Source of the DNA: Deroplatys truncata
Taxonomy: Eukaryota; Arthropoda; Insecta; Mantodea; Mantidae
DNA length: 64,000 nt
Assembly (NCBI GenBank): GCA_030765065.1
Contig: CM060990.1
Location: 280,639,341 to 280,703,340 of the forward strand
Direction: 5' to 3'
Part shown: positions 1-64,000 of the stretch, one piece after another
How positions within the stretch are numbered: the stretch's first letter is position 1
Layout: each line of letters starts with the position of its first letter
Made by a program: the position numbers and the translations under genes
The notes under the pieces: generated by a model
What the model was told of the DNA's origin: nothing
Databases searched by the model: none
Seen by the model: the letters and a program-made list of their open reading frames with translations, nothing else

Positions 1-3000
1 ATATCTATAGATACACCAGTGTTCTACGTGTCTCCTAAGCTCTTCCGCTCCTCCCGAAAATATCCCTTATTACCTTCAATCCCTGTCTAGCCTAGCATCT
101 GTGCTCATATTTCTTGTCTCTCCCATATTTAGGCATATTTTACCCCTCATCTCCTATTTAGCCTATAATCTCTCCTCGTTTTTCTATATATCGCATATAA
201 AACGCATATTCTTCGCTTCAAGCCCTCTCTAGCATAGCATTTTTTCACGTATTTCTATTTTTTCCCATATAAACGCACAAAACCCCGTACCAATACCATG
301 AAAATACTTGCTAAAGTTTCTAAAATAACCTTCAGAAGTACCTCAAAAAGCAGTGCCGATACCATGAAAATGTCCACATTGGTTTCTAAACCCGCCTCAG
401 AAAATCTTAAAAACCCATTGCTAATACCATGAAAATACCTGCTCCTGTTTTGTAAAAACCATCAGATCCTCTACAAACTTGTGTCCCTGCCTCATACATA
501 ACCTAAATTACCTCCACATCACCCCAAATACCCCTGCCTGTACCCTCAAAAATACCTGCTGAAGTGTTAAAAATACTTCGAAGACAGCATAAAAAAAATT
601 CAAAATGTTGTCAAAAATCTTTAAAAGCTGTACCAATACACGGAAAATAGCTGCTCTAGTTTCTAAAATGCCTTTGAAAGAACCAAAATTCTCCTGCTTG
701 TTTACCAGAGTGTCCTAGAAGCCTGTGTCCTTACTTAAATATTCTAAAAAGGATTGAGAATGCTTCCATCTGAGCCTAAACAGCCCATAAATGGACGCCA
801 ACATGTGGTACAATTCCTACTCCACTGGCTAAATTACTTTCGAAAACGTTATAAAAATGCAGTACAGTTTCTACACCAGCGTCTAAAATAATTTCGAAAT
901 CTCTGCACCAAACCAGAAAACAGCAGTTTCGATGTCTAAAAATGTACGATAAAACACTACATTCTTTTCAAAGCATCCCTGATATTCGGCAAAATACCTG
1001 CCCCAGTATACAGAAAGCCTGTAAAAGAGGTTATAATATCTTCAAAGGATCAGTAAATGCACCAAGATATCCGGGAAGAAAAAAAATCCGCTTCAGGACC
1101 GTAAATGCTCGTAAAAATGCTCTCAAAATGGTGGTGTCAAGGCCTGAAATATCTGTAAGCTTTCTCGGAAACACTGAAAAAAAGTTTGAAATCACTGTAA
1201 AAATATCAGAGTACTATGAATAGCTGTGCCGGTACTTTGAAAATACCCGCTCCTGTTTATAAACAAAACCCTAAAAACCCCTCCACAACGAGTGGCAATA
1301 ACATGAAAATACAAGTCCTGACGGCTAAAATACCTTTGAAACACCTGAAATTATTCTGTCCTTGCTCCAAAATGTCCTGAATCCTGTAAGAGGATGCTAA
1401 ATGTCTATTGCAATGCATCAAAATACCATCAGAATACCCGCAAAGTAAGCTAAAAGGGTCTCCAAAATAGTTTATAAGTGCCTCCCGAAATGTCTATAGC
1501 CACACCAGTGTTCTAAGTATCTCCTAAACTATTCCACCCCTCCCGAAAACACCCCCTATTACCTTCAGTCTCTGTCAAGCCTATATTCTACGCCTCAACT
1601 CCTGTCTAGCCTAGCATTTCTCCTCGTATTCCCTATCTCTCCCATATAAACGCATATTCTAGCCCTCGACCCCTGTCTAGCCTAGCATCTCTCCACGTTT
1701 TCCGTATCTGTCGCATGTAATACGCATATTCCACCCTTCAAATCCTGCCTAGTCTAGCATCCCTCCACGTATTCCTATCTATTCCCAATTAAATGCATGA
1801 AACCTTTACCAATACCAATTAAATACCTGCCACAGTTTCTAAAAATACTCAGAAAAAGCTCAAAAAGTAGTGTCAATAACATGAAAATCACTACATTAGT
1901 TTCTAAAAACTCTTAAGAATATCTCAAAAATCCAGTGCCAATGCCCTGAAAACACCTGCAGCTCTTATTAAATACCATCAGAATACTCTAAAAACGTGTG
2001 CCCACGCCCCATGCATAGCACAAATTAGCTTCAAACAGCCCCAAATACTCCAACCGGTATCCTCAAATTTACCTGCTTAAGTGAAAAATTCTTTAAAAAT
2101 AACATAAAGAACATTCAAAATGTTCTGAAAAATTGTAAAACCTGTAACAATACCCTGAAAAAACTACTTCAGTTTCCGAAATCCCTTTGAAACAATCGAA
2201 ATTCTCCTGCCCGTTTAAAAGAATGTCCTGAAAGCCTAAGTCCATACCCGAAAAGCTCTAAAAGGAGTGACAGTACTTGGACCTGTGCCTAAAAAGTCCA
2301 TAAATGGACACTAACATGCGGTAGAATTCCTACTACAGTGGCTAAAATAGCTTCGAAAATGTTCTAAAGATTGCATTACAACCTGCTCCGGTCTCTAACA
2401 TACCTTCGAAAGTGTTGCACTATACCCCAAAATAGCTGTTTCGGTGTTTACAAATGTACGATAAAACACTAAATTTCCTTAAGGTATCCCTGATATGCGG
2501 TAAAATACCTGGTCCAGTACCAAGAAACCCTGTAAGAGTAGTTACAATATCTTCATAGAATCATGAAACGTACCAAGATATCCCGGGGGAACGTGCTTCA
2601 GAGCCAAAAATGCGCCCAAAATATTGTGTTTGGGCCTGAAATGTCTGTAAAAGTTGTCGAAATCACTGGAAAAATACTCGAAAGCACTGTCAAAATATCA
2701 GAATACTATAACAACCTGTGCCAATGCCTTGAAAATGTCTGCTCCTGTTTGAAAAGGAATCCCTAAGAATCCCTCAACTACCAGGGACAATAACATGAAA
2801 ATACTTGCACTGAGGGCTAAAATACTTTTAAAACACATTGGTCTGTCCCTTCTGTGTTCCAAAATTTCTCAAAGCTGTAAGCGGATGCTAAATGTCTATT
2901 CCACCGCATCAAACTGCAACTAGTATACCTGCAAAGTAGGCTAAAGGGGTCCCCAGAATAGAATATAAGTTACTCCCGAAATATCTATGGCTACTCCAGT

Positions 3001-4756
3001 GTTTCTTAGCAGTTTAGCGCCCTTAAACCGAATACACCAGTGTTCTACGTACCTACTAAGCTCTTCCGCTCCTCCCGAAAATATCCCTTATTACCTTCAA
3101 TCCCTGTCTAGCCTAGCATCTCTGCTCGTATTCCCAGTCTCTCCCATATTTAGGCATATTTTACCCCTGAGCCCCCTATTTATCCTATAATCTCTCCTCG
3201 TTTTTCTATCTCTCACATAAAACGCATATTCTTCGCCTCAAACCCTGTCTAGCCTAGCATTTCTCCACGTATTCCTATCTTTTCCCATTTTAACGCACAA
3301 AACCCCGTACCAATACCATGAAAATACGTGCTACAGTTTCTAAAAGAACCTGCAGAAATACCTCAAAAGGGAGTGCCAATACCATGAAAATAGCGACATT
3401 ATTATTTAAACCACCCTCTTCAGAAAATCTTAAAAACCCACTGCTAAAACCATGAAAATACCTGCTTCTGTTTTGCAAAAGCCATCAGATGCTCTACAAA
3501 CTTGTGTCCCTGCCTCATACATAGTCTAAGTTACCTTCAAACCGCCCCAAATAACCCTGCCAGTATCCTCAAAAATACCTCCTAAAGTGTTAAAAATACC
3601 TTGAAGATAACATAAAAATACGTTCAAAATGTTCTGAAAAATCTTATAAACCTGTACCAATACACGGAAAATACCTGCTCCGGTTTCCAAAATGCCATTG
3701 AGACAACTGAAATTCTCCTACCCGTTTACCAGCATGTGCTGAAAGCCAGTGTCCATATCTGAAATACTCTAAAAACATTGAAAATGCTTGCTCCTGTACC
3801 TAAAAATCCCATAAAGGGACACTAATATGCGCTACAATTCCTGAACCTATTCTAAAATACCTTCGAAATGCCTACAGTATACACCAAAATAGCTGTTTAG
3901 GGTCTAAAAATGTACGATAAAACACTAATGTGTTTTCAAAGCATACCTGATATGCAGTAAAATACCTGCTCCAGTACTCAGGATGCCTGTAAAAGTGGTT
4001 ACAATATCTTCAAAGCATCATGAAATGTACCAAGATATCCGGGAAAAATAAACGTGCTTCAGAGCCGTAAATGTTGGTAAAAATGCTCCCAAGATAGTTG
4101 TGTCAGGGCATGAAATATCTGTAAAATTGATCGAAATAACTGCGAAAATGCTCGAAATCAATGTAAAAATATCCGAATACTATAAAAACCTTTGCCAATA
4201 CCTTGAAAATACCTGCTCCTGTTTGTAAAGGAAACCCTAAAAATCGCTCAAAAACCAGTGGCAATAACATGAAAATACCTGCACTGATGGTTAAAATACC
4301 TTTGATACACAATGAATTGTTCTGTCCGTGTTCCAAAATGTCTTAAAACCAGGAAGAGGATGCTAAATACCTGCTCCACTGCATCATACTACCGTATGAA
4401 AACCTGCAAAGCAAGCTAAAAGCGTCCCCATAATAGTATATAAGTGACTCCCGAAATACCAATAGTTACACCAGTGTTCTAAGTACCTCCTAAACTATTC
4501 CACCCCTCCCGAAAATATCCCTTATTACCTTCAATCCCTGTCTAGCCTAGCATCTCTCCTCATTTTCCCTATACTTTCCATATAAACCACATATTCTAAT
4601 CTTCAAACAGTGTCTAGCCTTGCATCTTTAAAAGTATTCCAAAGTTTACGGATATAAACGCACAAAAATCCGTACCAATACTTGAAAATACCTGCTGCGG
4701 TTTCTAAAGGACCTTCAGAAATACCTAAAAAAACCAGAGCCAATATCTTGAAACTG
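1..4756 (+). repeat. Satellite array, block 1 (about 1.45-kb monomers)
   Basis: About three tandem monomers. A landmark containing CACCAGTGTTCT followed by a CTCCCGAAAA segment recurs near 14, 1503, 3032 and 4471, giving a period of about 1.44-1.5 kb. Each monomer begins with three or four copies of a 70-bp module (CCTAGCATCTCTCCTCG, then TCTCCCATATAAACGC). It continues with about 1.2 kb of diverged 55-65-bp subrepeats of the form CCAATACCATGAAAATACC, CTGCTCC, TTTCTAAAA. No coding gene is supported. The same array resumes after each insertion complex downstream. Confidence 0.9.
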
Positions 4757-4758
4757 TA

Positions 4759-5724
4759 CCCCCGCCGTTGAATCTTTACACTTGACAGTTCGTGTGGCTT
4801 CGCGTAACTTTGGCTATATTGTGGTTGCGATGTTGCCAAAGTGGTTAGTAAACAACAGCTGATTGTTCTCTTTCTATCGTGTCTAAGCCGCATATAGAAA
4901 GTGTACGTATGTAGCGTATGTCATTGAATAATAATTATTACATATTATTATTACTATTATTGCTAATTGAAAATACCTCAGCATAAACATTGCAACGTAT
5001 GTAGAATAAATTAGCACTTTTGACAATATAGAAACAAAATAATGCAAACGTGTCTGCTGCAATGAGGGGAAATAAAACAAATTATAAGCTGCGATAACAA
5101 AGTTATTTTCACTCACGCTGCGTTCCAGATGGTTCAGGAATTTTGTCCTCTTTCTCTTGGAGTTTCACTCCTTTGTAAGTAACAGTTCTCGTGACTAGTT
5201 CAAGAGCAGCTGCAGTTCGTTGTACGGATTTATTAGCAGGAAGAGAGGGATGCCCATGAATCTTCACGTACTCCTCCTGTTCAAAGAATTCCCGGGTCCT
5301 TCTTAACAGTTTCAATGCCTGACTATTAAGTGACACATCTCGACGCAAAGGATTTTCACTTCACGAATATCGGCGTCGTTTTTGTGACATTGCCGCACTT
5401 CAAAACTTTTATAAATAATAGGAATGAAATATATATGTATAAACGAACACCAACAATAACCAGAAATATAAATAACAATGAACAATATTAGCTTGCAAAG
5501 AACAACTTGACGTACGTGCTAGAGATTCACAAACTGAAGCACGTGGTTGGAAATAGCTACATTCGGCAACAGAGCCGCTTCCAGTTCCGCTTCGTCATAG
5601 ACCACCCGCAATACTGCCTTGTGATTGGTTTAGGAAGTCCAACAGTTAAAGCTTTTCATCTGTTTTTATGCGAGTGTACCAACTTAATCACTAGCTGTCT
5701 AGTGCAACGTTTCAACGGCGGGGG
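4759..5724 (-). mobile_element. Short Tc1/mariner-like element, TA-flanked
   Basis: A 966-bp element whose ends are inverted copies of CCCCCGCCGTTGAA, flanked by TA at 4757-4758 and 5725-5726, as expected for the IS630/Tc1/mariner superfamily. The similarity continues inward for about 20 bp with gaps (a GACAG block is shared). It carries only an N-terminal transposase fragment, so it is non-autonomous or internally deleted. It lies against the left TA of the element that begins at 5727. Superfamily placement is inferred from the TA duplication and the helix-turn-helix fragment. Confidence 0.7.
5109..5348 (-). pseudogene. Tc1/mariner-like transposase, N-terminal HTH fragment
   Basis: A 79-codon fragment lying inside the TA-flanked element 4759-5724. 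It has the pattern of the N-terminal DNA-binding part of arthropod DDE transposases: a helix beginning LNSQA, an RRTREFFEQEE segment, then VQRTAAALELVTRTV, which looks like the recognition-helix region. The reading frame ends just before a GTGAGT sequence, which could be a splice donor. No catalytic DDE/D part follows, so it cannot encode an active transposase. The family call rests on pattern recognition and is moderate. The start codon is uncertain because the frame is open only locally. Confidence 0.5.
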
Positions 5725-5799
5725 TATATAATCGCTACCAAAGAAGAAAGCGATTGACATTTCGCCGAGAGAGAGATAGAGGCGATGTTGCCGCTTATT

Positions 5800-5805
5800 G
5801 CGACC
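5800..5805. other. Target-site duplication GCGACC, left copy
   Basis: GCGACC occurs immediately outside the AGTAGGG terminus here and again immediately outside the opposite terminus at 20902-20907. A direct 6-bp repeat is the duplication length known for Polintons/Mavericks. Confidence 0.75.
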
Positions 5806-5845
5806 AGTAGGGTATAAATGAGAGAGCTGGCTCAGTAACACGTTG

Positions 5846-6180
5846 TGTAACCGCTAATGACCGTCGCGAATGGATGTTCGTTGTAATACATGTGTAACCG
5901 CTAATGACCGTCGCTAATGGCCGGCGCTAACGACCGTCGCTAATGGATATTAGTGGTAATACATATGTAACCGCTAATGACCGTCGCTAATGGATATTCG
6001 TGGTAATACATGTGTAACCGCTAATGGCCGTCGCTAATGACCGCCGCTAATGGATATACCTGGTAATGCATATGTAAGCGCTAATGGCCGGCGTTAATGA
6101 CACGTCTAATGGATATGTGTGCTGATACATATATAAACCGTTAATGACCGCCGCTAATGGTATGTCTATTGGACACGCGC
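5846..6180 (+). repeat. Subterminal minisatellite of element 1 (left)
   Basis: Tandem copies of a 45-60-bp unit starting GTAACCGCTAATGACCGTCG and ending near GGTAATACAT. Unit starts fall near 5848, 5893, 5967, 6014, 6073 and 6133. Inside the unit, CGCTAATGNCCG repeats with a period of about 16 bp. The array is CpG-rich, unlike its surroundings, and begins about 40 bp from the element terminus. Confidence 0.85.
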
Positions 6181-6965
6181 GCGATCCTGCTACAGAGTGT
6201 TTATCATAAACAGGGGTGTGGGGTAACTGTGTACGAGCATCAATGTGATAAGGGCGATAAGGGCGATAAAAAAGAATGATTGAACCGAGTATCGAACTCT
6301 GACTAACATCATCATCATAATTCCGGTAGGCGTGATATGAGCGATATTCCCAGTAAAAGAGCCTCTTGGTAAAAAAGGGGCTAAGAACCCTGGTATCGAA
6401 CTTTAATGTTCGTTCATGCATAACATTATTGAAAAAAGAATCGATGGTTATACTGCTAACGTCAAGACATCGCGGCTCTGAAGTGTTGGACGGAACCTCC
6501 CACCGCATGTAACTTGATTAATGTAAGTAAACGCTACTCGTCGATCGATGAATACGATTAAGTATTTATTTGATTAATGTAAATAAGTGTATATGAATTG
6601 ACTCGCGTACCTGGTTATCATCGTATATGTGTGTGAGGGAGACGATCATTACGCGTGTATAATTATTACGACTAACAACACATGTGGGAATGCCGAGAGA
6701 CTCTTAAGATCGCCCTCCCACCTCCTTCCTAAAACACTGGTCGCGTTGTATTGCGAATACCGAAGATCTATCCTCCATAAAATCATTGCTCACGTGGCTA
6801 AAACCGATAAGGAGGATAAAAAGAATGATTTAACGAGCAACGAGCTGCCTTGGTATAAGGCATATGATTAACGAACCAGGGTATCGAGCCCAGGAGTGAC
6901 ATGAACGATATTCACAGTAACGAACCCCCTTGGTATAAAGCATATGAGTAACAGATCCTGGTATC
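6181..6965. repeat. Diverged direct repeats with B-box-like sites (left arm)
   Basis: Three diverged copies of a segment reading roughly CTTGGTATAAAGCATATGA followed by CCTGGTATCGAACC occur near 6366-6400, 6850-6890 and 6930-6970. GGTATCGAACC resembles an RNA polymerase III B box, but no A box or tRNA fold is visible. A GATAAGG/GATAAAAAGAATGATT segment is also repeated (near 6250-6280 and 6805-6835). No gene is supported here. Confidence 0.5.
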
Positions 6966-8285
6966 GAACATACATACATACATCATACATACACACATAC
7001 ATACATAGACGCACACATACATACATCATACATACCTACGTACATACATACACACATACATGCATACATACATAGACACATACATACACACATACATACG
7101 TACATACATACTAACATACATATATATACCAACATACATACATAGACACACACATACATACATCATACATGCATAGACACATACATACACACATACATAC
7201 GTACATGCATACTAACATACATACACACATACATCATACATACGTACATACATACACACATACATACGTACATACATACATAGACACACTCACATACATA
7301 CATCATACATACACACATACATACCTAGACACACACATTCATACATCATACATACGTTCATACATAGACTCATACATACAAACATACATACACACATACA
7401 TACATAGACACACACATACGTACATACATACATACATACTAACATACATATATACCAACATACATACATACACACATACATAGACACATACATAGACACA
7501 TACATAGACACATACATACACACATACATAGACACATACATAGACACATACATACACACATCCATACATACGTACATGCATACTAGCATACATATATACC
7601 AACATACATACACACATACATACGTAGATACATACACACGTACATGCATACATAGACACACATACGTACATACATAGACTCGTACATACATGCAAACATA
7701 CATACGTACATACACACATACATAGGCTCATGCATACATACACACATACATACTTAAATCATGCATACATACATAGACACATACATACACACATACATAC
7801 GTACATACATACATACATACATACACACACGTACATACATACATAGACACACATACCTAGACTCATACATACATGCAAACATACATAGACACACACATAC
7901 ACTCATACTTAAATCATGCATACATACACTCATACATACATACATGCATACATCATACATACACACATACATACATGCATACATCATACATACATGCATA
8001 CATACACTCATACACACATACATACACAAATACATAGACACACACATACACACATATATAGCCTCATTCATACATATATGCAAACATACATACATACACA
8101 CATACATGCATGCACACATACATCATACATACTTAAATCATTCATACATACATACATACACACATACATGTATACATACATACATAGACACACATACATA
8201 TATACATACAGACAGACATACATACATACATCATGCATACATACACACATACATATAGGTACACATACATGCATAAATACATAAA
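6966..8285 (+). repeat. CATA/CACA tetranucleotide tract (left arm)
   Basis: About 1.3 kb of almost pure CATA with CACA, GACA and CGTA variants. Mirrored in the right arm as TATG/TGTG over about 1.4 kb. Long open frames here in several frames are only the consequence of a stop-free simple repeat. Confidence 0.95.
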
Positions 8286-9300
8286 TGCGGAAGCGTTTGG
8301 ACAATGCTATATTTGCACTAATATCCCTTGTTAAAAGACAAGGTATTCAATATGCTGATTGTGCTTATTAAAGGTAAAATAACCGGCAAAATAAAAGATA
8401 TTCATTGTAGATAAACATCTAGCTTACAAATACACAAGGAACTCATTTTTAAGGGATACAGAGGATGGAAAAATATATCATCCTTTTGAAAGTGACCGAG
8501 ATGTACTGTGTACAAGATAATGAGCTTTGATGTATATACTGATTAATATGCAGTGAATGTAACACATGCATTCACAGATACTCCTGCATGTATGTTGATT
8601 CCATCATTAAATGGAACATGTGTAAGCACATACACTGTTTAGGTATGTCAAATTCAACTTAACCATGAACTTCGTTTGAAACATCCTAAGGATTCCAATG
8701 AACTTGTTATAGATTGTGAGGATGTTTACACTATATATGAAACCTAGCAAATATTAGAGCAAGTCAGTAATGCAGAAGATTAACAGACCTTTGCACCTTT
8801 ACCTCAACACAAGGACACAATTATTGTGCAACTGTTGAATTTATTAAGGGAATTTTCTATGAAAAGAGAGCGCTAAGTGCTTAAGAAACCTATAGCATCA
8901 TTAAAGACAACTTTAGCAACAGCCTGCAATAAAAAAATGAACAAGTACTCTGCCACCAGATACAGCAGAAGCTCAGAACATTGCTGTTTCTGATTATTAG
9001 CTGCCTGTATTCTCAATGAAAATTCAGTATACATTAGTTTTAATTGTTCAGGTGCACATGAATTTCGCTCTTTACTTGTACAAAGTTAATCCTTTCCTTC
9101 CTCGGATTTGCAAGCGCTACTTCAGTATTTTGTTGCTAGTGGGTATAACTACTCCGGATAATATAAAGGGTCCAGCACGTATGATCTCTCTGGAAACACA
9201 TAAGTATTTTTATACTCCAGCTATGATCCGCAGCACGACAAATACAGTACAAACATTAGAAAGCAGTACTCAAATATAAACAATTCTAATTTTTTTTGTT
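8286..9300. other. Left-arm interval without a recognised gene
   Basis: AT-rich sequence, present inverted at 17283-18300. Short stretches (about 8690-8760 on the plus strand, starting HPKDSNELVIDCEDVYT) look like eroded coding sequence with frequent stops, but I cannot assign a family. Confidence 0.4.
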
Positions 9301-9966
9301 TAGAAAACATAACATTCTATACATTTTCAGAGTCCCCTGATATCAAAAGCCTCGCTTTGTAAGAAGGAGAAAAGAATGTATAGGTGTCTCTCTAGAAGTT
9401 GTAGACTTCTCTTTTAACTTTACTGCAGGTGTCAAACATAATGTTGAACAACTCTCTAAGCTCTCCTTATCGTGTACAGTTAAGTTGCCGCCAGTAGCGA
9501 AGCGTACATTTATAACAAGGACAGCCTTTCTAACATTTTAGATTCCGTAAATCACGTCTTACTTAAATACCTATCATGCAAAGTATGTAATTAAAACAAT
9601 TCTTAAAATATGAGACTCAACTAAATGCTTTTGTAGAAACATAGCATTCTAAACATTTTCAGTCTCTCCTGATATCAAAAGCCTCGCTTTGTAAGAAGGA
9701 GAAAAGAATGTATAGGTGTCTCTTTAGAAGCTGTAGGACCTCTCTTTTAACTTCAATGCAGGTGTCAAACATAATGTTGAACAACTCTCTAAGCTCTCTT
9801 TACCGTGTGCAGTTAAGTTGCCATCAGTATCGAGCTGTACATTTATAACAAGGACAGCTTTCCTAACATTTTAAATTCCATAAATCACGTCTTACTTAAA
9901 TACCTATCATGCAAAGTTTGTATTTAAAACAATTCTTAAAATATGACACTCAACTAAATACTTCTG
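9301..9966 (+). repeat. 335-bp tandem duplication (left arm)
   Basis: Two head-to-tail copies (about 9301-9639 and 9640-9966) that both contain GATATCAAAAGCCTCGCTTTG and GTGTCAAACATAATGTTGAA. Each copy ends in AAAATATGA followed by CTCAACTAAAT. They differ at scattered positions, so the duplication is older than the arm-to-arm divergence. Mirrored in the right arm. Confidence 0.85.
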
Positions 9967-10302
9967 TATTTTAACTCAATACGATAGGATTTCTTCTCTG
10001 CAAAAATATCCATTATCATCTCTCTCAACTGAGGATCCTTTGACATCTCAGACAGTAGGATCGCTCAATGGTCGAGTAAGATAAACACGACAGTCGTTCA
10101 TAGGCCATATAGTTTCGTAACACACCTTAATTCACTTAAGAGCACTCATACTAGATTCACTTGAAGCAGCATGCCAACCCATAAACTAAGAGAAGCTAGA
10201 AAAAACTTCTAAGGACTTCAGAAACAAATCTTAATTGTGAACAATAATAGACGATTATTTAAAATCAGGTTATAAAAACAAATTTACACCTCTACGGTGG
10301 TG

Positions 10303-10593
10303 ACCAGCCACTGAAGTTCATTCGTCTTCGGGGAGTATTTATAAAACAAAAGTTAAGAAACTGATATCCCAAAATGTGCTGCCAAATCCGGGCTTTAAGG
10401 AGGGTTGTCGAATTTTTCCCAACTAAATGACGCGATCAGATCTTGAGTTTGCTTCGCTGTATGTGGTTGGGCATTGTCACTCATTATTGTTTAGCCATAA
10501 ACCTCATATACAATTGGCGATGTATGTTTGCTGGCATAATGCATCTCACACTCAAAAAAAAAAGAATTAGTGATTTGGCTTCACAATCGGAGA
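10303..10593 (-). pseudogene. Mariner transposase relic (left arm)
   Basis: On the minus strand the first part reads CEAKSLILFFLSV and then ANIHRQLY, the helix-turn-helix region typical of mariner transposases near their N-terminus. It jumps directly, in another frame, to SDNAQPHTAKQTQDLIASF and then SPDLAA. That segment carries the second (DNA.PH) and third (SPDLA) catalytic aspartates of the mariner DDD/DDE domain. The sequence between, including the first aspartate, is deleted, and a stop interrupts the segment between the two motifs. It is dead, and an inverted copy lies in the right arm. Confidence 0.7.
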
Positions 10594-12640
10594 CTCGTTT
10601 GATTGTTTTAAACCACATCGAAATGCTCTAACAACAGGAAAACACCAAAAGACGATCACTCACAGCTGCGTCTGGCTTCCTAATGAATGAAGTGATCGCG
10701 TATGCTCATGAGATTACGGCGGCAAAATATTAAAAACGATACTTGCTTTAAAAACATGTCTCGTACCTAACGTATTAGTAAAACGATCCAGCATATTCTA
10801 AACATTTAGCTGTAAGAAGTGGTACAATGAACGTTTAGTTTAAGAGGATCACTGTATGATTACCTACTACCTTGCTATGTCTCAAGTACATTAATTCCTG
10901 GCTTATTTTCTCACGTTTCAATAGGTATTATCACTTCCCTCGTATGAATCGTTTATCCCTTCAAAATGATCTCAGGACGACAATTTCTAAATCATTCTTC
11001 CCAACTAAACTTAGGCCTTACATTTATTCTAGCTTCCCTCCACAATAGTTCAGTGATTAATATTAGACTTTTATTTCAATGCTATCGTTTGTGGGTTTAT
11101 CCGTAAGGTTTCCAAACGTTATATTTCACAGGCCTGCTTGATTAATCAGCAATAACCCATTTTCGCTTATGGTTGGGTCTTGCAGATTACTGTAAAATGT
11201 CTCCCTTGACGGAAGTTGTGTTTCATCCATTTTTTACCATCGATGTAATGTCCATCGTTTGCAATTAACAGTCCCTATGGTGCAGGAGTCACTATATTGT
11301 TACTTAACAAGCCTAGCACCAATGAGAAAATTTCCATTTTCATTAACACGTAATATATTATTCCTTTAAAACACGCTCTTAATATTCTAGAGATTGTAAA
11401 TTTAAAACCTAGGACTCAAACCCGGGACTTTGTATAACCCCGTATATACAAGGGCATTAGGTGATCGTGTATTTGTTTCTATTCAAGACCGCACTGTCTA
11501 CAGTGTCCACAGTTACCAGTTGCTGCTGTACAGTTTTTCGTTTTCTTTCACACAATTATCTCAAGCAGATAATCTCACTGTATTTTATCGATACATCACG
11601 AGTAAATTTATCTATGCAATCCTACCATAATAAACGATTTCTTCCTGTATACAATAGCGTGCATATTGCCATACCGATAATAGCAATGGCGTAATACCTT
11701 ATTCCAAGTTACCGAGGCTTATTAATGACAAGATGAAACCATCTGTTTATACTCTTTTCCCTGAGCAACCAAGATGCAAAAACCCCCGGACATGATTCAA
11801 CATAGAATACTTACGATCTGAATTTATAATTACTATGCTGTGCTGATAATAGGCTATATCACAGTCTGTAACACCTGCTCAGTTCTTTTCCAGGAAGGAA
11901 AATGCATGTAAATGGCTGTCTAACTTATCGGTTCAACACGCCAGGTTATAACAAATGAAATTCAGGGAGATAAACTAACATCTCAATGGATACGAACATA
12001 TGAAGACGCTCTCACTCATGTCAGCTATGGATGCCAGGTTATTTAATCATTTATTTCCTACAATTTATAATGTTGGGATTGTCTAAAATGTTGTATCCAA
12101 CTGCAGTAGTATCTCGTAATCGTAGGTGTGTGTGTGTTCGTAATAAAGTTTATATGTAGTGATTTGTGATTTTTAATTAATTATGATTTAATTTAAAATT
12201 ATGCCTCGGCTGCCTCAGTTATATCTGGTAGAGCAAGTATCTCTTAACAAGGGTGCTACGGCTGTAGAATAGTTTCACACACTTTACACAAGTTATAGTT
12301 TCAATTCTCTAAAAAGTACCTGCTTTGAACATCATCCTTTCAATTCGTTAATAATGTATATAGAGTGTTTCTTATTTTCTCCTGATCTTTGTTTAGCTTA
12401 AACGCGAATGAAAATTATTTCAAGCTAAAATACACTAACATAACACTAGCAATATGATATATCAGAAATATATTTTTAGGGATTGAAATTAATTTTTTTA
12501 TAAATGTATACTCATTTTGAAACAGAGAACCGTGAATTGTAATATCCTACCTTAAAATTCTCTTCTAATAAAGTAACTGAACTTCTTTAATAATATTTTA
12601 TCTTTCTCTAATATAAACCGAATTTAATACAAAAAAGTCT
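10594..12640. other. Left-arm interval without a recognised gene
   Basis: About 2 kb of AT-rich sequence with a short (GT)n run near 12127 and no open frame that I can connect to a known family. It is present inverted at about 13943-15990. Confidence 0.5.
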
Positions 12641-12674
12641 TTATTAATCCAGTTTTCTTGTCTGAAGATCTCAG

Positions 12675-12951
12675 AAAAGCATACAATCGGCTGCAAAAGG
12701 CTACTTTTCTCGCTTCGCTTAGAGCAATCCAGCGGAACCCCGAACTATCAATAAGCGAGCTTTGCAGAACTGTTCCGGGGCCTCTCCAAACTCTTACAAG
12801 CATTTTGACTCTCACTATGGCTGAGGCAATCTGTTCCTCGCCGAAGTTTGGAGGTCCAGGCTTCAATGGTAGGAATCATTATACTTTATTTTGCAGAGTA
12901 TTCCATTATATGAAAAAAATATTTATTTAATATTCTTATTCTTCTACTACA

Positions 12952-12992
<41 letters not shown>

Positions 12993-13544
12993 CAGTGATA
13001 TCAGCTTTTGCCAATGAACCGTCCGGTTTTAACGTGCGAGCCAATGAGGTTCCAAACTCCTACATTCCTCCAGCATCCAGGACGGATGCTGCGGTCTCAT
13101 ACTCTAATGGTAAGAATTCTTTTACATTCTTTGTAGTGTATTCTTATTACACAGCAATTTATTCAATGTTCTTATATTATCTATTATGTTACTATTTCAG
13201 AAGGAGCTTCACCCCACCCGAAAATGCTACATTTCGGCGCCGGCCTGAGGCGAGAGCCGAGCAGCATGACCGCTGCAGTAACAACCTCTTACTACAGCAG
13301 CATCCCTTCAACATCCAGTGGGATAACTGACCAGCTGACTGGGAAAAGAAAGGACGCTAACGATGAGTCGCTAGTCATCAAAAGGTCCAAGGTTAGTGCT
13401 AGCAATTTTCAGGGGCTAGAATGCAAGGTTATTGAATCTGCATTCAAGGGACGTATTTTTAATAGTAGAATTGATAATACGTTAGAAATACTTGACTCCG
13501 AGGTGTTTTTGAACGAGTGTAAGGATCTTAGAATTAAACAATGA
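12675..13544 (+). CDS. Spliced gene across the centre of palindrome 1; polymerase-N-like C-terminus
   Basis: Three open segments join through consensus introns of the same phase. Exon a ends at 12868 (AATG), intron 12869-12995 runs GTAGG to TTCCAG, exon b is 12996-13109 (ends AATG), intron 13110-13200 runs GTAAG to TTTCAG, and exon c is 13201-13544 (ends TGA). Both introns are phase 1 and the frame stays open across all joins. Exon a lies in the left arm and exons b and c in the spacer. The last exon has a basic patch (IKRSKV) followed by ESAFKGRI and FLNECKDLRI. These line up with TSFHGRL and YLHEAKQRI in the polymerase of element 2. The 5' start is unknown, since no ATG begins exon a and an upstream exon is likely. 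The gene would be a truncated polymerase-related protein or its remnant. Confidence 0.5.
12953..12991 (+). repeat. (ATT)n microsatellite at the arm/spacer junction
   Basis: About 13 ATT units start exactly where the left arm stops matching the right arm. They lie inside the first intron of the central gene, just before its TTCCAG acceptor. Confidence 0.9.
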
Positions 13545-13714
13545 TGAATCTCTTCATCAGGTTTATGGATTAAATATGAAAGTTCCAGAGAACGGTTCAT
13601 TTTTAACCCAGACCTGCTTCTGTTTAAGATGTGTAGTAGAAGAATAAGAACATTAAATAAATATTTTTTTCATATAATGGAATACTCTGCAAAATAAAGT
13701 ATAATGATTCCTAC

Positions 13715-13909
13715 CATTGAAGCCTGGACCTCCAAACTTCGGCGAGGAACAGATTGTCTCAGCCATAGTGGGAGTCAAAATGCTTGTGAGAGTTTGGAGA
13801 GGCCCCGGAACAGTTCTGCAAAGCTCGCTTATTGATAGTTCGGGGTTCCGCTGGATTGCTCTAAGCGAAGCGAGAAAAGTAGCCTTTTGCAGCCGATTGT
13901 ATGCTTTTC
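13715..13909 (-). pseudogene. Right-arm inverted copy of central-gene exon a
   Basis: Matches exon a (12675-12868) with about two amino-acid changes per 80 codons and keeps its GTAGG donor on the minus strand. Past the arm end there is no acceptor or exon like those in the spacer, so this copy is an orphan exon. Confidence 0.6.
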
Positions 13910-13942
13910 TGAGATCTTCAGACAAGAAAACTGGATTGATAA

Positions 13943-15990
13943 AGACTTTTTTGTATTAAATTCGGTTTATATTAGAGAAAGATAAAATATTATTAAAGAA
14001 GTTCAGTTACTTTATTAGAAGAGAATTTTAAGGTAGGATATTACAATTCACGGTTCTCTGTTTCAAAATGAGTATACATTTATAAAAAAATTAATTTCAA
14101 TCCCTAAAAATATATTTCTGATATATCATATTGCTAGTGTTGTGTTAGTGTATTTTAGCTTGAAATAATTTTCATTCGCGTTTAAGCTAAACAAAGATCA
14201 GGAGAAAATAAGAAACACTCTATATACATTATTAACGAATTGAAAGGATGATGTTCAAAGCAGGTACTTTTTAGAGAATTGAAACTATAACTTGTGTACA
14301 GTGTGTGAAACTATTCTACAGCCGTACCACCCTTGTTAAGAGATACTTGCTCTACCAGATATAACTGAGGCAGCCGAGGCATAATTTTAAATTAAATCAT
14401 AATTAATTAAAAATCACAAATCACTACATATAAACTTTATTACGAACACACACACACCTACGATTACGAGATACTACTGCAGTTGGATACAACATTTTAG
14501 ACAATCCCAACATTATAAATTGTAGGAAATAAATGATTAAATAACCTGGCATCCATAGCTGACATGAGTGAGAGCGTCTTCATATGTTCGTATCCATTGA
14601 GATGTTAGTTTATCTCCCTGAATTTCATTTGTTATAACCTGGCGTGTTGAACCGATAAGTTAGACAGCCATTTACATGCATTTTCCTTCCTGGAAAAGAA
14701 CTGAGCAGGTGTTACAGACTGTGATATAGCCTATTATCAGCACAGCATAGTAATTATAAATTCAGATCGTAAGTATTCTATGTTGAATCATGTCCGGGGG
14801 TTTTTGCATCTTGGTTGCTCAGGGAAAAGAGTATAAACAGATGGTTTCATCTTGTCATTAATAAGCCTCGGTAACTTGGAATAAGGTATTACGCCATTGC
14901 TATTATCGGTATGGCAATATGCACGCTATTGTATACAGGAAGAAATCGTTTATTATGGTAGGATTGCATAGATAAATTTACTCGTGATGTATCGATAAAA
15001 TACAGTGAGATTATCTGCTTGAGATAATTGTGTGAAAGAAAACGAAAAACTGTACAGCAGCAACTGGTAACTGTGGACACTGTAGACAGTGCGGTCTTGA
15101 ATAGAAACAAATACACGATCACCTAATGCCCTTGTATATACGGGGTTATACAAAGTCCCGGGTTTGAGTCCTAGGTTTTAAATTTACAATCTCTAGAATA
15201 TTAAGAGCGTGTTTTAAAGGAATAATATATTACGTGTTAATGAAAATGGAAATTTTCTCATTGGTGCTAGGCTTGTTAAGTAACAATATAGTGACTCCTG
15301 CACCATAGGGACTGTTAATTGCAAACGATGGACATTACATCGATGGTAAAAAATGGATGAAACACAACTTCCGTCAAGGGAGACATTTTACAGTAATCTG
15401 CAAGACCCAACCATAAGCGAAAATGGGTTATTGCTGATTAATCAAGCAGGCCTGTGAAATATAACGTTTGGAAACCTTACGGATAAACCCACAAACGATA
15501 GCATTGAAATAAAAGTCTAATATTAATCACTGAACTATTGTGGAGGGAAGCTAGAATAAATGTAAGGCCTAAGTTTAGTTGGGAAGAATGATTTAGAAAT
15601 TGTCGTCCTGAGATCATTTTGAAGGGATAAACGATTCATACGAGGGAAGTGATAATACCTATTGAAACGTGAGAAAATAAGCCAGGAATTAATGTACTTG
15701 AGACATAGCAAGGTAGTAGGTAATCATACAGTGATCCTCTTAAACTAAACGTTCATTGTACCACTTCTTACAGCTAAATGTTTAGAATATGCTGGATCGT
15801 TTTACTAATACGTTAGGTACGAGACATGTTTTTAAAGCAAGTATCGTTTTTAATATTTTGCCGCCGTAATCTCATGAGCATACGCGATCACTTCATTCAT
15901 TAGGAAGCCAGACGCAGCTGTGAGTGATCGTCTTTTGGTGTTTTCCTGTTGTTAGAGCATTTCGATGTGGTTTAAAACAATCAAACGAGT
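13943..15990. other. Right-arm interval without a recognised gene
   Basis: Inverted counterpart of 10594-12640. It is AT-rich and I see no gene in it. Confidence 0.5.
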
Positions 15991-16280
15991 CTCCGATTGT
16001 GAAGCCAAATCACTAATTCTTTTTTTTTTGAGTGTGAGATGCATTATGCCAGCAAACATACATCGCCAATTGTATATGAGGTTTATGGCTAAACAATAAT
16101 GAGTGACAATGCCCAACCACATACAGCGAAGCAAACTCAAGATCTGATCGCGTCATTTAGTTGGGAAAAATTCGACAACCCTCCTTAAAGCCCGGATTTG
16201 GCAGCACATTTTGGGATATCAGTTTCTTAACTTTTGTTTTATAAATACTCCCCGAAGACGAATGAACTTCAGTGGCTGGT
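15990..16280 (+). pseudogene. Mariner transposase relic (right arm)
   Basis: Inverted counterpart of 10303-10593. The N-terminal segment begins at 15998 (CEAK) and runs in frame to ANIHRQLY at 16051-16074. The catalytic segment begins at 16099 (MSDNAQPHTA) in another frame and has a TAA between the second and third catalytic aspartates. Both arms carry the same deletion and the same stop, so the relic was already broken before the two arms last became identical. Confidence 0.7.
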
Positions 16281-16604
16281 CACCACCGTAGAGGTGTAAA
16301 TTTGTTTTTATAACCTGATTTTAAATAATCGTCTATTATTGTTCACAATTAAGATTTGTTTCTGAAGTCCTTAGAAGTTTTTTCTAGCTTCTCTTAGTTT
16401 ATGGGTTGGCATGCTGCTTCAAGTGAATCTAGTATGAGTGCTCTTAAGTGAATTAAGGTGTGTTACGAAACTATATGGCCTATGAACGACTGTCGTGTTT
16501 ATCTTACTCGACCATTGAGCGATCCTACTGTCTGAGATGTCAAAGGATCCTCAGTTGAGAGAGATGATAATGGATATTTTTGCAGAGAAGAAATCCTATC
16601 GTAT

Positions 16605-17282
16605 TGAGTTAAAAATACAGAAGTATTTAGTTGAGTGTCATATTTTAAGAATTGTTTTAAATACAAACTTTGCATGATAGGTATTTAAGTAAGACGTGAT
16701 TTATGGAATTTAAAATGTTAGGAAAGCTGTCCGTGTTATAAATGTACAGCTCGATACTGATGGCAACTTAACTGCACACGGTAAGGAGAGCTTAGAGAGT
16801 TGTTCAACATTATGTTTGACACCTGCATTGAAGTTAAAAGAGAGGTCCTACAGCTTCTAGAGAGACACCTATACATTCTTTTCTCCTTCCTACAAAGCGT
16901 GGCTTTTGATATCAGGAGAGACTGAAAATGTTTAGAATGCTATGTTTCTACAAAAGCATTTAGTTGAGTCTCATATTTTAAGAATTGTTTTAATTACATA
17001 CTTTGCATGATAGGTATTTAAGTAAGACGTGATTTACGGAATCTAAAATGTTAGGAAGGCTGTCCTTGTTATAAATGTACGCTTCGCTACTGGCGGCAAC
17101 TTAACTGTACACGATAAGGAGAGCTTAGAGAGTTGTTCAACATTATGTTTGACACCTGCAGTAAAGTTAAAAGAGAAGTCTACAACTTCTAGAGAGACAC
17201 CTATACATTCTTTTCTCCTTCTTACAAAGCGAGGCTTTTGATATCAGGGGACTCTGAAAATGTATAGAATGTTATGATTTCT
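16605..17282 (-). repeat. 335-bp tandem duplication (right arm)
   Basis: Inverted counterpart of 9301-9966 with the same two-copy structure. Confidence 0.85.
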
Positions 17283-18300
17283 AAACAATAAAAATTAGAA
17301 TTGTTTATATTTGAATACTGCTTTCTAATGTTTGTACTGTATTTGTCGTGCTGCGGATCATAGCTGGAGTATAAAAATACTTATGTATTTCCAGAGAGAT
17401 CTTACGTGCTGGACCCTTTATATTATCCGGAGTAGTTATACCCACTAGCAACAAAATACTGAAGTAGCGCTTGCAAATCCGAGGAAGGAAAGGATTAACC
17501 TTGTACAAGTAAAGAGCGAAATTCATGTGCACCTGAACAATTAAAACTAATGTATACTGAATTTTCATTGAGAATACAGGCAGCTAATAATCAGAAACAG
17601 CAATGTTCTGAGCTTCTGCTGTATCTGGTGGCAGAGTACTTGTTCATTTTTTTATTGCAGGCTGTTGCTAAAGTTGTCTTTAATGATGCTATAGGTTTCT
17701 TAAGCACTTAGCGCTCTCTTTTCATAGAAAATTCCCTTAATAAATTCAACGGTTGCACAATAATTGTATCCTTGTGTTGAGGTAAAGCTGCAAAGGTCTG
17801 ATAATCTTCTGCATTACTGATTTGCTCTAATATTTGCTAGGTTTCATATATAGTGTAAACATCCTCACAATCTATAACAAGCTCATTGGAATCCTTAGGA
17901 TGTTTCAAACGAAGTTCATGGTTAAGTTGAATTTGACATACCTAAACAGTGTATGTGCTTACACATGTTCCATTTAATGATGGAATCAACATACATGCAG
18001 GAGTATCTGTGAATGCATGTGTTACATTCACTGCATATTAATCAGTATATACATCAAAGCTCATTATCTTGTACACAGTACATCTCGGTCACTTTCAAAA
18101 GGATGATATATTTTTCCATCCTCTGTATCCCTTAAAAATGAGTTCCTTGTGTATTTGTAAGCTAGATGTTTATCTACAATGAATATCTTTTATTTTGCCG
18201 GTTATTTTACCTTTAATAAGCACAATCAGCATATTGAATACCTTGTCTTTTAACAAGGGATATTAGTGCAAATATAGCATTGTCCAAACGCTTCCGCATT
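17283..18300. other. Right-arm interval without a recognised gene
   Basis: Inverted counterpart of 8286-9300. Short eroded coding-like stretches are present but cannot be assigned. Confidence 0.4.
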
Positions 18301-19692
18301 TATGTATTTATGCATGTATGTGTACCTATATGTATGTGTGTATGTATGCATGATGTATGTATGTATGTCTGTCTGTATGTATATATGTATGTGTGTCTAT
18401 GTATGTATGTATACATGTATGTGTGTATGTATGTATGTATGAATGATTTAAGTATGTATGATGTATGTGTGCATGCATGTATGTGTGTATGTATGTATGT
18501 TTGCATATATGTATGAATGAGGCTATATATGTGTGTATGTGTGTGTCTATGTATTTGTGCATGTATGTGTGTATGAGTGTATGTATGCATGTATGTATGA
18601 TGTATGCATGTATGTATGTGTGTATGTATGATGTATGCATGTATGTATGTATGAGTGTATGTATGCATGATTTAAGTATGAGTGTATGTGTGTGTCTATG
18701 TATGTTTGCATGTATGTATGAGTCTAGGTATGTGTGTTTATGTATGTATGTACGTGTGTGTATGTATGTATGTACGTATGTATGTGAGTATGTATGTGTC
18801 TATGTATGTATGCATGATTTAAGTATGTATTTGTGTATGTATGCATGAGCCTATGTATGTGTGTATGTACGTATGTATGTTTGCATGTATGTACGAGTCT
18901 ATGTATGTACGTATGTGTGTCTATGTATGCATGTACGTGTGTATGTATCTACGTATGTTTGTGTGTATGTATGTCTGATGTATGTATGTGTGTGTCTATG
19001 TATGTGTGTATGTATGTTGGTATATATGTATGCTAGTATGCATGTACGTATGTATGGATGTGTGTATGTATGTGTCTATGTATGTGTCTATGTATGTGTG
19101 TATGTATGTGTCTATGTATGTGTGTATGTATGTATGTATGTGTGTATGTATGTATGTATGTTGGTATATATGTATGTTAGTATGTATGTATGTACGTATG
19201 TGTGTGTCTATGTATGTATGTGTGTATGTATGTATGTTTGTATGTATGAGTCTATGTATGTACGTATGTATGATGTATGTATGTGTGTGTCTATGTATTA
19301 TGTGTGTATGTATGATGTATGTGAGTGTGTCTATGTTTGTATGTACATATGTATGTGTATGTATGTGTGTCTATGTATGTATGAGTATGTTTGTGTGTAT
19401 GTATGTACGTATGTATGAATGATGTATGTGTGTATGTATGTTGGTATATATGTGTGTTAGTATGCATCTAAGTATGTATGTGTGTATGTATGTGTCTATG
19501 TATGTATGATGTATGTATATGTGTGTCCATGTATGTATGTGAGTGTGTATGTATGTTGGTATATGTTATGTTAGTATGTATGTATGTGTGTATGTATGTA
19601 TGTTCGTATATATATATGATGTATGTTAGTCTGTGTCTATGTATGTATGTGTGTATGTATGATGTATGTATGTGCGTATGTATGTATGTTCG
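18301..19692 (+). repeat. TATG/TGTG tetranucleotide tract (right arm)
   Basis: About 1.39 kb of TATG repeats with TGTG, TGTC and TACG variants. It is the inverted counterpart of 6966-8285, about 70 bp longer and with a different internal order of variants. It has therefore changed independently of the left tract. Confidence 0.95.
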
Positions 19693-20464
19693 ATATCAGG
19701 ATCTGTTACTCATATGCTTTATACCAAGGGGGCTCGTTACTGTGAATATCGTTCATATCACTCCTGGGCTCGATACCCTGGTTCGTTTATCATATGCCTT
19801 ATTCCAAGGCAGGTCGTTGCTCGTTAAATCATTCTTTTTATCCTCCTTATCGGTTTTAGGCACGTGGGCAATGATTTTAGGGAGGAGAGATCTTCGGTAT
19901 TCGCAATACCACGCGACCAATGTTTTAGGAAGGAGGTGAGAGGGCGATCTTAAGAGTCTCTCGGCATTCCCACATGTGTTGTTAGTCGTAATAATTATAC
20001 ACGCGTAATAATCGTCTCCCTCACACACATATACGATGATAACCAGGTACGCGTGTCAATTCATATACACTTATTTACACTAATAAAATAAATACTTAAT
20101 CGTATTCATCGATCGCCGAGTAGCGTTTAATTGCATTAATCAAGATACATGCATTGGGAGGTTGCGTCCAACACTTTAGAGCCGCGATGTCTTGACGTTA
20201 GCAGTATAACCATCGATTCTTTTTTCAATAATGTTATGCATGAACGAACATTAAAGTTCGATACCAGGGTTCTTAGCCCCCTTTTTACAAAGCGACTCTT
20301 TTACTGGGAATATCGCTCATATCACGCCTACCGGAATTATGATGATGATGTTAGTCAGAGTTCGATACTCGGTTCAATCATTCTTTTTATCGCCCTTATC
20401 GCCCTTATCACATTGATGCTCGTACACAGTTACCCCACACCCCTGTTTATGATAAACACTCTGT
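19693..20464. repeat. Diverged direct repeats with B-box-like sites (right arm)
   Basis: Inverted counterpart of 6181-6965. GGTTCGTTTATCATATGCC and ATACCAAGGGGGCTCGTTAC are diverged repeat segments. No gene is supported. Confidence 0.5.
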
Positions 20465-20850
20465 AGCAGGATCGCGCGCGTGTCCAATAGACATATCATT
20501 AGCGGCTGTCATTAAAGGTTTATATATGTATCAGCACACATATCCATTAGACGTGTCACTAACGCCGGCCATTAGCGCTTACATATGTATTACCACGTAT
20601 ATCCATTAGCGGCGGTCATTAGCGACGGCCATTAGCGGTTACACATGTATTACCACGAATATCCATTAGCGACGGTCATTAGCGGTTACATATGTATTAC
20701 CACGAATATCCATTAGCGACGGTCGTTAGCGACGGTCGTTAGCGCCGGCCATTAGCGACGGTCAGTAGCTGTTACACATGTATTACAACGAATATCCATT
20801 AGCGACGGTCATTAGCTGTCACACATGTAATACTTGTTAACATGTGTAAT
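20465..20850 (-). repeat. Subterminal minisatellite of element 1 (right)
   Basis: Inverted counterpart of 5846-6180. Units contain CCATTAGCGACGGTCATTAG and GCGGTTACACATGTATTACC. The array has a slightly different copy number and arrangement from the left arm. Confidence 0.85.
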
Positions 20851-20901
20851 TACACGTGTTAGCACGTGTTTTTGAGCCAGCTCTGTCATTTATACTCTAC
20901 T

Positions 20902-20907
20902 GCGACC
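20902..20907. other. Target-site duplication GCGACC, right copy
   Basis: Direct repeat of 5800-5805, adjacent to the CTACT terminus of element 1. Confidence 0.75.
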
Positions 20908-21722
20908 ACATGGAGGGCGCGTTAGAATTGTGTACGAAGGTGACTGCCCTGCATCTGCATTGTAGGGTGTGTATTATTTATATTCCTATATAAAGACAAT
21001 TATAAAACAATGAATCTGCATGCAAAGGATAGAACATGCAAGAATATATCAATGTAAAGATCTGCTTTAACAAGAGATACATACCTGTGAAATGTTGATA
21101 CTTACTCTAATGTGAAAATGCCGCTGATTCTCTCAAAGAGCGTAGTATTTACTGCTTGTCCTTTAATTAGCATATGTTTACCAAATAGATTTTATTGAGT
21201 TACCGAGTATGTTCAGTTTTTCGTTTGGCTCGCTGTCTTTGTCGCTGTTTTTGGATATTGTTAAATAACCGTTAAAAGTGTTAAATCAATAGCACAATTG
21301 CTCACAACACATGCACAGATACACGGACTCAAACACATGTAAACACAAGGCAAATGACCGTACAAATAGGATGATGCAAAATAACTTGTCAGTACACAGG
21401 AAATCTCTAAACTGATATAAATACATTAAGCTGTGGCTAAAGGAAGCATTGTTTATAACTTCAGCTACAGCAGAAGATAAAAAATGCAGTTCATGTTACT
21501 GCAACGGTCGCTCGATAGGCCCGTCATGCTATTCACGTGTTACGGTATCGGCAGCAAGGTTTTCGCACCTACCGTATCTATAGAAACGTCTTAATTCTAA
21601 ATGGTGCTTCTAATCGTTGCTATGACGACCGCTATGACGTATCCATCCCCTCCCATTCATTTAAAGCTTTCCGCCACGTGATTAGTAACTGTCTATCACC
21701 TTCTTGCTTGACGCCGACTTTA

Positions 21723-23353
21723 GCTACAATAGTTTCTAAAAACCCATCAGAATATCTAAAAACACCCAAAGCCAATACAATGAAAATACCTGCTCCTATT
21801 TTGTAAAACCCATCTCAATGCTGTAAAAACCTGTGCCCATGCCTCATCCATAGCTAAATTACCTTAAACGAGGCCCTAATTCTCATACCCGTACCCTCAA
21901 AAATACCTGCATAAGTGTTAAAACTACCCTAAAAACAACATAAAGGAAACATTGCAAATGTTGTGAAAACCTTTAAGGCCTGTGCCAGTACGACGAAGTT
22001 ACCTACTCCAGTTTCCAGATTGCCTTTGAAACAACTGAAGTTCCCCTGCTCGTTTACCAGAATGTCCTGAAAGTCTCTCTCCATGCCTAAAATGCTCTGA
22101 AAATACTTACACCTGTGCCAAAGAAAAACCAAATTGGGTACTAACATGCGCTACAATTCCTTCTCCAATAGCTAAAATACCTTCGAAAATATTAAGAAAA
22201 TACAGTACAATTCCTGCACCAGTGTCCAAACTAACACCTTCGAAATTTCTACACCATACCCCAGCATAACCGTTTCGGAACCGAAAATATACGATAAAAC
22301 ACTAAGTTGTCTTCAAACCACCCCTGATATGCGGTAAAATACCTGCTCCAGTGCCCAGAGAGCCTGTAAAAGTGGTTACAATATCTTCAAAGAATCATGA
22401 TATGTACCAAGATATCCGGGGGGAAAGTGTTTCAGAACCGTAAATGCTTGTAAAAAAGCTTCCCAAAATAATTGTATCAGGGCCTTTAATATCTATAAAT
22501 ATTCTTGAAAGAGATGGAAAAATGCTCAAAATCACTATAACAATATGTCAATACTATAAAAACCTGAGCCAATACCTTGAAAACAGCTGCTCCTATTTGT
22601 AAAGCAAACCCTAAGAATCCCTCAGTAACTAGTGGTAATACCATGAAAATAGTTGCACTGAATGCTAAAATACCTTTGAAATATCTGAGATTATCCTGTC
22701 CGTGTTCAAAAAAGTCCTATATCCTGTAAAAGGTTTCTAAATGCCTATTCCACTGCATCAAAATACCCGCAAAGTAAGCTAAAGCAGCCCAAAAATAGAT
22801 TATAAGTGCCTCCAGAAACATCTATAGCTACACCAGTGTTGTAAGTACCTCCTAAACTATTTCACACCTCCCGAAAATATTCCTTATTACATTCAATCCC
22901 TGTCTAGCTTAGCATGTCTCCTCATTTTCCCTATTTCTCCCATATTTACGCATGTTTTACTCCTAACTCTGTTTAGCCTAGTATCTCTCCTCGTTTTCGC
23001 TATCTCTCCCATATGAAACGCACATTCCACCTTTCAAACCCTCTCTAGCATAGCATCTTTCCACGTTTTTCTATCTTTTCCAATAACAGCGCACATATCT
23101 CCGTACCAATACCATGAAAATACCTGATACAGCTTCTAAAAAAACCTTCAGAAATACCTAAACAAAGCAGTGCCAATGACATTAAAATACCTACATAAGT
23201 TTCTAAGTCACCTTCAGAATATTTCAAAAACCCAGTGCCATTACCATGAAAATACCTGTTCCTCTTTTTTAAATACCATCAGAATACTCTAAAAACTGTG
23301 CCCATGCCTCATGCATTGACTAAATTACCTAAAAAGAGCCCCAAATACCCCTT
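21723..23353 (+). repeat. Satellite array, block 2
   Basis: About one monomer plus flanks, in the same orientation and phase as block 1. The monomer landmark is at 22835. Subtracting complex 1, the distance from the landmark at 4471 is about 1.4 kb, the normal monomer length. The two blocks were therefore one continuous array before the insertion. Confidence 0.9.
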
Positions 23354-23359
23354 CCGGTA
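23354..23359. other. Target-site duplication CCGGTA, left copy
   Basis: CCGGTA precedes the AGTAGGG terminus and is repeated directly after the other terminus at 40681-40686. Uninterrupted satellite monomers carry this site once, for example CCGGTA in the segment near 2051. Confidence 0.85.
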
Positions 23360-23397
23360 AGTAGGGTAGGTAGGACAGACCTGGCCCACTTTTTGCG

Positions 23398-24665
23398 TTT
23401 ATATGGGAAAGGATAGGGAAAACGAGGGTGGATGCGGAGGAAAATGCGTTTATATGGGGAAGATAGGGACTACGAAGATCGATGCTAGGCTAGATAGAGG
23501 TTGAAGGAATGGGGATATGCCTTATATGAGAGATACGTGGAATACGAGGAGAAGTGTTAGACTAGATAGGATTTGAGATATGGAATATGCATTTATATGG
23601 GAAAGATAGGGAAAACGTGAACAGATGCTAGGATAGACAGATGCTGAAGCAGGGGAATATGAACATATATACAGGAGAGATAGGGGATACGTGGAGAGGT
23701 ACTAGACTATTCAGGGTTTGAAGGTAGAGTATGGCTTTTTATATGAAGAGACGAGGAAAACGAGGGTATATGCTAGGTTGAGAGAACCTTCAATGAGAGA
23801 AAAATGCGTTTATATGGGTGAGATAGGGAAAACGAGGAGAGTTCTGAGGTAGAGCAGGGACTGAAGGAGGGAGAGATATGCTTTATACGACAGAGATAGG
23901 GCATACGAGGGGAGGTGCTAGTGTAGACAGAGGTTAAGGAGTACGGTATACGATTATATGAGGAATATATGGAAAATGGGAACAGATGGTATGATAGACA
24001 GAAGCGGGGGCTACTTTTGCGTTTATATGGGGAGGGATAGGGAAAACGAGGGTAGATGCGACAGTTCAAGGAGGAAAATGCGTTTATAGGGGAGAGATAG
24101 GGAATACCAGGGCTGATGCTAGGCTAGTCAGATGCTAAAGGAGGGAGGGATACGCTTTATACGAGAGAGATAGGGAATACAAGGAAAGATGTTATACTAA
24201 ACAGGACTTGAAGGGTACAATATGGCGTTTTATATGAGCGAGATAGTGAAACGAGGAGAGGTATTAGGCTAGGAGTTTTGAATGATAGAGTAGGCGTTTA
24301 TATGTGAGAGATAGGGAATACGAGGGTCGATGCTAGGCTAGACAGGGTTGAAGTAGGGAATGCGTCTTATATGAGAGAGGTGGGGGAATATGAGGAGAAG
24401 TGTTAGGCTAGACAGGAAGGTCTGAATGACAGAGTATGCGTTTATATGGGAAAAGATAGGGAAAACGAAGGTAGGTGCTAGGTTGAGAGAGTCTTCAAGG
24501 AGGAAAATGCATTTATATGAGAGCGGTAGGGCATACGAGGAGAGGTGCTAGTCTAGACATGGTTTGAGGAGTAGAGTATACGTTTATATGGGAGAAATAT
24601 GGAAAACGGGAGAGATACAAGGATAAACAGGGGTTGAAGGAGGAGGAATGTAGGGTTATACGGCA
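23398..24665 (-). repeat. 70-bp subterminal minisatellite of element 2 (left)
   Basis: About 18 degenerate units of about 69-70 bp containing CGTTTATATGGGAGAGATAG and, about 25 bp further on, ACGAGGAGAGGTGCTAG. The array begins about 38 bp from the terminus. Its reverse complement (CTCTCCTCG, TCTCCCATATAAACGC) is the same 70-bp module that occurs in every satellite monomer around the element. Confidence 0.9.
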
Positions 24666-24883
24666 ATATAGAGAGTAATTCGATTATAAAACTTTTATCA
24701 TCCAGCGCCGCAACACTTTTATATACTTATTTTCTAATCCTTACAAACTTTATATATGTTAAACTAGTGCGCGAAACGGGGAGGGACAAACTGTATATCG
24801 GTTTACAGCGAAGTATACGTCCTAACCTATTCCCACCTTGTATGTTCTGAATCTTCTCATTGTCTATTCATTCCTAACATAAT
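24666..24883. other. Unassigned arm sequence
   Basis: AT-rich sequence between the minisatellite and the ACGTAAC block. I see no gene in it. Confidence 0.4.
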
Positions 24884-25085
24884 CACGTAACAAGACGTAA
24901 CCAACAAACGTAACCACGTAACACAACGTAACATAACAGCATGACAAGACGTCATACTAAGCAACATAAGCACGTAACCACGCAACATCACGTGACATCA
25001 CGTAACCAGAAACGTCACACGACGTAACAACACGTAGCAACTATGTAACCAAGTAACAAAACGTAAGAACAACACGTAACCAGCC
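24884..25085. repeat. ACGTAAC motif cluster (left arm)
   Basis: About 200 bp with more than ten copies of ACGTAAC or close variants (CACGTAAC, GACGTAAC, AACGTAAC) at irregular 8-20-bp spacing, plus CACGTGAC. The dense short motif looks like a protein-binding array, for example bZIP half sites, or a decayed short tandem repeat. Function is not shown. Confidence 0.6.
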
Positions 25086-25538
25086 CATTGCTAAGGTAAT
25101 CTAAGCTAATCCATCCTTCATAACTTAGACAATAAGTACGAGAACCTAGCCTAGATTAACCCGACCAATCCTAAACGTTCCTTTCATCATCTATTCTACT
25201 CAGTCATCGACTAACCTAATCTGGCTAACCAAAGATAACCTCAGCTTTCTTTTAGTGAAATTGCAATGTTTTATTCAGGTTTTATTATTCGAGAGTTTTA
25301 ATTGAAAAGTTTACGTCAACATACCTTTATTTTAGTTCGTTGTAGGCGTCTCTCCCCTTTTTATCTAGGCTTGAGACTAGCACTAGGATTGCTCCTAATG
25401 GCAGGGTTACCACCTCCCCTTCCATCTTCTTCTTTCTTCATCGGTCGTCAGCTAGCTGCATATACAGCACACGGATAACCTTCATTTTTTTAAGATTGTA
25501 GACTCACGAGAAAATCTTCATATTCGACTTACATTTTC
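25086..25538. other. Downstream flank of the left polymerase gene
   Basis: No gene seen. On the minus strand an AATAAA polyadenylation signal lies at about 25270-25275, roughly 265 bp after the polymerase stop codon. The right arm has the same signal at 38765-38770. Confidence 0.45.
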
Positions 25539-25820
25539 TTATGCACTACTTGTAATGCTGTAATGTCCATAGGCGTATGTCGTTATACCGTCCTCAGCAA
25601 TAATTCTTTTATCGCCGTATGGTGTCAATGTAATTTTATTCACTTGTACTGTGGCAAGAGCATGCTGTCGCGACAGGATCAGATTCATGGGCGTTCTGAT
25701 AATTTCTCTGGTTTTAAGGCAGTCAGTATAGCTCTCGAACGTGACGTACTGCTTAATAGCACTACGTTTTATACCTTTAATCTTTTTTATCATTGAACCG
25801 TCGATATCTAGGGCATACAT
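25539..25820 (-). pseudogene. Polymerase piece 4: C-terminal tail (left arm)
   Basis: A stretch of 93 codons beginning MYALDIDGS and containing IKGIKRSAIK, MNLILSRQHAL and YGDKRIIAEDGI...AYGHY. This is the usual C-terminal tail of arthropod DNA_pol_B_2 proteins and shows that the gene reaches its natural end. It is separated from the catalytic domain by the frame change near 25911. Confidence 0.8.
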
Positions 25821-25897
25821 TTTAGGTCGTAGCCCTACAAAGCGTTGAATGATTTTACCATTAGCCTCATCTTTAAATTTCCGAAGTACTTTCTTGT

Positions 25898-27415
25898 TTA
25901 GAGGTGAATAGCATATATGCTTGTAGGATAATCAGCAGTATCTAGGTGCTCAAGAAAACGTAGCTTATCCTGGTACACATCTTCAGTTGTAACACGATGA
26001 ATGAACGAATCAGTGTCCATATACATAAGCTTCAGGTTTTCAGCTCCATAATACGGTAGCAACACATCATAGTGATACCGGTACATTAATGTCTTGGAGA
26101 TATCCAACACACTCATACCGATGTATATAGGCTTGTTGAACACGATCTGTCGGGAGGCCATATGTACAGCAGCTAGATTAGAAGCATATATCATCCTGTC
26201 GACAAACGTTGGCTTTGCAATTAACTTTTCCAGAGTCTTCTCATTTGTCACCAGCCGTATATCCATACGATTACGCAGGTTCTCCATAGTTTTTCCGAAC
26301 ATAGCATTGTTGAACAATTTGTAGAGATCCTTCTCAAAATCATTTGAGGCCTGTTGTCGTAGTCTGTTGTTAAATTCCACATACGGTTTTAACCATCGAG
26401 ACTGTTGGAATTGTAGCACACGATGGATTTTTGTTAACCGTAGTCCATGATCAAGAGCTTGCTTCAACGCCATGTAATGTAGTACATACTTATTTCGAGG
26501 TCCTAGATGAGGTATCAGTTTCTTTGTAGGAGAGTCCTTAGGCGTCATACACTCAGGCAGGAAAGGTAGATCGTTGTGTAGATCGTGAAGTTCTGCAGGA
26601 TACTCGATGTCGACTTCTAATATGTAGCCGTAAGGATCATCTTCTTGTTGTCTTTCTAAGTCAATTTTTTCAGGCGATACGCACTCAAATCCACCATAAG
26701 GGAGAGCGTGACTCATTGCCCACCCATATTGGTTGTTGGCGTCTTCATAGGTAATAAATTGGGTTGGTCTCGACGGATCATACTTCTCCATGTAGGTGTT
26801 ATTAGCCTCTGCATAGCGGTGGGAAACTTGACATAAACTTCCTCTTATGCCAGATTCCACCATGAGTAATTGATCATAATCCTGTAACAATTCCAGCTGA
26901 ATTCCAGTGTACAGTAACATGGCATCCCATGTAAGTCCTGGAGAGGTAAAATAATGTGCAGGGTCGACTTTGTGTGTTTTAAGTGTTTGCTCCCTAAATG
27001 TCTCAAAGACAACAGCTAGGAGAAGCACATCAGAGATTAAGTAGAGGTCGCTGTACTCGCCCAGGTTTCTGACATTAAACAGCTCCCATACATTTTTAGC
27101 ATGATCGTAGTCAGCATCACTAATTTCCTCTTCATTTAATTTATTGTAGAAGGAGTCCTTAGGAGGTAAGCAGGTTTCGTTCAAGACGTCCCATGAAGTG
27201 ATGTAATCATAGGGAAATACACCCTTACGGGTCATCAACTTCAACTTGTCTTCTCCGAAGTACTTCAATGTTTCAGGGTACAATGTTAGATTTTTTACCA
27301 GCTTATCCAAGCTTGTACTCAGGAACCGAAAACTATCCACAAACCGGAGCTTTATATCTCCAACATACTTGGAGAATGATATATAGCTTTCTTCAGAGCT
27401 AGGAATTACTTCCAC
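25898..27415 (-). pseudogene. Polymerase piece 3: ExoIII and catalytic polymerase domain (left arm)
   Basis: An uninterrupted 505-codon stretch with YLISDV (ExoIII), then motif A (EDANNQYGWAM), motif B (FNNAMFGKTMENL) and motif C (YMDTDSF). The motif C aspartates and the motif B lysine are intact. Shortly after ExoIII this arm has Val where the right arm has Asp (LLLAVVFE against LLLADVFE). The stretch ends prematurely because of a frame change near 25911. It is the best-preserved polymerase segment in the window. Confidence 0.9.
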
Positions 27416-27512
27416 CCGCTCACTTGTACATCCCAGCTCCTTAACATGAAGTGTGAGTCATATCCACTGAGGTTGTGCATGAAGACAAGGATATATTTAG
27501 GTGTTTTGCAGG

Positions 27513-27824
27513 CTAAATTACATTCATTATGCAGACTCCCCGATATTCACCACTGATGTGATCATGGTCGCGTACTTTATAGTTCTCCTCAGTAAAGGTT
27601 TTTCCACACAAGTAGCATACTGTAGAGGCGCTGAAATCCAACTGCTGTTGATCTGTAAGTTTCAGGGGCATGACAGATTTGTATATATTATAAATCTCCT
27701 TTGCAAGGAATGACAGGTATTCCATAAACTTCTGAGCAGCATCAACACCACGATATATATAGGGATGCTTAGGAAGAACCAGTTTCCAGATGTTCAACGT
27801 TGTTTGATGGTTTAACGTAAACAC
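27513..27824 (-). pseudogene. Polymerase piece 2: endonuclease VII-like HNH segment (left arm)
   Basis: A short open stretch in a second frame, carrying CYLCGKTF at 27595-27618 followed by VRDHDHISGEYRG at about 27536-27574. Cys-x2-Cys, Asp-His-Asp-His and Gly-x2-Arg-Gly are the hallmarks of the recombination endonuclease VII fold. It lies between ExoI and ExoII, so it is inserted in or next to the exonuclease domain and is not a separate gene. A frame change near 27536 interrupts its second half. Confidence 0.8.
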
Positions 27825-29190
27825 AGAAGCTCATTGCTGTGTGCTCTTGATAAAGGGTTGTATAGGAAGTTTCAGGACAGGGAATACACGTATGACATGG
27901 AGTGAGGATACTCTCAAAATCCGCATAGATGACGTAAGGTAGTTTCAACATCCTTTCAAAATTTTTAAACTGTACAATTGATTTGTCCTTTGTAGGCATA
28001 ACTACCCTTGCAACACCATGCTGATTGCAGATGACTGCATGTTCTTCCAGTTTTTCCAGCCCACTTCGGCCATATCGGTTGTCAAAATGTGTAAAGCACC
28101 GCTTACAGGTATATATCACTCCATCATGCTTAGTTTTTTGACGTCGAACGAGCTTCTCAAAATTCTTGATATATACATAGTGATGTTTTCCACTACTGTC
28201 ACTCAATAGCAGGAGGTCACAGTGGTCAGGTAGTTCAGTGTCAGCAACCTTTATCGGATACACTTCATGCTTCTCATCCAGGCCGAAAACGTTGATAGAC
28301 ATCCTATTAAGCTTCTCGAATTTAGGTATTTGAGAAAGCGGAGTAGGATAGGAAACACAGCTGAAGTCGTACTTATCTTGATGTTTCTTATATTTGCTCA
28401 CCCGTTGGGCATTCTTTCCTATGAATTTAGCTAATACAGAGTACATAAAGCATAGCTCATCAGTTAAATTCTGGATGTTAATGCAGGCTTTTCTTGCTTC
28501 AACAGATGGCGGTAGTGGTATGTAGCTACTTCCTCGTAACGGGTTGAACTTGTTGATACGAAGGCGCACCCCTTCCACAGCAAGCAGAGCCCAGTTGCTT
28601 CCCTTTAGTTGTGATTCCTCCATTTCAGTAACCAATTTCTTCATTTTGGTTTCCAGCATAGAGTCCAGATCCGTTTCTAGGAAAACAGCTTGATTTCTGG
28701 TTTTAAATGTCTTGTCACAGGTTTCTCCGATACTGTTACCAAATCTACACTCAGCTAACAGATTAATTTTCAAACTCTTTTGAATACCAAGCTCTTTATG
28801 CACAGCTTGGATTATCCGCTGTTTTGCTTCATGCAGGTATATATTCAGATCCTTAGTTGATTCACATCGTATAAAATACGATTTCAAGCGTCCATGGAAT
28901 GAAGTTTCATATTCTTTCATGTCACACTCCTCCATCGTAGATAACAACTCTTGCTTTGACGGTTCTAATCTACGTTTCTTCTCAGGTCTGTTTATTTCAC
29001 ACGCATCTTCGTGTCGACGACCCTTATAACTATCTTTGAAGGCTACATTACAATATTTACACTTGAAGAGCTTTTTACAACGTAGCTCATGTCGTCTTTT
29101 ATCATATCCACGGAGGAACTTCTTACAGCATTTACCACAAGAATATCCCGAGATACTAGGAATGATATCCTTATACGAGGACTTATTCAT
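27769..29190 (-). pseudogene. Polymerase piece 1: zinc fingers to ExoI (left arm)
   Basis: Longest N-terminal open stretch, about 473 codons from the first ATG. It begins with two Cys-x2-Cys...His finger-like units (CGKCCKKF...HELRC and CKYCNVAF...HEDAC) over about residues 18-65. The TSFHGRL and IYLHEAK block is near residues 96-125, and a hydrophobic INIQNL/ELCFMYSVLAKFIG block is near residue 265. A second Cys/His cluster (CKRCFTHF...HAVIC) then precedes ExoI YADFES. The ExoI aspartate and glutamate are both present. Confidence 0.85.
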
Positions 29191-29234
29191 TTTTCTTCTT
29201 GATATAATAAGGTATTTACTTTTCTTCAACGAAA

Positions 29235-29745
29235 TGTCCGTCTCTTCACCTTGATATCACTTAGAAAGCTGATTATTTTCTGAGAGAACAGCGATGTTAA
29301 CACCTCGGAGATACCTAGCAGAATGAACTCAAATGTCAGAGATCCTGCTATTTATAGAGGAAGCACGAACCTTTATGCATCAATTATATAACGTATTAAC
29401 CCTTCTTCAAGGAAATGTACTCTTCTTCACGTTGATAACACTTTAGATTATTTTCTGAGAGAACAGCGATGTTAACACCTCAGAGATGATCAACAGAATG
29501 AATTTCAATGCTAGAGGTTGCTCTATTTATAGAGGAAGCACGAACCTTTATGCATCAATTATATAACGTATTAACCCTTCTTCAAGGAAATGTACTCTTC
29601 TTCACATTGATAACACTTTAGATTATTTTCTGAGAGAACGATGTTAACACCTCAGAAATGATCAACAGAATGAATTTCAATACTCAAGTTCGCTCTATTT
29701 ATAGAGAAAGCACGAACCTTTTTTTAATCAATTATATCCTGATTA
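29235..29745 (-). promoter_or_regulatory. Triplicated TATA promoter upstream of the polymerase (left arm)
   Basis: Three tandem copies of a 172-175-bp unit. Each has a TATAAATA box on the minus strand (29349-29356, 29524-29531, 29696-29703) followed about 25-30 bp later by a TTCATTCTG initiator-like site. The copy nearest the gene puts its TATA box about 160 bp before the first ATG. This is the mirror of 34296-34806. Confidence 0.7.
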
Positions 29746-29989
29746 TTAATACTAAAAACGGTGATGAAGCGTGTAAGCTCTTATATATTTCAATTCGTGT
29801 TACACTGATGTTCGAGCGTCTCCGTATAGCTTCGTATGCTTAGAGAGAAAGTGTAAAGTATTGTGAAGATGTTATGTATTGTTCGGCTATAATCGTACAG
29901 ATTCGGAGAGCTTGACTGGTGAAGGTGATGAACGATCCGTCGACCGAGCAGGAGGCAAGCATTCCCTTCGCGCGACGAAACCTAGATGC
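29746..29989. other. Unassigned arm sequence
   Basis: Sequence between the promoter repeats and the 150-bp tandem units. No gene is recognised. Confidence 0.4.
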
Positions 29990-30348
29990 AAAAGAAAGAA
30001 AATCGTGATAGATGAGAAACCACCCAGACATTCGCCTGCAGACCATGGAAAACCATGAAAAAATATGTCAGAGTGAGCGTCCAACGGAACTCGAACCAGG
30101 GACTCTAAAAGCACACGTGAAAGATACAAATTATATAGAATGAAAGGAAATCGGTGACGATGAGAAACCACTCCAGCATTCGCCTGCAGACCAGGGAAAA
30201 CCCTAAAAAATATGATGTCAGAGTGATCAACCAACAGGAATCAAACAAAAGACCTTAGAAGCATATAGGTTAAGATGTAAATCAAATAAAAGTGCAATAA
30301 AATCGTGCTAGATGAGAAACCACCCAGGCATTCGCCTACAGACCAGGC
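29990..30348 (-). repeat. About 150-bp SINE-like tandem units (left arm, about 3 copies)
   Basis: Units contain GATGAGAAACCACCCAGACA, TTCGCCTGCAGACCA and, in one copy, GGAACTCGAACCAGG, which is an inverted B-box-like sequence. On the minus strand the order is GGTTCGAGTTCC, then GGTTTTCC, then GGCGAATG. That resembles tails of insect tRNA-derived SINEs, but I cannot name a family. The right arm has a longer array. Confidence 0.55.
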
Positions 30349-30352
30349 AGAC

Positions 30353-31437
30353 AGGATGACTTTGTATTCAGGTCACTGGTTTCAATCCTAGTCCTCCAGC
30401 TCGACTTGGAACAACAATCAATAACGAGCTACAATCCAAGGATATAATCGGTAATAATAAAAAAAAATTTTTTTGATAAAGACTGTCAAATAAAAAGCTC
30501 TGTAAACGTATGTATTTCCCCTCACTTCCCCTCTTCCCCCACCCCACAGTAGAAATATTATACCGATTCCAGAACAATGGGCTATTGTTCTGATCAGAAC
30601 AAAGGAATTAATGACCTATTGTTCTGACTTCAAGCCCCGCCCCCTCCCTTTGAGGGCTTAGATGCCGCCTGGTAGCGCGTGCTACAAGCCCCGCACCCTC
30701 CCTTTGTGGGCTTACCTAATGCCGCCGGTCACGTGCTGGCGGCCATCCCTCCCCCACCCCTTCCCTTGTGACCTCATCCTTAAAAGTTACTGGATCCCCG
30801 ATCCCCCCTACCCTATCCTTTCTAATCCTATCCCGTACTGGGCACGACCTCTCTTTGCTCTACTGTCAGGCCCTCTAGAGGGGGTGTAACCACTTCCCCT
30901 CTTTGTAGCCTGACCTAATGCTGGCCTCGGTATTGGAGAACAATGGGCTATTGTTCAAATCGCCTAAGCCAGCGTTGGAGTAGAGCAGCGAGGAGGGGGC
31001 ATCGTGGTCCTAAAGATTTTAAGGGTGAAACCACAAAGGTTAAGTGTTTTCACGCCTTTCCTTTTGTGTGCTATTCTTTCACCGCAAATCAGAGACACAG
31101 GACAATGCATTATTGTTCTCATCGTAAATGGCGGTGTCGGAATAGCAAAAAGCGGGTGTGGGGAGTCGACTGCATAAAAGAAACGAACTTATCAGTCGGC
31201 GGCATCGGCTTTGAAGCTGCGTATCGGTATAATATTTCTACTGTGGGGTGGGGGAAGAGGGGAAGTGAGGGGAAATCCATACGTTTACAGAGCTTTTTAT
31301 TTGACGGTCTTTATCAAAAAATTGTTTTTTTATTATTACCGATTATATCCTTGGATTGTAGCTCGTTATTGATTGTTGTTCCAAGTCGGGCTGGAGGACT
31401 AGGATTGAATCCAGTGACCTGAATACAAAGTCATCCT
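30353..31437. mobile_element. Inverted-repeat element in the spacer of palindrome 2
   Basis: A 1,085-bp unit with about 212-bp inverted ends, starting AGGATGACTTTGTATTCAGG and ending with its complement. Flanking bases do not form an obvious target duplication. The interior has GC-rich repeats (AAGCCCCGC...CCCTCCCTTTG near 30632 and 30688) and several GAACAAT...ATTGTTC hairpins. The open frames inside are inverted-repeat sequence with no family signature. It abuts the end of the left arm. Confidence 0.6.
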
Positions 31438-31923
31438 CGAATAAAATAAAAAAGTAATTAAAAATAAAATGGTGAACGTACGATATTACATTTATATCAG
31501 CAACTAATTTCTTTGTTATGTATATTTGGACATCTGTCATCCTGACGAATATTATATCTCTTAGATGAATGTATATTTAAATGGTATAGTGAGCGTAAAT
31601 AACTAGATTACGTAAAACGCTGACGAGCGCTGCAGCTGTATAAGCTCGACACTGTATTAGGTCCGACCCTTACGGCGTGCTGTGCCGTACTGGCGGTTTC
31701 GGCTAGCTCTCAGCGCCTCATGAAGCCGGCCTTTCATCCCTACCTTACTCCGTCCAGGTGCCGCCCCTCAGCCGCCTTTCGCAAGCCTTCTCCTCTCCGC
31801 CAGCTGATGCTACCTTCCTTACCTACATGTAAGGTACGCTTCTAAAAGACGACTGAAGCGGCCATGTTAGCTTTTCAATACATGAAGACAGTCATTATAG
31901 TTGTTAACGTTCGCTTTGGTTTT
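31438..31923. other. Spacer sequence without a recognised gene
   Basis: AT-rich, with a GC-rich island at about 31615-31850. No coding or RNA feature that I can support. Confidence 0.4.
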
Positions 31924-32814
31924 AAAAGAAATTTAAAAATAGATTGCAAGACATTATCTTTAACAAAGGAAGTCTTAAAAACGAAAATATAACAATCTTT
32001 ATACTAAATACAAATAACGGTCATGGCAGCTTTAAAAATGTAGATACTTTAAGCTAAAAAAATACAATACATTTATTAAAACATTTCCTGATTCGATTCT
32101 ATAAGCTAAAAATCGGAGTAAATCTGAAAAAAATTATTACTCGTAATTACGGGCAAATGCAGCGGTTTTTTTTAAAAAAATAAACGAACATTAAAACGTA
32201 TAAAAATGCGTATTGTACACTGATTTTTTGAAGAATGAGAGGAAGAAATTATTGAAAAAATCACAAAATAATAGGGTATATACATGAATTGAATTAAATA
32301 AGGGCGGAAAAACTTCTACGCTATTTCCAAAGTATTTCAACGATGAAATCTTAGATTATCTTTGCAAAAGAAATTTAAAAATTAGATTGCAAGACATTAT
32401 CTTTAACAAAGGAAGTCTTAAAAATGAAAATATAACAATCTTTATACTAAATACAAATAACGGTCATGGCAGCTTTAAAAATGTAGATACTTTAAGCTAA
32501 AAAAATACAATACATTTATTAAAACATTTCCTAATTCGATTCTACAAGCTACACATCTGAGTAAATCTGAAAAAAAAATTATTGCTCGTAATTACGGGCA
32601 AATGCAGCGGTTTTAAAAATAAACGAACATTAAAACGTATAAAAATGCATATTGTACACTGATTTTTTGATGAATGATTGAGATGAGAGGAAGAAATTAT
32701 TGAAAAAATCACTAAATAATAGGGTATATACATGAATTTTAATTAAATAAGGGCTGAAAAACTTCTACGCTATTTCCAAAGTATTTCAACGATGAAATCT
32801 TAGATTATCTTTGC
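31924..32814 (+). repeat. 440-bp tandem duplication at the centre of palindrome 2
   Basis: Two direct copies (31924-32365 and 32366-32814), each beginning AAAAGAAATTTAAAAAT and ending TTAGATTATCTTTGC. They differ by small indels in A/T runs. The geometric centre of the element (about 32020) lies in the first copy. No coding content. Confidence 0.85.
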
Positions 32815-33059
32815 GAGCGTAGTGAGTACGTTGGTATGAAACTTCTGTATATGCTTCTCTTGTTTATGAGATGGCTAAATGTGCGTGTCTCGACATGTCT
32901 GCGATAGTCAAACTGTCCCCGACTGTGACGTCATATGGTGAAAGTTAACACGTATAAGCATGTCGACTGCGAATGAGGTCTGTTTTTACTGTTTTGTTCA
33001 GTTAATAACGGCAGCACTTTGCATTCGAGAGCTTTCGGATTCGATCCCCGTAGGGACGA
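32815..33059. other. Spacer sequence without a recognised gene
   Basis: Contains GGATTCGATCCCC near 33028-33040, a B-box-like site, shortly before the SINE-like tandem units. No A box or tRNA fold is seen. Confidence 0.35.
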
Positions 33060-34052
33060 GCACTCTGGCCTTACGTTTCTCGCGATTTTCGCTGGTATGC
33101 TGCCTAATGCTGTAGTGGTATTTGCTATCACGATTCCCTTTCAAACCATTTTATTTGTATTTTCACGTGAATTTCTAGGGTTCAGGGGTTAGATTTCCAT
33201 CGATTGTTTACTCTGATCACGGATCTTTTCATGGTTTTCGATGGTCTGCTGTCGAATGCTGTAGTGGTATTTGCTATCATGATTCCATTTCAATCCAATT
33301 TATTTTGTATTTTTACACGTGAATTTCTAGGGTTCAGGGGTTAGATTTCAACCAATTGTTTACTCTGATCGCGAATCTTTTCATGGTTTTCACTGGTCTG
33401 CTGTTGAATGCTGTAGTGGTACTTGCTATCACGATTCCCTTTCAATTGTATCTTTTTTTGTCTCTAGAGACCTTTTGTTTGATTTCCCTGTCGGTCGCAC
33501 ACTCTATCCGTCAGTCGCTCAGCCATTTGATTTTTTTTCTTGGTTTCCCCTGGTCTGCAGGCGAATGCCTGAGTGGGTTCTCATATATCGCGATTTTCTT
33601 TCATTTGCAACTTTATGCTTCTAGAGTAATCTGATGGTTTCCCTCGTTCGATTGTCGTTGGTTGTTTACTCTGACATATTTTTCATGGTTTTGCCTGGTC
33701 TGTAGGCGACTGTCTGGGTGGTTTCTCATCTAGCATGATTTTATTGCATTTTTATTTGATTTACATCTTAACCTATATGCTTCTAAGGTCTTTTGTTTGA
33801 TTCCTGTTGGTTGATCACTCTGACATCATATTTTTTAGGGTTTTCCCTGGTCTGCAGGCGAATGCTGGAGTGGTTTCTCATCGTCACCGATTTCCTTTCA
33901 TTCTATATAATTTGTATCTTTCACGTGTGCTTTTAGAGTCCCTGGTTCGAGTTCCGTTGGACGCTCACTCTGACATATTTTTTCATGGTTTTCCATGGTC
34001 TGCAGGCGAATGTCTGGGTGGTTTCTCATCTATCACGATTTTCTTTCTTTTG
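33060..34052 (+). repeat. SINE-like tandem units (right side, about 8 copies)
   Basis: Tandem 120-150-bp units sharing TTTTCATGGTTTTC, GGTCTGC.G.CGAATG and a GTGGTTTCTCATC or GTGGTATTTGCTATC block. Outer units match the left arm (33693 onward); inner units (33060-33692) are diverged and lie only on this side. CCTGGTTCGAGTTCC near 33942 is B-box-like. Confidence 0.7.
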
Positions 34053-34295
34053 CATCTAGGTTTCGTCGCGCGAAGGGAATGCTTGCCTCCTGCTCGGTCG
34101 ACGGATCGTTCATCACCTTCACCAGTCAAGCTCTCCGAATCTGTACGATTATAGCCGAACAATACATAACATCTTCACAATACTTTACACTTTCTCTCTA
34201 AGCATACGAAGCTATACGGAGACGCTCGAACATCAGTGTAACACGAATTGAAATATATAAGAGCTTACACGCTTCATCACCGTTTTTAGTATTAA

Positions 34296-34806
34296 TAATC
34301 AGGATATAATTGATTAAAAAAAGGTTCGTGCTTTCTCTATAAATAGAGCGAACTTGAGTATTGAAATTCATTCTGTTGATCATTTCTGAGGTGTTAACAT
34401 CGTTCTCTCAGAAAATAATCTAAAGTGTTATCAATGTGAAGAAGAGTACATTTCCTTGAAGAAGGGTTAATACGTTATATAATTGATGCATAAAGGTTCG
34501 TGCTTCCTCTATAAATAGAGCAACCTCTAGCATTGAAATTCATTCTGTTGATCATCTCTGAGGTGTTAACATCGCTGTTCTCTCAGAAAATAATCTAAAG
34601 TGTTATCAACGTGAAGAAGAGTACATTTCCTTGAAGAAGGGTTAATACGTTATATAATTGATGCATAAAGGTTCGTGCTTCCTCTATAAATAGCAGGATC
34701 TCTGACATTTGAGTTCATTCTGCTAGGTATCTCCGAGGTGTTAACATCGCTGTTCTCTCAGAAAATAATCAGCTTTCTAAGTGATATCAAGGTGAAGAGA
34801 CGGACA
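34296..34806 (+). promoter_or_regulatory. Triplicated TATA promoter upstream of the polymerase (right arm)
   Basis: TATAAATA boxes at 34338-34345, 34510-34517 and 34685-34692, each in a 172-175-bp tandem unit. The unit also holds AAAGGTTCGTGCTT just upstream, TTCATTCTG about 28 bp downstream, then GAGGTGTTAACATCG and CTCTCAGAAAATAATC. The third copy reads into the polymerase start at 34851. Confidence 0.7.
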
Positions 34807-34850
34807 TTTCGTTGAAGAAAAGTAAATACCTTATTATATCAAGAAGAAAA

Positions 34851-36272
34851 ATGAATAAGTCCTCGTATAAGGATATCATTCCTAGTATCTCGGGATATTC
34901 TTGTGGTAAATGCTGTAAGAAGTTCCTCCGTGGATATGATAAAAGACGACATGAGCTACGTTGTAAAAAGCTCTTCAAGTGTAAATATTGTAATGTAGCC
35001 TTCAAAGATAGTTATAAGGGTCGTCGACACGAAGATGCGTGTGAAATAAACAGACCTGAGAAGAAACGTAGATTAGAACCGTCAAAGCAAGAGTTGTTAT
35101 CTACGATGGAGGAGTGTGACATGAAAGAATATGAAACTTCATTCCATGGACGCTTGAAATCGTATTTTATACGATGTGAATCAACTAAGGATCTGAATAT
35201 ATACCTGCATGAAGCAAAACAGCGGATAATCCAAGCTGTGCATAAAGAGCTTGGTATTCAAAAGAGTTTGAAAATTAATCTGTTAGCTGAGTGTAGATTT
35301 GGTAACAGTATCGGAGAAACCTGTGACAAGACATTTAAAACCAGAAATCAAGCTGTTTTCCTAGAAACGGATCTGGACTCTATGCTGGAAACCAAAATGA
35401 AGAAATTGGTTACTGAAATGGAGGAATCACAACTAAAGGGAAGCAACTGGGCTCTGCTTGCTGTGGAAGGGGTGCGCCTTCGTATCAACAAGTTCAACCC
35501 GTTACGAGGAAGTAGCTACATACCACTACCGCCATCTGTTGAAGCAAGAAAAGCCTGCATTAACATCCAGAATTTAACTGATGAGCTATGCTTTATGTAC
35601 TCTGTATTAGCTAAATTCATAGGAAAGAATGCCCAACGGGTGAGCAAATATAAGAAACATCAAGATAAGTACGACTTCAGCTGTGTTTCCTATCCTACTC
35701 CGCTTTCTCAAATACCTAAATTCGAGAAGCTTAATAGGATGTCTATCAACGTTTTCGGCCTGGATGAGAAGCATGAAGTGTATCCGATAAAGGTTGCTGA
35801 CACTGAACTACCTGACCACTGTGACCTCCTGCTATTGAGTGACAGTAGTGGAAAACATCACTATGTATATATCAAGAATTTTGAGAAGCTCGTTCGACGT
35901 CAAAAAACTAAGCATGATGGAGTGATATATACCTGTAAGCGGTGCTTTACACATTTTGACAACCGATATGGCCGAAGTGGGCTGGAAAAACTGGAAGAAC
36001 ATGCAGTCATCTGCAATCAGCATGGTGTTGCAAGGGTAGTTATGCCTACAAAGGACAAATCAATTGTACAGTTTAAAAATTTTGAAAGGATGTTGAAACT
36101 ACCTTACGTCATCTATGCGGATTTTGAGAGTATCCTCACTCCATGTCATACGTGTATTCCCTGTCCTGAAACTTCCTATACAACCCTTTATCAAGAGCAC
36201 ACAGCAATGAGCTTCTGTGTTTACGTTAAACCATCAAACAACGTTGAACATCTGGAAACTGGTTCTTCCTAA
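34851..36272 (+). pseudogene. Polymerase piece 1: zinc fingers to ExoI (right arm)
   Basis: Open N-terminal stretch, identical or nearly so to the left-arm piece. It starts at the first ATG (MNKSSYKD), 39 bases inside a longer open frame that begins at a TTG. Zinc-finger-like pairs, the FHGRL block and ExoI are all present. Confidence 0.85.
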
Positions 36273-36528
36273 GCATCCCTATATATATCGTGGTGTTGAT
36301 GCTGCTCAGAAGTTTATGGAATACCTGTCATTCCTTGCAAAGGAGATTTATAATATATACAAATCTGTCATGCCCCTGAAACTTACAGATCAACAGCAGT
36401 TGGATTTCAGCGCCTCTACAGTATGCTACTTGTGTGGAAAAACCTTTACTGAGGAGAACTATAAAGTACGCGACCATGATCACATCAGTGGTGAATATCG
36501 GGGAGTCTGCATAATGAATGTAATTTAG
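36217..36528 (+). pseudogene. Polymerase piece 2: endonuclease VII-like HNH segment (right arm)
   Basis: Carries CYLCGKTF and VRDHDHISGEYRG as in the left arm, in the second frame, and ends at a TAG created by the shared frame change near 36505. Confidence 0.8.
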
Positions 36529-36625
36529 CCTGCAAAACACCTAAATATATCCCTGTCTTCATGCACAACCTCAGTGGATATGACTCACACTTCATGTTAA
36601 GGAGCTGGGATGTACAAGTGAGCGG

Positions 36626-37384
36626 GTGGAAGTAATTCCTAGCTCTGAAGAAAGCTATATATCATTCTCCAAGTATGTTGGAGATATAAAGCTCCGGTTT
36701 GTGGATAGTTTTCGGTTCCTGAGTACAAGCTTGGATAAGCTGGTAAAAAATCTAACATCGTACCCTGAAACATTGAAGTACTTCGGAGAAGACAAGTTGA
36801 AGTTGATGACCCGTAAGGGTGTACTTCCCTATGATTACAGCACTTCATGGGACGTCTTGAACGAAACCTGCTTACCTCCTAAGGACTCCTTCTACAATGA
36901 ATTAAATGAAGAGGAAATTAGTGATGCTGACTACGATCATGCTAAAAATGTATGGGAGCTGTTTAATGTCAGAAACCTGGGCGAGTACAGCGACCTCTAC
37001 TTAATCTCTGATGTGCTTCTCCTAGCTGATGTCTTTGAGACATTTAGGGAGCAAACACTTAAAACACACAAAGTCGACCCTGCACATTATTTTACCTCTC
37101 CAGGACTTACATGGGATGCCATGTTACTGTACACTGGAATTCAGCTGGAATTGTTACAGGATTATGATCAATTACTCATGGTGGAATCTGGCATAAGAGG
37201 AGGTTTATGTCAAGTTTCCCACCGCTATGCAGAGGCTAATAACACCTACATGGAGAAGTATGATCCGTCGAGACCAACCCAATTTATTACCTATGAAGAC
37301 GCCAACAACCAATATGGGTGGGCAATGAGTCACGCTCTCCCTTATGGTGGATTTGAGTGCGTATCGCCTGAAAAATTGACTTAG
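36626..37384 (+). pseudogene. Polymerase piece 3a: ExoIII and motif A (right arm)
   Basis: Open for about 252 codons with ExoIII (YLISDVLLLADVFE, Asp retained) and motif A (EDANNQYGWAM). It is cut by the arm-specific one-base loss in an A run before 37382. Confidence 0.85.
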
Positions 37385-37491
37385 AAAGACTACAAGAAGA
37401 TGATCCTTACGGCTACATATTAGAAGTCGACATCGAGTATCCTGCAGAACTTCACGATCTACACAACGATCTACCTTTCCTGCCTGAGTGT

Positions 37492-37890
37492 ATGACGCCT
37501 AAGGACTCTCCTACAAAGAAACTGATACCTCATCTAGGACCTCGAAATAAGTATGTACTACATTACATGGCGTTGAAGCAAGCTCTTGATCATGGACTAC
37601 GGTTAACAAAATTCCATCGTGTGCTACAATTCCAACAGTCTCGATGGTTAAAACCGTATGTGGAATTTAACAACAGACTACGACAACAGGCCTCAAATGA
37701 TTTTGAGAAGGATCTCTACAAATTGTTCAACAATGCTATGTTCGGAAAAACTATGGAGAACCTGCGTAAACGTATGGATATACGGCTGGTGGCAAATGAG
37801 AAGACTCTGGAAAAGTTAACTGCAAAGCCAACGTTTATCGACAGGATGATATATGCTTCTAATCTAGCTGCTGTACATATGGCCTCCTGA
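37492..37890 (+). pseudogene. Polymerase piece 3b: motif B (right arm)
   Basis: Contains FNNAMFGKTMENL (motif B). It ends at an in-frame TGA in the place of an Arg codon of the left arm, consistent with a CpG transition. Confidence 0.85.
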
Positions 37891-38142
37891 CAGATCGTGT
37901 TCAACAAGCCTATATACATCGGTATGAGTGTGTTGGATATCTCCAAGACATTAATGTACCGGTATCACTATGATGTGTTGCTACCGTATTATGGAGCTGA
38001 AAACCTGAAGCTTATGTATATGGACACTGATTCGTTCATTCATCGTGTTACAACTGAAGATGTGTACCAGGATAAGCTACGTTTTCTTGAGCACCTAGAT
38101 ACTGCTGATTATCCTACAAGCATATATGCTATTCACCTCTAA
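37891..38142 (+). pseudogene. Polymerase piece 3c: motif C (right arm)
   Basis: Same frame as piece 3b, after the TGA. It holds motif C, YMDTDSF, with both aspartates, and ends at the shared frame change near 38130. Confidence 0.85.
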
Positions 38143-38219
38143 ACAAGAAGGTACTTGGGAAATTTAAAAATGAGGCTAATGGTAAAATCATTCAACGCTT
38201 TGTAGGGCTACGACCGAAA

Positions 38220-38501
38220 ATATATGCCCTAGATATCGACGGTTCAATGATAAAAAAGATTAAAGGTATAAAACGTAGTGCTATTAAGCAGTACGTCACG
38301 TTCGAGAGCTATACTGACTGCCTTAAAACCAGAGAAATTATCAGAATGCCCATGAATCTGATCCTGTCGCGACAGCATGCTCTTGCCACAGTACAAGTGA
38401 ATAAAATTACATTGACACCATACGGCGATAAAAGAATTATTGCTGAGGACGGTATAACGACATACGCCTATGGACATTACAGCATTACAAGTAGTGCATA
38501 A
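38220..38501 (+). pseudogene. Polymerase piece 4: C-terminal tail (right arm)
   Basis: Mirror of 25539-25820. It contains IKGIKRSAIK and the AEDGI...AYGHY end. An ATG codon at the left-arm equivalent position reads ATA here. Confidence 0.8.
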
Positions 38502-38956
38502 GAGAATGTAAGTCGAATATGAAGATTTTCTCGTGAGTCTACAATCTTAAAAAAATGAAGGTTATCCGTGTGCTGTATATGCAGCTAGCTGACGACCGAT
38601 GAAGAAAGAAGAAGATGGAAGGGGAGGTGGTAACCCTGCCATTAGGAGCAATCCTAGTGCTAGTCTCAAGCCTAGATAAAAAGGGGAGAGACGCCTACAA
38701 CGAACTAAAATAAAGGTATGTTGACGTAAACTTTTCAATTAAAACTCTCGAATAATAAAACCTGAATAAAACATTGCAATTTCACTAAAAGAAAGCTGAG
38801 GTTATCTTTGGTTAGCCAGATTAGGTTAGTCGATGACTGAGTAGAATAGATGATGAAAGGAACGTTTAGGATTGGTCGGGTTAATCTAGGCTAGGTTCTC
38901 GTACTTATTGTCTAAGTTATGAAGGATGGATTAGCTTAGATTACCTTAGCAATGGG
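38502..38956. other. Downstream flank of the right polymerase gene
   Basis: No gene. AATAAA at 38765-38770, about 265 bp after the stop, is a candidate polyadenylation signal. Confidence 0.45.
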
Positions 38957-39157
38957 CTGGTTACGTGTTGTTCTTACGTTTTGTTACTTGGTTACATAGT
39001 TGCTACGTGTTGTTACGTCGTGTGACGTTTCTGGTTACGTGATGTCACGTGATGTTGCGTGGTTACGTGCTTATGTTGCTTAGTATGACGTCTTGTCATG
39101 CTGTTATGTTACGTTGTGTTACGTGGTTACGTTTGTTGGTTACGTCTTGTTACGTGA
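38957..39157. repeat. GTTACGT motif cluster (right arm)
   Basis: Mirror of 24884-25085. More than ten GTTACGT-like heptamers in about 200 bp. Confidence 0.6.
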
Positions 39158-39375
39158 TTATGTTAGGAATGAATAGACAATGAGAAGATTCAGAACATAC
39201 AAGGTGGGAATAGGTTAGGACGTATACTTCGCTGTAAACCGATATACAGTTTGTCCCTCCCCGTTTCGCGCACTAGTTTAACATATATAAAGTTTGTAAG
39301 GATTAGAAAATAAGTATATAAAAGTGTTGCGGCGCTGGATGATAAAAGTTTTATAATCGAATTACTCTCTATATT

Positions 39376-40643
39376 GCCGTATAACCCTACATTCCTCCTC
39401 CTTCAACCCCTGTTTATCCTTGTATCTCTCCCGTTTTCCATATTTCTCCCATATAAACGTATACTCTACTCCTCAAACCATGTCTAGACTAGCACCTCTC
39501 CTCGTATGCCCTACCGCTCTCATATAAATGCATTTTCCTCCTTGAAGACTCTCTCAACCTAGCACCTACCTTCGTTTTCCCTATCTTTTCCCATATAAAC
39601 GCATACTCTGTCATTCAGACCTTCCTGTCTAGCCTAACACTTCTCCTCATATTCCCCCACCTCTCTCATATAAGACGCATTCCCTACTTCAACCCTGTCT
39701 AGTCTAGCATCGACCCTCGTATTCCCTATCTCTCACATATAAACGCCTACTCTATCATTCAAAACTCCTAGCCTAATACCTCTCCTCGTTTCACTATCTC
39801 GCTCATATAAAACGCCATATTCTACCCTTCAAGTCCTGTTTAGTATAACATCTTTCCTTGTATTCCCTATCTCTCTCGTATAAAGCGTATCCCTCCCTCC
39901 TTTAGCATCTGACTAGCCTAGCATCAGCCCTGGTATTCCCTATCTCTCCCCTATAAACGCATTTTCCTCCTTGAACTGTCGCATCTACCCTCGTTTTCCC
40001 TATCCCTCCCCATATAAACGCAAAAGTAGCCCCCGCTTCTGTCTATCATACCATCTGTTCCCATTTTCCATATATTCCTCATATAATCGTATACCGTACT
40101 CCTTAACCTCTGTCTACACTAGCACCTCCCCTCGTATGCCCTATCTCTGTCGTATAAAGCATATCTCTCCCTCCTTCAGTCCCTGCTCTACCTCAGAACT
40201 CTCCTCGTTTTCCCTATCTCACCCATATAAACGCATTTTTCTCTCATTGAAGGTTCTCTCAACCTAGCATATACCCTCGTTTTCCTCGTCTCTTCATATA
40301 AAAAGCCATACTCTACCTTCAAACCCTGAATAGTCTAGTACCTCTCCACGTATCCCCTATCTCTCCTGTATATATGTTCATATTCCCCTGCTTCAGCATC
40401 TGTCTATCCTAGCATCTGTTCACGTTTTCCCTATCTTTCCCATATAAATGCATATTCCATATCTCAAATCCTATCTAGTCTAACACTTCTCCTCGTATTC
40501 CACGTATCTCTCATATAAGGCATATCCCCATTCCTTCAACCTCTATCTAGCCTAGCATCGATCCTCGTAGTCCCTATCTTCCCCATATAAACGCATTTTC
40601 CTCCGCATCCACCCTCGTTTTCCCTATCCTTTCCCATATAAAC
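39376..40643 (+). repeat. 70-bp subterminal minisatellite of element 2 (right)
   Basis: Mirror of 23398-24665. On this strand units read CCTAGCACCTCTCCTCG, then CCCTATCTCTCCCATATAAA, matching the satellite module in the same orientation as the flanking array. Module spacing is 69 bp (for example 39488, 39557, 39626), close to the 70-bp spacing in satellite monomers (3113, 3183, 3253). Confidence 0.9.
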
Positions 40644-40680
40644 GCAAAAAGTGGGCCAGGTCTGTCCTACCTACCCTACT

Positions 40681-40686
40681 CCGGTA
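40681..40686. other. Target-site duplication CCGGTA, right copy
   Basis: Direct repeat of 23354-23359, after which the satellite continues in phase. Confidence 0.85.
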
Positions 40687-43600
40687 CTGTACAAAACATC
40701 TGCTTAAGTGTTAAAACTGCTTTAAAACTACATAGAGAGACTTTCAAAGTGTCCTGAAAAATCTTAAAAGACTGCACCAATACCCCAAAAACACCTGCTC
40801 CAGCTTCGAAAATGCCTTTGACACAACTGATATTAGCTTGCCCGTTTTCCAGAATGTCCTGAAAGCCTGTGCCATGCCAGAAATACTCTAAAAGGGACTA
40901 AAAGTACTTGCTGCTGCTCCTCAAGAGCCCCTAAATGGACACTAATATGCGCCACAGTTCCTACTCCAGTGGCTAAAACACCTTCGAAAATGTTCTATAA
41001 AATTCAGTACAATTCCGGCAACAATGTCAGAAATACCTTCGGAAAGACTATACCATACCCAAAAATAGCTGCTTCGGTGTCTTAAAATGTACGATAAAAT
41101 GCAAAATTGTCTTAAAAGAATCCCTGATATGCTATAAAATACCCGCTCCAGTACCCAGAAGGCTGTAAAAGTGGTTGCAATATCTTCAAGGAATCATGAA
41201 ATTCACCAAGAATTGAGGGGGGAAACCTGCTTTAGAGCCGTAAATGCTCGTAAAAATGGTCCCAAAATAGCTGTGTCAAGGCCTGAAATGCCGTAAGCTT
41301 TCTCGAAAGGATTGTAAACCTGCTCGAAATCACTGTAAAGAAATCAGAATACTATAAAAACCTGTGCTAATACCGTTAAAATACCTGCTCCTTTTTGTAA
41401 AGGAAACCCTAAGAACACCTCAAAAACCAGTGGCAATACCATGAAAACACCTCCACTCGCAGTTAAATACCTTTGAAACACCTGAAATTATCCTGTCCGT
41501 TTCTAAAATGGCGTAAAGCCTGTAACCGGATGCTAAATGCCTATTCCACTGCATCAAACTACCGTCAGAATACTTGCAAGGTAAGCTAAAACAGCCCCAA
41601 AATAGTTTATAAGTGCCTCCCGAAGTATATATAGCTACACCAGTGTTCTAAGTACTTCTTAAAGCTATTCCACCCGCTATCGCTATCTCTCCCATGTAAA
41701 CGCATATTCCACCCCTCACCCCCTATCTAGCGTAGCATTTCTTCTCGTTTTCCCTATCTCTCCCATTGAAAATGCATATTCAAACCTTCAAACCGCCTCT
41801 AGCCCAGCAGCTCTCATCATATTCCTATCTTCTCCCGATATAAACGCATGAAATCCTGTACCAGTACCATAAAAATACCTCCTAGAGTTACTAACAAAGC
41901 TTCAAAAATGCCTAAAAATACAGTGCCAATACCATGAAAATAGCTACATTAGTTTCTATATCCCCTTCAGTATATCTCAAAACTCACTGCCAATACCATG
42001 AAAATACCATTCCTGTTTTGTAAAAACCATCATAATACTCTAAAAAGATGTGCCCATGCCTCATCCAAGTTTCCTTCAAAGAGCCCCAAGTACTCCTACC
42101 AGTACCCTCAAGAACAACTACTTAAGTGGTAAAAATTCATTAAAAAGAACACAAACCTTCAAAAAGTTCTGAAAAACCTTAAAAGCCTGTACCAATACCC
42201 CGAAAACACCTGCTCTGGTTTCCAAAATGCTTTTAAGGCACCTGGAATTCTCCTGCCCGTTTACCAGAATGCCCAGGAAAGCCCGTGTCCCTACTTCAAA
42301 TGCTCTAAAAAAAAAGAATGACAATCGGTCCACCTGTGACTGAAAAGCCCATAAATAGACACCAACATGCTGTATAAAACCTACCCCACTGGCTAATATA
42401 CCTTCGGAAATGTTTTAAAAATGCACTATAGTTGCTGCAGCTGAAAGCCTGTAAAAGTGGTTACAATATCCGCAAAGGATCGTGAAATGTACTAAGATAT
42501 CCGGGACAAATACGTGCTTCAGAACCGTAAATGCTCGTAAAAGTGCTCCCAAAGTAGTTGTGCCAGGGCATAAAAATCTGCAAAAGTTGACTACGGCACT
42601 GGAAAAATGCTCGAAATCAGTGGAAAAATATCATAATATTATGAAAACCCATACCAATACCTTGACGATACCTGCTCCTTTGTAAAGGAAACGCTACGAA
42701 TACCTCAACAAACCAATTGAAATACCATATAAATACATGCAGTGAAGGCTAAAATACCTTTGAAACACCTGAAATTATCCTGCCCGTGTTCCAAAATGTC
42801 CTAAAGATTGTAAGAGGATGCTAAATGCCTATTCCACTGCATTAAAGTACTATCAGAATATCTGCAAAGTAAGCTAAAAGTGTCCTCAAAATAGCTTATA
42901 AGTGCCTACTGAAATATCTACTGCTATACCGGTGTTCGAAGTACCTCTTAAACTATTACACTCCTCCCAAAAACATCCCTTATTGCCTTCAATCCCTGTC
43001 TAGCCTAGCATCTCTTCTCTTATTCCCTACCGCTCCCATATAAACGCATATTCTACCCCTCAATGTCAGTCTAGCCTAGCATCTCTCCTGTTTTTCCCTA
43101 TCTCTCCCATATAAAATACATATCTACCCTTCAAACCCTGTCTAACTTGGCAACTTTCCACGTATTCTTATCTTTCTCCATATTAACGCAGGGAACCCCG
43201 TACTAATACCATGAAAATACCTTCTACAGTTTCTAAAAGAACCTTCAGAAGTACCTCAAAAAGCAGTTCCAATGACATGAAAAACTTATATTCGCTTCTA
43301 AGAACCCTTCAGAATATCTAAAAATACCCAGTGCCAATACCACGAAAATACCTCCTCCTGTTTTGCAAGCACCATCAGAATGCTCTAAAAACGTGTGCCC
43401 CTGCCACATCCATAGCCAAAAGTACCTTTAAAGAGCCCCAAATACTCCTGTCAGTGCCCTCAAAAATACGGCATAAGTGTTAAAATACTTTAAAGACAAC
43501 ATAAAAAACATTCAACATTTTCTGAAAAATCTTAAAAGCCGGTACCAATACCCGAAAATACCTGCTCCGGTTTCGAAAATACTCTTAAAATACTGAAATT

Positions 43601-44382
43601 CTCCGGCCAGTTACCAAGTGTCCTGAGAGGCTGTGTCCTCACCTCAAATGCTCTAAAGAGCGATTGAAAATACTTGCTACTTTAACTAAAAGGGGCATAA
43701 ATGGACACTAACCTGCGCTACAAATCCTATACCCGTGGCTAAAAAACTTCTGAAAATGTTCTAAAAAATGCAATACAATTCCTGATCCAGTGTCTAAAAT
43801 ACCTTCGAAATGCCTACACCACACCCCAAAATAGCTGTTTTGGTGTCCACAAATGTACGATAAACACTAAATTGTCTTCAAAGAATCCCTGACTTGCTCC
43901 AGTACCCAGAAAGCCTGTAAAAGTGGTTACAATATCTTCAAAGAATCACGAAATGTACCAAGCTATCCGGGAAGAGAAACTTGCTTCAGAACCGTAAATG
44001 ATCGTAAAAATGCTCCCAAAATAGCTGTGTTAGGACCCGAAATGTCGATAAAATTTCTGAAAAGGACTGGAAAAATGCTCGAAATCACTGTAAGAATATC
44101 ACAATACTACAAAATTCTATGCCAATACCTTAAAAATACCCGCTCCTATTTGTAAAGGAAACCCTAAGAACCCCAAACCAACTAGTAGTAATAGCATGAA
44201 AATACATGCACTGACGGCTAAAATACCTTTAAAGTACCTGAATTATCCTGCCGGTGTTCTAAAATGTCCTAAAGCCTGTAATATGATGCTAAATGCTTAT
44301 TCCATTGCATCAAACAGCCGTCAGAATACCTGCAAGCTAAGCTAAAACAGAGCCCAGAATAGTTTATAAGCGCCTCCCGAAA
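40687..44382 (+). repeat. Satellite array, block 3
   Basis: About two and a half monomers with landmarks near 41638 and 42929. The second monomer is about 150-190 bp short because of an internal deletion near 42435. No gene supported. Confidence 0.9.
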
Positions 44383-44522
44383 TACACACTGTCGTTTGTG
44401 AAAATTGCAAAACTAAGAAAAATACGCATGAATTCAATGAATTTAATACCACAGGTTAGGTACATGACAAGTAAATAATGATAAACTTTTCAAATCTATA
44501 CATGACCTTTAAGGTCTAATTT

Positions 44523-45237
44523 TCAGTATTTGGTGTGGCCTCCATGCGCTGATATTAGAGCTGATATTCGCCGTGGCATTGAATCAAAAAGGTTCTGAAT
44601 AAGTTCCTGAGGGATTTCCCTCCACGCAGTTTGTGTTCAAGTCCACCAGTCCGTGACACTGGTTACTGGAGGACCGTGGCGCACCCGGCGCCGAGCAACC
44701 ATATCCCAAACATGTTCGATGGGCGACATGTCAGGCGAACGTGCAGGCCAGGGAAGCAATAGTACCCGTCGCTCTTCGAAGAAGGCTTGTACATTCCTCG
44801 CAATATGTGGCTGGGCATTGCCCTGTTGAAATGTGGCCTGTGGAGATGCCTGAAGCAGGGGGAGTACCTCAGACTCTACAACCGCCGTTAGGTATCGGTT
44901 GCTGTTCAAAGTGCCCTCAATTCGTAGAAAGCGAGATCGGTTGTTGTAACCATGGCGCCCCAAACTATCACCCTTGGTGTTTTCCGCTATGCCGCTCAAC
45001 AATGTAGCCCTCCAGGTTGCGCTCACCACGGTACCGCCGGGCACGAACGCGGCCATCACTCGTCCGAAAAGACTACATTTTGCCACTGAGCACACCAGAG
45101 ACGGTGTTCACGTGCCCATTGCAGTCGGAGGAGCTCGGGGTTTCTGCACAATGGAAGTCGATTAAATGGCATGCATGCAAGCAGTCCAACCTGCAGCAGA
45201 CGCCAACGAACCGTTGCAGTGCTCCAGCGTCGAGCCA
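44523..45237 (-). pseudogene. Tc1-like transposase, middle and C-terminal part
   Basis: Minus-strand remains of the DDE transposase after the LINE insertion point. Recognisable parts are LARRWSTATVRWRLL and QWQNVVFSDE (first catalytic Asp), then QQGNAQPHIARNV, where the second catalytic Asp expected in QQDNA is Gly. ARSPDMSPIEHVWDMV follows, and the usual end GGHTKY with a TGA at 44523-44525. Several frame changes break it, for example between the SDE motif and the following ATFQQGN segment. The Asp-to-Gly change and frame damage make it inactive. Confidence 0.85.
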
Positions 45238-45245
45238 ACACTGTG

Positions 45246-45589
45246 GATGATGATGATGATGATGATGATGAGATGCAGTTTAAGGGCGCTAAACTGCTAA
45301 GGTCATCAGCGCCCTTACAATGTATAAAATATAAAGTCAAAAATATACAAGACGGGTAAAAAAAACGCATAATTAAAAAACGGGACACAAACCCGCGATG
45401 TCCAAAAAGCTAAAAACAACAACACACCAATCCCAAAAACCAAAACACTAAAAGCATAGGCAATAAAAGAGTAAAACGTGTCAAGAACTGTAGAATGCGA
45501 GGGACATGAGCGCCATATGTCCACTGGGGAGTAGAGTCCCCATTAAAACAGACAGAATAAAGATACAAAGCTAAAGGACGCTCAACGCA
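45246..45589 (-). repeat. LINE 3' UTR and (CAT)n tail
   Basis: On the plus strand (GAT)n at 45246-45271 is the tail. The adjacent sequence holds a hairpin (AAGGGCGCTAAACT, with GCGCCCTTA about 25 bp later) that could be a 3'-end recognition structure for the reverse transcriptase; that role is inferred. Confidence 0.7.
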
Positions 45590-48500
45590 TCAAATGCGCA
45601 TATTAAAATCACTGTCATGAATAAAACGTAAACCACTTTCTATAGCACGCGCGTCGACTGCTAAAACGTTGACTAGGCCAACAGGCAGACCAACACGAAC
45701 GCGCAACGGAGATAAAACTTCACACTCTGTTAAAATGTGACGCACCGTTAAGGGCGCATCACACTGCTCACACAGTGGTGCGGAGTCACCACTGAGCAGG
45801 TATCTATGACTAAAAAAACAATGTCCGATTCGTAAACGAGCTAAAAGTACCTCTTCCCGACGACACAAACGAGAAGAGGTACCCCAGACTAACAGGAGAG
45901 GCTTAACCTCCCGCAACTTGTTCCCCCGGAGGGCCGTCCACTCATCCCTCCAAACCGAGAGGATGCGGCTACGTAAAATAACAAACAAATCTGTGGAGGG
46001 AACAACTGAGGTAAAATATCTGGGTAATAAAATCGCCGACCTGGCAGCGGCGTCGGCAGACTCATTACCTGAGATGTCCACATGACCTAGATTCCACATG
46101 AAGGAGACGCTGATGCCAGAGACACCAAGCGAGTGGAGCAGGTCATGAATGCGCTGTACGAGCGGGTGGTAACTGTACAGCGAGCTAATACTTTGAACAG
46201 CACTGAGGGAGTCTGAACAAACAGTGCCGTAAGTCGTGCCGCTGAATGTATAAAAGAGACTGATAATGCTAAAAATTTCGGCGGTAAAAATCGAACATTA
46301 CCCCGGTAAACGAAAGGTAAAACTATTTTCACCACAAACAAAGGCACATCCGACTCCAGCATCAGTCTTAGATCCATCAGTAAAGATAAAATGAAAGTCC
46401 CCGAATTGCGACTGAAGTTCTAAAAACGCTGATCTAAAGACTGAAGAAGGGGTCTCATTCTTCGGCATCGACGTTAACCCAAGGTGACAGTGGGCCTCAG
46501 CGCGCAACCATGGAGGAAAACGCGTTTCCCCCCTTGGAAGGGCCGGCGCTGGCGTAACGTCCCAATGCCGAAGAAGTTGACGAAATCGAACCCCTGGAGG
46601 GAGCAATGCAGAGGAACTAACTAAATATTGCCGATCAAGCGAATCCTCGTAAAATATCGCGAAGGAAGGGTGGTAAGGCAAGCTGGAGAGTCGACAGACA
46701 TAGCTGCACAAGAGCATCTCACGCCTGAAGGACAGCGGAGGCTCTGCAGCTTCAGCATATAGGCTAGGTACAGGGCTGGTTGGAAAGACCCCTGTAGCGA
46801 CTCTTATGCCACGATGGTGAATGGCATTCAATCGACGTAATACAGATGGACTCGCCGACGAATAGACAATGCACCTGTATTCAAACTTGGATCGGACCAA
46901 AGAGCGATAAAGATGTAGAAGGACGGTCCGATCAGCTCCCCAGGATGTGCCACTTAAAACACGTAAAAGATTAAGAGAACGGTCACACTTTGCTTTTAAA
47001 AAGGAAATGTGAGAAGTCCAGCTCAGCTTTCGATCAAATATCAACTCCAAAAATTTCACTTCGTCTGCAAATGGAAGGACCTACAACCCAAGATGGAGAG
47101 AGGGAGGAGGGGAAGTCTTCCGGCGCCAGAAATTGATGCAGATGGATTTCTCGGCGGAGAAATTGAAGCCGTTGGCGTTACTCCAGGCGTAGTGACGGTC
47201 GATACAGCTCTGGAGCCGGCATTCGAGTAGACAGGTCCGCCGTAAATTGCAATAAATGGCAAAATCGTCAACAAAAAGGGACGATGAAATGCCAGGTGGA
47301 ATACAATCAACAATGGGGTTGATAGCAATTGCAAAAAGTGTGACACTGAGTACAGCGCCCTGCGGTACTCCGTTCTCTTGAATAAAACGACTAGATAAAA
47401 CCGAGTCCACGCGTACAAGAAAGACGCGGTCCGTCATAAATTCCCGAAGAAATATGGGAAGACGACCGCGGATATTCCATGCGTGAAGTGTACGTAAAAT
47501 GCCGCCCCTCCAACAAGTGTCATAAGCTTTCTCCAGGTCAAAAAACACAGCCACAGTTTGACACTTTCTCAGAAATCCATTCATAATATGCGTCGACAGG
47601 GACACCAGATGGTCGACGGTAGAGCGACGGCGACGAAATCCGCACTGAACGTTCTCTAGAAGTTTCTGAGACTCAATCCACCATGTCAGCCGCCCGTTGA
47701 TCATGCGCGCCATCACCTTGCAAATGCAACTGATGAGGGACATAGGGCGGTAGTGGAAGGTAGTTGGCGATCCTTCCCAGGCTTAAGTATAGGGACAATG
47801 GTGGCTTCACGCCAAACGGAAAGGAAAAAGCCGTCTTGACAAATACGGTTATAGACCTGTAAGAGAAAGAGTTTACTGTCGGCTGAAAGGTGCTGTAACA
47901 TCAGGACATGAATGCCGTCCAGCCCAGGAGCGGAGTGCCTAGAGAAATGAAAAGCGTGCTCCAGCTCCCTCATTTTGAAAAGCTCGTTATAACATTCATT
48001 ATTAGCAGACCGAAAATTATATGTTGCGGAATCCAGCCGGTCCTTAATAGAGCGAAAGCCGGCGGAATAATGGTCTGAACTGGAAACCGCCTCAAATGTA
48101 ACACCCAGAGTGTTAACAATGGCAGCCAGATACACTATAGTGGCATTGGAAACCTGAAGGCCAGACCCAGTACAATATGACACTTTACCTGAGAAGCGAC
48201 GAAGTTTATCCCAAAAAACGGATGAAGGCGTAAAGCGATTAAAAGACTCGGAAAAAACGAGTCCAAGACGCCTTCTTGCTATCCTGAATAATGCGACGAG
48301 CCCTGGCGCGCGATTGTTTAAAAGTAACCAAATTATCATGTGTAGGGTGTCGCCGAAACACCCTAAGCGCAGTTCTACGTGCACGAACGGCGTCCCGACA
48401 GTCCTCGTTCCACCACGAAACAGGGATACGCCGAGGGTGAGAGGACGAACGGGGAATGGCCCGCTCGGCGGCAGATAGCAACATAGACGTAAGGTGCTGC

Positions 48501-49273
48501 ACCATTTGGTTAACGTCGGTGAAGGGCTGGTCGGCAAAATGCACGAGGCTGGAATACAATCTCCAGTCGGCTTTTCTGAATATCCAGGTAGCTACTCTGG
48601 AATGCTGAACGTGGTGAGACAACAGAGAAACGATGTAGGGGCAATGGTCGCTGGAGTAGGTGTCAGCGACGACGTTCCACTGCAGACGACTAGCAAGCTG
48701 GGTTGAGCAAACGGCAAGGTCCAAGTCAGAGAAAGTACCAGAAGAGTCAGAAATAATAGTAGGTTCACCTGTATTGAGGATGGAGAGGTTGAACTGATCA
48801 AAAATGTCGGAAGGAAGAGTTCCCCTCGCACAAGCCCTTGGCGAACCCCACAGGGGGTGATGGGCATTAAAATCTCCCAACAGGACTAATGGTGTTGGGA
48901 GAGCGGACAAGAGATCTCAAATGTCCGCGTTAGCGAGGGGAGACGATGGAGGTGAATATACAGAGCAAACAGAAAAGAAAAAACCGGGTAAGTGAAGTCT
49001 AATGGCAACAGCTTGTAAGTAGGACGTAAGAGCGAGAGTTTGAAAATGAACGTCGTTGCGCACTAATAACATGACACCTCCATGAGCAGGAGAACCCTCC
49101 TCCGGTTCAAGATCGAAGCGAACCGGAGTATACCCTCGGAGATCAAAAGGATCTTGAGGGCGAAGCTTAGTCTCTTGCAAACACACGACCATAGGTGAAT
49201 GGGAACGCAATAAAGGTTGCAGTTCCGCCCTATGCGATCGGACACCACGTAAATTCCAGGCCAGGATAGCCAT
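45590..49273 (-). pseudogene. LINE ORF2: endonuclease, reverse transcriptase, RNase H
   Basis: About 1,228 codons. The AP-like endonuclease starts at the ATG (AILAWNLRG), with CLQETKL, then GDFNAHHPLWG and SDHCPY. The reverse transcriptase has VFFDLEKAYD and the catalytic LFVDDFAIYC (Val where FADD is usual). RNase H has FTDGSK, TAEIFSI, CSDSLSA and HVDISGNESADAAA, so all four acidic residues are visible. A Cys/His tail (CEQCDAPLTVRHILTEC) follows. Lesions are TGA at 48917-48919 after NADI, frame changes near 48260 and 47735, TAG near 47081 and TAA near 46298. Most look like single-base changes. The start 24 bp after the end of ORF1 is typical of I-type LINEs. Confidence 0.9.
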
Positions 49274-49293
49274 GAGTAAAAGGAATACACTTC

Positions 49294-50601
49294 TTACTTA
49301 GAAGGGCGTCTCAAAATAACTTTGTGTTTAACCTTCGGGCTCGGGCTTTTTGTATGGAGTTGGTCAGACTCCATAGGCTCCACGAAGGGAAGGCCCACGC
49401 GCTTAATGCCAGAAACCGACTCAAGCGCCGAGAATCGGTTCTGGGTGGCAACGGGTGAAGGGGGTCGCTGAGCGCGGCTTGTCCCAGGAGCATCCTGGGA
49501 CAGCGACCATCGAGGAGGAGGAGGAGGAGGAGGAGGAGAAGGTGAACTTTTCTTCCCGCGCGCACGCGGAGGGTCTTTTTAAAAATCTTCCCTACGAAAT
49601 TTCTGCTTCGATTTCTTCTCTGTGGCTTGTGACTTCTGAACCTTTGGACCAGCTTTAGATGGCCTTATAACAGTGGCTGGAATGGACGGCCGGATGGTAG
49701 TGGCGGTCAGTGCAGTCATGGACTAGGTTTGAGTCTCTGCATCCTTTGTGGGTACTGGCGAGGTAACAACAGAACTAAATGTTCCTGATCGCAGGAGCGA
49801 AGGTTGGCGCGCATGGTAACGCCGCCGGGCTTCGGCGAAGGAGAGTTTCTCCTTTACCCGGAGCTCTTGGCTCGCCTTCTCGTCTAAATACCGCGGACAG
49901 TCGGCAAACGAAGCAGAATGAGACCCTTTGCAATTAACGCAGACGGGGGCTGTTGAACAGGTACCTTCATGTGAGGGCTGGCTACATGTTGCACAGATGT
50001 TAACGGCACTCTTACAGGAGACCTGCGTATGCGCATAACTTTGGCATTTGAAACAACGCAGAGGTCTAGGAATACAGAGCCTCACCGCAATACGTTCGTA
50101 CCCTGCTGTAATGCTCGTAGGCAGATCGACGCCATCAAATGTGTTAAAAAGGGTACGAGTGGGTACCAATACTCCGTCGCGTTTTCCCTGCACCCGATGC
50201 ACTGCTGTCACCTTTTGATCTGATAGATATTCGACTAGGTCCTCGTCCGATATACCCTCGAGGTTATGGGTAGTAACGACGCCTCGACAGGAATTCAAGG
50301 TGCGGTGCTTCTCAACACGGATGGGATAACCGTGGAGAAGCGTAGCGCTCAACAAGGTCTTAATTTGTTGATCGGACTTGCTGTGTACTAATAATGACCC
50401 GTTTCGAATGCGAGTGCAGGACTGAACCGAACCAGCAATAGAGTCAATGCCCTTCTGTACTATAAAAGGGTTCACCTTCTCAAACGATTGTCCTTCCTCT
50501 GTTCGTGTAATAACTAAGTAACAACCAGATGTTGGCGGTGCTACTTCTGTTGCAAATACTTTTCGGCGCTTGTTAGTAAAAATGAAGAAAGGGTGTTCCA
50601 T
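49294..50601 (-). pseudogene. LINE ORF1: gag-like nucleic-acid-binding protein
   Basis: The gag-like RNA-binding protein of the LINE. The first ATG of the open frame is at 50601 (MEHPFF). Three zinc knuckles follow in the middle of the protein: CFKCQSYAHTQVSC, CATCSQPSHEGTC and CVNCKGSHSASFADC. The frame runs to a TAA at 49294-49296 but contains two internal stops, TAG at 49723-49725 and a TAA near 49580. A (Pro)n run near 49520 and a basic end (KVKHKVILRRPSK) complete it. It is inactive as it stands. Confidence 0.85.
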
Positions 50602-51235
50602 AGCGAAATAAATCCTCCACCATTGCAATCGTCTCCGACCTCGGGCTCTGACTTCCCGGGCGTTACCCCGGCTTGGGCGAGTGGCCTATCTATACCTAGC
50701 TCACTCCAGGGTCACACCTCCCAGAACATAGACAGAGGGACCCAATGGCCGTCGGAAGTCAGCAGCTCATGTAATGGCCCCCCGCGGGACTGCAGTTGAA
50801 CAGCGGATACGAACACATACCCTACATGACGACCCCGGGTGGTGGGGATGACGCCATTACCCACTCACCCAGCTGCGCACCCGGTGCGCGGGTATCCGTC
50901 AGGCTGTGTCCACGGAGGATTAAAATAAAATGTAAAAGAAATAAAACTGTGTGGGCGTTTCGCACGCAAGGTAGGCCGGCGAGGAAGAAAAGGAGAGGCG
51001 TAAATGAATGGACGTGGGGCGAAATGTGCAGAAGTAGAAGAGAAGAAAGAAACGATGGCGAGGGGCGACATGGAATGAAATACACAGAACGCACGAGAGC
51101 CTGCCTTGAGTCCCCCGGTCGAGAGAACGAACCCACCTCGACCGGACGAGGGTGGAGGGATGATGATGGCGATGATTGGCTCGGGAACCCCCGGGTACGC
51201 CAACACCCGTACTCATAAGGTGAGCCCCTGGGGGG
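50602..51235 (-). other. LINE 5' UTR
   Basis: GC-rich leader beginning GGGGGCTCACCTTATGAGTA on the minus strand. In I-type LINEs the internal promoter lies here. Open frames in it are unrelated to ORF1 and carry no family signature. Confidence 0.6.
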
Positions 51236-51243
51236 ACACTGTG

Positions 51244-51510
51244 ATGAAGCTGTACGGTCCGTTATGGCCATGCGGACATGATGACGGTCATCCCGTGTTG
51301 TGGTCATGTTCCGAGGTCCAGTATCCGCTCTTCGGTGCGTATGACCTTCATCTATCCACTGCTTCCACAAACGCATCACTATCGTAGCAACATGCCCTGT
51401 ACGAGCCGAAATGTCACGGTAACACAAACCCGCTTCCCGGAGACCGATCATTCTACCCCTTCGAACTCACTCACGTGCCGATATGGCTCCCTTTGACTTC
51501 GACGAGGCAT
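51244..51510 (-). pseudogene. Tc1-like transposase, N-terminal part
   Basis: Starts at an ATG at 51510 with MPRRSQREPY, a normal Tc1-like opening. After a one-base frame change near 51455 it continues as MIGLREAGLCYRDISARTG (first helix-turn-helix), MRLWKQWIDEG and GPRNMTTTRDDRHHVRMAIT, then DRTASS at the LINE insertion. It joins in sense to the part at 44523-45237. Confidence 0.85.
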
Positions 51511-51744
51511 ACTGGCACTCACTTAATTGTTTCCACCTTGTTTGACAGCTCTGCACTGACTACACTGGGCGCAACACTGACCTTATTGGACCGACATGAG
51601 AGGCTCTGCTCGGCCTACGTGTACTCCATCTCTCTGCAAACCTAATCATTTATTGCTTACACACTCTTCTACACTTCCACCAAATTTGGAGTTACTCGGG
51701 AAATTCTTTCTTGTTGTTGCATTTTTCACAAACGGCAGTGTTTA

Positions 51745-54700
51745 TAGCTACGCCAGTGTTCTAAGTACCTACTAAACTATTCCAACTCTCCCAAATACAC
51801 CCCTTGTCACCTTCAATGCCCGTCTAGCCTATCATCTCTCCTCGTCTTCTCTGTCTCCCGCATATAAAACGCATATTCTACCCTTCAAACCCTGTCTAGC
51901 CTAGCATCTCTCCACGTATTGCTATCCTTTCCCACATAAACGCATGAAAGTCTGTACCAGTACCATGAACATACCTCCTACAGTTTTTAAAACAGCTTCA
52001 GAAGAGTCTCAATAAACAGTTCCAATACCATGAAAATAGCTACATTAGTTTCTATATCCCCTTCAGAATTTCTCAAAAACGCACTGCCAATACGATGAAA
52101 AGGCGTGCTCCTGTTTTGTAAAAACCATCATATAATACTCTTAAAAATGTGCCCACGCCTCATGCATAGCCCAAATTACCTTCAAAGAGCCCCAAGTACT
52201 CTTACCAGTACCCTCAAGAATACCTACTTAAGTGTTAAAAATGCATTAAAAATAACATAAACCATCAAAAAGTTCTAAAAAAACTTAAAAGCCTGTACCA
52301 ATACCCCGAAAATACTGCCCTGGTTTCCAAAATACCTTTAAACCAACTGAAATTCTCCTGCCCGATTACTAGAATGCCCTGAAAGCCTGATAGCCTGTGT
52401 CCCTACTTCAAATTTTCTAAAAACAAATGACTGACAATAGTTGCATCTGTGCCTAGAAGGCCTATAAATGAACACTAACATGCTGTACAATTCCTAATCC
52501 TCTGGCTAAAATACCTTCGAAAATTTCTAAACAATGCAGTACAATTCCTGCTCCAGTGTCTAAAATACCTTTCAAATGGTTGCACCATACCCCAAATAGC
52601 TGTTTTGGTGTCTAACAATGTACGATAGAACATTAAATTGCCTTCAAAGCATCCCTGATATGCGGTAAAATACCTGCTTCTGTACCCAGAAAGCCTGTAA
52701 ATGTGGTTACAGCATCTTCAAAGGATCATGAAATGTACTAAGATATTCAGGACAGAAAAGTGCTTCAGAACCGCAAATGCTCTTAAAAATGCTCTCAAAA
52801 GAGTTGTGTTAGGGCATGAAATGTCCGAAAAATTTCTCAAAGGGACTTAAAAGTGCTCAAAATCAGTGTAAAATATCAGAATGCTGTAAAAACCGGTACC
52901 ATTACCTTGAAAATACCCACTCATGTTTATAAACGAAACCCTAACAATCCCACGAAAACCAGTTGCAATACCATGCAAATGCATGCACTGACTGCTAAAA
53001 TACCCTTGAAACACCTGAAATTATCCTGTCCGTGTTCCATTATGCACTAAAGCCTGCGGGAGGATGCTAAATGCCTATTCCATTGCATCAAAATACCATC
53101 AGAATACCTGCAAAGTAAGCTAAAAGAGACCCCAAAATTCTTTATAAGTGCCTCCCGAAATATCTATTGCCACTCCAGCGTTCTACATATCTCCTAAACT
53201 ATTCCACCCATCCCGAAAACATTCCTTATTACCTTCCTTCCCCGTCTAGCCTAGCATCTCTACTCGTATTCCATAACGCGCATTCTATCCCTCAACCTTT
53301 GTCTCCTAGCATACCCTGAAAATACCCGCTCCAGTTTCCAAAATGCCTTCGAAACAACTGAAATTTTTCCCGCCCGTTTACCACAGTGTCCTGGAAACCT
53401 GTGTCCCTACTTAAATGTTCTAAACAAGATTCACATTACTTTCACTTTTGCCTAAAACGCCCAAAAGCGGACAACAGCATGTGCTACAATTCCTACTCCA
53501 GTGGCTAAAACACTTTCGCAAATGTTTTAAAAATGCAGTACAATTCCTGTACCAGTGTCTAACACCTTGGAAATGTCTACGCCATGCCCTAAAATATCTG
53601 TTTCGTATAAAACACTAAATTGCCCTCAAAGCCTCCCTGATATACTGTATAATACCTGCTCCAGTACCCAGAAAGCCTGTAAAAGTGGTTACAATATCTT
53701 GAAAGCATGATGAAATGTACTAAGGTATCCCGGACAAAAACGTTCTTAAGAACCCTAAATGCTCGTAAAGGTGCTCCCAAAATAGTTGTGTCTGGGCATG
53801 AAATGTCTGTAAAAATTCTCTAAGGGACTGGAATAATGCTCGAAATTACTGTAAAAATATCACAAATCTAAATATACCTGCGCCAATACCTTGAAAATGC
53901 CTGCTTCAGTTTGTAAAGGAAACCCTAAGAATATCTCAACAACCAGTGGCAATACCATGAAAATATCTGCAGTTACGGTTAAATACCTTTAAAACACCTG
54001 AAATTATCTTGTCAGTGCTGCAAAATGCCCTAAAGCCTGTAACAATATCCTAAATGCCTATTCTACTGCATCAAAATACCTGTAAAGTAAGCTAAAAGGT
54101 TCCCCAAAATAGTTTATAAGTGCCTCCCGAAATATGTATAACTACACCAGTGTCTTCAGTACCTCTTAAACGATTCCACCCCCTTTAAAACATTCCTTGT
54201 TACCTTCAACTCCTGTCTAGCCTAGCATCTCTGCTCGTATTCCCTATCTCTCTCATATTTATGCATATTTTACTCCTCAACACCAATCTAACCTAGCATC
54301 TTTCCTCGTTTTCCCTATCGCTCCCACATGAAACTCATATTCCACACTTCAATCCCTGTAATGCTTAGAATCTTTTCACGTATTCCTGTCTTTCTCAATA
54401 TCACCGCACGAAACCCCATACAATACCAAACAATAGCTCCAATGATTCTAAAAGAACCTTAAAAAATATTTAAAAAAGCAGCGCCATTGCCATGAAAGTA
54501 GCTACATTGGTTTCTAAAAATCCTTCAGAATATCTAAACAAAATCCAATTCCAATACCATTAAAAAACCCGCTCCTGTTGTGTAAAAACCATAAACCATA
54601 AATAAAACCATAAAACGCATATTCTACCCTTCAAGCCCTCTCTACCCTAGCATCTCTCCACGTATTCCTATCTTTTCCCATACAAACGCTTGAAATCCTT

Positions 54701-57256
54701 TAGCAATACCTTGAAAATACCTGATACAGTTTCAAAAGAAAACTTCAGAGATATCTCAAAAAGCGATGCCAACAACATGAAAGTATCTACATTAGTTTCT
54801 AAAAACCTTTAGCATAACTCAAAAACCCAGTGTCAATACCATGAAAATACCTGCTCCAGTATTGTAAATACCATCAAAAACTCTAAAAACGTGTACTCGT
54901 GCCTCATTTGTTGCCTAAATTACCTTCAAAGAGCTCCAAATACTCCTACCGGCACCCTTGAAATATCTGCTTAAGTGCTAAAAATACTTTAAAAGCAACA
55001 TAAAAATACATTCAAAATTCCATGAAAAATCTTAAATTCTATACCAATACCCTAAAAATAACTGCTCCAGTTTGCAAAATGCCTTTGAAATAACTGAAAT
55101 TCTCCTGTCTTTTTACCAGAATGTCCTGAAAACCTGTGTTCATTCCTGAAATGCTCTAAAACATTGAAAACACTTGCAACTGTGCTTAAAAAGCCCATAA
55201 ATGAACACTAACATGCGCTACAGTTCGTACTACAGTGGCTAAAATACCTACGAGAATGCTCTAAAAATACAGTACAATTCTGCACCAGTGTCTAAATTAC
55301 CCTCGAAATATTTACACCATACGCCAAAATACCTGTTTCGGTATCTAAAAATGTACGACAAAACACCAAATTGTCTTCAAAGCAACCCTGATGTGCAGTA
55401 AAATACCTGCTCCAGTACCCAGAAAGCCTGTAAAAGTGGCTAAAATATCTTCAAAGAATAATGAAACGTACTAAGACATCCGGGACAAAGACCTGCTTCA
55501 GAATCGTAAATGCTCGAAAAGGTGCTCCCAAAACATTTGCGTCAGGGCATGAAATGTCTAACATTTCTCGAAGGGACTGGAAAGACGCTCGAAATTACGT
55601 AAGAATATCACAATACTATAAAGACCTATGCCAATGCCTTGAAAAAAAAACTGCTCCTTTTGTAAAGGGAACCCTAATAATCCCTCAACAGCCAATTGCA
55701 ATGCCATGAAAGTACGTGCACTGACGGCTAAAGCTCCTTTGAAATAATTGACATTACCCTGTTGGTGTTTCAAAATGTCCTAAAGCCCGTAAGAGGATCC
55801 TAAATGCCTATTCCACAGCATCAAAATACTATCAGAATACCTGCAAAGTAAGCTAAAACGGTCCCCAAAATAATGTATAGGTGCCTCCCGAAATATATAT
55901 AGCTACACCAGTGTTCTAAGTACCTCTTAAACTATTGCACCCCCTCTAAAACATTCCTTATTATCCCTGCCTAGCCTAGCATCTTTCCTCGTATTTCCTA
56001 ACTCTCTCAAACAAACGCATATTCTACCCCTCAAATCCTGTCTAGCCTAGTATCTCTCCTCGTCTTCCCTATCTCTCCCATAGATAAAACGCATATTCTA
56101 CCCTTCAAACTCGTCTAATCTAACACCGCTCCACGTATTCCTATCTTTTCCCATACAAACGCATGAAAGCCTGTACCAATAACATAAAAGTTCCTGCTGC
56201 AGTTTCTAAAAAACCTTCAGAGATACGTCAAAACAGTGTCAATACCATGAAAATAGCTACATTATTTTCTAAAAACCCTTCAGAATATCTCGAAACCCAG
56301 TGCCAATACCATGAGAATGCCTGCTCTTGTGTTGTAAAAACCTTCAGAATACTCTAAAAACGTGTGCCCATGCCTCATCCATAGCCTAAACTAGCTTCAA
56401 AGAGCCTCAAATACACCTACCAGTACCCTAAAAAATACCGACTTACGTGTTAAGAATGGCTCAAAAACAATATAAGGCCTTCAAAAGGTTTTGAAAAATC
56501 CTAAAAAGCTGTATCAATACCCTGAAACTACCTGCTCCAGTTTCCAAAATGCTTTTGAAACCACTGAAAATCTCCTGTCTATTTTCCAAAATGTCCTATA
56601 GCCTGTAAGAGGATGCTAAATGTCTATTCCACTGAATCAAAGTATCATAAAAATACCTGCAAATTAAGTTACAAGTGTCCCCAAAATATTTATAAGTGCT
56701 TCGAGATATGTCTATAGATACACCAGTGTTCTAAGTACCTCCTAAACTATTCCACCCCTCCCGGAAAACATCCGTTATTACCTTCAATCCCTGTCTAGTC
56801 TAGCATCTCTCTTCGTATTCCTTATCTCTCCCATATAAACGAGCATTCTACCTCCTAAATCCCAGTCTAGTCTAGCATCTCTCCTCGTTTTCCCTATCTC
56901 TCCCATATAAACGCTTATTCTACCCTTCAGCCTCTGTCTAGCCTAGAATCTGTGCTCGTATTCCGTATCTCTTCCATATAAACGCATATGCTACCCTTCA
57001 ATCCCTGTCTAGCCTAGCATCTCTCCTCATTTTCTCTGTCTCTTTCCATGTAAAAGCATTTCCCCTCCTTCAACTCTCGCCTAGCCTTGCATTTCTTCTG
57101 GTTTTTATCTCTTCACATGTAAGTGCATATCCCAGCCTTCAGCCCCCTATCTAGTCTAGCATCTCTCCTCGTATCCCCTTATCTCTTCCATATAAACGCA
57201 AATTCTATCCTTCAACCCCTGTCCAGTCTAGTAGCTCTCCTCGTATTCTCTATCTC
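51745..57256 (+). repeat. Satellite array, block 4
   Basis: Monomer landmarks near 51753, 53173, 54144, 55908 and 56725. Several monomers are deleted or rearranged, with spacings of 0.8-1.8 kb. The last 470 bp (about 56780-57256) are only 70-bp modules, about seven in a row, the same repeat as in element 2. The array ends at about 57256. Confidence 0.85.
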
Positions 57257-57855
57257 GCCCATCTATGCGAATTTTTAGTCAAAAGTGGCTTGCATCCCCC
57301 TAACTATCGCACTCGCCTTTAAATGATCCTTTCATAAAACTGTTTTACTTGTTACTTTGGGCTTTACCGAAGCTCATAGCAGTAAACCAATATAGAAGCA
57401 AAGTTGTGCTAACCGATCTTTTTAATAGAATGGTAACTTCCTACAAAGACTTGTTACTATGTTATATGGATAGATCATATGTGATAAAAAAATTAACTAA
57501 AGTTGACCCATGCAAAAGCTAAAAGTTCATTCCAGATTCTGGAATTAGTTTTAGCTGTACAGCTGCTAAAATCAGTACAAACGACTGACATTGCATGCCG
57601 AAAAAGATCACCTAAAACATCTTCACCTGGTACCGATGCAAACAATTTTTACAAGTAAGCTTGTACGGAAGAAGATACAACTTTGGTGGCACATTATTGT
57701 CATTGCTTTCTCTCCCCACTCCAAAAAGAACGCTAGCGAATGAAGAGCGATTGCCCTGCTCACGTAGTTACCCAGAATTGTGTCCATGAATGACAGTGTT
57801 GGGGACGTAATGCGAAAGAAAAGTCGACGAATGGTGTTTTGTCACACTCCCACAA
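57257..57855. other. Unassigned sequence after the satellite
   Basis: No long frame. Parts may be eroded upstream hAT transposase sequence, because the relic that follows reads in from here on the plus strand, but I cannot align it convincingly. Confidence 0.35.
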
Positions 57856-58190
57856 GATATCACTAATTCAAACAAAATTGATGATATTTGGGGTCGATTA
57901 TTGACATTCGAAGACAGTACTGATGACTTTTCTTTTAGTAAGTTATCCCAATTTGCTCTCTCGACCCTGCTTGTCGCACTCGAATGTTGATTGGAAGCGC
58001 GAATTTAACAAAATTAATTTAATTAAAGTGATACACAGAAATCGGCTTTGTGCTTTAACAATAAATGCGCATGTATTATCCTCCCAATGTATAGCAAACA
58101 ATGGTGCAGCATGTGAGACATGTTCACCAAATTATATAACTGCGCTGCATAACAAAGCAAACACTGTAAACTTCAAATACATCTCTTTCA
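57856..58190 (+). pseudogene. hAT transposase relic A, C-terminal dimerisation region
   Basis: The plus strand reads TKLMIFGVDY, then LSRPCLSHSNVDWKREFNKI and NLIKVIHRNRLCALTINAHV. These follow the hAT C-terminal pattern, in which LPHSNAD.ERIFS is followed by VNLIKTK.RNRL and T.NA. The cysteine region after it (CETCSPN) also fits. Stops and a missing N-terminal part make it a relic. It differs from relic B, so two hAT lineages are represented. Confidence 0.6.
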
Positions 58191-58419
58191 TCACAACCAG
58201 ATCATCAGCTACTGGATAGTGGTGAAAAATCCTCACTTTTGACAATCAAATGTAACTGAGTAATAATTGAAACCAATAATGTACACGCAACGCTATTACA
58301 TTCGACGTTGTTTCTTAATATTCTTAATATTTTAATTGATTTTTCTTTCATTTATATCGGTATAATACTACAATATACATTTTAATCATTTTATTAAACA
58401 TTGGTGGGTACCGTACAGT

Positions 58420-59631
58420 TAGGGTTGCCATACGTCCTGAAAAAGCGGGATTTTCCGAATTTTAGCACATGGACAAGAGTCCCGCCCTATTTTCAACAAA
58501 TCATCAAAGCTGCTGAATAAATAAACATCTGTTATTCTTGCATTTCTATCGCAATGCTAGCGCCGCGCCGTAGACAACTCGCTGCACTATTAAGAGAACT
58601 ATCGTCAAAGAGTATAATAGTATTGTTACTACTACAATCTCTTTGATTAGCGCTCAATGCTGGTGCTTTGTTTTCTTGCCGTAACGCCTTTTTACTGTCA
58701 CTCACTCATGTCTTTCTAAGTCTATAATTAACATAAAGAGAAAATCCGTATTGGTTGTGAATGAACTGAATTTTGTTGTAAACATACTAAAAGAAAGGAA
58801 TGACCAACATTGTCTGCCTCTTACTGTGAAAGGCGTTTTAGAAGAAATAGATCACCCAGCCGTTGTTAAGACTTTTGAACAAGAAGCAAAAAATTGCTAG
58901 GTATTTCACTTGTCTCCTTATTTACAAAAGTGGTTTTATTACTTCACTGATCTTAAGTGTTTCAATTGGTTGCTCTTGAAGGAAGTACCAACTTGGGGTG
59001 AGAGTATAGAAGACACTGTTAAATACTTATTTAAACATGGTTACAAAGTTGATCTCTCATTAGCATTCAACCAATCAGTGTGTTTAATAACTTTGTGGAA
59101 GAAAAATCGAATGACCCGACTCTTGACATTAATTTCATGCAAAGACTACATGGGTGGAATTTTTCAGTTCTTGTAAGAATAGTGAGCATTATTCTGAACT
59201 ATTAAGGATTTCCCAGTTTCATTTCCGTTTGCCTTCCCCTAATGCATGTGTGGAAAGAATTTTCTCCATGATGAATGCACAATGGACAGATGACAGGAAT
59301 GGGCTAAAGTTTAAATCTGTTGGAGCAATTCTGTGGTTTAATTTAATTTGAGAATAATGGCATGCTTGCAATTTCATGAATATCTGATGCAAAACAATGT
59401 GTTGGTAAAGGATATTTTATCTTCAGAAAAATATGAGTGGTGTAAGACTAAGAATAATTAATGAAGTAACAAACTTACCGATACATTCAAAATGACACCT
59501 GTAGCTCTTGCACATACATGCATATATTGCAAAGTCTGCGTACATTTTATGACAATATAAGAATTAAGTAATCAATTACAATACTTTCAGATAGAGTCCC
59601 GAATTCTTGTCTCATCCCTATGGCAACCCTA
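58420..59631 (+). mobile_element. Internally deleted hAT element
   Basis: Terminal inverted repeats TAGGGTTGCCATA at the left and TATGGCAACCCTA at the right, which is the end sequence common in hAT transposons. The 8-bp flanks CGTACAGT and AGTGCGGT agree at five positions, consistent with a decayed 8-bp duplication. It encloses relic B. Confidence 0.75.
58738..59351 (+). pseudogene. hAT transposase relic B, C-terminal part
   Basis: Eroded transposase. Segments are YLQKWFYYFTDLKCFNWLLL and KEVPTWGESIEDTVKYL, then, after a frame change near 59160, ISQFHFRLPSPNACVERIFS and MMNAQWTDDRNGLKFKSV. The last is the hAT dimerisation signature (SNA.VERIFS, NAQW...RN.LK). A TAG stop precedes the first segment near 58898. 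There is no N-terminal zinc finger or DDE core. Confidence 0.75.
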
Positions 59632-59883
59632 AGTGCGGTTTTCAGTTTTGAAATGTGGTTCATTTGTATATTCCTGTGCGGCTTTCTGGTTCGGAGATTG
59701 GCATTATTGCTTGGCTAGTAATAACAGGCGACTGGAGACCATGGAGGTAGAGTATATACTGGAGAAATCGCGAAACAGAGTTCTTACGAATGAAATCGAG
59801 CCGTCGTCTGCCATGTTGGACGGGTCAATTTCACTGTACGGTATATCGTTATGGTATATTTTAATGGAATTTAAGGTCAAATA

Positions 59884-59945
59884 ATGGGAATATGCTGTGT
59901 TGCATATGGATGTAACAGCAACCAAAGATCTGTTATCACAGATAG
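59884..59945 (+). CDS. Possible first exon of a THAP-domain protein
   Basis: ATG at 59884 opens MGICCVAYGCNSNQRSVITD. This fits the start of a THAP zinc finger (M...C..YGC.N) with its first two cysteines. It is followed directly by GTAAAC, a splice-donor-like sequence at 59946. A downstream exon with the rest of the C2CH finger was not found in the window. It could be a host gene exon or a relic of a THAP-carrying transposon such as a P-like element. Low to moderate confidence because the exon is very short. Confidence 0.35.
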
Positions 59946-61035
59946 GTAAACACGATAAGTAGCCATTATTAAATGCTCGTTGATAAACATAATGTGTTAA
60001 AAAATACATCTGCTTTGTAATTACCAAATATTTATCCAAACCTCCTTTATATACCTTTTATACTTAGCGTTCTATTTTATTATTCGAATTAATTGTGAGA
60101 TATATGAAGTAGTTAATGCTTCCTTTCACACGCCCATTTTGTTTTCAACTGTCTAGAAAACTTTATTTTCTACTCATTAACATCGATACCACCATTAGAT
60201 TAAGGAATGTACTAAATAACCATTAAAATTAGGTTGTTACAAAAAATATCTTCCACTTATTTCCATACATTCTTTTCTCATAAATTCAATTACAACATAC
60301 GTATTATTGGAAAGGTGTCCAATACAACCATACTTGGTCTTCTGTGTAAGCAAGATACAGTAATTTTAATTCATAATTATATCCGATTTTGCTCTCTACC
60401 TACAACCAGATAAAATATTTTATCTAATACTTCTATGATGTTTGGTAGGACAGAGGTATAATTAAGCCTCTTAAAAGGTTTATGGTAATTGACAATTGAT
60501 AAGTTCTTTTTCTAATAGCGAAAAGTTAGTTTGAGGAATGAATATAATTCTTTGTTTAGAATTGTGCCATACCAGTATTATTTACAACTTGTTGGGAAAG
60601 AATGTTTAAATTAGTTTTGAAGTACCTATTTCATTTTGGGGAACCTAAAACTTAAAAAAGTGGAATTTTAATTTTCTGTTCATCTCTAAGAGTTACATAG
60701 GCATATGTGTACCTGAGTTATTGAAAGATCACCCATATGCTTGTCCTAACTTGTGATACAGATATGGGCACATATTCTTGGTAAGAAAATCTGTTTTCTT
60801 TGCAGAATCCTACAATATCAGCTTGATCACTTGGATCAGTTCTGTGGTGTTCTGCAGGTAGAAGCTTTAGTTTACTTGTGTTTGCCATAATAATGTTGCA
60901 TATTGATGGCATAGTTAAGTTGCTTTACCCGTAAACTATTGAAGGCATAGTTCCGTTCTGTTGCAAGGTTGTTGTGGCTTTTTCTACACACTTGCACTGG
61001 TATTGTAAGTGAACCCAAGTCGGAGGAATGGTTGC
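59946..61035. other. Unassigned sequence
   Basis: AT-rich. If the THAP exon is real this would be its intron. No coding or RNA feature is recognised. Confidence 0.4.
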
Positions 61036-61325
61036 AAACTTTAGATAAAGTATACCTGCAATTTCGGTAAGTTAATGAGGGGTTACTGTTTTAAATACAA
61101 TAAAAAACGGCGGACTAGGTTTAATATTTCCTCAGTCGTAGTTTGTAAAATATACGCCAGGTTTCGTAAACTTAAGGAGAAGTTATTACTGTACATGCAA
61201 GAGAAACCGGCGGACTTGGTTTAATACTTCTTCGGTCGCAAATACTTCTTCGGGACTCGAACCCGCGACCCTCAGCTTGGCGGAGCGCCGAAGCTATACG
61301 CCCCAGCGGCCACGGCTACGAGGGC
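61036..61325 (-). repeat. tRNA-derived SINE with duplicated body
   Basis: On the minus strand the head reads GCCGTGGCCGCTGGGG then GTCGCGGGTTCGAGTCCCG. The second contains a perfect B box (GGTTCGAGTCC), and the first is an A-box-like segment at about the right distance upstream. The body is two diverged copies of a roughly 100-bp module, each with ACC.AGTCCGCCG preceded by AGTATTAAAC or AATATTAAAC. It does not fold as a functional tRNA. Confidence 0.6.
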
Positions 61326-61849
61326 CGGCTTTATTAAAATATTGTCAAAAATGTTGGATTATGGTGTTCTAAAGCACAAGTAACTATGCGATTCATTATC
61401 GCACTGACTGATAGTCTGTCCAGCATGGCGGTGAAGCTAGCCAATAACGGCTCGTAATCCCAGAACATTGTAGGAAATCCAGTTGTTATTTCTACCGCGC
61501 CAGGGAGTAAGAGTATAAGTCGACAATAGCTAGTTTTCAGGAGAGAGGTTTGAGGTTTTCAAATCTGCGACACTATCAGCAGATGATGGTTTGAAATGAA
61601 TGAAACATGAAAATATGTCTAATATTGTTTATTTTTATATTAATAGTAATATTTTACTTTAAATGTTTTCAAGAATGAAATCACTGACTTGTACCATCAG
61701 AATCTATTTGTCGCCATAGTAATTTATACTATTAGAACCAAAGGAAAATAATGCAGAAGCATTTACTTTCACACTTTTTAACATTAAAGTTCACTTGGAT
61801 TATTCAATATTACAACAAACAAGAACGCATTGTTTCATTCATTGAATTC
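61326..61849. other. Unassigned sequence
   Basis: AT-rich, with no gene seen. Confidence 0.4.
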
Positions 61850-63806
61850 ATCTAAATCAGGTAGTGGACTTTTAGCTGCAGCGATGGTTTTTAACTTTGA
61901 TAAAAGCTGTGAAAACTGCGTCTATCAGTTGAAAGAAGTCCAATAAATCCTCTTTTTTCCCCTTAGATTTTGGAAGTAAATGTGTTTAGTATTTCTTGGG
62001 ATTTAGTGGATCATCTTGATAGCAGTTTCTCCGGTCCAAATTAACTTCTCTGAAAGGTGCATATTCATCAAGAGTGCACTTAAACTGAAAGGTTCATTTA
62101 TCTTTAGTTTAGCCTAGCTATCTTATCTCAGTCCACTTCTAGGGTTCACCCCCAATGTCCTTCTTTCTAAGAAACAAGCTGGTCTTGTAAAGGTCCGCAA
62201 AATTGAGGAAGTCTGCATGAATAAGTTCTACAACTTCAAATTTATTTCTCTTTCCAACACTTTTGACAAGCTGATACCAGTCATAAGGGTGTGATATTAT
62301 AGCCAAACGCAACTTTTTCGGCTTTTCTATAAGCCCATGGTCCATGTCACATTCCAAGTGAATGTGTCTACTCACCATGAATTTGTGGTCCACCAACTGT
62401 AGATTAAAATTAGTCTGCATCAAATATAAGAACATTGTTGAAACATGAGAGTTGCGATTCTGCCTTCCACACGTGTATGAATACGAAGTCACCTGTTTCA
62501 CGTCTTCGGTAGCTGAGAAAGTTCTCTCAAAATACAGGTAGCAATCTGATTCGCTCCACGAGCACCTTCTTCTTCATGCCACATGTAGCATCGTAAAGGT
62601 GGTTTGCTAGTCCCATGCACAAATTATACGTCCACAATAGTCTATTATAAAAAGACACAGATGACTGGACGAAAGGTGTGGGCAAACATTGCTGTAAATA
62701 AAAGTGTAGCGTCTTCTACTGTGGTGAGACCTAGCAATGGTCTTGTCTAGATCTTTTTGTAGGTATGCCCTATCGGCTTCTGCATGACAAACAGAAGCTT
62801 CATTTCTGATCTTCTCTTCTTCTTCGCCACTGGTTAACTTGTGAAATACCCTAGAATACATAATGCGATCCAGATGATTGACATTTTATTCTTTGTAAAG
62901 TGAATACATGGTATATACATCAAGAAATGCAGGAATATATTACTTGTTTATAATTCCAGTGTAATGAGATTCGTAAGACGGAAAGGATAGTATATGGTCG
63001 CGAACCTCAATCAATCGTTCTGCAGAGACCAAATTACCAGGTAATTTTTTCCCTCTGTTGTCTTGCTAGATTACACCAGAAGTAGACATATTTCTATTTG
63101 TTATTGCCAGAGTTGCAAACATTTGTGTCTCATCAAGTATGTTCATAAAACATCCACTACATGCCTTTATTCTTTCACCATTTATTTTGAAATGAAAGTT
63201 ATGTGACACTATTCTAAACTTCTCATTTTTGGGATAATCTATTCTTTTGCTTGATATTTTAGTTTCCACTGTATCGACAAAGCTGAAAACATGTGCTACT
63301 CTCTTATATCTGCTGCCAAGAGACCAGTATTCTTTAAATATTCTTTCCCTTACATCTTCAGAAATCTTTCTTTACACTTTGCTGGACAGTCACGTAGCGG
63401 TTTTATTTCTCTGGCCCTAACAAATTTACTTTCCAAAGTAGTATAAGACTTTCCACTATTACATTTATATACTTCTGTCTTTTCTTGACCTTGAAAATTT
63501 ACCTTGTTTGCATCAGGTTGCGTTTGTTGTGAATGTCTTGTTCCTATCCTAACACTAGCTTTCTTATGGCAAGAAACTTGATGGAAAAATTAACCTCATC
63601 CTCGCTTGAACTACCATGTCTACAGGTTCATAACTTGGATCTGTTTCAGTATTATCATTCGCTTCTTCACCTCCATCTATGTTCATTGGTTCTAGCACTA
63701 CCAAACTGCTATCCCTTCTTTCACCTTTTCTTCCCACTTCTATAGAGCGAAAATATGGATTGTTTTCGATGTTTTCGTTTATTTCCCCAGTGTCATCTAC
63801 CACCAT
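61850..63806 (-). pseudogene. DUF7869-like arthropod gene, broken
   Basis: Minus-strand pieces in the order of a known uncharacterised arthropod protein group. They are an acidic N-terminal piece (63564-63806), HFKINGERIKACSGCFMNIL (63066-63269), HAEADRAYLQKDLDKT with a beta-rich stretch (62607-62861), and MWHEEEGARGANQIAT (near 62540-62590). QLVDHKFMVSRHIHLECDMD and the HPYDWYQLVKSVGKRNKF segment follow (62139-62501), then a C-terminal piece with KSKGKKRGFIGLL (about 61900-61960). HxHxE/CD in the fifth piece is the most conserved mark. Frame changes and stops separate the pieces. Members are often multicopy and transposon-associated; biochemical function is unknown. Confidence 0.6.
62139..62501 (-). 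pseudogene. DUF7869-like core piece
   Basis: The longest open part (120 codons) of the broken gene. It contains QLVDHKFMVSRHIHLECDMD, then HPYDWYQLVKSVGKRN, FEVVELIHADFLNFADL and LRKKDIGGEP. The spacing from the His-x-His...Cys-Asp motif to the KNKF-like KRNKF segment agrees with the family as I remember it. It ends at a TAG. Confidence 0.6.
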
Positions 63807-64000
63807 TGACTACAACACCCCCAAACAGATACTTAAAAATTAATAATGATAGTATTTTTATAATTACATAAATAGCATTATAATATAGGCACTTGGAACA
63901 ATATTACTTATCTTTAGAATTACTTAATGTACATGCAAAACCTTTATCTTCAGTTTCAACCTTTAGATAAACTTCAGTAAGTTCTATATTGTCTGATGCT

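Follow-up and report, generated by a model that had tools for sequence, protein, structure and literature searches.

Linear genomes whose replication is primed by a protein yield palindromic deletion forms, such as the symmetric recombinants of adenovirus and the hairpin plasmids derived from yeast pGKL. Long palindromes are normally unstable and are usually put down to accidents or faulty assembly. Foldback elements have very long inverted repeats with tandem repeats inside them; they are not known to have a PolB, and the length of their duplication is different. In the part of the vertebrate survey cited here, Mavericks have terminal inverted repeats (TIRs) of 46–1,447 bp and intact lengths of 12.7–24.6 kb, and their gene modules generally point inward, exceptions being found in the cane toad and the western clawed frog (PMC8097293). 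The window analysed here, i.e., the whole stretch of 64,000 nucleotides from the mantis Deroplatys truncata, contains an element (E2, 23360–40680) that shares with Polintons/Mavericks the 6-bp duplications, the ends starting AG or AGT and a protein-primed PolB, and that falls, together with the fuller copies of its family, within the cited size range. As far as the same source describes Mavericks, the family differs from them in TIRs of up to 9.4 kb and in two outward-reading polB genes (PMC8097293), and none of the genes for integrase, capsid, protease or ATPase was found in it. The literature searched contained no such palindromic Polinton family.

The initial annotation had described E2 as a pair of 7.0-kb inverted arms around a 3.3-kb spacer, with a 6-bp direct duplication and perfect inverted ends starting AG. 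The duplication and the ends were borne out: CCGGTA is present on both sides (23354–23359 and 40681–40686), and the outermost 60 bases, starting AGTAG, are identical at both ends. Nine further units of the surrounding satellite (unit ~1.4–1.5 kb, estimated from self-BLAST offsets) align over the joined flanks and contain the site in single copy, and E2 is therefore a genuine insertion with a 6-bp target-site duplication. The arms were likewise recovered, the left outer arm (23360–30349, + strand, terminus AGTAGGGTAGGTAGGACAGACC) matching the inverted right outer arm (33692–40680, − strand) with 99.59% identity over 6,990 columns in a self-BLAST; in a direct alignment they differ by 28 substitutions and one 1-base gap. 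Subterminal repeats of ~70 bp, kin to the surrounding satellite, occupy 23391–24640 (+) and have their right-arm equivalent at 39400–40649 (−), and a 175-bp tandem repeat lies upstream of the left polB (29271–29737, mirror copy 34304–34770). The spacer did not survive as an original feature, being the outcome of a loss of ~2.25 kb from the left arm. The innermost part of the left arm (30353–30567, +) is a 97.2% inverted match to the innermost part of the right arm (31223–31437, −), where the arms turn, and the true centre between them measures 655 bp (30568–31222) and is matched at 89–96% in two other copies. The right-arm stretch 31438–33691 (−), including a tandem pair of ~450 bp (31924–32814), has no left-arm counterpart in E2, the deletion lying at 30349/30353, and in the fullest copy read both arms contain its equivalent. 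The possibility that 30353–31437 was a small nested transposon was ruled out, the segment being the palindrome centre with the inner arm ends.

A protein-primed polymerase gene reading outward in each arm had also been claimed, and this held for the identity and the orientation of the genes but not for their integrity. The left polB (25539–29256, −), of which one piece matches PF03175 at 7e-20, is broken into four open pieces, and the right polB (34785–38501, +) is broken as well; three frame breaks are common to both arms, and the right copy alone lacks one base near 37376 and carries a stop at 37888. The right-arm pieces are 97–100% identical to their left-arm counterparts (tblastn). In a PDB fold search with polB, the phi29 protein-primed polymerase took ranks 1–8 (TM-score 0.42–0.47, rmsd 8.0–8.9), and the only match of a PDB sequence search was Hpy99I (E 0.076). 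The named matches of polB come mostly from insects and spiders. In 5 of 18 arms the polB frame is unbroken over 1,200 residues or more. PolB is under purifying selection between elements and was constrained during the spread of the family, with a dN/dS of 0.18–0.35 in nine comparisons that are not independent and were made among five frames picked for being open.

PolB is the sole gene recognised in the E2 family, and the absence of the other Polinton genes from E2, noted at the outset, was upheld. No tblastn match to a retroviral-type integrase was obtained in the window, in copies c1–c10 or in one half of a further copy, and integrase (rve) genes are common elsewhere in the same genome. When the 181 open reading frames (ORFs) of 19 related contigs were compared with the window, 189 of the 191 matches fell in the two polB genes of E2 and 2 at a polB remnant in the second palindrome of the window (see below), and no capsid, protease or packaging ATPase was found there. 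Pfam scans of the E2 and second-palindrome ORFs, apart from some of the short ones, gave nothing besides polB above the cut-off, and an ATPase search of the genome, run without a positive control, gave no match. A general family of integrase-bearing palindromes was rejected on the evidence of C72 and four other integrase loci. At locus C72, integrase sequence is inverted at 99.2% and polB-end sequence at 98.3%, with no AGTAG within the 3 kb searched, but the inverted part ends inside polB, and at all four other integrase loci the 1.9-kb segment at the expected partner position was empty of a partner.

Further copies were sought with the terminus in the 4.29-Gb genome, by a scoring that favours whole matches to the 1,001-bp terminus and is therefore biased against short-TIR relatives. 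With 40 of 6,384 candidates scored, 40 full-length matches at 95–100% were obtained, which we paired into 15 inverted pairs, E2 included, 9.0–19.4 kb apart, and 10 single ends. All 15 elements with both ends have a 6-bp target-site duplication, which among these scored candidates is perfect in each of the 14 others and different at every site. AGTAG starts both ends of all 15, and four ends deviate by one or two bases from the AGTAGGGTA and AGTAGGATA types. E2 is thus not a lone rearranged copy, since 14 further two-ended elements exist, and these are not all ordinary short-TIR Polintons, since 12 of them have inverted sequence 4.5 kb or more inside the ends. The first inverted match extends over 5.2–9.4 kb in eight of the ten copies read from both ends; in the two remaining copies it measures 1.8 and 1.4 kb. 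Four more copies, sampled ~4.5–5.2 kb from their ends, all showed 98.6–100% inverted identity. The fullest copy read has a length of 19.2 kb, 97% of it palindrome, with arms of ~9.4 kb and a centre of ~0.5 kb. Copy c9 (9.0 kb, 1.4-kb TIR, one polB), taken on its own, would suit an ordinary short-TIR layout, and was read as a deletion derivative because 7.4 kb of it aligns with the same arm.

The window contains a second palindrome, E1 (5806–20901), which was absent from the initial annotation and is flanked by the duplication GCGACC (5800–5805 and 20902–20907). Its left arm (5806–12954, +, terminus AGTAGGGTATAAATGAGAGAGC) and right arm (13629–20901, −) are 96.7% identical across a 7.2-kb main match, differ by about 3–4% in their outermost parts, and enclose a centre at 12955–13628. 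A right-arm frame (15350–15454, +) contains an outward-reading polB remnant of 25 residues (profile E 6e-6), with a mirror copy at 11129–11233 (−). A candidate N-terminal fragment of polB in the centre (13137–13541, +) is weak (profile E 0.25; phmmer E 5e-4 with the best-scoring of 121 sequences), and another search gave no significant match for it. E1 is without DNA similarity to E2 and belongs to another palindromic group of the same kind; some pairs in the genome share E1-type ends but not the E1 arms.

In five elements (E2, c2, c6, c7 and the C12 copy) the arms turn at the equivalent of E2 31172–31258, the number being limited to five because deletions removed the centre in some copies. 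One centre type is common to E2, c2 and C12 (89–96% identity) and a second to c6 and c7 (97.8%). The common turn and centres indicate that the palindrome itself is inherited, and the two centre types that it may have more than one origin, or that the centre may have been exchanged. As a rule, an arm most closely resembles the other arm of its element: over the terminal 1.3 kb, the within-element identity has a mean of 99.55% (minimum 99.08, n = 11) and the between-element identity a mean of 96.91% (range 88.81–99.15, n = 220), and 20 of 22 arms have the opposite arm of their own element as nearest relative, the exceptions being both c7 arms, which are nearest to an arm of another element in a tie at 99.08%. 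Near identity of the arms within an element would also result if each palindrome had been generated afresh in the replication of an ordinary Polinton and had inserted once as a dead end, a process paralleled by the symmetric defective adenovirus genomes, and the two centre types, the dissimilarity of E1 and E2 and the one short-TIR copy with a single polB would agree with it. Independent accidents would not, however, be expected to produce the same turn in five elements and the same centre in three, nor do they sit well with the finding that 13 of the 15 complete pairs are inverted 4.5 kb or more inside their ends, and this explanation is regarded as unlikely. The initial annotation had put forward two readings, a separate palindromic class and a head-to-head dimer arising from an accident of replication. 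The class is supported by the 12 of 14 deeply inverted copies. The family as a whole is likely to have begun with a dimer-type accident, but the individual copies are not, since they have the turning point and centres in common.

We consider it probable that E2, in a decayed state, belongs to an amplified, Polinton/Maverick-derived family that has a palindromic genome with one outward polB per arm, and that this family arose and spread by the following route. Protein-primed replication of a normal Polinton would have snapped back, duplicating the polB end and dropping the rest. The palindrome would then be replicated by its own PolB from two identical ends, and a displaced strand could fold back as a long hairpin, which copying and repair would turn into a symmetric duplex, and the arms would thereby be kept alike. 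Insertion would be carried out by a retroviral-type integrase, a supply in trans by other elements being suggested because none was found in the elements searched. Inserted copies would then decay through mutation and through deletions close to the centre or within a single arm, with some arm-to-arm gene conversion. As in the adenovirus and pGKL forms, one genome end is duplicated in inverted orientation around a short centre and both ends are active; those forms are replication by-products, whereas the E2 family is chromosomal and amplified, with its polB under selection. Here a DNA element has spread with the palindrome as its heritable form, and the family offers a natural test of the snap-back of protein-primed genomes, of the upkeep of arm likeness, and of the ways in which elements with only a polymerase might depend on other Polintons. 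Giant palindromic elements may hide wherever short-read assemblies collapse palindromes. More tentatively, the family may be a self-complementary replicon, i.e., a half genome of terminus, polB and hairpin turn that replicates by folding, with the chromosomal palindrome as its double-length form; complete Polintons would provide this satellite with integrase and perhaps with capsid, and packaging would keep it near unit length. Several unrelated palindromic lineages (the E1 group, and the pairs with E1-type ends and other arms) would then represent a recurrent lifestyle.

Long arms with subterminal tandem repeats, and the failure to find an integrase in the element, would also suit a foldback-like DNA transposon, not kin to Polintons, that had captured a polB. 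The 6-bp duplication at 15 of 15 elements, the AGTAG ends and the constrained phi29-like polymerase are Polinton traits, which makes this origin quite improbable. About equally improbable is that an ordinary insertion grew its TIRs in place, break repair or gene conversion starting from the TIRs and copying one half over the other with the target-site duplication intact. Conversion-like identical blocks are present in E2 (gap of 2,804 bp, P about 1e-5 in 200,000 draws) and in E1 (gap of 2,405 bp, 0 of 50,000 draws), but the turning point and centre are common to unlinked sites, and each of the two copies with short arms matches portions of the same arm. A foldback chimera of the assembly was rejected, long palindromes being hard to assemble but the E2 arms differing at 29 positions and the outermost E1 arms by the percentage given, the duplications matching at 15 of 15 sites, and the pieces of c1–c10 containing no N.

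PolB proteins related to that of the E2 family occur in bidnaviruses, in the portion of the published account used here (PMC4061559), and in the IMG/VR contigs L001 and L002. These two contigs differ from E2 in having a single polB, several other genes and no long palindrome in the stretches examined; in L001 the polB and integrase genes are convergent. Viral contigs gave no match when scanned with a single polB protein and 2 loci when scanned with a polB alignment, and the terminus pattern had 0 matches in them. A scan of prokaryote genomes gave 17 contigs, all from metagenome bins. Among the 19 related contigs the longest inverted matches were 76 bp at 100% (L005) and 268 bp at 81% (L017), most of the stretches being under 8 kb and too short for long arms. 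A non-LTR ORF was also observed, with matches from Haliotis and Araneus at 34–41% and one protein at 59%.

E2, the Polinton-like element at window 23360-40680, belongs to a family of inherited palindromes that occupy many sites of the Deroplatys truncata genome, with Polinton-type duplications and a constrained gene for a protein-primed DNA polymerase (polB). The palindromic layout and the 6-bp duplication that the initial annotation ascribed to E2 were both borne out: its outer arms (23360-30349 and 33692-40680) are inverted and, when aligned, show 28 substitutions and a gap of one base, its termini start AGTAGGGTAGG, and both ends are flanked by CCGGTA. Aligned across the joined flanks, nine further units of the satellite around E2 have a single CCGGTA site, and E2 is therefore an insertion into one satellite unit. 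The 3.3-kb spacer described between the arms is present in E2 but is secondary: a counterpart of 31438-33691 was found in both arms of c2, the fullest copy read, and the left arm of E2 has lost about 2.25 kb. Inverted copies at 97.2% identity (30353-30567 and 31223-31437) surround the true centre at 30568-31222. The satellite itself, with units of about 1.4-1.5 kb, lies at window 1-4750, 21721-23359, 40687-44384 and 51740-57280, and its 71-bp repeats share about 70-80% identity with the subterminal repeats of E2; either the satellite may have grown from such termini, or E2 may carry satellite sequence.

The host assembly (4.29 Gb, 818 contigs) was searched with the terminal 1,001 bp of E2, which gave at least 40 full-length matches and one partial match, 40 of 6,384 first-look candidates being scored. 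Among the matches scored, pairing by hand produced 15 inverted pairs (E2 included), 9.0-19.4 kb apart, and 10 single ends. Perfect duplications flank all 14 other pairs, every one different from the rest and from CCGGTA. For ten of these pairs (c1-c10) reading started at both ends and gave two pieces in nine cases and the whole element in one; the remaining four were covered by short samples and one half read. From the ends, the first inverted match in c1-c10 covers, in order, 7.1, 9.4, 7.7, 6.3, 5.2, 7.3, 7.5, 1.8, 1.4 and 7.9 kb, at 98.1-99.7% identity, and a second match in c6 and c7 extends to about 9.1-9.5 kb; in the four sampled copies the arms are alike at 98.6-100% about 4.5-5.2 kb from the ends. 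In c2 (19,237 bp), arms of 9,365 and 9,331 bp make up 97.2% of the length. One arm of c8 lacks about 3.4 kb. The 9.0-kb c9 aligns in one arm along 7,390 bp, beyond which come about 170 bp and then the opposite 1.4-kb terminal repeat; by itself c9 would also fit an element with short TIRs and a single polB. In further copies, sequence has been lost from the centre, from its vicinity or from one arm.

The palindromes of E2, c2, c6, c7 and a copy on contig C12 turn at the same point, within about 90 bp (E2 equivalents 31172-31258). One centre is common to E2, c2 and the C12 copy (89-96%), and another to c6 and c7 (97.8%, in opposite orientation). Independent accidents would not give a common turn and common centres; the palindrome itself is thus an inherited form. 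Over the terminal 1.3 kb, the two arms of an element are 99.08-100% identical (mean 99.55, 11 elements), and between elements arm identity is 88.81-99.15% (mean 96.91, 220 comparisons). The nearest relative is an arm's own partner for 20 of 22 arms, the exceptions being both arms of c7 (a tie at 99.08%); the arms thus evolve together within an element. In E2 and in E1, a second palindrome at window 5806-20901, arm differences are clustered, as conversion would leave them, with difference-free gaps of 2,804 bp in E2 (P about 1e-5, 200,000 draws) and of 2,405 bp in E1 outside its ACAT array (0 of 50,000 draws).

It had been proposed that each arm of E2 carries an outward-reading polymerase gene and that other Polinton genes are absent; the first proposal held, and no other Polinton gene was found. 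Open pieces of polB in both arms, four of them in the left, point to their own end; one left-arm piece matches PF03175 at 7e-20, and one matches Endonuclease_7 at 2.9e-4, slightly below Pfam's cut-off. When the window was searched with 181 ORFs from 19 viral or metagenome-bin contigs encoding related PolB, all 191 matches were polB (189 within the two E2 genes, 2 at a remnant in E1), and Pfam scans of ORFs elsewhere in the elements, which covered part of the short ones, found no family above cut-off. An integrase was sought without success in the window and in L028-L047, the pieces of c1-c10 and of half a further copy. Twenty-three aligned relatives are 47-72% identical; insects, spiders, a mussel and a brittle star are among the named matches. 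When the main piece was modelled (mean pLDDT 80), the top eight PDB matches were all phi29 DNA polymerase, which is protein-primed (TM-score 0.42-0.47). Contigs L003-L019, filed as bacterial or archaeal metagenome bins, encode E2-type PolB (35-48% identity) and are probably eukaryotic or viral DNA within those bins.

The polB of E2 is dead; three frame breaks are common to both arms, and the codon differences between the arms comprise 16 replacements, 2 silent changes and 1 stop, alongside a 1-base deletion. Five of 18 arms, from nine copies, have an unbroken frame of 1,200 residues or more, identified as polB. These frames, picked for being open, gave dN/dS of 0.18-0.35 over nine non-independent between-element comparisons; polB was thus probably functional while the family spread. 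Left-hand pieces of nine copies contain 33 ATG ORFs of at least 90 residues, 10 of them not polB, and five of these 10 reappear in one or two further copies.

The family is Polinton-derived but departs from the usual Polinton: neither an integrase of its own nor capsid genes turned up in the sequence searched, and its TIRs are not short. In vertebrate Mavericks (PMC8097293), TIRs measure 46-1,447 bp, duplications 6 bp, and gene modules mostly point to the centre. No palindromic Polinton family was found in the literature searched, which included PMC8504770, PMC4061559, PMC6431247 and PMC12368964 and few subscription papers; this is therefore no proof of novelty. The palindrome may have originated by snap-back during protein-primed replication, with arm likeness kept by hairpin folding, integrase supplied in trans, and decay after insertion via deletions near the centre. 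Such deletions are known for long palindromes.

Many of the 126 matches returned by a genome search with the integrase of L001, a viral contig with a related polB, lie in open 309-residue frames, and identities are 26-33%; one of the matches, a 277-residue sequence that was read out, is an rve integrase (PF00665, 7.7e-10). These are presumably Polinton integrases, judging from similar proteins and from a single locus, on contig C72, where an integrase gene lies beside a polB end and is convergent with it, as in L001. There (G000:C72:158405-167236, L091-L094) the polB end and the convergent 309-residue integrase gene form an inverted duplication, 98-99% identical between the parts compared, which ends inside polB and whose termini were not found.

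E1 is flanked by the duplication GCGACC and has ends AGTAGGGTATAAATG and AGTAGAGTATAAATG and arms of 7.2 kb. It gave no blastn match to the right half of E2 or to pieces from three copies; its first 29 bases are 76% like those of E2, each arm has an outward-reading 25-residue polB remnant (E 6e-6), and a polB N-terminal fragment is suggested in its centre. Very long ACAT-type arrays occupy both arms (6968-8283 and 18301-19689), which differ most there. Its terminus has many genomic relatives, with, by our reading, nine candidate inverted pairs 5.7-45 kb apart. Of five pairs sampled, one has no inverted match, and in the other four such matches lie 3.0-4.2 kb in from the termini (at 99.6%, 96.8%, 92.7%, and 100% over 133 bp only); duplications, by eye, were readable in three (one 6/6, two 5/6). 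Neither the 96.8% pair nor the 92.7% pair matches the E1 interior. Two inverted pairs with E1-type ends and sampled arms unlike that interior (G000:C2:139907056-139924277 and C16:378594601-378616176) are possibly further palindromic groups, and at G000:C3:5756538-5772422 more than 20 copies of the E1 subterminal repeats are arrayed around an E1-type pair. Adjoining E1, window 4757-5727 is an apparent small inverted-repeat element with ends TACCCCCGCCGTTGAA (by eye). At 44637-51466, several long ORFs appear, from their motifs, to be a non-LTR retrotransposon and pieces of Tc1-like transposase; a 320-residue ORF there has relatives in Haliotis and Araneus.
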